Positions 1-34,758 of a stretch of DNA of 34,758 bases are shown here, one piece after another. Origin of the DNA: an uncultured Paracoccus sp. GTDB lineage: Bacteria; Pseudomonadota; Alphaproteobacteria; Rhodobacterales; Rhodobacteraceae. How positions within the stretch are numbered: position 1 is the stretch's first letter; every line of letters begins with the position of its first letter. The notes under the pieces are model-generated. The model worked only from the letters and a program-made list of their open reading frames with translations. It did not search any database and was not told the DNA's origin. Location: assembly GCF_937873615.1 (NCBI RefSeq), contig NZ_CALMYP010000053.1, positions 1 to 34,758 of the forward strand, read 5' to 3'. The position numbers and the translations under genes are program-made.

Positions 1-1829
1 CGAACGACCGCTGTCAGCTTAGAGTAGGATTTCACACTCTCCCGCAAACGACCCGCAGCTGTCCGCACCACCTGCTGTTCCAGCCTGTCGATATGCTGCA
101 ACTGGCGCGACGGATAGGGATACGCCCCCTTCTGGCTCTCGAAGATCGGCTTGAAGACAGGATCGGCGTAATAGACGATCTTGTCCGCCAGGATCGGCTG
201 GTGCCCCTCCGGCATCAGCAACACCTTTGATTTGGGCAAGCCCCGCAGCTGCGAGGCCGTGAACAGTGGCAGCTCTTCGGTCGAGACATTGACGCTGCGG
301 TTCGAGAAGTCGTTCAGCGTATAGCTGTAGGACGCCTTGAAGCCCGTCCGGGTGCCGAGCGCCTTGGTGATCTCTTCCGTGGTCGAATGATCGTTGGGAG
401 AGATATAGATCTTCATCTCGCAGCCCGCGATCAGGCTTTCGACCTCGGCATCGCTGTAGCCCACCGATTTCAGGCCGGGGATCGACTGCGTGACCACCGT
501 CGTGCGCGCCCCGTGACCGGCAAGCTGCTTCATCGACTGCTGGACGATCGGCATGTAGCCAAGCTGGTCGAACTCGTCGAGCATGATGAACACCTGCCCC
601 AGCCCGCTGTCGTGGTCCGAACTGGTCTGCCGGATCGAGGCAATCAGGTCCGTGAACATCAGCCGGATCACCGCGTTCAGCGGCGAGATATCGTCCGACT
701 GCACCACGATATAGATCGACTGCCGCCGCGAGCGGATATCGTCGAACCGGATATCGTCGCGACGGGTCACGGCCTGGATCTGAGGGTTGGCCCACTGCTT
801 CAGCCCGCTGTCGCTCATGACCTGGCTGTAGGATTGCCGGATCTTCGGATCGAGGTTCCCGTAATTCGAGAACTCGCGGCGCACGATGGGGTTATCCGAT
901 GCCCTCGCGATGGCGTTGTAGCGGTCGCTGTCGCTCACCCCGACCTCGCTGCCGTCGCCGAACATCAGCGCATGGACACGGGTCAGCGTCGGATCGCCCA
1001 TCTCGATGGCACGCAGGCAGCCGGCGATGAACCATTGCTTGGCCCCGCCAAGGAAGTTCGAGGCCGATCCCTCCCCCTTCGCGACCAGGAAATTATCCGC
1101 GAGCTTGTCCAGTTCGGCGTAGCGCCGGTTCGGATGCGTGATCGCGGCAATGCGCGCCAGCGGATTGTAGTGGTGCGAGCCATGCTCGAAGTCATAGGGC
1201 GCGAAGCGAAACACCTCGTCGCCCAGCTCCACCCGCATCCGCGACGTGTTCCGGAAGATCTCGCCCTTCACATCGAGCACCACCAGCGAGCCGTCCGCCA
1301 ACAGGCAGTTGGGCGTGAGATAAGACACCCCCTTGCCCGAGCGCGTGGGACCGATCAGCAGGCATTGCGGAAAGGCGTCGATCGGTGCCGAGATGAACTC
1401 CGCCTTGAGCGCTTCCTTCGGTGGCGTTTCCACCACTTCCAGCGGCTTGCCACGCAGCTCTTTCGGCGGCCGCGCGACCTTGCCGAAGATCAGGCCGCCC
1501 TCTTCCAGCGGCGTGATGAAGCCGTTCCGGCGCATCTCCTTGATCCCCTGGAAATGCGCCGTGCCGTAGCGCGTCGTGGTCGTCGTGTAGATCATCACCC
1601 CGATGAACACGATGCAGAGCGCAACCACCCCGACGAAGATCGCCGCCGCGATCTTTTGCGCCTCGGTCTGAAGGCTCAGATCGCTCAGGACACCGACGAT
1701 CGAGATCGGACTGCCGTTGAAGTCGCGGTTCATGCCGTTCAGCACCAGGCTCGATGCGATCACCGCGATCAGAAGCGTCATGACGATGCCGGCGACGATC
1801 CGCACCCGGTCTTTCAGGTCTAGTTCCAT
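1..1829 (-). CDS. virD4: Type IV secretion coupling protein, VirD4/TraG family (C-terminus beyond window)
   Basis: This is the inner-membrane ATPase that links the relaxosome to the conjugation channel and feeds it the relaxase-DNA complex. The frame stays open from an ATG at 1829 to the left edge (about 609 residues), so the C-terminus is missing. Two hydrophobic segments lie at about residues 11-30 and 61-81, giving the usual N-terminal membrane anchor. Walker A reads GPTRSGKG (160-167), and a Walker B-like VFIMLDEFDQLG follows in the second half. A GGGGAGGG ribosome site precedes the ATG. The start lies 12 bases past the relaxase stop, so the two genes are almost certainly one leftward operon with mobC. 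The family call is firm. The split between VirD4 and TraG naming is a matter of convention. Confidence 0.95.
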   Translation of the reverse strand, partial: MELDLKDRVRIVAGIVMTLLIAVIASSLVLNGMNRDFNGSPISIVGVLSDLSLQTEAQKIAAAIFVGVVALCIVFIGVMIYTTTTTRYGTAHFQGIKEMRRNGFITPLEEGGLIFGKVARPPKELRGKPLEVVETPPKEALKAEFISAPIDAFPQCLLIGPTRSGKGVSYLTPNCLLADGSLVVLDVKGEIFRNTSRMRVELGDEVFRFAPYDFEHGSHHYNPLARIAAITHPNRRYAELDKLADNFLVAKGEGSASNFLGGAKQWFIAGCLRAIEMGDPTLTRVHALMFGDGSEVGVSDSDRYNAIARASDNPIVRREFSNYGNLDPKIRQSYSQVMSDSGLKQWANPQIQAVTRRDDIRFDDIRSRRQSIYIVVQSDDISPLNAVIRLMFTDLIASIRQTSSDHDSGLGQVFIMLDEFDQLGYMPIVQQSMKQLAGHGARTTVVTQSIPGLKSVGYSDAEVESLIAGCEMKIYISPNDHSTTEEITKALGTRTGFKASYSYTLNDFSNRSVNVSTEELPLFTASQLRGLPKSKVLLMPEGHQPILADKIVYYADPVFKPIFESQKGAYPYPSRQLQHIDRLEQQVVRTAAGRLRESVKSYSKLTAVV

Positions 1830-1841
1830 GATGCCCTCCCC

Positions 1842-3788
1842 TCAGAGCGAGAAATCGTCGCCGGTGCTGCTCTGGCTGAGCACACGCCGCGCCTTGTGGG
1901 GCTCGTCGGCCGCCGCGTAGCCCTCGGCAATCTGCTCACGCGACAGATCGAACTTCGCGGCATGTTCCGGACGCTCCGCCATCGCCATCACCGAGGCCGC
2001 CAGTTCGCGCTGGTGCAGCCGGTTCGGCGTGATGGCTTCGAGGTCGCGGTAATCCCCCTCGGCCATACGCTCAAAGCCCCTGGTCCCGAACTCGGCACGA
2101 AGCGCCGCCGCGTATTCCCGCTCGCTCTCACGGTTGGCGAACTCCGGCGCCGCGGATGGATACTCGCGCTCGGTCAGGCGCTGCATGAAGGACCGCAGGT
2201 AATCCCTGTCGGGCGTCATGATATTGGCCCGCATCTCGCCCCGCACGTCCTGCACCCTGTCGAACATCTCGTCGGCCGAGATCTTCGGACTGCGCTCGGG
2301 ATCGACCGCCGAGGACAGCACGTCGCGCTTCTGATCGTCGCTCAGCAGGTCGTTCTCGAACACGCCCTTGGCGTATTGCCGGTCGATGCCAGCATCACCC
2401 GACAGCTCGTCGAACTTCTGCCAGAAATCCGCCACCGCGCCGGGCCGGGCCTCAAAGCTGTAATCGACATTGGCAAGCTCGACCGCGCGCAGCGACGTCT
2501 TGTAATCGCGGATCTGATCGTCGCCCAGCTCCGCGCCCGAGAAGGTCCGGATATCTTCCTCGTCCGAGACCCCGGCCGAGAACATCTCTACGGCGGTCGC
2601 CAGCGTCTCGCGGCCAATGTCGCGGCCCTCGGGCACATAGTCCTCGGCCCGACGAGCCAAAAGGTCGCCATCGGCATGCAGGCTGTTCGCCATCGGGCCG
2701 GGATGCGCGATCCCCTCAACCTCGACAACAACGCCATAGTCCTGCTTCACATCGTCAAGGAAGCTGCCAATCGCCGTGAAATGCTTGCCCTGCATCTCCG
2801 GGGGAAGTTCCAGGACCTTGTCCCGCATCCGCTCCGCCCATCCCTGGATCGCCGCTTCGAAATCTTCCGGGGTCTCCACATTCTCAAGTACCATCTCGAA
2901 TTCCTTCCTTGAAATCGGGTTCTGCGTGGCGATGCCGTGGATCATTCGATCCGCAACCTCCGCCACGCGCTCGTTGCCCACCATCTTCGCGGCTTTCGCC
3001 ACTTCTCCCCACTCGTCCGCCTCGTCGATCAGCATCCCCAGAACGCGATCCGTCAGCGCCCGCTGGCCCGGCACCCGGCCCTGCCGCCATTGCGCCGAGG
3101 ATGGCGAGTACTGAAGATCGCCACGCTCGTAGCGAGTCGTCGCCTCCAGGTGGACGCCGTAATCCTGCGCCACCGACACCATCAGGTTCCGGAACCCCTG
3201 GTAGGTGAACGGCGCATCCAGCTTGTTCGACAGATAGAACCAGCTGCCGTTCTCGATCCCGCGATTATTGACCAGCACATGCACATGCGGGTGCGACCGG
3301 TCCGTGTGCAGCGCCGCGATGTATTCCCAACGATCGTCGGCAAATTCCTTTTCCGACCCGAACGCCCGCTCGCACATTTCCTCGGCGATCGCCGCCGCAT
3401 CGCGCGGCGCAGTGTCAGGCGGAAACGAGATCAGCAGATGCGACGTGTGACCATTCTTCGGTGTGCCCTGCCAGCTGGCCTCCCAGCTATCCGCGATGGC
3501 CTCAAGGGAGGCTTCGGACTGTCGCCGCTCGTCGGTCAGCGCGTCGCTGAACCCGAACGTGTATTGCGCCTTGGTGTTGATGTAGTCCATCTGCCGGCGC
3601 ATCTGGTGACGCGTATGCGTCCCGCCGCTGGCGATCTTCTTGAAGACGGCAGCCCGCGAGCCTTCCGCGAAATTCCACTTGTTCAGCAGGCTGCCCGACA
3701 GCCCCGATCCGCGCCGACCACCGCCCCGCACCTTTCGCAGATGCTGGCGAATCTTTACGCCTTCATCGTCGTCGGCAAGGAAACTCAC
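1842..3788 (-). CDS. VirD2-type conjugative relaxase (MOBP-like)
   Basis: The relaxase nicks oriT, stays bound to the 5' end of the transferred strand and pilots it through the coupling protein. It has 648 residues. The N-terminal domain shows a histidine cluster HPHVH (166-170) preceded by H161, the metal-binding motif III of this superfamily. Motif I is MDYINTK with Y69; by analogy with VirD2 (LEYLSRKG, Tyr29) this is the likely catalytic tyrosine. The segment from about 230 to the end is long and acidic, has no motif I recognise, and is probably the secretion/interaction domain. Its start codon overlaps the mobC stop by 4 bases (ATGA), which indicates translational coupling. The relaxase assignment is strong; the MOBP subclass is inferred from motif spacing. 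Confidence 0.93.
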   Translation of the reverse strand: MSFLADDDEGVKIRQHLRKVRGGGRRGSGLSGSLLNKWNFAEGSRAAVFKKIASGGTHTRHQMRRQMDYINTKAQYTFGFSDALTDERRQSEASLEAIADSWEASWQGTPKNGHTSHLLISFPPDTAPRDAAAIAEEMCERAFGSEKEFADDRWEYIAALHTDRSHPHVHVLVNNRGIENGSWFYLSNKLDAPFTYQGFRNLMVSVAQDYGVHLEATTRYERGDLQYSPSSAQWRQGRVPGQRALTDRVLGMLIDEADEWGEVAKAAKMVGNERVAEVADRMIHGIATQNPISRKEFEMVLENVETPEDFEAAIQGWAERMRDKVLELPPEMQGKHFTAIGSFLDDVKQDYGVVVEVEGIAHPGPMANSLHADGDLLARRAEDYVPEGRDIGRETLATAVEMFSAGVSDEEDIRTFSGAELGDDQIRDYKTSLRAVELANVDYSFEARPGAVADFWQKFDELSGDAGIDRQYAKGVFENDLLSDDQKRDVLSSAVDPERSPKISADEMFDRVQDVRGEMRANIMTPDRDYLRSFMQRLTEREYPSAAPEFANRESEREYAAALRAEFGTRGFERMAEGDYRDLEAITPNRLHQRELAASVMAMAERPEHAAKFDLSREQIAEGYAAADEPHKARRVLSQSSTGDDFSL

Positions 3789-4393
3789 TCGCTCTCCCCC
3801 TCGCCCGCCGCATCATCGGCCCGCGCCGCCGCCCAAACCCGCTCGTTGGACCGCCGCGCCTCCTGGACGACGTTATTCAGTGCCGGCAGAACCTTCCGAA
3901 GCTGCGATTTCAGCTCCGCCAGATCCTTGCCGGCCTCGCGCATTGGCGGCGCCTGGCCGCGGTTCACCGCCCGCGCGATCTGGTTCACATTGACCCCGAT
4001 CGCCGACACCTCGTCGTAAAGCGCCTTCACCTCGCCAACGAACGCGAAGTTCCGGTCCAGCAATCCGACCGAATTGCGCACCAGCGCCCGCAGCGCATCC
4101 GACCGATCCTTGAACCCGGCTCGGGCCAGTTCCTCGTCGAATGCCTCCTGCTCGCCCGCCGAGATCCGGAACGAAACCCGCTCAGTCGGCGCAAACGCCG
4201 GCCTCATCGGCGCGATCGCCGCGCGCCGCAGCCGGTAGACCGTGCTCTTCGCGACCTCGAACTCCGACGCGATCCGGCCCACAGGCACGCCCTCCTTGAG
4301 CCGCGCCACGATCTGATCGCGGGCCGCTGTGGTCAGGTGGGCAGCCTGGCCGCCCTTCGACAAATCGGCTCTACGCGAATTTTGTCGGACCAT
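3785..4393 (-). CDS. mobC: MobC-like relaxosome accessory protein with N-terminal helix-turn-helix
   Basis: This is a DNA-binding partner that helps the relaxase melt and nick oriT. It has 202 residues from the ATG at 4393, which has AGGAAG six bases upstream. An open frame continues to 4474 without a ribosome site, so I prefer the shorter start. Residues ~20-55 form a recombinase-type helix-turn-helix (ARLKEGVPVGRIASEFEVAK then STVYRLRR). The second half has the MobC signature: RVSFRISAGEQEAF, RSDALRALVRNS, and GVNVNQIARAVNRG with a helical tail. It is the first gene of a leftward operon mobC-relaxase-coupling protein and lies directly beside the candidate oriT, as expected. The helix-turn-helix fusion is unusual for plain MobC and may allow autoregulation; that is inference. 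Confidence 0.88.
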   Translation of the reverse strand: MVRQNSRRADLSKGGQAAHLTTAARDQIVARLKEGVPVGRIASEFEVAKSTVYRLRRAAIAPMRPAFAPTERVSFRISAGEQEAFDEELARAGFKDRSDALRALVRNSVGLLDRNFAFVGEVKALYDEVSAIGVNVNQIARAVNRGQAPPMREAGKDLAELKSQLRKVLPALNNVVQEARRSNERVWAAARADDAAGEGESE

Positions 4394-4479
4394 ACGCACT
4401 TCCTGCCAACCGCTTGCTTCTGTTCTTAGATCCAAATAGCACGAACAGCGTGAGTTCCATAGCCTTTTTTCCACGCGCC

Positions 4480-4560
4480 GAATGCCCTGCTGAGGCCAAG
4501 CCGTCGACTGAAACGCGCCGCCAGACGGCCGCTAGTGCGCCCTGACAGCCGCAAAAACAG
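4480..4560 (+). other. Candidate origin of transfer (oriT) with nic-like site
   Basis: An inverted repeat GCCGTC (4500-4505) / GACGGC (4524-4529) lies in the space between divergent mobC and the virC1-like gene. It is followed 11 bases later by GCGCCCTGACAG, where CCTG ends at 4544. MOBP relaxases usually cut after ATCCTG a short distance 3' of an inverted repeat, so 4544/4545 on the + strand is a plausible nick. A second CCCTGC occurs at 4485-4490. Both deviate from the consensus, so this is a weak call resting mainly on position. Confidence 0.3.
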
Positions 4561-4633
4561 ATCTGGCTGGTTTGGTCCGCGCGAGGCCCTTAACATCCGC
4601 TACAGGCCAAAATAGAGCCTTTTTGCAGTTATT

Positions 4634-4934
4634 GCGTTTAGCGTTCAACGTATCGCGTTTTGCGTTACGGGGCATAGGCTTGGCGTTCTGGCTTTCGCGT
4701 TTATGCTTTCAGCTTGTGGTTTCCCCGTTGTTCGTTTCAGTGTTTGGGTATCCGTTTGCCCGTTTCGGTTATGGCGTTCAGCGTTTTCGCTATCGCGTCC
4801 TGCGTACCACGGTTTGCGTTCCACGGTTTGCGTTCGATGTTTCGCTTTTTGGTTTAATAGGATGGCGTTTTCCTTTATGTGTTCGGCGTATACGGTTTCG
4901 CGCTTTGTGTAATGCGTTCGGCGGTTCGCGTTAC
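4634..4934. repeat. Array of ~43 degenerate heptanucleotides, consensus GCGTTNN
   Basis: Every GCGTT on the + strand falls in one 7-base phase: 4634, 4641, 4655, 4662, 4683, 4697, 4774, 4781, 4816, 4830, 4865, 4914 and 4928. The intervening units (CCGTTGT, TCGTTTC, GTGTTCG, GCGTATA, ACGGTTT and others) keep the same register without an indel across about 300 bases. It lies immediately before the ParA-like/RHH pair and beside the candidate oriT. Contiguous heptads are the known operator/centromere form of the RHH omega protein of pSM19035 (with a different sequence), and VirC1/VirC2 act at the T-rich overdrive repeats. Here the array is the obvious binding target for the two proteins that follow, but that is inference. 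Confidence 0.9.
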
Positions 4935-4989
4935 TAAGCCGTGGATGCAGTGATCGGCGGCATGACTTGAGAGCAAAGCGCACCGAAAA

Positions 4990-5754
4990 ATGAGCGGGGG
5001 CGATGAAGTGGAAGAGAAGAAAGAAGACGGCCCGAACGGCATCCGCGTCGTCATGGTGATGAACAGGAAAGGGGGCTGCGGGAAATCGACTCTCGTCAAA
5101 GGCCTTGCCAGTGCCGCCGCCGAACGCGGGGAAAGCGTCACGATCTTCGATACAGATAGTAGCGAAAGCGCCTACCAGTGGATGCTCAATGCCAAGGAGC
5201 TGGGAAATTGGGCAGGGGACGTGACGGTCATCAAGTCTCTGGACAGCGCCGAAATTCGTGAAACCATCGACCGACTTTTTGACATGCCCGACCAGGAGCA
5301 CCTGGTCCTGATCGACACTTTCGGCGGCGCCTCAGAGGCCATCGACGACCTTGCAATGATCTCGCATTTCATCGTGATCCCATCGAAGTTGTCACGGTCG
5401 GATGTCACCGAAACCATGCAAACCCTCAAATGGCACGCAAACCTTAAAAGGCGAGCGTCCGACCCAGCTGCGGTCCCGCCGACGCGCGTCATGCTGAACG
5501 CGGTTCCCCATCGCCGCAATGAAGCCGAAGAGACCGCATACACGCATATCCTGACGACGATGCCGACACTCACAGAACCGGTGATGCAGCGAGCAGCCTA
5601 TCTCCGCATGGACCTGGAGGGCATGCTTGGCGCGATCCGGGATAACTTGGTCAACAAGGGGAACGTCAAGCACATGGACGTGGCAATAGCCGAGATGGAA
5701 AAGGTCCTTGGCGCCATCGACAAAATCATCAAGAAGGGGAAGGCCGATGGCTGA
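4990..5754 (+). CDS. ParA/MinD-type ATPase, VirC1-like
   Basis: A 254-residue deviant-Walker ATPase. KGGCGKST (27-34) is the ParA-type Walker A with the signature lysine. FDTDSSESA (~53-61) and VLIDTFGG (~106-113) are the switch/Walker B segments. Such proteins form nucleotide-dependent assemblies on DNA. VirC1 uses this to recruit relaxosomes to the cell pole and to raise transfer-strand copy number, while true ParA segregates plasmids. It overlaps the next gene (an RHH protein) by 8 bases, a classic ParA-partner pair, and runs divergently from mobC-relaxase-coupling protein. That is the same geometry as virC/virD in Ti plasmids. The ATG at 4990 has no good ribosome site; an in-frame start nearer the Walker motif cannot be excluded. 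A partition role is the main alternative. Confidence 0.85.
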   Translation: MSGGDEVEEKKEDGPNGIRVVMVMNRKGGCGKSTLVKGLASAAAERGESVTIFDTDSSESAYQWMLNAKELGNWAGDVTVIKSLDSAEIRETIDRLFDMPDQEHLVLIDTFGGASEAIDDLAMISHFIVIPSKLSRSDVTETMQTLKWHANLKRRASDPAAVPPTRVMLNAVPHRRNEAEETAYTHILTTMPTLTEPVMQRAAYLRMDLEGMLGAIRDNLVNKGNVKHMDVAIAEMEKVLGAIDKIIKKGKADG

Positions 5755-6382
5755 ACGAAAGCGTTTCACTCCGGTCGTCAAGCCGGATGAGGACTATACC
5801 AAGCGCATAGAGCGCAAACCGGCTGCGCAGAAATTCATGTTTCGCGAAGATCCGGAAGAGATCGAGGCTCCCCTGGAAGCCGAGCCAGCCAAAGATGACA
5901 AGCCGCACACAAAGGCTCCGCCCTCCTCCACGCTCGAACAATCAGACGAGCAAAAGAGCGAAGGCGCTGCCAGAGAACCGGCCGCGCCGAAATCCGCGAG
6001 ATCCGTGGAAACACCAACGACGACAGCGAAGCTGCGTTTGCATATCGCTGTTCCCGCAGAGCTTGCCGCTCGGGCGAATAGGGCAGCTGAAAAGGCGCGC
6101 TGTCCTGCAAGAAAGGTTGCGCTGGCCGCACTCAATGAAATCAAGCCGTCATTGCTGGAACGCCTGAACAGCATCCGTTACGGCCAGATTGAGCCTGAAC
6201 GGCAGGAAAATGTTGGATTCAGCATCAGCACAACTTGGCAGATCCCGGCGAAAACAGAGACGCACCTGAAGTCAGAACTGGATCCCGTTGGGATTGGGCA
6301 GGTTAACCGGCTGGTCAGCCACTGGATTCGCGGACAGTTCCTGGATCACTTCGAGAAATATCTGAAGAAGCTCGGGCACTAG
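5747..6382 (+). CDS. Putative ribbon-helix-helix DNA-binding partner, VirC2-like
   Basis: It has 211 residues from the ATG at 5747, which overlaps the ATPase stop and has AAGGGGAAGG just upstream. Residues 1-90 are charged and rich in Pro/Glu/Ala, probably disordered. Residues ~95-133 (KLRLHIAVPAELAARANRAA onward) have the strand-helix-helix pattern of an RHH unit. A second similar half appears at ~157-197 (GFSISTTWQIPAKTETHLKS onward). Two RHH halves in one chain are known from VirC2, which binds overdrive together with VirC1. It is the natural candidate to bind the heptad array upstream, as a transfer enhancer or partition protein. The fold is my reading of the pattern; sequence identity to VirC2 has not been tested. 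Confidence 0.65.
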   Translation: MAERKRFTPVVKPDEDYTKRIERKPAAQKFMFREDPEEIEAPLEAEPAKDDKPHTKAPPSSTLEQSDEQKSEGAAREPAAPKSARSVETPTTTAKLRLHIAVPAELAARANRAAEKARCPARKVALAALNEIKPSLLERLNSIRYGQIEPERQENVGFSISTTWQIPAKTETHLKSELDPVGIGQVNRLVSHWIRGQFLDHFEKYLKKLGH

Positions 6383-6413
6383 GGAACAACCAAACCCTTG
6401 GTCCGAAGAGCTA

Positions 6414-6428
6414 AGGGGCTTTGCCCCT
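6414..6428 (+). terminator. Short hairpin after the virC-like pair
   Basis: AGGGGC-TTT-GCCCCT forms a six-base-pair stem 31 bases past the stop codon. No clear T-run follows, so termination efficiency is uncertain. Confidence 0.4.
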
Positions 6429-6434
6429 CGCGCC

Positions 6435-6562
6435 GGCAAGGACAATAGACAGAACCGTGTCCTCGGCTTCGCCTGCGGGCCGCACCACTTCCGTCGATTG
6501 TCCTTGCCTCTGCTACCCCCACTCTCGGCGAGGCCAGACCCCGAAAACCGAAGTTTTCGGGG
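6435..6562. repeat. Two inverted repeats in a 270-bp gene-free gap
   Basis: A 12-base inverted repeat GGCAAGGACAAT (6435-6446) / ATTGTCCTTGCC (6497-6508) encloses 50 bases. It is followed by a perfect 10-base-pair hairpin CCCCGAAAAC-CGAA-GTTTTCGGGG (6539-6562). Neither has a terminator T-run. They could be protein-binding or recombination sites, or an RNA structure before the gene at 6657. I cannot choose between these. Confidence 0.55.
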
Positions 6563-6656
6563 CAGGCTCCATTTGGGGGCACCCCGATGGAGACGGGGGG
6601 CGCAGTTGACCTATCGACGCGGGAACGATTGCCAGGCGGAAGGGCAGGGGGGCCAC

Positions 6657-7025
6657 ATGTCCCGGCTTGAACGGTTTCAGAACCTGCTGGACGCGATTGA
6701 AGCCTGTGACTGGCATGACGCGGAGATGGTCATGTCCGCCGTTCTGGAGGAAGCGCGCGCGGATGCACCACTGGTGCCCTTCGGCGATATCGAAGACGAT
6801 GCGGAGTTCTGGGCCGCGATGGCGACATATGAGGAACTGCGCGCGTATTTCCTGGCCTGTGGAAAGCGCCTCGCGCGCCGGCAGCTCGGCCGCCGTGGAA
6901 AGATCCGGCTGGCGCAGCTTTTGTTCGCCGATATGCCCGATGAAGACCGCAGGGCGGTGATCGCCACGCCCCGGTCTGGCGGCGCCGGCCGGCAGGTTAT
7001 CCAGCCCGAACGCCGCCAGGCGTAA
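6657..7025 (+). CDS. Hypothetical acidic helical protein, 122 aa
   Basis: I do not recognise this gene. I chose the ATG at 6657 because a G-rich ribosome site (GGCAGGGGGG) lies just upstream; the frame is open further left but without start signals. The protein is predominantly helical and acidic in its first half (RFQNLLDAIEACDWHDAEMV), with repeated Glu/Asp and Trp residues, and basic in its C-terminal third. It has no cysteine pairs, signal peptide or membrane segment. It runs rightward and converges on the ardC operon, separated by a strong shared hairpin. Third-position G/C preference supports real coding. Confidence 0.6.
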   Translation: MSRLERFQNLLDAIEACDWHDAEMVMSAVLEEARADAPLVPFGDIEDDAEFWAAMATYEELRAYFLACGKRLARRQLGRRGKIRLAQLLFADMPDEDRRAVIATPRSGGAGRQVIQPERRQA

Positions 7026-7224
7026 GGGCCGCGCAGATGAACGAGCGGGACGCGCCCCCAAAGAGCGAAGGGACGCGAAGAAATCTGTGGGTGACGTGCC
7101 GGGCGGCACAGCCATCGAAGCCCGTGACGTGGCGCAAGCCGCGTCTCCGCTTCCGGCGCTGCGCCAGCGGCGTCGGCGCGGCCAGGAGGGGCGGCGCAGC
7201 CGTCAATTCTGGCCGCGAAAATCA

Positions 7225-7253
7225 CCCCCGGCCAGAACGCTGCTGGCCGGGGG
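7225..7253 (-). terminator. Intrinsic terminator of the ardC operon
   Basis: A perfect 11-base-pair stem CCCCCGGCCAG / CTGGCCGGGGG has a seven-base loop. On the minus strand it is followed by TGATTTTC, giving a short U-run. It sits 7 bases past the stop of the last ardC-operon gene and could also stop the convergent gene at 6657. The rest of 7026-7224 shows no supported gene. Confidence 0.75.
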
Positions 7254-7259
7254 TCGTCC

Positions 7260-7427
7260 TCAGTTGATTTCCTCGATGAAGCGTTCGCCCTGATAAGGGT
7301 CAATCTCATACATCAGGACCGCGATGCCGAACCGTTCTGCCCGACGCCGTGCCCTGTGGCGGGCTTCTTCCAGCGTATCGCAGGGGATCGGCAGATCGTC
7401 GGGATGGTCTCGCAATTCATAGATCAT
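7260..7427 (-). CDS. Small hypothetical protein, 55 aa
   Basis: I do not recognise the family. The ATG at 7427 is preceded by AGAGGG at good spacing. The protein starts MIYELRDHPDDLPIPCDTLE, continues with a strongly basic helix (EARHRARRRAERF) and ends in a short beta-like stretch. The strand/helix/strand order and a size near 55 residues are common for small plasmid-encoded modulators. It is the third gene of a leftward unit ardC - zinc ribbon - this gene, 11 bases after its neighbour. It is directly followed by a strong terminator, so it is probably co-expressed with ardC. Confidence 0.65.
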   Translation of the reverse strand: MIYELRDHPDDLPIPCDTLEEARHRARRRAERFGIAVLMYEIDPYQGERFIEEIN

Positions 7428-7438
7428 GGCGTCACCCT

Positions 7439-7624
7439 CTAAAGCTCGATGCCGGGTTTCAGATTGCCGTCGCGGTCGAGCCAGCCGCGCGCCTGCGCGC
7501 AGTCCATGCAGATACAGGTTCCGACCGGATCGCCGGGCAGGATCACCGGCGCAAGCATCACCATCGGGTTGACGCTGCCGCATTTGCGGCAGGTCAGGAC
7601 GGGCAGGGGGGTCGGGCCGCTCAT
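7439..7624 (-). CDS. Small zinc-ribbon protein, 61 aa
   Basis: This protein carries two CxxC knuckles: CRKCG near residues 12-16 and CICMDC near residues 38-43. Such pairs typically bind one zinc ion and support DNA, RNA or protein contacts. Its ATG overlaps the ardC stop by 4 bases (ATGA), so translation is coupled to ardC. I know of no function. Given the context it may help antirestriction or DNA entry, but that is only guilt by association. Confidence 0.75.
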   Translation of the reverse strand: MSGPTPLPVLTCRKCGSVNPMVMLAPVILPGDPVGTCICMDCAQARGWLDRDGNLKPGIEL

Positions 7625-8514
7625 GCGGCGGCCCTTTCCTCGATCATCCCGGCGGGTGCGGTTTTCATGAGCCAGTCGGCGGCCTTCTGGGCCTCGGTCG
7701 CGGCCTTGAAGATCATCCGCTTGTCGTCTTTCAGCGCCCGCAACCATGATGCGACATAAGCCGCAGACTGCCCGAAATCAGGCGTCAGGCCGAGTTGCGC
7801 GCAAACCATGACCTGCCCCAATTCGGCGCAAAGTTCCTCGAACGCATAAGCTGCCCGGTCGCTGAACCGGCTGAAGCGGTCCAGCCGGTGCCCTGCGCCG
7901 CTGGCATGGCAATATTCATGGGCGAGGGTGGCATAATATCCGCCCGCATCGTGAAAGGTCGAAACCGGCGGCATATGCACGAAATCCCCTGCGATATCGT
8001 AATAGGCGCGCGGATCGTCGCTGGTGCGGCGTTCGATGCCGGTCGCGTCAAAGAATGCCTCAAGCGCCGGATCTGCCTCGGTGCCGAGATCGCGGGGTTC
8101 CTCGATGGGTGCACCATGATAGGCTTCGGGCAATCCGTCGATCTGGTCGGCGTTGAACACCCGGTAGGACTTGGCATAGCCAATGGTCTTTTCCTCGCCG
8201 GTCTCGGGGTCTTCACGGTCCACGGTGCCATATTTGACGACGATGGCGGATTTCTCGCCCTTGCGGACCTGTCCGCCAGCCTCCTGCGCCTGCCGATAAG
8301 TGAACCAGTAGGGGCTGCGGAAACCCTTTTCGGCCGCCTCTGACCACAGCATCAGAATGTTGATGCCCCGGTACGACTCGCCGGTGCTGCGCCGGGGGAA
8401 GGGAATGCCGCCAGCATCGCCGGTCCAGGGCTTGCGCCATGCCGGCGTGCCCGCCTCGATGCTGGCAATGATCTGATCGGTGACATGCTGATAGATATCG
8501 AACTTCGCTGCCAT
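7621..8514 (-). CDS. ardC: ArdC-type antirestriction protein
   Basis: ArdC proteins bind single-stranded DNA and protect incoming conjugative DNA from host restriction. The start at 8514 has a perfect AGGAGG five bases upstream and gives 297 residues, the usual family length. The N-terminal ssDNA-binding domain begins FDIYQHVTDQIIASIEAGTP and includes SYRGINILMLW and FTYRQAQEAGGQVRKGEKSA. The C-terminal metallopeptidase-like domain has HEYCH (199-203) and EELCAEL (~226-232) as likely metal ligands. It heads a three-gene leftward operon and is immediately preceded by repeat R1. Its location next to the transfer genes fits a leading-region antirestriction gene. Confidence 0.93.
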   Translation of the reverse strand: MAAKFDIYQHVTDQIIASIEAGTPAWRKPWTGDAGGIPFPRRSTGESYRGINILMLWSEAAEKGFRSPYWFTYRQAQEAGGQVRKGEKSAIVVKYGTVDREDPETGEEKTIGYAKSYRVFNADQIDGLPEAYHGAPIEEPRDLGTEADPALEAFFDATGIERRTSDDPRAYYDIAGDFVHMPPVSTFHDAGGYYATLAHEYCHASGAGHRLDRFSRFSDRAAYAFEELCAELGQVMVCAQLGLTPDFGQSAAYVASWLRALKDDKRMIFKAATEAQKAADWLMKTAPAGMIEERAAA

Positions 8515-8525
8515 GTCGGCCTCCT

Positions 8526-8903
8526 TTGCGACGGGCGGCGCGGGCTTGGTGCCTGCTTTCCGCCGATGGGCGAGACCTCTCTGCTTGTCGTCGAAAGGCC
8601 CCATGCCTTTCGGACGGCAAAGCGGGGAGGGCGCAGCCCTGCCCGCGGCCGGGGGGATGACTGTCACGGGGTCGGGAAGGCGGGGTGGTGCGGCCCGCAG
8701 GCGCAGCCGAGGACACGGCCCGCCTGGACGACGACGCGCGGCACGCGCGGCGCTGGCCCCTTGACCGGCATCCCGCCGGATGCGTGGCGGACAAAGGAAA
8801 AGGAAACATCGTCGGGGCGGGGGTGAGCGCGGGCGCAGCCCGCGTCGATCCTCCGGCACGCCCTCAGCCGGTCTTGGCCCGCGCCCTCGCGCGGGCCGCA
8901 GAT
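8526..8903 (-). repeat. Repeat R1: ~378-bp leader repeat before ardC
   Basis: First of four near-identical copies (R1-R4). It fills the whole gap between the stop of the upstream gene and the ardC ribosome site. It contains short hairpins: CGAAAGGC/GCCTTTCG (8592-8612), AGGGC-GCA-GCCCT (8628-8640), CGCGGGC-GCA-GCCCGCG (8828-8844) and GGCCCGCG/CGCGGGCC (8876-8897). Open frames cross it on both strands, but no copy has a ribosome site for them. It is best read as a regulatory leader. Confidence 0.92.
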
Positions 8904-8909
8904 CTGTTC

Positions 8910-9218
8910 TCAATTCGGTGCGTTGGCCAATGGGCGCATGTCAGGCGTCCACGGCAGGGGCGGCCACAGGCGTCCATTATAGCTGATGCGGGCGAGATGC
9001 TGTCCCGCGTCGTCGTAAACCTCGCCGCACCCGAACTGCGACGCCCCAAGACCACTCACATTCCGGGCAGCGACGTAGGCGCGCTGACAATCCTCAAGGC
9101 TGGTGAACCCGCGCAGCCAGTAAGTGCCGGGTGCGGCGTCTTCGCGCCCGGCGTCGATCTCATAGCGCACCCTGAACCGGGTGCGCGCGGTGATCTGGTA
9201 ATCTGTCGGCAAAGTCAT
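8910..9218 (-). CDS. Hypothetical protein, 102 aa
   Basis: I do not recognise this family. The start codon overlaps the stop of the upstream gene (TGATG), which points to translational coupling. The sequence has alternating hydrophobic strands (YQITARTRFRVRYEI, GTYWLRGFTSLEDC) and a segment rich in Gly/Tyr/Trp near the end. It looks like a small alpha/beta domain without signal peptide or membrane helix. It is the last of three leftward genes (9983-10291, 9218-9979, this one) headed by repeat R2, and R1 begins just after its stop. Confidence 0.75.
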   Translation of the reverse strand: MTLPTDYQITARTRFRVRYEIDAGREDAAPGTYWLRGFTSLEDCQRAYVAARNVSGLGASQFGCGEVYDDAGQHLARISYNGRLWPPLPWTPDMRPLANAPN

Positions 9219-9979
9219 CAGGCCCGCGCCTCCATCAATGCCCGCACCGCTGTCAGATGATCGGGATGATCTGCGCCCCAGACCTCGGCTGCCCGGACGG
9301 CCTTGGGATGTGCGCGCGCTTCGGCCTCGGACATGGCAAATGGCTCTAGCCGATAGACACGGCAGGGCAGGAATACGTCCACGCCGCGTCCGGCTCCGGC
9401 ACGGTTATGCGAGAAAAACCAGAACTTGCCGCGACGGATCTCGCCGGTGTCCTTGAAATACTCCCAGAGCTGCGCGCGGTTGAGACTGCCGGAAAAGCTG
9501 GAATTTCCGCATCTGGTGACGTGAAAGCTCCCGCCATGCGTCGTCTGCATGCCGTGCCCTTGCGGCCAGGCGTAGCTGCATCGCTCAAGGCTGCCATCCG
9601 GCATGATGACGAAATCCCCGACGCGCGGTTTTCCGGTCATCGTTTCGCGTGCGGCCTCGGTCTCAGCAGCGATCAGCGTGTTGATCTCGTCCAGATGGCT
9701 GTTGTCCTCCGCCGGACCGATCAACCCGGCGTCGATCAGGTGACGCACGATCATCAGCTTGCAGCCATATTCCGTCACATGCGAGAACCGCCCGCCTGCG
9801 CCCTCGATGGCACCCAGATCATAAATCCACGGATCATGGCCCGGCTCACTGACGGGCCAGTAACGGCAGACGATATCCGCCCCCCATCCGTTCATGGCAA
9901 AGCGGGCGACGGTGCTGCCGTCAGGTTGCGCCTCGAAGCTGAGGCGCGGATGGTTGAACAGTTCATAGCGGGCGGTCAT
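9218..9979 (-). CDS. Hypothetical protein, 253 aa
   Basis: A conserved-looking soluble protein of unknown function. It is rich in aromatic residues, with many glycines (MNGWGADIVCRYWPVSEPGH, FSHVTEYGCKLMIVRHLIDA). It has a basic, strand-rich middle (GKFWFFSHNRAGAGRGVDVF) and a helical C-terminus with AEVWGADHPDHLTAVRALME. A lone GDFVIMPDGSLERCSYAWPQ segment resembles small beta-barrel folds but matches no domain I can name. It starts 3 bases after the preceding gene's stop, with GGAGGG inside that gene. It belongs to an R2-headed operon in the oriT-proximal island. Confidence 0.75.
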   Translation of the reverse strand: MTARYELFNHPRLSFEAQPDGSTVARFAMNGWGADIVCRYWPVSEPGHDPWIYDLGAIEGAGGRFSHVTEYGCKLMIVRHLIDAGLIGPAEDNSHLDEINTLIAAETEAARETMTGKPRVGDFVIMPDGSLERCSYAWPQGHGMQTTHGGSFHVTRCGNSSFSGSLNRAQLWEYFKDTGEIRRGKFWFFSHNRAGAGRGVDVFLPCRVYRLEPFAMSEAEARAHPKAVRAAEVWGADHPDHLTAVRALMEARA

Positions 9980-9982
9980 GGC

Positions 9983-10291
9983 TCAAGCCCTCCGCGCGTT
10001 GGATCTGGCGACGGTCCCGACCTCGGGAGCATCCAGAAGCCAGGCATCCGAAAGCGGGAATTGCCGGTTGGTGCGCAGGTTGCGGACCAGTGCCATATGG
10101 CCGCCAGCGATGCGGCGGGTGGTGAAGCGGCCCCGCTCATAGGTGGCGTATTCGCGCGGAATCCACGCCTCGACGCGCACCGTGACCCCGCGAACCATGA
10201 GGATCGCACCGACACAGATCGTGCCAATTTTGCGGACGCTGCCACCGATCGTCTCGATCCGGTGACGCTGCGGGTTATACTGGCGAAGCAT
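9983..10291 (-). CDS. Hypothetical basic protein, 102 aa
   Basis: The start at 10291 is well supported by AAGGAGAG seven bases upstream. The protein is basic, with 17 arginines or lysines by eye, and beta-rich (GTICVGAILMVRGVTVRVEA), and ends in a basic tail. This is the size and charge of a small nucleic-acid-binding or inhibitor protein, but I recognise no family. It is the first gene after repeat R2 and so the direct downstream target of that leader. Confidence 0.7.
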   Translation of the reverse strand: MLRQYNPQRHRIETIGGSVRKIGTICVGAILMVRGVTVRVEAWIPREYATYERGRFTTRRIAGGHMALVRNLRTNRQFPLSDAWLLDAPEVGTVARSNARRA

Positions 10292-10304
10292 TCAGACTCT
10301 CCTT

Positions 10305-10682
10305 TTGCGACGGGCGGGACGGGCTTGGTGCCTGCTTTCCGCCGATGGGCGAGACCTCTCTGCGTGTCGTCGAAAGGCCCCATGCCTTTCGGACGGCAAA
10401 GCGGGGAGGGCGTAGCCCTGCCCGCGGCCGGGGGGATGACTGTCACGGGGTCGGGAAGGCGGGGTGGTGCGGCCCGCAGGCGCAGCCGAGGACACGGCCC
10501 GCCTGGACGACGACGCGCGGCACGCGCGGCGCTGGCCCCTTGACCGGCATCCAACCGGATGCGTGGCGGACAAAGGGAAAGGAAAGATCGCCGGGGCGGG
10601 GGTGAGCGCGGGCGCAGCCCGCGTCGATCCCCCGGCACGTCCTCAGCTGGTCTTGGCACGCGCCCTAGCGCGGGCCGCAGAT
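10305..10682 (-). repeat. Repeat R2: leader repeat before the 9.2-10.3 kb operon
   Basis: Second copy of the ~378-bp repeat, in the same orientation as R1 and the same distance from the downstream start. It differs from R1 by scattered substitutions, including changes in the promoter-distal hairpin (GGCACGCG in place of GGCCCGCG). The 10683-10804 gap beyond it holds no gene I can support. Confidence 0.92.
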
Positions 10683-10804
10683 TTGCTGCTGGATCAATGA
10701 TGAGGTGGTCGGCTATGCGGGACCAAGCGGAAGTTTGCCGCAGCGCAAAATACGCCAGAGTCCGACGGTCTCTTTTGCTGCGGCGGACCTCACGAGCAGT
10801 ATCG

Positions 10805-11743
10805 TTATTCCGAGAGGAAAGCTGCGATCATGGGGCCGACGGTGTCGGGTGTTTCCCAGAACATGTTATGCCCGTATCCTTCGAAGGTTTCGTGGCGCGC
10901 TTTCGGAAGGATTTGCTTGACCAGTTCCTGGGAGGCTTCTCCGAACAACCCGTCCTCGTCCCCCCAGAGGATGAGCGTCGGCGCTTCGATCCGCTCTGCA
11001 TAAGGCGACCAATCTGTCATCGTCAGACCCTCGAGAACGCCCGTCCAGACGTGCTTCGGCGTCGCCGCGCTTTCTGCGCGCTCACGGTCGATGAAGTCGG
11101 CAGGGACAGGATTCGGGTTCCAATACCAGTCCTTCATGAACTGGCTATCGGGGTCCAGCGTCTCCGGGAGTTGCGGAACATTCTCCCAGAGCCAATCGCC
11201 CGCAGCCTCGGGCGTGGTGGCCGCAGTGCTGATCAGAACGAGCCTGTCGACCATGTCCGGATGTTGCGCCGCGAAGAGGGCGGCAGTCATCGACCCGAGC
11301 GAATGACCCACGATATCCGCCGTTTCAATCTCCTGCGCGACCATGAAGCGCTCGAGGTCATGGCTGAAATCCATGAGGGTGTAGCAGCATTCTGGAGCGG
11401 CAGATTCACCGTGTCCGCGCAGGTCGACGGCATAGATATGACGATCCGCCAGTTCGGGCGCGAGAAGAGACCAGCTCCGGCTATTGTCGGTGTAGCCGTG
11501 TATCAAGACCAACGGGTCTCCCTCCGTGTTGCCCATCTCGACATACCCGATGGTCTGCCCCGACGGCAGCGTGGCCGTCTGCCGCGCGCTATCCCATTCG
11601 TCCTGAGACGGTATGGCAATCGTTTCGGCGGACGCCGCGCCAACGCCGAATGCTGCCACGAATGCGACAGTTGTCACTGCAACAATCTGCGACCGTGTCA
11701 GGACGGAAGATCTCGAAGAAGCGTTGTGCATTGGGTTCCTCAT
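10805..11743 (-). CDS. Exported alpha/beta-hydrolase
   Basis: A 312-residue alpha/beta-hydrolase with an N-terminal signal peptide: basic start, hydrophobic core IVAVTTVAFVAAFGVGAAS, and a likely cut after ASA. Mature-domain motifs are the oxyanion turn HGYTDN, the nucleophile elbow GHSLGS (Ser), an Asp in LILWGDEDGLF and a His in GYGHNMFWE, so the catalytic triad is complete. It should hydrolyse a small ester, lactone, amide or haloalkane in the periplasm or outside the cell; the substrate cannot be read from sequence. A second Met four codons in is an alternative start. It has no functional link to its neighbours. A lactonase acting on acyl-homoserine lactones is conceivable given the LuxI 16 kb away, but nothing in the sequence shows this. 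Confidence 0.88.
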   Translation of the reverse strand: MRNPMHNASSRSSVLTRSQIVAVTTVAFVAAFGVGAASAETIAIPSQDEWDSARQTATLPSGQTIGYVEMGNTEGDPLVLIHGYTDNSRSWSLLAPELADRHIYAVDLRGHGESAAPECCYTLMDFSHDLERFMVAQEIETADIVGHSLGSMTAALFAAQHPDMVDRLVLISTAATTPEAAGDWLWENVPQLPETLDPDSQFMKDWYWNPNPVPADFIDRERAESAATPKHVWTGVLEGLTMTDWSPYAERIEAPTLILWGDEDGLFGEASQELVKQILPKARHETFEGYGHNMFWETPDTVGPMIAAFLSE

Positions 11744-12106
11744 CACGACTGAATTCCGCCGAAGCCATAGCAGACGGCAGGAGACATCAGCAACGCCGCC
11801 GATCGCGCGCGCTTCAGCGGCGTTCGGCGCAATTTTGCGGCCCTCAGACGTCCATTGCCGACGGGGGACCGCAGCTCGACTGGCTGCCGTGCGCTTTTGA
11901 GCATGAGAGCATCGCGGGTGTGACAAGAACGTCAGTATCGTAGGAACGACGAGCTGCCGGCGATCGCTGCGGTTAGCTCGCGCACGCGCGTGCTGCGGAC
12001 GCGAAGAACATCACCGACTGCACGATCGGTTTGGGCTCATCGCGTCGTTCTGCCGATCGGATTTTCCCCGAAACGATCCCCAGAAATTGTGGATAAGTCC
12101 GCTGAC

Positions 12107-12157
12107 AAAGAAAGGGGCCGCCCGAGGGCGGCCCAGTTGAACCTTCGTCGCAGAAGG
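12107..12157 (-). terminator. Double-hairpin terminator after the methylase-like gene
   Basis: Read on the minus strand, a small hairpin (CCTTC...GAAGG, 12142-12157) is followed by a strong one, GGGCCGCC-N4-GGCGGCCC (12115-12134), and then CTTTCTTTG. The same small hairpin in the same context recurs at 17.8 kb. The remaining gene-free stretch (11744-12106) shows no feature I can support. Confidence 0.8.
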
Positions 12158-12236
12158 AATTGAACAATAGAGAAACGAATGCCAAAAAATATTCAGCAGG
12201 ATCGAGCGTAAGCGGCTGATCTGCCTGCGTCAATCG

Positions 12237-13025
12237 TCATTGCCAGACGGCGCGTGCGGCGGCCGGCGCCGGGCTGCGTAGCAGCTCGCGGCGCATCGCT
12301 TGCGCGGCCTTTTCGGCTTCCGCCGCCTGCCGTTCGGCCTCGCGCTGTTTGGCAAAAGGGTGGCCGTTCAGCGCATGGAACACAGGCGCGGCGGGGGTGA
12401 ATGCCTGATCGTAGGTTTCGAGTGACAGGCTGTTGCCGTTGATCACGCGGCCGGCGACGCCACGCGCGGCGATCTGGACATAGGCCATGTGGAACGTGGC
12501 GCGGGCCAGCTCCACGGCCTCTACCCAGATTTGCCGGGCCGGATCAAAACCCTGTTCCTCGATCACATCGGCGACGGCCAGCACCATTCCGCCCGCGCCA
12601 GCGGCGGGTTCCGAGATGGTGATGAAGCCCTGCGCCTCGATCCGGGCCGAAACATCGCCAAGAGACATTTCGGCCATCATGCGGCTGACCTCGTAGGGGG
12701 TGAAGAACTGACCCAGGCGGGCATCGAGCGCGCCGATCTCGGCCGCGACCTGGCCGAAGAAATCGACGCTCCCGGCGGCGATGGTCTGCAAGGCCAGCGC
12801 CATCATGTCCGGCATCCGGCGCACATCGTCCTTGTTCGGGAACATCCCGACACAGGACATGTATTCGGCCTCCAGCCGGTCGCGCTGCTCTGCAAAGGGC
12901 GAGGCGCGCTTTGCCAGGGCGCAATACGCCATTTCGCAGAAGATGCGGAAGATCTCGGTGCGGGTCTTCGAGCGGTCGAAGCTGTCGAGCGCACGCAGAA
13001 AATCGGTCACGGCGGGATGGGCCAT
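12237..13025 (-). CDS. N6-adenine-methyltransferase-like protein lacking the catalytic motif
   Basis: It has 262 residues and resembles the core of HsdM/N-6 DNA methylases. GQFFTPYEVSRMMAEM is the pre-motif helix, and SEPAAGAGGMVLAVADVI is motif I for S-adenosylmethionine binding. A motif-II-like acidic turn, VEAVELARATFHMAYVQIA, and NGNSLS follow. Where NPPF/NPPY (motif IV, needed for base flipping and catalysis) should come, the sequence reads FHALNGHPFAKQ. The C-terminus is a charged helix. It may therefore bind the cofactor and DNA or methylase subunits without methylating, for example as a decoy or antirestriction factor. Start chosen at 13025. It ends a five-gene leftward run headed by R3. 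Confidence 0.8.
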   Translation of the reverse strand: MAHPAVTDFLRALDSFDRSKTRTEIFRIFCEMAYCALAKRASPFAEQRDRLEAEYMSCVGMFPNKDDVRRMPDMMALALQTIAAGSVDFFGQVAAEIGALDARLGQFFTPYEVSRMMAEMSLGDVSARIEAQGFITISEPAAGAGGMVLAVADVIEEQGFDPARQIWVEAVELARATFHMAYVQIAARGVAGRVINGNSLSLETYDQAFTPAAPVFHALNGHPFAKQREAERQAAEAEKAAQAMRRELLRSPAPAAARAVWQ

Positions 13026-13054
13026 GTCTGAATCCTTGGGCAATGGGGCAGGGC

Positions 13055-13074
13055 GCCGCGCCCGAAGGCGCGGC
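13055..13074 (-). terminator. Intercistronic hairpin GCCGCGCC/GGCGCGGC
   Basis: A perfect eight-base-pair stem with CGAA loop lies just past the stop of the 106-residue gene. No U-run follows, so it may be an RNA-stabilising or REP-like element rather than a terminator. Confidence 0.55.
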
Positions 13075-13081
13075 CTCGGGC

Positions 13082-13402
13082 TTACTGGTCGCGGGCGGTG
13101 CTCAGAGAGAGCATGATCGCTGTTTTGTTGGCGGCCACGTCGTTGCGGATCTGCTCGTAGGGCTTTGTCCAATCAACGGAGACTTGCAGCAGGGCATCCA
13201 TGATGGCGAATGCGCCTTGCCGGGTTCGACGATCACCGCCCCTGCCGCCGCCGATGCTCATGCCGGATGCGACATGAACCACTTGCCAGCGTTTATGCAG
13301 CTTGAAAACGCCCAGCCCTGCGCGACAATAGGCCGTCACGCTCCTGTCGCCATAGATGCTGTTCGGGATGGTGATCATCTGTTGGGAATGGGTCATGGTC
13401 AT
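13082..13402 (-). CDS. Hypothetical protein, 106 aa
   Basis: Unrecognised. It starts at 13402 (MTMTHSQQMITIPNSIYGDR); a second ATG two codons later is equally possible because no strong ribosome site is visible. The first half is strand-rich (TAYCRAGLGVFKLHKRWQVV). A glycine/arginine loop GGGRGGDRRTRQG follows, then a helical C-terminus. The loop could contact nucleic acid. It lies between two similar GC-rich intercistronic hairpins, in the R3-headed gene run. Confidence 0.65.
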   Translation of the reverse strand: MTMTHSQQMITIPNSIYGDRSVTAYCRAGLGVFKLHKRWQVVHVASGMSIGGGRGGDRRTRQGAFAIMDALLQVSVDWTKPYEQIRNDVAANKTAIMLSLSTARDQ

Positions 13403-13438
13403 ACCGTGGTCATTTGAGTGGGGACGGGTTGCTTCAAG

Positions 13439-13462
13439 GCGCCGCGCCCGCTGGCGCGGCGC
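13439..13462 (-). terminator. Intercistronic hairpin GCGCCGCGCC/GGCGCGGCGC
   Basis: A perfect ten-base-pair stem with CGCT loop sits between the genes at 13470 and 13402. Its core sequence matches the hairpin at 13055-13074. No U-run is present. Confidence 0.55.
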
Positions 13463-13469
13463 AGGACGG

Positions 13470-14072
13470 TCAGATGCGGGACCAGTCCCGCGACATGACG
13501 CGGCTGATGCGGCAATCTGCGCCGGTCTCGATGCAGGTGAAGAAGGTGGTCGCGCGGTTCGCCCCGGCGAAACGCTCCTTCTTGACGCGGAAGGTGCGGC
13601 CCTCGGTGCCATCGCTGAACCGCAACGGCTCGGCAAAGCGGATCACGTCGCCGGGCTTCAGACGGCGGCCAGTTCGGGCGGCGTGTTTGCGGCACCGCTG
13701 CCGCCAGTCCCGCGCGTATTCATGTGTGGTGGGGGACAACAGGTCGAGGAGCTTTGCCGGGGCGTCGCATTCGACCGGACCGGCGGTTTCGTCCATGTCC
13801 TTGTAGCCCCAGCCGCCGCCTTCCCGGCGGGTCAGGAACACGGCCGCGAAGGTATAGCCGCCCGTGGCGTCGGTCTCGAAACTGCCGCTGGCATCGGTGC
13901 CGCTCACCAGTCGCCCGGTCGCGGGCTCGCTGCGCACGGCGACATACCAGACGGACCCCTTGCGGCTGATGAGGACGGGGAAACCCCGTCCTTCCTCGTT
14001 GTCCCATGTGCAGAGGCGCGCAATTTCGTCGCGGATGCAGGCGGGGGTGTGGTTATAGACCAGCCAGCCCAT
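13470..14072 (-). CDS. Conserved accessory protein, 200 aa (resembles DUF6927-type plasmid proteins)
   Basis: The ATG at 14072 follows the previous stop by one base and has GGAGGGG upstream; the longer frame to 14102 is not needed. The N-terminus MGWLVYNHTPACIRDEIARL and the central GYKDMDETAGP...ECDAP...LLDLLSPT signature, plus DWRQRCRKH and a beta-barrel-like LKPGDVIRFAEPLRFSDGTE, recall a family of alphaproteobacterial plasmid proteins I remember as DUF6927. That name is from memory and unverified. Function is unknown. The C-terminal part looks like a small SH3-like barrel. It is a member of the R3-headed operon. Confidence 0.8.
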   Translation of the reverse strand: MGWLVYNHTPACIRDEIARLCTWDNEEGRGFPVLISRKGSVWYVAVRSEPATGRLVSGTDASGSFETDATGGYTFAAVFLTRREGGGWGYKDMDETAGPVECDAPAKLLDLLSPTTHEYARDWRQRCRKHAARTGRRLKPGDVIRFAEPLRFSDGTEGRTFRVKKERFAGANRATTFFTCIETGADCRISRVMSRDWSRI

Positions 14073-14073
14073 A

Positions 14074-14703
14074 TCAGCCCCTCCGCTTTTCGATTGCGGC
14101 AAGGATTTGCTCGCGCAGATAGGTCAGGGGATGGGCGTCAAAATCATCCTCGCGGAAGTGTTCCGGGTCGTCATAGCCGGGGATTTCGTCGTGGATGCGC
14201 TCGGCCAGCAGGTCCACCAGATCGGGCAGGCGGGTATTGGCATACGCATGGCAAAGATCGCGATACTCGACCAGCTCGCCGGTCAGGTCCACGATGCGAG
14301 CAAGGGCTTCGCCGATATCGTCCGACGCCGCGTCATGGACGATCTGCCATTCCTGCGCCTCGCGATGAAACCCATAGACCGACCAGAACGCATGTTCGCC
14401 GGGATCGCAGACCTCGATGCTGCCGCCCATGTCGCGGACGGGCGAGACACAGAAGCCGGAAAAGTCGAAGACGGTGGTGCCGGACGGCAACCCGTTCCAG
14501 TCCTGCGCCAGCGCGGCTTCATCAATGCGCTGGCCCGCCCCCAGATACTGAACGGCGCTGACCCATTTGGCCTTCACCTGCGCCTTCTCGCGCAACTCAT
14601 CGAGGGTGAATGTGCCGAGATATTCCCCGGTCACATCGAATGCGGCCCAAAGATTGAGCCAGCGGCCTTCGTTCCGGGTCAGCTTGTCAAAATTGCGTAG
14701 CAT
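14074..14703 (-). CDS. Hypothetical acidic protein, 209 aa
   Basis: First gene after repeat R3. The start at 14703 is preceded by GAAGGA at nine bases, a ribosome site shared with the R4 copy. The protein is acidic and Trp-rich (RWLNLWAAFDVTGEYLGTFT, EVCDPGEHAFWSVYGFHREA). It has a helical second half ending LTYLREQILAAIEKRRG. It shows no metal motif, signal or membrane segment. I do not recognise a family. Acidic soluble proteins in leading regions are sometimes DNA mimics, but the charge pattern here is only moderately acidic. Confidence 0.75.
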   Translation of the reverse strand: MLRNFDKLTRNEGRWLNLWAAFDVTGEYLGTFTLDELREKAQVKAKWVSAVQYLGAGQRIDEAALAQDWNGLPSGTTVFDFSGFCVSPVRDMGGSIEVCDPGEHAFWSVYGFHREAQEWQIVHDAASDDIGEALARIVDLTGELVEYRDLCHAYANTRLPDLVDLLAERIHDEIPGYDDPEHFREDDFDAHPLTYLREQILAAIEKRRG

Positions 14704-14720
14704 CTCGCATCGTCCTTCTC

Positions 14721-15097
14721 TTGCGACGGGCGGTGCGGGCTTGGTGCCTGCTTTCCGCCGATGGGCGAGACCTCTCTGCTTGTCGTCGAAAGGCCCCATG
14801 CCTTTCGGACGGCAAAGCGGGGAGGGCGCAGCCCTGCCCGCGGCCGGGGGGATGACTGTCACGGGGTCGGGAAGGCGGGGTGGTGCGGCCCGCAGGCGCA
14901 GCCGAGGACACGGCCCGCCTGGACGACGACGCGCGGCTCGCGCGGCGCTTGCCCCTTGACCGGCAGCCCCCCCGGATGCGTGGCGGACAAGGGAAATGGA
15001 AACATCGTCGGGACGGGGGTGAGCGCGGGCGCGGCCCGCGTCGATCCCCCGACACGTCCTCAGCCCATCATGGCCCGCGCCTTCGCGCGGGCCGCGA
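14721..15097 (-). repeat. Repeat R3: leader repeat before the 12.2-14.7 kb operon
   Basis: Third copy, in the same orientation. It shares an extra dozen bases with R4 on the gene-proximal side (GCATCGTCCTTCTC), including the ribosome site, so R3 and R4 are the closest pair. Confidence 0.92.
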
Positions 15098-15149
15098 ATG
15101 ATCTGTCTGGCCGCAGGCCGTCGCGGCAGCGACTGGATGGAACGGCGAA

Positions 15150-15169
15150 GGGGCGGCTTTCGCCGCCCC
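15150..15169 (-). terminator. Strong hairpin after the 63-aa gene
   Basis: The stem GGGGCGGC-TTTC-GCCGCCCC is extended on both sides by AACGGC/GCCGTT with one small interruption. It lies 8 bases past the stop at 15177. No long U-run is present. Confidence 0.65.
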
Positions 15170-15176
15170 CTTGCCG

Positions 15177-15368
15177 TTACTCCTGGTCGTCCGACCGCTT
15201 GGGGAAGGCGACCATATCCACGCCGGGGAACATGTTGTGGCGGACCTGGATCGAGGTGATCTCGCCGACGGGGTTGCGGTTGATGAAGAGGACACCGCAG
15301 TCGTCCCAGAAATTCTTGCCGTCCTTCTCGCCGGTTTTGACCTTGAGCTTCATGTTTTCGGTGGCCAT
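15177..15368 (-). CDS. Small hypothetical protein, 63 aa
   Basis: The ATG at 15368 has AGGAAAGGA about seven bases upstream, a clear ribosome site. The protein begins MATENMKLKVKTGEKDGKNF and continues with WDDCGVLFINRNPVGEIT and a beta-like SIQVRHNMFPGVDMVAF. The layout suggests a small beta-barrel or cold-shock-like fold, which might bind single-stranded nucleic acid, but I see no diagnostic RNP motif. It is monocistronic, with a strong hairpin behind it. Upstream (15369-15793) no gene is supported. Confidence 0.75.
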   Translation of the reverse strand: MATENMKLKVKTGEKDGKNFWDDCGVLFINRNPVGEITSIQVRHNMFPGVDMVAFPKRSDDQE

Positions 15369-15793
15369 TGGATTTTCCTTTCCTGCCTGGCGTTTCGATG
15401 AAACCCCTGCGGACAGGGCAGAAAGAGCGGCTGTCAAAGGCGAATTTGGTTCGCGAGGAATGGCCGCAGGCCAGGGGAAATTCGTCGTTGAAGGCCGAAG
15501 GCCGTCAGCCGCGCTGCCCTGTCATGTTTCATCGGGAAGAAACGCCCCTTGCAGGACAGGACCAACCGGCCACGGAGCCAAGCGATCGACGAACCGGCAA
15601 CGGGAAGGATGGCAAGGGCTGGGGATGTGCATGTCGTGTCCGGACCAACCGCAGCGCCTATGGTCTCGCCCGAAACCGCCCCCGCCGTTTCTGTTCCCGG
15701 CAGGACGCTCGCGTGCGGGACGGTGAATGACCGGGTTTGGCAGGGGCGTCGGAAGCCTGCCCGATGATCCGGTTATGCGCGACGGCTGAAGGC

Positions 15794-16022
15794 CGGCGCA
15801 TCGCTCGATCCTTGTCGTCTCGCTCTGCGCCTTGCGCCTGCGTCAGCGGTCCCGCCCGATAGGGCCGAGATCGTCGGGGCAGGGCGCGCAGGACCGGCGT
15901 TCGGGGGGATGGCTCGGGACGAGACATTCAACCGGACGGCGCAGCCGCGCGTTTCGCCCCGATCAGCTCGGGTGGAGGCCGTGAGGCCGGAACCGGGGGC
16001 GCGGCCCGAAGGGGACGCCCTG
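15794..16022 (+). repeat. Repeat E1: ~229-bp repeat (90-bp core 15939-16022)
   Basis: It matches E2 (21776-22004) over its whole length and E3 (26706-26795) over the ~90-bp core, all in the same orientation. The core starts GC-N-GCAGCCGCGC and keeps inverted arms GCCGCGC/GCGCGGC around an inner GGCC-N4-GGCC. Its right end abuts the start codon of the gene at 16023. Confidence 0.85.
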
Positions 16023-16973
16023 ATGCAGATTGATCCGATGTTGATGTCTCACTACGGTTCAGATCGACAGCCTTGCGGCCAGACGGGAATTTCACAGATG
16101 AAGCACGATACCCGCCCCCCGTTCAGGTCTCTGCGCGAGCTTGTTCTGAAAGAGCTTCAGGGCGAACGACCTCTTCTTGTGTGGGATAATGATCCAAAAT
16201 TTGCATCTGAGAAACTGAACACCATCCTTGAGAGCGAAGCCTATATCCTTGATCGTCATGCTCGGGACTACCTTCAGGATCTGGCCTCTGGCCTGAGCAT
16301 CGAGGATTACTATCGGTCGATCGCGAATACGCGGATGCCTTTTCAGTCTGTCTGGGTCGAAGCGATTTTCGACTTCCCTGACGATGGTGGCGAAACCTCG
16401 GTCGGCGCGCTGGTGACGGATGAAGGCGACGGCATCAAGGTTTTCTCGATGCTCTCGGTGCACGGTTTCAAGCCCTGGACGCCAATCTATAGCGGTGCCG
16501 AAGTCGTATTTCACCCGGACGGGCATGTCTCCTGTTCAGAAACGCCTATTGCCTACTTCAACAACCTGATGGGCGACGCCGGAGGTCTGTCTGTAAAGGA
16601 CATGCTCAACGACGACGTGGACAAGGCCCTGCGGATCGGGGGGCTGTTCGCTGTTCTGTGTGCGGCACTTGCCCGTCCGAAGATCCTTGACCGCGAGGCC
16701 ATTCGCTTTCTGCCAAAAAGCGAGGTCAAGGCGCAGATTGCGGCGGGGCGCAGGGCACCGCGCTTTGCGCCGTCGGTGATCCGTCTTTCGCGGGCGGGCC
16801 GGTCGGAGAGAGACGCGCATCACGGGGCCGGCGGGGCCGCGTCAGCGGCCCGCTCCGCCCATTGGGTGCGTGGCCATCTTTTTCTGGCGCGCAATGGCCG
16901 ACTGACCTGGCGGCGGGCGCATGTCCGGGGTGGGGGCGATCCTACGGAGCGGGTCAATTACGTTACTGAATAG
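16023..16973 (+). CDS. Hypothetical protein, 316 aa, lone rightward gene of the island
   Basis: I do not recognise this protein. The start at 16023 directly follows repeat E1, with GAAGGGGA as a possible ribosome site; a later ATG at 16098 (MKHDTRPPFRSLRELVLKEL) is a serious alternative because it begins the globular part. The middle has alternating strands (SVGALVTDEGDGIKVFSMLS, AEVVFHPDGHVSCSETPIAY). The C-terminus is basic and ends RNGRLTWRRAHVRGGG, a tail type common in phage and mobile-element proteins. It is the only gene between 7.2 and 21.3 kb that runs rightward, so it was probably acquired separately, possibly through the E repeat. Confidence 0.7.
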   Translation: MQIDPMLMSHYGSDRQPCGQTGISQMKHDTRPPFRSLRELVLKELQGERPLLVWDNDPKFASEKLNTILESEAYILDRHARDYLQDLASGLSIEDYYRSIANTRMPFQSVWVEAIFDFPDDGGETSVGALVTDEGDGIKVFSMLSVHGFKPWTPIYSGAEVVFHPDGHVSCSETPIAYFNNLMGDAGGLSVKDMLNDDVDKALRIGGLFAVLCAALARPKILDREAIRFLPKSEVKAQIAAGRRAPRFAPSVIRLSRAGRSERDAHHGAGGAASAARSAHWVRGHLFLARNGRLTWRRAHVRGGGDPTERVNYVTE

Positions 16974-17045
16974 GGCTGGTCCGATCGGCGCGTGGGGCCT
17001 TGAAGCCAGTTGATCGAACGCGCTCCGGCTTCGGAACATGACAAG

Positions 17046-17065
17046 GCGGCCCCCGAAGGGGCCGC
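17046..17065 (-). terminator. Hairpin terminator after the 84-aa gene
   Basis: GCGGCCCC-CGAA-GGGGCCGC is a perfect eight-base-pair stem, 12 bases past the stop at 17078 on the minus strand, followed by CTTGTC. Confidence 0.65.
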
Positions 17066-17077
17066 TGGATTGCTTGT

Positions 17078-17332
17078 CTATGCTCCGTCGGGAAAGAGTT
17101 TCAGCAAGGCAAAGAGCATCCCCATTGCCACGATGAGCAGGCTCCCGAGCTTGATCGTCATACGCTGCTCAAGAATCGTGAGGCGTGTATCGAGCGATTC
17201 ATTTGTCACGATGTCTCGCGGCGTGCTTTCTCTCGCAAGGTCGATCAGCGTATCGACCTGCTCTGCTGAAAACCCGGCGGTCTTCAGTCTCTGTGCGAAG
17301 GCGTGCGTGTCGAAGTTCATCGTGTGGGCCAT
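17078..17332 (-). CDS. Small membrane-anchored coiled-coil protein, DUF1640/CCDC90-like
   Basis: An 84-residue protein with AAGGAGA at ideal distance before the ATG. The N-terminal FDTHAFAQRLKTAGFSAEQVD is the typical opening of DUF1640-type proteins. A short helix predicted to coil follows (ESLDTRLTILEQRM), then one membrane span (LGSLLIVAMGMLFALLKLF) at the end. The family is widespread in alphaproteobacterial phages and plasmids, with no established role there. The protein is likely anchored in the inner membrane with most of the chain in the cytoplasm. Confidence 0.85.
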   Translation of the reverse strand: MAHTMNFDTHAFAQRLKTAGFSAEQVDTLIDLARESTPRDIVTNESLDTRLTILEQRMTIKLGSLLIVAMGMLFALLKLFPDGA

Positions 17333-17766
17333 GTTGGTCTCCTTGGTTCCAATATAGGTGATTGCCGCTATTCAGAGAAGGCTTATCGCCCGCCCTGCGC
17401 GGTCGGAGGATTCGGACACGCGAGGTCAGGGACGCCCGGAACGGGCGCTTGCAAGCCGCGCTGGCGCGGCGCCGTCCTTGACCCGTGTGGAATAATCCAG
17501 AGACCGTGTGGGGTGGTGCGGCCTGGCCCCGGCCGATGTTCGGCCGGGTTAACAGCCGGGCACAATCGAAGCCGGTGCGTCCTGGTGCAACGAGCGGGTG
17601 GAGACGCCGCGCCGGGGGGCGCGGCTCCGCGCGAAGCGCCGGCCCTGGCGATCCTTTCCCGGCGGATGCCGGGGGAGGGGGGCAGGGCAACTCAGCCCGA
17701 CAGCAGCAGAGAGTGGATATCACATATCGGCTGGCAATCAGGGGTGGACGATAGCGGCAGGCGGAA
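17333..17766. other. Gene-free stretch with a nine-base-pair hairpin
   Basis: Apart from the hairpin CCCGGCCGA-TGT-TCGGCCGGG (17528-17548) and a GCCGCGC/GCGCGGC palindrome near 17455-17470, I see nothing I can name. The open frames here lack ribosome sites and have no plausible protein character. It is the upstream region of the gene at 17332 and probably carries its promoter. Confidence 0.5.
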
Positions 17767-17817
17767 AAAGAGCGCCCCACGAAAATCGCGGGGCCAGTTG
17801 ACCTTCGTCGCAGAAGG
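17767..17817 (-). terminator. Double-hairpin terminator after the 158-aa gene
   Basis: On the minus strand CCTTC...GAAGG (17802-17817) is followed by GCCCC...GGGGC (17774-17794) and then CTCTTTTTCC, a clear U-run. It has the same organisation and the same small hairpin as the terminator at 12.1 kb. Confidence 0.85.
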
Positions 17818-17882
17818 AAAAGGGTCAGTGCGAGAGGCGAAGAAAGAAAATTACAACAACCCTATGGCGAAGTGACGTAAAG

Positions 17883-18359
17883 TCAGCCACACTGAAAATC
17901 CTCCCTGTTGGACTGGCGGCAGGTCCGGCCTGCCGCCACTTTTTCAGAGGCAGCATGACCGTTCGGGTTTACGCGCCGCAGGGTGAAGGGCAGGGCATCG
18001 AGGGCGATCCGCCCGGCCTCAAGACTGTGCAGGAAATCCAGCAGATAGACCGGATCGGCGGGATAGGGTGCGCCGTCCCATGCCGCCCGGACCTTGCGCC
18101 GCTGCCGTGGTGGCATGGCGTCGATCAGGCGGCGGGCACGCCGCCACTGATCGGCGCGGCGCTGGCGGCTGCGGTCCTCGTGCGCCGCCCAGGCATTCGC
18201 GCGGGCCTGCATCACATCATCGGGGCTTTTCTGCCGGGCCGCGATCTCGGCGGCAAAGAGCGGCAGGGCGTCCCGGTCGGCTGTCTGTCTGCGGGCCAGC
18301 GCGGCCCGCTTGCGGGCGGTATCGGTGAACGGGTGACGGGCCGATCTGATGAAGCGCAT
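17883..18359 (-). CDS. Hypothetical Arg-rich helical protein, 158 aa
   Basis: A strongly basic, Ala/Arg-rich helical protein (TARKRAALARRQTADRDALP, HEDRSRQRRADQWRRARRLI, PPRQRRKVRAAWDG). It has a more hydrophobic C-terminal helix pair, DPVYLLDFLHSLEAGRIALD. This composition suits nucleic-acid contact, but no named fold is visible. It starts 3 bases after the stop of the 77-residue gene, so these two form an operon, probably continuing from the ParB-like gene. A strong double-hairpin terminator follows. Confidence 0.7.
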   Translation of the reverse strand: MRFIRSARHPFTDTARKRAALARRQTADRDALPLFAAEIAARQKSPDDVMQARANAWAAHEDRSRQRRADQWRRARRLIDAMPPRQRRKVRAAWDGAPYPADPVYLLDFLHSLEAGRIALDALPFTLRRVNPNGHAASEKVAAGRTCRQSNREDFQCG

Positions 18360-18362
18360 CGG

Positions 18363-18596
18363 TCAGCCTCCCGTGGCGGAACGTGCGGCGACGGCCTCGA
18401 TCCCGGCCCTGATGCGGCGCAGATCGGCGGCTTCCGCATGATCGCCGTGGGTCACGGCGCGAGACAGGTCGGCCTCGATCTGGGTGAGATTGTCTTGGGC
18501 GGTTGCATATTCGCAGCCGATGGCATGGCCGACGCGGTAGCCCCCGCCGCAGGCACAGGACAGCCCGTGCCATGATTTCTCCCGTGCATAATCCAT
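18363..18596 (-). CDS. Small Cys-containing protein, 77 aa
   Basis: Start chosen at 18596 because AAGGAC lies at good spacing; the longer frame runs through a hairpin. The N-terminal part has CACGGGYRVGHAIGCEY, three cysteines and a histidine that could bind a metal. A long helix follows (TQIEADLSRAVTHGDHAEAA onward), likely a coiled coil. No family is recognised. It sits between the ParB-like gene and the basic 158-residue gene. Confidence 0.7.
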   Translation of the reverse strand: MDYAREKSWHGLSCACGGGYRVGHAIGCEYATAQDNLTQIEADLSRAVTHGDHAEAADLRRIRAGIEAVAARSATGG

Positions 18597-18632
18597 CTGT
18601 GCTGTCCTTTCTGAAACCGGGTTGCCGGGACC

Positions 18633-18657
18633 GGGGCGCGCGATCTTCGCGCGCCCC
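18633..18657 (-). terminator. Strong hairpin after the ParB-like gene
   Basis: A perfect 11-base-pair stem GGGGCGCGCGA-TCT-TCGCGCGCCCC lies 7 bases past the stop at 18665. Without a U-run it may attenuate rather than end transcription into the next gene. Confidence 0.6.
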
Positions 18658-18664
18658 GCTGTTA

Positions 18665-20515
18665 TCAGGCCATGCCCTCGGGCAGCCATGCCGCGATGCG
18701 GGCCTCCTGCGCCTCGGTGATCCCGAGCGCCTTGCGCGTGTCGGCATCACTGAACAGGGTTTCCAGCTTTGCCGCCTTCTCGCCCTTTTTCAGCTTGGCG
18801 AAGCTGGTGGCGGTGGGGTGATCGGCGGCGAGGTCCAGCAGATCGCCCCACAGGTCGTTGAGGTAAGGGCCTCCAACGCGGGAAAAGAAGTTCGCGGCGG
18901 TGGGCGTCCAGACCTCGCGGATCGCGGGCTTGGTCTCCTTGTCGATCAGCGCGGCCAGTTCATCGGACCCGCCCCGGTAATGCGCGGCCAGCATCCGCAC
19001 CAGTTCGCCCCGAACATGCTCGGCTCCCTTGGAACGGAAGGCGCGGAAGGATTTGGCAAGGTCCTTGCCATACATGTCGCGCGGCGGATTGGCGGTCAGG
19101 CGGTCGTCCAGCGCATATCCCTCGGCCTCGGTGGTCGGCCAGTTCGGCACGTCCTCTGTCGCAAGCCCGAACGGCTTGCGCCAGGCAAGGCCGTGGCTCA
19201 ACTGATAGGCCAGCAGGTCGATCAGCAGTTCGGGATCGCGCAGCGCCGCATTCTGCCGTGCGCCCTGCGCCACCCGGCCCAGATCGTCGCGCAGCGCGTT
19301 GCTGATGGGCGATTTCGGAGCGGCATCGACGGCGCTGCCGTCGCGGCTGCGGGCGGCATGTCCGGTCAGTATCTCTGCGGCAATCGCGGCCTCGCGGTCC
19401 TCGGCCCGAACATAAGCCGCCTGCACGGTCAGTTCGCCGCGACTGTCCACGAAGACGAACAACCCGGCATGGTCGCGCTGCGCATCGGCGAAGTCGCCCC
19501 GCGCCAGTGTGTCCAGCGCATCCAGTTCCGCCTGTCCTTCCTCGTCCAGCGCCTCGGCCTCGGCCAGTTCCGACAATTCGTCGTAACGCTCGGCCTGTTC
19601 CTCGGACAGTTCGCCCTCGATCCGGTAAATGCGGTCCAGCTTCGAGGTCACATCATAGCTGATCCACGACTCCGGGCTGGTCTCGACCCATGTCCAGCCA
19701 TGGCCGATGGCCTCGGCGTCCATCGCCAGCTTCTCGGCAAAGAGCCGGTCCAGCAGCGCGCCATCGCCCAGAAACACCTCGTTTGCGAACAGATCGCGGG
19801 TGATGGGGCCGCCCGCGCCTTCATAGGCGGCAAGCCCGACATAGATGGCGCGGCGGTCGGTGTCGCGGATCGCCTCGGGTTGCAGAAGCTGTTTCAGGCG
19901 GTGGGCCGACACGTCCTGACTGCGCACGCGGTCCAGAATATCGAGCGCAAGGGCTTCGTCCTGGGCCACGGTGAAGCATTTCGCGGCCTCAAGGGTGATC
20001 TCGCCCGCTTTCAGCGCATCGAGGATCGGGGCGGGCAGGGCCGCCAGCGCAAGGCGGCGGTAAACATGGGCCTCGGTCACGGCGAACACGCGGGCGATGG
20101 TCGGCACATCGCTGCCGGTGTCGGCCATCCGGCCATAGGCGCGGATTTCATCGGCGGGGTGCAAATCCTCGCGGGCCGCGTTCTCGACGCTGGCCCATGC
20201 CCGCGCGGTGGCCGCGTCGGGGGCCAGACGGACGGGGATTTCGGCCAGTTCCGGTCGGCGGTCCAGCAGATCGGCGTGTTTCTCGGTGGCGCGGATCAGG
20301 GCGCGCAGGCGGCGACCGCCCGCGACGATCCCGACATTACCGGCCTCGTCGGCAAGCCCCGCGAGGTTCTGCAACAGACCCACGGCCACGATGCTGTCGG
20401 CCAGTTGGTCGATGCGGTCGGGATCAACGTCCTGACGGGGGTTCATGTCCGAGAGATAGAGCGCGTCCAGCGGGAAATACTGGATCGGGGCGGTGGTGAT
20501 GGCACCTTGTTTCAT
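18665..20515 (-). CDS. Large ParB/Spo0J-family protein, 616 aa
   Basis: The N-terminal third is a ParB nuclease/CTPase-like domain. LDALYLSDMNPRQDVDPDRI opens it, GGRRLRAL is the ParB box (GxRR), and ENAAREDLHPADEIRAYGRM is box II. A helix-turn-helix follows (VPTIARVFAVTEAHVYRRLA). The remaining ~400 residues are acidic and helical with no motif I know. Plain ParB proteins are about 300-350 residues, so the C-terminal extension is large. No parA lies beside it; the only ParA-like gene in the window is 13 kb away with its own partner. It may be a DNA-binding accessory protein of the transfer element rather than a partition protein. Start chosen at 20515 with AAGGA upstream. Confidence 0.87.
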   Translation of the reverse strand: MKQGAITTAPIQYFPLDALYLSDMNPRQDVDPDRIDQLADSIVAVGLLQNLAGLADEAGNVGIVAGGRRLRALIRATEKHADLLDRRPELAEIPVRLAPDAATARAWASVENAAREDLHPADEIRAYGRMADTGSDVPTIARVFAVTEAHVYRRLALAALPAPILDALKAGEITLEAAKCFTVAQDEALALDILDRVRSQDVSAHRLKQLLQPEAIRDTDRRAIYVGLAAYEGAGGPITRDLFANEVFLGDGALLDRLFAEKLAMDAEAIGHGWTWVETSPESWISYDVTSKLDRIYRIEGELSEEQAERYDELSELAEAEALDEEGQAELDALDTLARGDFADAQRDHAGLFVFVDSRGELTVQAAYVRAEDREAAIAAEILTGHAARSRDGSAVDAAPKSPISNALRDDLGRVAQGARQNAALRDPELLIDLLAYQLSHGLAWRKPFGLATEDVPNWPTTEAEGYALDDRLTANPPRDMYGKDLAKSFRAFRSKGAEHVRGELVRMLAAHYRGGSDELAALIDKETKPAIREVWTPTAANFFSRVGGPYLNDLWGDLLDLAADHPTATSFAKLKKGEKAAKLETLFSDADTRKALGITEAQEARIAAWLPEGMA

Positions 20516-20589
20516 GGGGTCATATCCTTGTTTGCGACTGTGGTTTCGTGTTATCGGTGCCCCACCCGTGATCGGGTGAGGCGTGAGGG

Positions 20590-20754
20590 TCACATGACCC
20601 CGTGCTGGTTCAGGAAGGCGCGGCCGATCTTTGCCGAGGGACCGCCCTTCCTGATAAGCGCCCACGCTTCCGCGATGCGCTGTTCAAGCCATTGATTGAT
20701 TGTTCTCACCTCCTTTCCGGTTGCCGTGACAGTTGACCGGCCCACCCGAAGCAT
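20590..20754 (-). CDS. Possible small ORF, 54 aa
   Basis: An open frame from the ATG at 20754 ends in a protein-like stretch, TINQWLEQRIAEAWALIRKG then GPSAKIGRAFLNQHGVM. A perfect AGGAGG lies inside it at ~20707-20712, followed by an in-frame GTG that is too close to be a normal start. The true start is therefore unclear. The C-terminal half looks real; it lies between the zinc-ribbon gene and the ParB-like gene in the same direction. Confidence 0.4.
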   Translation of the reverse strand: MLRVGRSTVTATGKEVRTINQWLEQRIAEAWALIRKGGPSAKIGRAFLNQHGVM

Positions 20755-20775
20755 GACGCGGGCCGGGTTCGGGGA

Positions 20776-21249
20776 TCAGTAATCGGAGGGGAACATGATG
20801 GTCAGGACGCGCCGGGTGACGGCAGGGTTGGCGGGTGCGGGCGAGCCGTAAACCAGTTCCTCGTCGTAAAGGTCGATCTTCCAGAACAGCCGGACGGTCA
20901 GCACGGTGACGGCGCCGAAACCATGATCGCCGTAAGGGTCATTGTCGGGCGTGAAGCTGCTATCCCCGGCCACCGCCATCAGCGCGGCGGTCACGAAATC
21001 CCGGCCCATCGCGTTGACGGCAGAGGTCACGACAACCTGCCCGCGCAGATCGCTTGCGGTCCCGGTCAGCAGCCCCGCACGAAAACGGTCGTTCTGCTCC
21101 GCGATCTTCACGGCCTCGGCGGTCGGGAACCCGTGATCGGGCGCGGCGGTCTGGCATTGCGGGCAATGGCTCGGGCAGGTCAGGGCGTTGATGATCTTGC
21201 CGCAGGCGGTGCAGGAAAAATCAACGGCAACGGTATCTTCGGCCAACAT
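20776..21249 (-). CDS. Zinc-ribbon protein of unknown function, 157 aa
   Basis: First gene after repeat R4. I prefer the ATG at 21249 (GAAGGA eight bases upstream) over the one at 21255, which is too close. The N-terminus holds a four-cysteine ribbon, CTACG...CPSHCPQC (~residues 13-33), likely binding zinc. The rest is an alpha/beta domain (GQVVVTSAVNAMGRDFVTAA) with a conspicuous acidic loop DNDPYGDHGFGA and a strand-rich end (GAVTVLTVRLFWKIDLYDEE). I do not recognise it. By position and leader it belongs with the ardC-type accessory genes. Confidence 0.75.
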   Translation of the reverse strand: MLAEDTVAVDFSCTACGKIINALTCPSHCPQCQTAAPDHGFPTAEAVKIAEQNDRFRAGLLTGTASDLRGQVVVTSAVNAMGRDFVTAALMAVAGDSSFTPDNDPYGDHGFGAVTVLTVRLFWKIDLYDEELVYGSPAPANPAVTRRVLTIMFPSDY

Positions 21250-21265
21250 GGGCATCGTCCTTCTC

Positions 21266-21640
21266 TTGCGACGGGCGGTGCGGGCTTGGTGCCTGCTTTC
21301 CGCCGATGGGCGAGACCTCTCTGCTTGTCGTCGAAAGGCCCCATGCCTTTCGGACGGCAAAGCGGGGAGGGCGCAGCCCTGCCCGCGGCCGGGGGGATGA
21401 CTGTCACGGGGTCGGGAAGGCGGGGTGGTGCGGCCCGCAGGCGCAGCCGAGGACACGGCCCGCCTGGACGACGACGCGCGTCCCGCGCGGCGCTTGGCCA
21501 TTGACCGTCAGACGCAGGGATGCGTGGCGGACAAGGGAAATGGAAACATCGTCGGGGCGGGGGTGAGCGCGGGCGCAGCCTGCGTCGATCCCCCGGCACG
21601 TCCTCAGCCCATCATGGCCCGCGCCCTCGCGCGGGTCGCG
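21266..21640 (-). repeat. Repeat R4: leader repeat before the zinc-ribbon gene
   Basis: Fourth copy, in the same orientation. It is most like R3 but with a divergent middle (around 21490-21520), while both ends and the hairpins are kept. Confidence 0.92.
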
Positions 21641-21775
21641 TCTGTCCTATTGCCCGTCGCCCCAGTTGGCCGATTGCCGTCCGCCATTCGCCACCTGCTA
21701 TCCGCCATCAGCAGATCGCTGCGGGCGCCAAAACCCGTTCCGCGTTTCGCGTTATTCGTTTTTCGGTTCTGAACC

Positions 21776-22004
21776 CGGCGCTTCGCTCGATCCATGCTGT
21801 CTCGCTCAGCGCCTTGCGCCTGCGTCAGCGGTCCCGCCCGCCAGGGCGAGATCGTCGGGGCAGGGCGCGCAGGACCGGGGTTCGGGGGGATGGCTTGGGA
21901 CGAGACATTCAGCCGGATGCCGCAGCCGCGCGCAGCGACCCGATCAGCTCGGGCGGAGGCCGTGAGGCCGGAGCCGGGAGCGCGGCCCGACAGGGCGACC
22001 CCAT
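21776..22004 (+). repeat. Repeat E2
   Basis: Matches E1 throughout with scattered differences; its core is 21917-22004. The Type III restriction operon starts about 240 bases to its right. The intervening 22005-22246 stretch holds no gene I can support and probably contains the mod promoter. Confidence 0.85.
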
Positions 22005-22246
22005 AACGCTGCTTCCCGAAATCACTCTATGGCAACGACACAGGGTCACAGGAGGAGATCCAGGAATTCAGAGAGCAAATAGTCGGTCGGTGCGCCGCGC
22101 GCGATTTGTCGTCATCAGGTGGACCTTCAGCCGCAAATTGAGTCTAAAGCGAGGGGCATCTCCGCATTGCGTGATGCTGCCGCATCCAGCGGTTATCTTG
22201 CCCATCGCGGATTTTATCCGCCCAGGAATGAACGAGACCCGAGCAG

Positions 22247-23788
22247 ATGCCCACCCTTCGATGGCTGACCCGAGACGACGATGTGCGCGCCGCCGAGAGT
22301 GTGCCTTACCGCCTGTTGGAGGAGGTGCCGGGGCTGGGCTATGGCGACCGGGACGCGGGCAATATGCTGATCCAGGGCGATAACCTTGAGGCGTTGAAGG
22401 CCCTGCTGCCCTATTACGCGGGTCAGGTGAGATGCATCTATATCGACCCGCCCTATAACACCGGATCGGCGTTCGAGCATTACGACGACAATCTTGAGCA
22501 TTCCCAATGGCTGGCCATGATGTGGCCCCGGCTGGAACTGCTGCGGGAACTGCTGGCCGAGGATGGCTCAATTTGGGTGAATCTTGATGAAAATGAGGGG
22601 CACTACGCAAAGGTTGTTTGCGATGAAATCTTCGGTCGAAAAAATTTTGTAAGGCAAGTGAACTGGCAGAGAAAGTATAGTGTAAGCAACAACTTCAGGG
22701 GCATTGCAACGATTTGTGACTTGCTCCTAGTTTATCGAAAATCGGATTTCTTCCAGAATAATCTTTTACCTAGATCAGATGATGCTACTGCACGCTATTC
22801 CAATCCTGACAGTGATCCGCGTGGTCCCTGGAAAGCTGTTGATTACCTGAATCAGGCATCTACCAAAAAGCGCCCAAATCTCGTATACGACATTGTTAAC
22901 CCGATCACTGGCTCAGTAGTTAAAAACAAAGAAAAAGCTTGGAAATATGAGCGAGGCACGCACGATGATCATGTGCGCGAAAACCGGCTTTGGTGGGGCC
23001 TTAAAGGTGAAAATACAGTTCCTGCACTGAAGCTCTTTTTGTCTGAAGTCCGTGACGGGATGACGCCACACAATTGGTGGCCGCATGTCGATGTGGGCCA
23101 CACAGACGAAGCCAAGAAAGAAACCAACGCACTATTTGGTCGAGATGAAGGCTTTGACACGCCGAAACCCGAACGTCTTCTGAAAAGGGTGTTCGAACTT
23201 GCCACAAACCCCGGCGACCTTGTGCTCGACAGCTTCCTCGGCTCTGGCACCACCGCCGCCGTGGCACAAAAGATGGGGCGGCGCTATATCGGGATCGAGA
23301 TGGGGGATCACGCCGTCACCCATTGCGCGCCGCGTCTGCAAAAGGTGGTCGATGGCGAACAGGGCGGGATTTCCAAGGCGCAGAACTGGCAGGGCGGCGG
23401 CGGCTTTCGCTTTTACCGCCTTGGCCCGCCGGTCTTTACCGAAGATGGCCAGATCCAGCCCGATATCCGCTTTCCCGTGCTTGCCGCCCATATCTGGTTT
23501 TCAGAAACCGGCAGCCCGTGGACAGAGCCGCAGCCCCTTTCCCCCTTCCTTGGGGCGCAGGGCGGCAAGGGCTATGCGCTGCTCTATAACGGCATTCTTG
23601 GCGACAAATCGGTCTCTGGCGGCAACGTCCTGACCCGCAAGACGCTGGCCGCAATCTGCGCAGCACAGGGCGATTTCACCGGCCCGCTGACCGTCTATGG
23701 CGAGCGCACGGCGCTGTCCGAGGCGACGCTGAAGGCCGAACAGATCGAGTTCAAACAGACCCCCTATGACGTGAAGGCCCGCAAATGA
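22247..23788 (+). CDS. mod: Type III restriction-modification methyltransferase (Mod)
   Basis: Mod recognises the target site and methylates adenine; with Res it forms the restriction complex. It has 513 residues with motif order typical of the beta class: catalytic IYIDPPYNTG (64-73) first, a target-recognition domain in the middle, then S-adenosylmethionine-binding DSFLGSGTT (328-336) with GRRYIGIEMG after it. DNA encoding residues ~108-305 is visibly AT-richer, with different codon use, than the GC-rich ends, as expected if the recognition domain was exchanged by recombination. Its stop overlaps the res start (ATGA). The ribosome site is weak. The sequence recognised cannot be predicted. 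Confidence 0.95.
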   Translation: MPTLRWLTRDDDVRAAESVPYRLLEEVPGLGYGDRDAGNMLIQGDNLEALKALLPYYAGQVRCIYIDPPYNTGSAFEHYDDNLEHSQWLAMMWPRLELLRELLAEDGSIWVNLDENEGHYAKVVCDEIFGRKNFVRQVNWQRKYSVSNNFRGIATICDLLLVYRKSDFFQNNLLPRSDDATARYSNPDSDPRGPWKAVDYLNQASTKKRPNLVYDIVNPITGSVVKNKEKAWKYERGTHDDHVRENRLWWGLKGENTVPALKLFLSEVRDGMTPHNWWPHVDVGHTDEAKKETNALFGRDEGFDTPKPERLLKRVFELATNPGDLVLDSFLGSGTTAAVAQKMGRRYIGIEMGDHAVTHCAPRLQKVVDGEQGGISKAQNWQGGGGFRFYRLGPPVFTEDGQIQPDIRFPVLAAHIWFSETGSPWTEPQPLSPFLGAQGGKGYALLYNGILGDKSVSGGNVLTRKTLAAICAAQGDFTGPLTVYGERTALSEATLKAEQIEFKQTPYDVKARK

Positions 23789-26451
23789 AGCTGAAGGAGT
23801 ATCAGAAAGCCTCGCTCGCCACGCTGCGGAAATTCTTTGAAGAGGCGCGGATTGTCGGCCCCAAAACGGCCTATGAGGCGATCACGGCAGAGCCGGAACT
23901 GGCCAAGCGGTTGAAGGGTTACGCGGCGGGCTACAAGCCGATCAAGACCCTGCCCGATGTTCCTTACGTCTGCCTGCGCTTGCCCACCGGCGGCGGCAAG
24001 ACGATCCTCGCGGCGCATTCCATCACCGTGGCCAAGGATGCCTGGGTCGAAAAGGATTTCCCGCTGGTGCTGTGGCTGGTGCCGACAAATACCATCCGCC
24101 TGCAAACCGCAGAGGCCCTGAAGAACCCGCGCCACCCGTATCGGCAGGTGCTGGACGAGGCGTTCGAGGGCCGCGTGCGCGTGTTCGACATTGGTGATTT
24201 CACGCAAATCACGCCGCATGATCTGCGCTCGAACCTCTGTGTCGTGGTCGGCACGATCCAGACGCTGCGCGTCAGCAACACCGACGGGCGCAAGGTCTAT
24301 GCCCATCACGAGATGTTGGAGGGGCATTTTTCGACTGTCTCGCCCAATACGCCGGGGCTGGAGCGCAATGACGATGGCCCGATGAAGGGTGACATTCGTT
24401 TCAGCTTTGCCAACCTGATGCATCTGCACCGCCCGCTGGTCATCATGGACGAGGCGCACAAGGCGGGCACAAGCCTGAGCCAGGATGTCTATGAGCGGAT
24501 CAACCCGAGCGCCCTGATCGAATTCACCGCCACGCCCAAGGGATTCAACAACATCCTTCATTCCGTGACAGCCCAAGAGCTGAAGGATGAAGAGATGATA
24601 AAGATGCCCGTGGTGCTGGACGAGGCCGAGACGTGGCAGGGGGCGGTGAATTCGGCCATCCTGAAGCGGGCCGAGTTGCAGGAACATGCGGATCGCGACC
24701 GAGAGGGGTATATTCGCCCCATCGTGCTGTTTCAGGCGCAGAAGAAGGGTGAGGAAGTCACCGTAGAAGTGCTGCGCAACCATCTGATCGAAAATGAGAA
24801 TATCGACCCGGCCAAGATTGCCGTGGCCACGGGCGCGCAACGTGATCTGGACGGGATCGACCTGTTCAAGCCCGATTGTCCGATTGAATATGTCATCACC
24901 ATCGAGGCGCTGAAGGAAGGCTGGGATTGTTCGTTTGCCTATGTGTTCTGCTCGCTGGCCAATATTCGCAGCTCGACGGATGCCGAACAGCTTTTGGGCC
25001 GTGTGCTGCGGATGCCCTATGCGAAAAAGCGCAAGGAACCGGCGCTGAACAAGTCCTACGCCAAGCTGGTGTCAAAGCATTTCTCTGAGGCCGCCGTCAG
25101 CCTGCGCGACAAGCTGGTCGATATGGGCTTCGAGGAAAGCGAGGCCGAGGCCAATATCGAGGCTGAGCAGCCGGGGCTGGATGACGGGCTGTTTGGGCGG
25201 CACACGCGCCCCCGACCGACGATGACGGTGGAACTGGACGCCTCCGAGGAGGAGCGCCGCGAGATCAACATTATCGCACCGGGCAAGATCAAGGTCTCGG
25301 CGGGCGATGACGGCAAGACCCGGATCGAATTCACCGGCGTGCCCAAGCCCAAGGACGAAGAGCGCCTGTTCCAGATGGCCCCGGACCGCCTGCATGGCGT
25401 GCTCCGCGAGAAGCTGGCTGAGTTCAAGGCCAGGCACGCCGATGATCTGGCACCGGCCCATCTGGGCGAGGAATTCACCGTGCCGCGGCTGATGGCGCAT
25501 GTGCAGGGCGAGCTGGTCTTCGGTGATACCGATATTCTGATGGAATATCACGACTGGTCACTGGCCGATCATCCGGCACGGCTGACCAAGGCCGAGTTCG
25601 ATATTGTCGAAACGACCAACACCTTCGAGATCGACCTCGACGGCAATCGCCTGTCGATCTCGGCGGCGGATAGTTCCGAGCAGCTTTCGCTGGATATCGA
25701 CGTGGACGATTGGACGCCGAATTCACTGGTGCGCTGGCTTGATGGGAAGGTGCGCGATCAATGGATCGGTCAGGCGGAATTGCTGGCTTGGCTGAATGAT
25801 GTCGTCACCCACCTGACCCGAGACCGGGATATCCCCTTGTCGCAACTGATGCGCTGCAAGTTCATCCTGGCGCGCAAGCTGAACGAAAAGATCCGGGGCT
25901 TCCGCCAGATGGAGCGCGACAAGGTTTACCAGATGAACCTGTTCGGCCCCGAGGCGCGTGTCGAGGTCTCTTTCGATGACGGCATCCGGTTCTTCGACGA
26001 GATGTATTTCGACGTGCCGAAGTATCGCGGCATGTACAAGTTCAAGCACCACTTCATGGGGCCGGACGAGGTGCCGACCTTCGACAGCAAGGATGGCGGC
26101 GAAGAGGTCAAATGCGCCCTGGCGCTGGATGCTCTGCCCAAGTTGAAATACTGGACCCGCAACGTCAGCAGGCATCCGAATTCCTTCTCTCTGCCGACCT
26201 CGACCGACAAGTTTTACCCGGATTTCGTGGCGGTCATGGACGATGGCCGTCTGCTGGTGGTCGAATACAAGGGCAGGGACCGCTCACCCGAAGAAAGTCG
26301 CGACAGCCGCGAGAAAGAGCTGATTGGCCAGCAGTGGGCCAAAGCGTCAGCGGGCAAGGCGGTGTTCGTCATGGCGACGATGGAACGCGGTGATCCCAAG
26401 GAGGTGCGGGAGCAGGTGATGGACGCCTTGGGCGATCATAAGCTGGGGTGA
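23785..26451 (+). CDS. res: Type III restriction endonuclease subunit (Res)
   Basis: An 888-residue DEAH helicase-nuclease that translocates or slides on DNA and cuts when two unmethylated sites meet. Walker A is LPTGGGKT (66-73) and motif II DEAH is at 222-225. FTATPKGFNN is the motif III region, and EQLLGRVLRMPYAKKRKEPA the motif VI helicase region. Near the end, YPDFVAVMDDGRLLVVEYKG provides the PD-(D/E)xK-type nuclease site (PD 812-813, ExK 827-829). All key residues are present, so it should be active. It is translationally coupled to mod. Length is slightly below the ~970 residues of EcoP-type Res. Confidence 0.95.
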   Translation: MKLKEYQKASLATLRKFFEEARIVGPKTAYEAITAEPELAKRLKGYAAGYKPIKTLPDVPYVCLRLPTGGGKTILAAHSITVAKDAWVEKDFPLVLWLVPTNTIRLQTAEALKNPRHPYRQVLDEAFEGRVRVFDIGDFTQITPHDLRSNLCVVVGTIQTLRVSNTDGRKVYAHHEMLEGHFSTVSPNTPGLERNDDGPMKGDIRFSFANLMHLHRPLVIMDEAHKAGTSLSQDVYERINPSALIEFTATPKGFNNILHSVTAQELKDEEMIKMPVVLDEAETWQGAVNSAILKRAELQEHADRDREGYIRPIVLFQAQKKGEEVTVEVLRNHLIENENIDPAKIAVATGAQRDLDGIDLFKPDCPIEYVITIEALKEGWDCSFAYVFCSLANIRSSTDAEQLLGRVLRMPYAKKRKEPALNKSYAKLVSKHFSEAAVSLRDKLVDMGFEESEAEANIEAEQPGLDDGLFGRHTRPRPTMTVELDASEEERREINIIAPGKIKVSAGDDGKTRIEFTGVPKPKDEERLFQMAPDRLHGVLREKLAEFKARHADDLAPAHLGEEFTVPRLMAHVQGELVFGDTDILMEYHDWSLADHPARLTKAEFDIVETTNTFEIDLDGNRLSISAADSSEQLSLDIDVDDWTPNSLVRWLDGKVRDQWIGQAELLAWLNDVVTHLTRDRDIPLSQLMRCKFILARKLNEKIRGFRQMERDKVYQMNLFGPEARVEVSFDDGIRFFDEMYFDVPKYRGMYKFKHHFMGPDEVPTFDSKDGGEEVKCALALDALPKLKYWTRNVSRHPNSFSLPTSTDKFYPDFVAVMDDGRLLVVEYKGRDRSPEESRDSREKELIGQQWAKASAGKAVFVMATMERGDPKEVREQVMDALGDHKLG

Positions 26452-26459
26452 CGCCAACC

Positions 26460-26705
26460 CTACCCCCGCTCGAAGAATCCCGGATGGGGCGTGTTCAGGC
26501 CGAAGCGGATCGCACCGTCGCCGTGCCGGGCGTTGATCTGATCGAGCGCGCGCGACACCTGCTCGCCACGGGTCAGCTCGGCCGGGGCGAGGGGCATCAG
26601 CAGATCGCCGCGCCGGTCCTGCAGCAAGCCGACATCGCCAAGATGCACGCTGATGCTGATGACCGCGCCCGGTCGTGCGGTGCGCCAGAGGCGCACCCAC
26701 AGGGC
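26460..26705 (-). pseudogene. 3' fragment of a second Y-family polymerase gene
   Basis: The last ~80 codons of a gene closely related to the polymerase at 28927-30129. The two share LLQDRRGDLLMPLAPAELTR and the ending NTPHPGFFERG. They differ at roughly one base in ten by eye, so this is a diverged homologue and not a recent copy of the local gene. The similarity ends exactly at the stop codon on one side and breaks off inside repeat E3 on the other. It has no start of its own and is not expected to be functional. Confidence 0.88.
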
Positions 26706-26795
26706 GCCGCAGCCGCGCGCATCGGTCCGATCAGCTCGGGCGGAGGCCGCAAGGCCGGAGACGGGGGGCGCGGCCCGAAGGGCGACGCCCGAAGA
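26706..26795 (+). repeat. Repeat E3: core copy fused to the polymerase fragment
   Basis: Only the ~90-bp core of the E family is present. On its left the sequence switches directly to the truncated polymerase tail, while E1 and E2 have a shared ~145-bp flank there. The inverted arms GCCGCGC/GCGCGGC are kept. Confidence 0.8.
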
Positions 26796-26834
26796 ATTTC
26801 GCTATCAGGCGAAGTCCAACGGGCAATCGTCCGA

Positions 26835-27455
26835 CTAGATCAGCTGCTTGCGCACAGCCATGGTTATGGCGGCCATACGGTTATCGACACCCAGCTTCTT
26901 CTGAACACTGTTTATGCGGAATTTCACCGTTGATGGGCTGATATCGAGTTTTTCAGCAATATCGACGTTGATCAGGCCGTCCCGCGAGAGCTTCAGGACG
27001 TCAAGCTCAGCTTCCGTCAGTGCTTGAGGTGATTTGCATACGATTTTCGCCCAACGCTTGAGGGAGCGCTCGATGTGATCGAGCTCGGCATCAGCCAGTT
27101 CGCGATCCGGCCGGGACAAAGACAGGAAGCACCGCTTCCGGCCGACTTTCGTGACCGTAGTTGCCCCATATATCAGGCCGTGCTTGGCGGCTTCTTTGCC
27201 AACTCCGCGCGGATCCGGAAAACCTATCTCTGACCAGCGCGCTGTTCCGGTTCGCGCGATTGTCCATGCAGCGACTGGATCGCCGAAGAAGTAGTTCTCT
27301 TCCTCGTATTTCTCTGTCCAGGCGTCAGGGTAGCGGTTCAGGAAAAAATCCGGCTGCCCAAAGCGGAGTCCGAATCCCATCACGAATCCGGTCGTACCGA
27401 TCTGCGCGAGGCTCTCAAGCTCCGCCTCGCCGTCGGGAATCAACTGCTCAATCAT
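26835..27455 (-). CDS. LuxR-family quorum-sensing regulator
   Basis: A 206-residue transcription factor that binds an acyl-homoserine lactone and controls target promoters. The autoinducer domain has the conserved pattern W46...Y50...Y55...D59-P60...W74 (YPDAWTEKYEEENYFFGDP). The C-terminal GerE-type helix-turn-helix starts LTEAELDVLKLSRDG and includes VDIAEKLDISPSTVKFRINS and KKLGVDNR. The ATG at 27455 is chosen over a TTG five codons upstream. It is divergent from the small gene and luxI-type gene, with a palindrome in the shared promoter region that could be its operator. The ligand cannot be predicted. Confidence 0.93.
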   Translation of the reverse strand: MIEQLIPDGEAELESLAQIGTTGFVMGFGLRFGQPDFFLNRYPDAWTEKYEEENYFFGDPVAAWTIARTGTARWSEIGFPDPRGVGKEAAKHGLIYGATTVTKVGRKRCFLSLSRPDRELADAELDHIERSLKRWAKIVCKSPQALTEAELDVLKLSRDGLINVDIAEKLDISPSTVKFRINSVQKKLGVDNRMAAITMAVRKQLI

Positions 27456-27490
27456 AAAAATGCCTGTCAAGTAGAATCGTCAATCTATCC

Positions 27491-27506
27491 TTTTGGACTG
27501 CCAAAA
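27491..27506. promoter_or_regulatory. Palindrome TTTTGG-ACTG-CCAAAA, candidate lux box
   Basis: Perfect six-base arms around four bases lie between divergent luxR (start 27455) and the 82-residue gene (start 27574). Lux boxes are dyads of about 18-20 bases in this position. The sequence does not match the classic ACCTGT box, so the call rests on symmetry and location. Confidence 0.4.
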
Positions 27507-27573
27507 AAGACAGGTGGGTGTCAATGGTAAACAGGATGGCTATGTAGATTCGGCAACCGAATGGAGCCAGGTC

Positions 27574-27822
27574 ATGAAAACCATCGCCAGCAGACCCAAC
27601 CCGAAAGGGATGAAGTTGGTGGCGAGCACCAGGTTCACCAAGGACATGGCAAGCAACCTCCTGGAGATGTGCAAACATCTCGAAGAGGGCGAAACAATCA
27701 CGCTTGAGCTGTTCGAATGGGGCGTTTGGGGCAAGACCGAAAACAATGTGAGGCTGTTCATCGGCGCGACCGAACCGCTTCAAAAACACAATCTGAACAG
27801 AGTTGCCGGGCATGCAAACTGA
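27574..27822 (+). CDS. Small unknown protein between luxR and luxI, 82 aa
   Basis: I do not recognise it. Start chosen at 27574 (MKTIASRPNPKGMKLVASTR); the frame is open a little further left but without support. The protein is basic at first, then has the helix KDMASNLLEMCKHLEEGETI and a strand-rich part LELFEWGVWGKTENNVRLFI. Its last 11 bases overlap the luxI start, so the two are translationally coupled and most likely share LuxR control. The ribosome site (AGCCAGG) is weak. Roles as an antiactivator or a LuxI modifier are guesses. Confidence 0.7.
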   Translation: MKTIASRPNPKGMKLVASTRFTKDMASNLLEMCKHLEEGETITLELFEWGVWGKTENNVRLFIGATEPLQKHNLNRVAGHAN

Positions 27823-28465
27823 TTTTAACGATAAGGATTTCGAGGCCGGACTTCAGATTGTTGTCGTCCGCTATCCGGAGGGCCTGTCGAAGTGGCACTT
27901 GGTCAACGACTATCTGAAGCTCAGGAAAACCGTATTCATAGACCGTCTGGATTGGCCGCTTTTCCATTCGAGCGAGGTCGAGTTCGAGCAGTATGATACG
28001 TTTGACACGACCTACATCATCGCGGTCGAGGATGGCGTTGTGGTTGGGGGTGCACGCTTGCGGCGTACCGATCAACGGAGCGGTGCAGGTACACTGAAAT
28101 ATTCCTACATGATCCGCGACGCCTGTCTCGGCCTGTTGCCTGGGCTGCCCGACACGCTATGCACCCAAACGCCTCCATTGGATTCAGACGTATGGGAGCT
28201 GACGCGGATGGTAGTTGCTGGGTCGAGTGACATCACGCGCAAGCTTCTGGATGCCACAAACGCCTTCCTCGCTGATGAGGGAGCCCGCTCGGTACTTTTC
28301 CTTGGATCTCCGGCTTTTCAACGGATGGCCCGCAGCTTTGACTGGCCGGCGAAGACACTGGGGCCGGTTTCGGGCAATGACGACGGTCGCTTCCAGGTCT
28401 TTGAATGCCCGGTCAGTGCGAGCGGGTTCGGGAAGCTGTCAGCCGCGCGACACGCGGGCGAGTAG
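27812..28465 (+). CDS. Acyl-homoserine-lactone synthase, LuxI family
   Basis: Makes AHL signals from S-adenosylmethionine and an acyl carrier. The 217 residues include the family's near-invariant positions: R38 and F42 (LRKTVF), W48 (RLDWPL), D62 in EFEQYD, R82 (GGARLRRT), and E129/R132 in WELTRMVV. The second acidic position of the EFEQYD block is Glu59, where most LuxI proteins have Asp; this conservative change may be tolerated. An extra N-terminal stretch of about 14 residues precedes the usual start of the domain. It is coupled to the 82-residue gene and divergent from luxR. The next hairpin (28527) probably ends the transcript. Confidence 0.92.
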   Translation: MQTDFNDKDFEAGLQIVVVRYPEGLSKWHLVNDYLKLRKTVFIDRLDWPLFHSSEVEFEQYDTFDTTYIIAVEDGVVVGGARLRRTDQRSGAGTLKYSYMIRDACLGLLPGLPDTLCTQTPPLDSDVWELTRMVVAGSSDITRKLLDATNAFLADEGARSVLFLGSPAFQRMARSFDWPAKTLGPVSGNDDGRFQVFECPVSASGFGKLSAARHAGE

Positions 28466-28526
28466 GTCCGGACAGCACCAGCAATTTGAGCCGTCATCCT
28501 CTCCGGATGCGGTGGTATTTCAATGT

Positions 28527-28540
28527 GCCCGTTTTCGGGC
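28527..28540 (+). terminator. Hairpin after luxI
   Basis: GCCCG-TTTT-CGGGC is followed by GGCCCTTTGTT, about 60 bases past the luxI stop. A moderate intrinsic terminator. From here to 28708 I see no supported gene. Confidence 0.6.
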
Positions 28541-28708
28541 GGCCCTTTGTTATGGGAATAGGACAGTGACCAAAGAAAGAGTGGTAGCCCATCCCATCAA
28601 ACGGATCGCCGATGTGGATGAACGGTTCCAGAACGACGGTTCGCTATGAGGCCGCAGATCCACGCTAGTCCTGCAGAATGTCAGGTAAGCAATTTCAAGT
28701 AATCGCCA

Positions 28709-28900
28709 ATGCAGCATATTGTGAAACAACCTTCGACAACCTGCGACACTGGCACGAGAAAAGTGCCGAGTTCACTCACTGGCAGCGAGTGGCAGTTGCT
28801 CCTCGATGCCGTTGGAGCATACAGCCATAACATTCGCTACCGCAGGCTGTTAGACAAGCTCAACACAGCAGAGATATCTGACGAAAGTTGCGGCAGATGA
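28709..28900 (+). CDS. Possible small protein, 63 aa
   Basis: An open frame with protein-like character: LTGSEWQLLLDAVGAYSHNI then RYRRLLDKLNTAEI forms a plausible amphipathic helical pair. No convincing ribosome site precedes the ATG, and no family is recognised. It converges on the polymerase gene, with only 26 bases between stops. It may be a real small gene or the remnant of one. Confidence 0.4.
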   Translation: MQHIVKQPSTTCDTGTRKVPSSLTGSEWQLLLDAVGAYSHNIRYRRLLDKLNTAEISDESCGR

Positions 28901-28926
28901 AGCGCGCGAGGCGGATTTCGTCTGCG

Positions 28927-30129
28927 TTAACCACGCTCGAAGAACCCCGGATGGGGCGTGTTCAGGCCGAAGCGGATCGCGCCGTCGCCATGGCGGGCGT
29001 TGATCTGATCGAGCGCGCGCGATAGGCGTTCCCCACGGGTCAGCTCGGCCGGAGCGAGGGGCATCAGCAGATCCCCGCGCCGGTCCTGCAGCAAGCCCAC
29101 ATCGCCCAGGTGCACGCCGAGGCTGATGACCGTGCCCGGTCGTGCGCTGCGCCAGAGGCGCACCCACAGGGCCCGGTGAAGCCGCAGGAAGATCGCGGTA
29201 TCCTGCGTCGGAAAGCAGCTGACGTTCCGGGACCAGACCCCGCCGGCCATGAAACTGACCGACAGGCTGAAGCGTCCGGCCACGCGACCATCGCGGCGCA
29301 GCCGCGCGGTCGCCTTTTCGACCAGCCAGCGGCCGACCAGATAGGCACGGCGCGGATCGCGATATTCGGGCGACAGCACCTTGCTGTTGCCGAATCCGCC
29401 GCGCTCGGTGGCGATCAGGGGGATCTCCATGCCCTGGAGCATACGCACGAACCGTTCGCCCTCGACGGATCGCCAGATCAGCCGCGCGTGCCGCGGATCG
29501 AGCCGGAACAGGCTCGGTACGTCGAAGACCCGTGCCCGAAAAAGCCGCGTCTTGATGGCGGTGGAAATGCCCGGCAGATCGTCCAGGGACAGGTGGGCGA
29601 TGGCCTCGGGCATGTTCTCCGGCCCGAGCCATTGGCAGCCATCGGGCTTTTCGAGCTTGCCGGCGATCTTGGCGAGAAGATGGTTTGGCCCGATCCCGGC
29701 CGAGAAGCGCAGGCAGTCGCCGACCTCGGCGGCAACGGCTGCCTTGAGACGCGCGACCAGATCGACGGCGCCGGCGAGGGTCCGGGTTTCGCCCGACAGT
29801 GCCAACTGAAACTCGTCAACGCTGCGGATATGGGTCAGCTCGGCATGCCGGTCCAGCACGTCGGCCACGGCCAGGTTGAAGCGCACATAGAGCCTGTGTC
29901 GTGACGGCCGGAAGATGATGCCGGGGCAAAGTCGCCGGGCGTCGCGAACATGGGTGCCGGTTTTGACGCCATGGGCCTTCGCCTCGTAGGACGCGGCGAC
30001 GCAGGCGCCGCTGTCCGAATCAACGGCGGTGATTGCGACGGGGCGTCCGCGCAGCGCCGGGTCGAGCTGCTGCTCCACGCTCGCGAAGAAGCTGTTCATA
30101 TCGAGATAGAGAACGCGGAAGGGGGGCAT
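28927..30129 (-). CDS. Y-family translesion DNA polymerase (DinB/UmuC type)
   Basis: A 400-residue error-prone polymerase that copies past damaged bases. The palm motifs are LYLDMNSFFASVEQ with D10, and IRSVDEFQL with D105/E106, the three metal-binding acids. RFSAGIGPNHLLAKIAGKLE with LGPENMPEAI follows, and LPGISTAIKTRLF is the helix-hairpin-helix. Residues ~240-380 form the little-finger domain. The SVDEF variant, in place of the usual S-[IV]-DE-[AV]-Y, marks it as a divergent subgroup common on alphaproteobacterial plasmids. It is divergent from the SRAP operon across a LexA box, so expression should be SOS-induced. A partial copy of its 3' end lies at 26.46-26.7 kb. Confidence 0.93.
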   Translation of the reverse strand: MPPFRVLYLDMNSFFASVEQQLDPALRGRPVAITAVDSDSGACVAASYEAKAHGVKTGTHVRDARRLCPGIIFRPSRHRLYVRFNLAVADVLDRHAELTHIRSVDEFQLALSGETRTLAGAVDLVARLKAAVAAEVGDCLRFSAGIGPNHLLAKIAGKLEKPDGCQWLGPENMPEAIAHLSLDDLPGISTAIKTRLFRARVFDVPSLFRLDPRHARLIWRSVEGERFVRMLQGMEIPLIATERGGFGNSKVLSPEYRDPRRAYLVGRWLVEKATARLRRDGRVAGRFSLSVSFMAGGVWSRNVSCFPTQDTAIFLRLHRALWVRLWRSARPGTVISLGVHLGDVGLLQDRRGDLLMPLAPAELTRGERLSRALDQINARHGDGAIRFGLNTPHPGFFERG

Positions 30130-30166
30130 GATACCAGATATCGCGGATGGTCGGATCGCCCTTTAT

Positions 30167-30181
30167 GTTCTATTTTTGTTC
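30167..30181. promoter_or_regulatory. LexA (SOS) box GTTC-N7-GTTC
   Basis: GTTCTATTTTTGTTC matches the direct-repeat LexA operator of alphaproteobacteria exactly. It lies in the 73-base gap between the divergent polymerase and the 103-residue gene, placed to control both. Confidence 0.85.
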
Positions 30182-30202
30182 TCATTCGACAAGGAGGAAA
30201 AA

Positions 30203-30514
30203 ATGGACAGGTCGGGTCAGCTCCGGAATGTCGCGTTCGGCGGCGCGTGGTCGGAACAGATCGCCGGGCGCGAGGCCCAGGCCGCGGCCATCGCAACCCT
30301 TGACGCCGCGGCCGCCGGCGCGGCGAGACGCGATCCGCTTTCCAGCGAGATCATGGCGGCCGTCGATCTGCTTTGCGAACGACACCCGAAGGGTCCAATG
30401 TTGCGCGAGGCGTGGATTGCGGCGGCCCGGTTCGAGCCTGCCCCGCGCCGGATCAGGGCGCTGGCGCGCGTTTCGGCGCAGATCGCGGCGGCGTATGGTG
30501 GGATGCAGGACTGA
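30203..30514 (+). CDS. Small hypothetical protein upstream of SRAP, 103 aa
   Basis: AGGAGG seven bases before the ATG fixes the start at 30203. The protein is Ala/Arg-rich and helical, with a motif-like stretch LLCERHPKGPMLREAWIAAA. It ends 17 bases before the SRAP gene, so both belong to one SOS-controlled transcript. I know no function. The pairing suggests a helper in DNA damage tolerance, but the sequence itself does not show this. Confidence 0.75.
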   Translation: MDRSGQLRNVAFGGAWSEQIAGREAQAAAIATLDAAAAGAARRDPLSSEIMAAVDLLCERHPKGPMLREAWIAAARFEPAPRRIRALARVSAQIAAAYGGMQD

Positions 30515-30531
30515 AACGCGCGGGGGCGAGC

Positions 30532-31218
30532 ATGTGCAATCTTTATGCCAACACGACGTCACAGGCGGCGATGCGCGAGATATTCGAGGTGATGGGTCAG
30601 CGCGATCACCTCGGCAACTATCGCGGCCAGTCGGCCATCTGGCCGAAATATGAGGCACCGGTTGTCCGCATGAGTGAGGATGGTGAACGCGAGCTGGTCG
30701 AGATGCATTGGGGGTTCCTGACGCCGCAGGTGAGCAAGAAGACCGGCAAACCGATCAAGCCCGCGGCCTGGAACAACGCTCGTGACGACAAGCTCCGATC
30801 GTCGGGTTTATGGAAGGACAGTTTTCTCAATCGTCGTTGCCTGATCCCCGGCTCGGCCTTCCGCGAGGCGAAGGGCAGGAATCCGGCCACGGATTACTGG
30901 TTCGCGATCAAGGGAAGTGATGCGCGGCCGCCCTTCGCCTTCGCCGGCCTATGGCGCGCGGGACAGCCTGGCATCGACGACGACACCGGCGATTGGTTCA
31001 CGCATACCATGGTCACAACAACGGCCAACGAATTGGTCAAGCCGGTCCATCCGACGAGGATGCCGGTGATCCTGGACGAACAGGACTATGACACCTGGCT
31101 TACCGGCAGCGCTGATGATGCTGCGCAGCTTTTGCGACCGTTTCCTTCTGATCGGATGCGGATCGTCTGCGAGGGCATCGGGATCACTGCCGATGACGTG
31201 GCCGCAGGAGACCTTTAG
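30532..31218 (+). CDS. SRAP-family abasic-site protein (YedK/HMCES type)
   Basis: These proteins shield abasic sites in single-stranded DNA by forming a thiazolidine link through Cys2, which must become N-terminal after Met removal. The protein starts MCNLY, giving Cys2. Other conserved positions are WNNAR (80-84, the family's WNARSE-like loop), E112 in CLIPGSAFREAKG and H173 in PVHPTRMPVIL. At 228 residues the length is normal. It is the second gene of the SOS-type operon, divergent from the translesion polymerase. The two together may limit damage to single-stranded DNA during conjugation or replication; that last link is inference. Confidence 0.93.
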   Translation: MCNLYANTTSQAAMREIFEVMGQRDHLGNYRGQSAIWPKYEAPVVRMSEDGERELVEMHWGFLTPQVSKKTGKPIKPAAWNNARDDKLRSSGLWKDSFLNRRCLIPGSAFREAKGRNPATDYWFAIKGSDARPPFAFAGLWRAGQPGIDDDTGDWFTHTMVTTTANELVKPVHPTRMPVILDEQDYDTWLTGSADDAAQLLRPFPSDRMRIVCEGIGITADDVAAGDL

Positions 31219-31285
31219 GCGGTGGATCCCGCCCCGAACGGTGGACTTTGCCGGATCGGAACCCTTAGCGGACGATCAAGCTTCA

Positions 31286-32494
31286 TCAGCCTGTTCGGCG
31301 TTTTTCCTCACGTTTCTGGCGGCGAGCGAGCCGCGCCTTCGCGGCCATTGACCGGGAAGGGTCGTCTCGGGCGAAGATGGTTCGGAGAACAGGCGCTGAA
31401 GAAAGCACCTCTGCCTGTCTTTCGTAGATGATCGCGGGGGTTACGGGCGAGGATTTGGACGGAATCTTCTTCTTGGAGGACGCATGAGGGTTCAGCCGCG
31501 CCTCGATAGCGTCGAGGCGGTGCGTGATAGCTGCAGAAATCTGCGTCCCCGCTGCTTCTTCGAAAAGCTCGGACAGATCCAAGACATCCTCGCCCTTCAC
31601 GTCATCGAGCAGAGCCGACCGATTGACAGCAGCCAAGTGATTCCGCCCCAATCTAATGGCGGCCTCAAGGATCAGTTCCTTTCGAAGGCCCGCGTTCTCT
31701 TGGCGCAAGAATAGTCCCTTCATGCTCTCGAAATTCTGCATGAAAATGCCGGTGTTCGCGCTTGCCTTAAAGGCAGACAGGCGGACACGCGGCGATTTTG
31801 CAGCGCACAGTTGGACGATTAAGTTTCTGACATCACTATCATGCCCGTGAAGACTCGATGCGATGGTCGTGAATTTCTCGATTAGTGAGGTGTTCTCACT
31901 TTGCCGCGCGAAGATGCTCAGCATGAGCTCCTGGAGTTCGGTTCGGGAGCTGGTGAAGCTTCTGAGGAAGTAGAACAGGTCGGTACGCTTGGTGAGGTCG
32001 ATGTCGTCGGCGAGCAGCTTCTGGCAGAGGATCGCCGCAGTCTTTTTGTCGGCCTTTTTCAGGATTGAGTGCCTTTCGCGCTGATTTCTATAGCGCGCAT
32101 GAAACCAACTGGATATTTCAAAAGGATCGCCTTCAAGCAGAGTGCGATACATGCGGTCAGCCATCGGATTATCTTTGAATAAACGCAACTCTCGGTAATA
32201 GGTCGCAAAACACGACCCTTGGAGATCGGCTCCTTCGAAATTTGTACTGCTATCAAAGGTAACATCGGTGCCGTAGCTGCCACGGAGGTCAGCTCCGCGA
32301 AAGTCGAACCCGCGCAAGTCGGCCTTCGAAAAATCAGCGTCCCGGAGGTTGCTGCAACGGAAGTCTCGCGCGGGGTCAAGGCCCAGTGCGATGCAGGCTT
32401 CCGAGAATTCACCAGATGTCGCCGAGACCGCCTCAAAGGCGGCCTCAAGATCACCGGGATCCACAAGCGTCTGTAGGCTGGCGTCATTCCTCAT
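31286..32494 (-). CDS. Pentapeptide-repeat protein with helical C-terminal domain, 402 aa
   Basis: Start at 32494, inside the end of the upstream gene (11-base overlap), so it is translationally coupled. Residues ~46-92 carry A(D/N)Lxx repeats (CSNLRDADFSKADLRGFDF then RGADLRGS and NFEGADL), forming a short right-handed beta-helix. Residues ~110-320 are helical with a HEAT-like look (LFYFLRSFTSSRTELQELML, VRNLIVQLCAAKSPRVRLSA). The C-terminus is basic. Pentapeptide repeats occur in gyrase-protecting Qnr proteins and also in several defence-system proteins; this one is too short in repeats for Qnr. It lies in a transposon-like segment beside a resolvase. Function unknown. Confidence 0.8.
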   Translation of the reverse strand: MRNDASLQTLVDPGDLEAAFEAVSATSGEFSEACIALGLDPARDFRCSNLRDADFSKADLRGFDFRGADLRGSYGTDVTFDSSTNFEGADLQGSCFATYYRELRLFKDNPMADRMYRTLLEGDPFEISSWFHARYRNQRERHSILKKADKKTAAILCQKLLADDIDLTKRTDLFYFLRSFTSSRTELQELMLSIFARQSENTSLIEKFTTIASSLHGHDSDVRNLIVQLCAAKSPRVRLSAFKASANTGIFMQNFESMKGLFLRQENAGLRKELILEAAIRLGRNHLAAVNRSALLDDVKGEDVLDLSELFEEAAGTQISAAITHRLDAIEARLNPHASSKKKIPSKSSPVTPAIIYERQAEVLSSAPVLRTIFARDDPSRSMAAKARLARRQKREEKRRTG

Positions 32495-33248
32495 CTGGCA
32501 ACTGAATATTCGCGGACGATAACGTGATTTCACCAACATATTTGCCGGTCCCGCGGAGAGCGGAATCAATGGACTTCAAGATAAAGATTTCCATAAGTCG
32601 GCGCTGTGTTCGGCTGATCCTTGTGAAATATCTCAAAGAAAGCTTGTCCTTCACGACTTGGTCAATCGCGACGTCCCTCTGCCTCACGGTTGCGCGCGCC
32701 AGCACAGTTGTTCGGTTGGCTCGCTCGGCGCGGGCGAACCTTACTAAGCTATCACTTTCTAAGTAGGTATCGTTGAGAGGGCTGTCGTCTGCTTCCCGGA
32801 CTTCCCAACGGAGGTTCGGCAATGCCTTTACTCGGTGGTGCACGAGGAGGTCACGTGAGGTCAGGACGGTATCCCGCTGCACAGACGCATTCATTTCACC
32901 TGAAGCAGAGGCTCCAAGCGAAGGACCGGTTGTATCAAGAGTGGCGTTTGCTGATGCCCTGAACCCCTTGGCTACGTGATTCTTCTGGGTGACGACCCTG
33001 TCCAACTCGGTGGTCGGTGGCCTGCGCGAATCGCCATAACGGCTTCCCGGCACCGGCGACGCTCCTTCAAGATCCAGGGACAACGTCAACTTTGATATCG
33101 AGATTTCGCAGGTCTCATCACCCAGATCTAGATCTCCCGAGGCCAGCCGCAATTCAACGAGGCAGTCCAGCTCGTTTTCGCGCGCAGACGAAGGCTCCAC
33201 GCGTACGACGAGCTCGCAAAGCTCGGAAACGGCGTTCGTGGTATTCAT
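32484..33248 (-). CDS. Unknown beta-rich protein, 254 aa, paired with the pentapeptide protein
   Basis: ATG at 33248 with GGAGG six bases upstream; a TTG seven codons earlier is less likely. The first 70 residues are strand-rich and acidic (ELCELVVRVEPSSARENELD, CEISISKLTLSLDLEG). A Ser/Thr/Ala-rich segment follows (SANATLDTTGPSLGASASGE), then a beta region (HHRVKALPNLRWEVREADDS) and a C-terminal helix (TRISRTQRRLMEIFILKSID). I recognise no family. The start overlaps the resolvase end by some bases and the stop overlaps the next gene, so resolvase, this gene and the pentapeptide gene are one transcript. It may be a two-gene cargo system. Confidence 0.75.
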   Translation of the reverse strand: MNTTNAVSELCELVVRVEPSSARENELDCLVELRLASGDLDLGDETCEISISKLTLSLDLEGASPVPGSRYGDSRRPPTTELDRVVTQKNHVAKGFRASANATLDTTGPSLGASASGEMNASVQRDTVLTSRDLLVHHRVKALPNLRWEVREADDSPLNDTYLESDSLVRFARAERANRTTVLARATVRQRDVAIDQVVKDKLSLRYFTRISRTQRRLMEIFILKSIDSALRGTGKYVGEITLSSANIQLPDEE

Positions 33249-33261
33249 ATGGCCTCCGAGG

Positions 33262-33834
33262 CTATTCAATTTTTTCGTCCGCTTTGGTGCCCGAGGCTTC
33301 CAGCGCGCGGTAAACGGTCATGCGAGACACACCGAGATCGCGGGCGATCTGGGCCTTGGTGACGCCTTCGGCTGCCAGCCTCTTAATTTTCAAGTCATCG
33401 ACCTTCTTTTGCCTGCCCTTATAGGCACCCTTCTGCTTTGCTACCTCGATGCCGGCTCGCTGGCGATCACGGATGAACGTCAACTCCATGTCAGCGACCA
33501 TCCCAAGGACGGTTATCACCATACGCCCCATTCCGCCTGCCGTGGTCACTTCAGGCTCAAGAACACGTAGTGATGCACCCTTGGCATCCAGCTCATGGAC
33601 CAGGTTCAGGACGTCGCGGGTCGAGCGGCCGAGGCGATCGAGGCGAAGCACGACCAGCTCGTCATCTGCTCGCAGGAATTCAAGAATCGTCGCAAGTTCG
33701 CTCCGACCATCGCGGGACGCACCCGAGCCAGTCTCCGCGCGGACGATCTCGCAGCCGGCCGCTTTCAGTCTGGCCATCTGGATCTCAAGATCCTGGCTCG
33801 ATGAGCTGACGCGGGCGTAACCGATCCGGGGCAT
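33262..33834 (-). CDS. Serine resolvase/invertase (TniR-like)
   Basis: A 190-residue small serine recombinase. The catalytic serine is S10 in IGYARVSSSSQD. The arginines and core follow in VVLRLDRLGRSTRDVLNLVH and GMGRMVITVLGMVADMELTF, and the chain ends with a helix-turn-helix KAQIARDLGVSRMTVYRALE. Such enzymes resolve transposition cointegrates at a res site. The start is set at 33834 (MPRIGYARV); the upstream extension has no family similarity. It lies between a TniB-type ATPase and the cargo genes, as in Tn402/Tn5053-type elements. Confidence 0.92.
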   Translation of the reverse strand: MPRIGYARVSSSSQDLEIQMARLKAAGCEIVRAETGSGASRDGRSELATILEFLRADDELVVLRLDRLGRSTRDVLNLVHELDAKGASLRVLEPEVTTAGGMGRMVITVLGMVADMELTFIRDRQRAGIEVAKQKGAYKGRQKKVDDLKIKRLAAEGVTKAQIARDLGVSRMTVYRALEASGTKADEKIE

Positions 33835-33929
33835 GGCAATCTGTAACTTTAGGGTGGCGTCTACAACGATACTGTCACAATGAGCGCTGCGTGTGATCTT
33901 TGGCGATATCTGGCGCAATTCTTTCAGCT
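33835..33929. other. Probable res site region of the resolvase
   Basis: A 95-base gap between the ATPase stop and the resolvase start. It contains a dyad TCACA/TGTGA around 33876-33894 and TA/AT-rich patches unlike the flanking coding DNA. Serine resolvases normally act at a res site just upstream of their own gene. Subsites cannot be assigned by eye. Confidence 0.4.
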
Positions 33930-34758
33930 CTAAGTGGCGCCGATTACCAGCGTGGAGCGTGCTGCCTCGACGACATCGTCAGTAACGAGTGATAGCTCGT
34001 TGATCCTGAGGATGCGCTCGATCTGGACAAAGAGGCGATGCAGAAGCCGGAAGTTGCCGCCGGTGATGCGGGCGATGGATGCGATCGCTTGGTGATCGGT
34101 GAAATCGGCGGCGTCCAGTTGCAGGCCGAGCTTCCGCCAGTGGCGGGTCAGGACGAAGGTCAGCTCATCCCCCTTCAGCGGGCGATAATGGTGGGCGAAG
34201 CCGATCCGGCTATAGAACTGCGGATAGCGTTCCAGTTTCCGTTCCAGGCCGGACATCCCGATCAGGATAACGCCGATACCGGTCCGGTCGAAAATATCGC
34301 GCACATGCTCAAGGCTTTGCGTCGAAAGGCGTTCGGCTTCATCGACTATCAGCATTTCCATGCGGCCTTGGCTATGGCGTTCCGGAATGACCATGCTCGG
34401 GTTAAGCGCCAGATCGATGCAACCTTCTGCGCGGGCTATAAGACAGCGTAAATCTTCACGAACCTCCCGAACCGGGCCGCCGACTGTCGGTGTGTAGAAA
34501 ACTGTGCGTGACTTGGCCAATGCCTCATAGGCAATGACGTCCGATGCGTCGCGTGGCCCCCACTCCTTCAAGAGCGGTTCGGCCTTGTCCCACCGGGCGA
34601 AGCGCTGCGCCGACATCGTTTTTCCGACACCGGCCGGGCCGAAGCAGATTCCGATATATCGGTGTTTCTGCACTGCACCTGCGAACTCGACAAAGCGGCG
34701 ATGGAGACCGTTCAATTGTCTGGGGTGCAATCTCTGACCGGCCGTGGAAAGCTTCCAT
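33930..34758 (-). CDS. TniB/MuB-type transposition ATPase (N-terminus beyond window)
   Basis: An AAA+ ATPase that selects target DNA and activates a DDE transposase. The frame is open to the right edge (WKLSTAGQRLHPRQLNGL...), so the start lies outside the window; an internal TTG at 34730 is only an apparent start. Walker A GPAGVGKT is encoded at 34617-34640, and Walker B is MEMLIVDEAERLS. A sensor-like VILIGMSGLERKLERYPQFY and a C-terminal helical lid (GGNFRLLHRLFVQIERILRI) follow. The matching transposase would be expected just beyond the window. IstB- and TnsC-type proteins are alternatives; the resolvase next to it favours the Tni group. Confidence 0.85.
   Translation of the reverse strand, partial: WKLSTAGQRLHPRQLNGLHRRFVEFAGAVQKHRYIGICFGPAGVGKTMSAQRFARWDKAEPLLKEWGPRDASDVIAYEALAKSRTVFYTPTVGGPVREVREDLRCLIARAEGCIDLALNPSMVIPERHSQGRMEMLIVDEAERLSTQSLEHVRDIFDRTGIGVILIGMSGLERKLERYPQFYSRIGFAHHYRPLKGDELTFVLTRHWRKLGLQLDAADFTDHQAIASIARITGGNFRLLHRLFVQIERILRINELSLVTDDVVEAARSTLVIGAT

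Follow-up and report, generated by a model that had tools for sequence, protein, structure and literature searches.

Repeated leaders on a Paracoccus contig belong to a widespread DNA hairpin family that may act as single-strand promoters for establishment genes

The window analysed here, the whole 34,758-nt stretch of a contig from an uncultured Paracoccus sp., carries genes for a relaxase, MobC and a VirC1/ParA-like ATPase, followed by ardC, whose product belongs to a known antirestriction family, and by further leftward genes set behind four long repeats, R1–R4 (Table 1). A type III restriction-modification pair and a gene for an ImpB/MucB-type polymerase flank the repeats on the right. A PADLOC scan that covered the window's ArdC, DUF3768, ParB-like and unnamed genes behind the leaders returned nothing. 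The gap between mobC and virC1 presumably holds oriT; a motif scan of this interval found no nick-site motif, and only plasmid p1PARARS4 aligned with the gap along its full length, others matching in short pieces.

Table 1. Repeats, hairpin elements and neighbouring genes in the window
Feature	Coordinates	Strand	Remarks
MobA/VirD2-like relaxase	1842..3788	-	PF03432
MobC	3785..4474	-	
Presumed oriT interval	4475..4989	none	position presumed from its flanks (mobC, virC1)
VirC1/ParA-like ATPase	4990..5754	+	PF07015
Fifth family member	6431..6510	-	P-type, shorter; between VirC1 operon and ardC
ArdC	7621..8514	-	ArdcN and MPTase-PolyVal; ATG 8514-8512; behind R1
R1	8525..8900	+	leader of ardC (gene on -)
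R1 structured region	8559..8791	+	from the consensus fold of 20 R-type elements; closing stem TCCGCC/GGCGGA
40-nt core of R1	8682..8721	+	identical at 10461, 14877 and 21422
Basic 102-aa gene	9983..10291	-	without Pfam match; behind R2
R2	10304..10679	+	leader of 102-aa gene; then leftward 253-aa and 102-aa genes
209-aa gene	14074..14703	-	without Pfam match; behind R3
R3	14721..15095	+	leader of 209-aa gene; DUF6927 gene next
ParB-like gene	18665..20521	-	ParB_N, HTH_ParB; further behind R4
DUF3768 gene	20776..21255	-	behind R4; ATG at 21255 or 21249
R4	21266..21639	+	leader of DUF3768 gene; ParB-like gene next

A repeat search of the window returned R1–R4 as direct repeats at 8525, 10304, 14720 and 21265, all on the same strand, with R2, R3 and R4 showing 96, 95 and 94 % identity to R1 over 374–376 nt. 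Each abuts, on its left, the ribosome site of a leftward gene, and the four near-identical, co-oriented leaders described in the first-pass annotation are thus present. That annotation also placed a zinc-ribbon gene behind R4; there is a gene at this position, but its Pfam match is to DUF3768. No further full-length copy was found in the 3.86-Mb assembly, and the closest plasmid match is p1PARARS4 of a Paracoccus (97 % over R1). Searching Rfam gave 0 matches in the window at the gathering score and only weak, chance-level matches at E values up to 5.

The repeats are members of a widespread and apparently undescribed family of DNA hairpins, defined by a core of approximately 30 nt within the hairpin, GGTGCGGCCCGCAGGC-GNA-GCCGAGGACACGG. 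In covariance model searches, 67 of 292 Rhodobacterales genomes matched, with 125 copies spread over 92 contigs; among 398 Pseudomonadota genomes, 11 had at least one copy. The window's own genome is included in both counts. Exact copies of the core are found across Alpha-, Beta- and Gammaproteobacteria, and on Tn4371-like elements as well; the first-pass suggestion of an alphaproteobacterial counterpart to known single-strand promoters was therefore too narrow. Its proposal that every gene set behind such a repeat is a candidate for anti-defence was too broad. When 111 nt around the core was compared with plasmids, 225 records matched, 186 with at least 90 % identity, spanning Phaeobacter, Paracoccus, Pseudomonas, Citrobacter, Klebsiella, Enterobacter and others, and a pattern requiring 28 of the 30 core bases was found in at least 118 genome stretches and in 8 IMG/VR contigs. 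A 13-base string from the core was absent from the open-licence papers searched, and among the titles and abstracts listed there for leading-region single-strand promoters, none described this hairpin family.

The arms flanking the core vary from group to group, yet pair with one another. Using purpose-made regular expressions, we assigned arm types to 252 copies, a pool of genome loci and pattern loci that may overlap: T (78), P (107, a heterogeneous group), R (39) and other (28). The name Tn4371-like for the T group rests on the gene content of locus L029 and on the available part of PMC2789088. The window itself holds a fifth member (6431–6510), overlooked by the first-pass annotation, which has 35 of the 40 core bases, scores an E value of 5e-18 with the covariance model and is related to R1–R4 mainly in the core; a small rightward gene is called nearby, from 6657.

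There is good support for both the family and its structure. The fold of R1 on the + strand exceeds 100 dinucleotide shuffles by 4.99 s.d. (z -4.99), and its structure is therefore not due to chance; its complement reaches only 1.74 (z -1.74). With the + strand taken by convention as the entering one, R1 shows the stable stem-loop on that strand that marks Frpo-type promoters. Among 79 elements selected for their core, which is invariant in this set because of that selection, 139 alignment cells had changed on both sides of a stem pair against 50.0 after shuffling, and the stem covariation score was 0.339 against 0.130 (shuffled) and at most 0.123 (slid), while the tally of pairs with both sides altered, 8, was not above that in shuffles (7.0). 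In 110 distinct model hits gathered with no exact-core selection, the score was 0.396 against 0.131. Double changes among these hits are found in the apical hairpin 2, whose stem varies in sequence and length; of 124 copies, 103 allowed it to be parsed, and 73 of these carry a C-GNA-G loop. Hairpin 1 shows one-sided changes only and is putative. The alignment of R-type elements, from which 13 identifier prefixes were dropped as duplicate or atypical, kept 21 references, 20 of them aligned, and the closing stem is retained in 18–20 of these 20 relatives; the T-type alignment comprised 35 of 55 elements. A recent duplication devoid of function was also considered and is unlikely, given the stem covariation in diverged relatives.

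The strand that carries the core is the template strand of the left-hand gene, and it is this strand that folds better. Fold z-scores of the first 18 non-redundant copies of each type favoured the core strand in 18/18 T, 16/18 R, 15/18 P and 11/18 other copies, the preference in the last being weak (p 0.054); 18 random stretches had mean z-scores of -1.00 and -1.10. Consensus energies for the core strand and its complement were -77.0 vs -46.1 kcal/mol in T and -64.2 vs -54.4 kcal/mol in R. Wobble pairs in the stems point the same way in a strand-symmetric count (G.T vs A.C 22:5). Counts of pairs found from both strands came to only 12:2 in T and 9:4 in R, a model-fitted count gave 38:16, and with structures predicted on the complement the ratio was reversed (T 17:21, R 14:26). 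When it relies on predicted structures, the wobble test varies with the strand that was folded. Structure in the template strand is what a hairpin promoter on entering single-stranded DNA would need.

Gene context was obtained from 119 of 120 non-window copies. Only 2 of the 252 copies lie inside a called gene with either of two gene callers; the final calls come from a caller trained on annotated genes, which gave a wrong start for ardC. The distance from the middle of the core to the start of the left-hand gene is 204–221 nt in 52/65 T, 185–200 nt in 21/30 R and 111–191 nt in 17/19 other copies, and 150–165 nt in only 13/43 P copies. The left-hand gene of P-type elements points the opposite way in 55 of 98 cases. 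When downstream genes were tabulated, as the first-pass annotation had proposed, DUF932, DUF3768, ArdC and ParB-like genes were frequent, forming the largest clusters among 157 left-hand genes (59, 19, 11 and 10, respectively), with all 59 DUF932 genes matched by the L029 protein. Right-hand neighbours are on the + strand in 106 and on the - strand in 124 of 230 cases. A tRNA-Arg sequence lies within 700 nt of 35 of the 252 copies, 33 of them P-type; ARAGORN confirmed a tRNA-Arg(ACG) in six of seven such loci scanned, the seventh ending before the tRNA.

The 3′ arm of T-type elements contains TTGACG-N16-TACAGT (a TTGATG variant was scored in the box scan), with the -35 box in a 10-bp stem and the -10 box over an internal loop closed by GTCGC/GCGAC. 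Read as ordinary duplex, these boxes point away from the downstream gene; in a hairpin of the entering strand, they would direct transcription toward the relaxase side, into the DUF932-ParB genes. R1–R4 retain a -35-like TTGACC in the 3′ arm (8761–8766 in R1) but lack a clear -10 box, and R1 has no pair of hexamers with at least 4/6 matches each at a spacing of 15–19 nt. This hexamer scan had no valid positive control, as none was found in two F regions presumed to hold Frpo. The case for a single-strand promoter is stronger for the Tn4371-like T type than for R1–R4.

By convention, the relaxase gene enters the recipient last, and the transfer direction and entering strand predicted here rest on that convention. 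Relaxase genes (PF03432 only, within 80 kb on the same contig) could be linked to 54 of the 125 copies, and 50 of the 54 lie beyond the relaxase start, on the expected leading side, in keeping with the earlier reading of the repeats as leaders of leading-region genes, direction being set by convention. All 35 leading-side copies more than 4.5 kb from the relaxase gene are on the strand opposite to it, as are three nearer ones. The remaining 12, one of them the copy at 6431–6510, are on the same strand; all are 3.0–4.0 kb away, beside VirC1, on contigs that all have a VirC1 match (nine P, two R and one other), and 10 of the 12 still precede a gene. On the non-leading side, two copies are on the opposite and two on the same strand. 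The annotated plasmid loci hold nine distal copies on the strand opposite to the relaxase gene (L029, one; L030, one, with an LPD7-domain gene taken as the relaxase gene; L189, two; L190, one; L193, four), and the single copy of L031 is on the same strand. The oriT of a Tn4371-family ICE was mapped to the traF-traI gap according to the available text of PMC11448139, and the element of L029, together with its DUF932-ParB genes, is on the traF side.

Placement mostly away from gene starts or outside transfer elements had been named beforehand as evidence against a promoter role, and the outcome is divided: T, R and other copies mostly sit at gene starts, but the tRNA-linked copies and the 12 same-strand copies, which are on the predicted non-transferred strand, go the other way. 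A single-strand promoter is contradicted or leaves matters unexplained for these two sets, and the strand of the 6431–6510 copy contradicts it within the window.

On balance, we lean toward reading the family as putative single-strand promoters of establishment genes, with R1–R4 as structured single-strand DNA leaders. Under this model, oriT would be nicked between mobC and virC1 and the + strand would enter the recipient, where each R would form a long imperfect hairpin capped by the conserved domain. Of the two strands of the resulting duplex promoter, the non-template one would come from the 3′ arm and the template one from the 5′ arm, which runs on into the single-stranded gene; host RNA polymerase would start at the hairpin and, ahead of second-strand synthesis, transcribe ardC and the remaining establishment genes in the direction of oriT. 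Conversion to duplex would then remove the hairpin and turn the genes down, and the cap may be recognised by a host factor.

We regard it as unlikely that the repeats are instead an ordinary duplex module, that is, a normal promoter with an operator for a plasmid regulator, in which the orientation rule merely reflects gene orientation. Such a module would account for repeats before many unrelated genes and for the copies on the non-transferred strand, and it has a precedent in the CUP repeats of IncN plasmids, described as bound by ArdK in the available part of PMC6289460; however, a covarying stem and strand-biased folding are not expected of a duplex operator, and the clear T-type promoter motif faces the wrong way in duplex.

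An action in RNA, either within the 5′ untranslated part of the downstream gene's mRNA or through a divergent RNA, appears improbable. The near-fixed distance to the start codon in T and R would suit an mRNA leader, and EGeRS1 of pLS20, a structured repeat that may act at the level of single-stranded DNA or of RNA, precedes ardC and further establishment genes according to the available text of PMC8708921. Structure in the template strand near the start codon argues against an mRNA leader, since the mRNA would bear the complement, which folds worse; the repeats lack an Rfam match at the gathering score, and a divergent RNA would have no consistent right-hand gene. About as improbable is a role as a single-strand site at which second-strand synthesis is initiated (primer or primosome), or as a protein-binding hairpin for replication or transfer, with expression secondary, which would fit a cap that suggests a recognised structure, copies on either strand and the primer synthesis also reported, judging by its title, in the Frpo paper of Masai and Arai, but which alone explains neither the start-codon spacing nor one copy before each of several operons.

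More tentatively, the family may represent a new class of single-stranded DNA switch that Alpha-, Beta- and Gammaproteobacteria share on their conjugative plasmids and ICEs, with a cap read by a host factor marking an establishment regulon and the cap alone sufficing to locate unknown establishment and anti-defence genes. A searchable core outside the known Frpo/ssi set would extend early recipient expression to environmental plasmids and ICEs and, being conserved, would allow unknown establishment genes to be traced by sequence. It also raises the question of what recognises an approximately 30-nt DNA cap common to three bacterial classes.

The closest functional parallels are the single-strand promoters described for F and ColIb-P9 (PMC9849209, available part), with which, if transfer runs in the conventional direction, the family would share a leading-region position, the template logic of the entering strand and a hairpin on that strand. 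Near-identical copies occur in both, Frpo1 and Frpo2 of F being reported there as 92 % identical and about 5 kb apart, and the F leading region likewise holds DUF932 and ParB-like genes. No sequence relationship between the two was found, in line with the first-pass annotation, the best model score in 20 kb of the F leading region being 9.5 bits (E value 0.66). They differ further in that the available text on Frpo mentions no conserved cap, in the wider host range of the present family and in its promoter activity being putative. A 2024 survey of leading regions used known Frpo/ssi sequences and box motifs for its own search, and the word Alphaproteobacteria is absent from its main text as available (PMC11541004).

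EGeRS1 of the pLS20 family resembles R1–R4 in being, according to the accessible part of PMC8708921, a repeated and structured element ahead of ardC and further establishment genes; it is longer, Gram-positive and has the transferred strand as the non-template strand, whereas the template strand is predicted to be transferred here. CUP elements are likewise conserved repeats upstream of antirestriction genes in a leading region but, as far as the available text of PMC6289460 describes them, are duplex sites bound by ArdK, and the covariance model had no match in the IncN plasmid R46. The early promoter hairpins of phage N4, as portrayed in the available part of PMC4496689, are much smaller and serve a virion polymerase; what they have in common with our cap is the loop form alone, a C-G closed loop that in N4 needs a 5′ G and a 3′ A and is recognised by an RNA polymerase.

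The R-type leaders, the arm class of R1–R4, carry two additional hairpins between the conserved core and the gene start (about 8590–8660 of the window in R1); the arms of one vary yet stay paired, and the other is GGGC-GNA-GCCC. A second, GC-rich family of dispersed repeats (D4–D6), separate from R1–R4, is also present in the window, R3 and R4 each having one of its copies to the right. The ImpB/MucB-type polymerase gene (at 28927) has its 3′ end within a further repeat of 245 nt, which is perhaps a remnant.

Features of the window beside the R-type leaders
Feature	Positions	Remarks
Small gene	6657–7025	122 aa called; rightward; next after the opposite-strand element (6431–6510)
D4–D6, GC-rich copies	15793–16014, 21775–21995, 26706–26789	
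245-nt repeat	26461–26705, 28928–29172	91 %

Relatives of the small gene are likewise placed after family elements at six other loci; one examined relative returned no Pfam match.

Several loci linked to tRNA-Arg, L298, L303 and L304 among them, have a P-type copy ~200–250 nt downstream of tRNA-Arg(ACG), and GCGACACATAGTT-like motifs are repeated in the intervening spacer, that of L298 also holding an inverted copy. No transposase was identified; these motif-bearing spacers are reminiscent of the ends of Tn7-like transposons.
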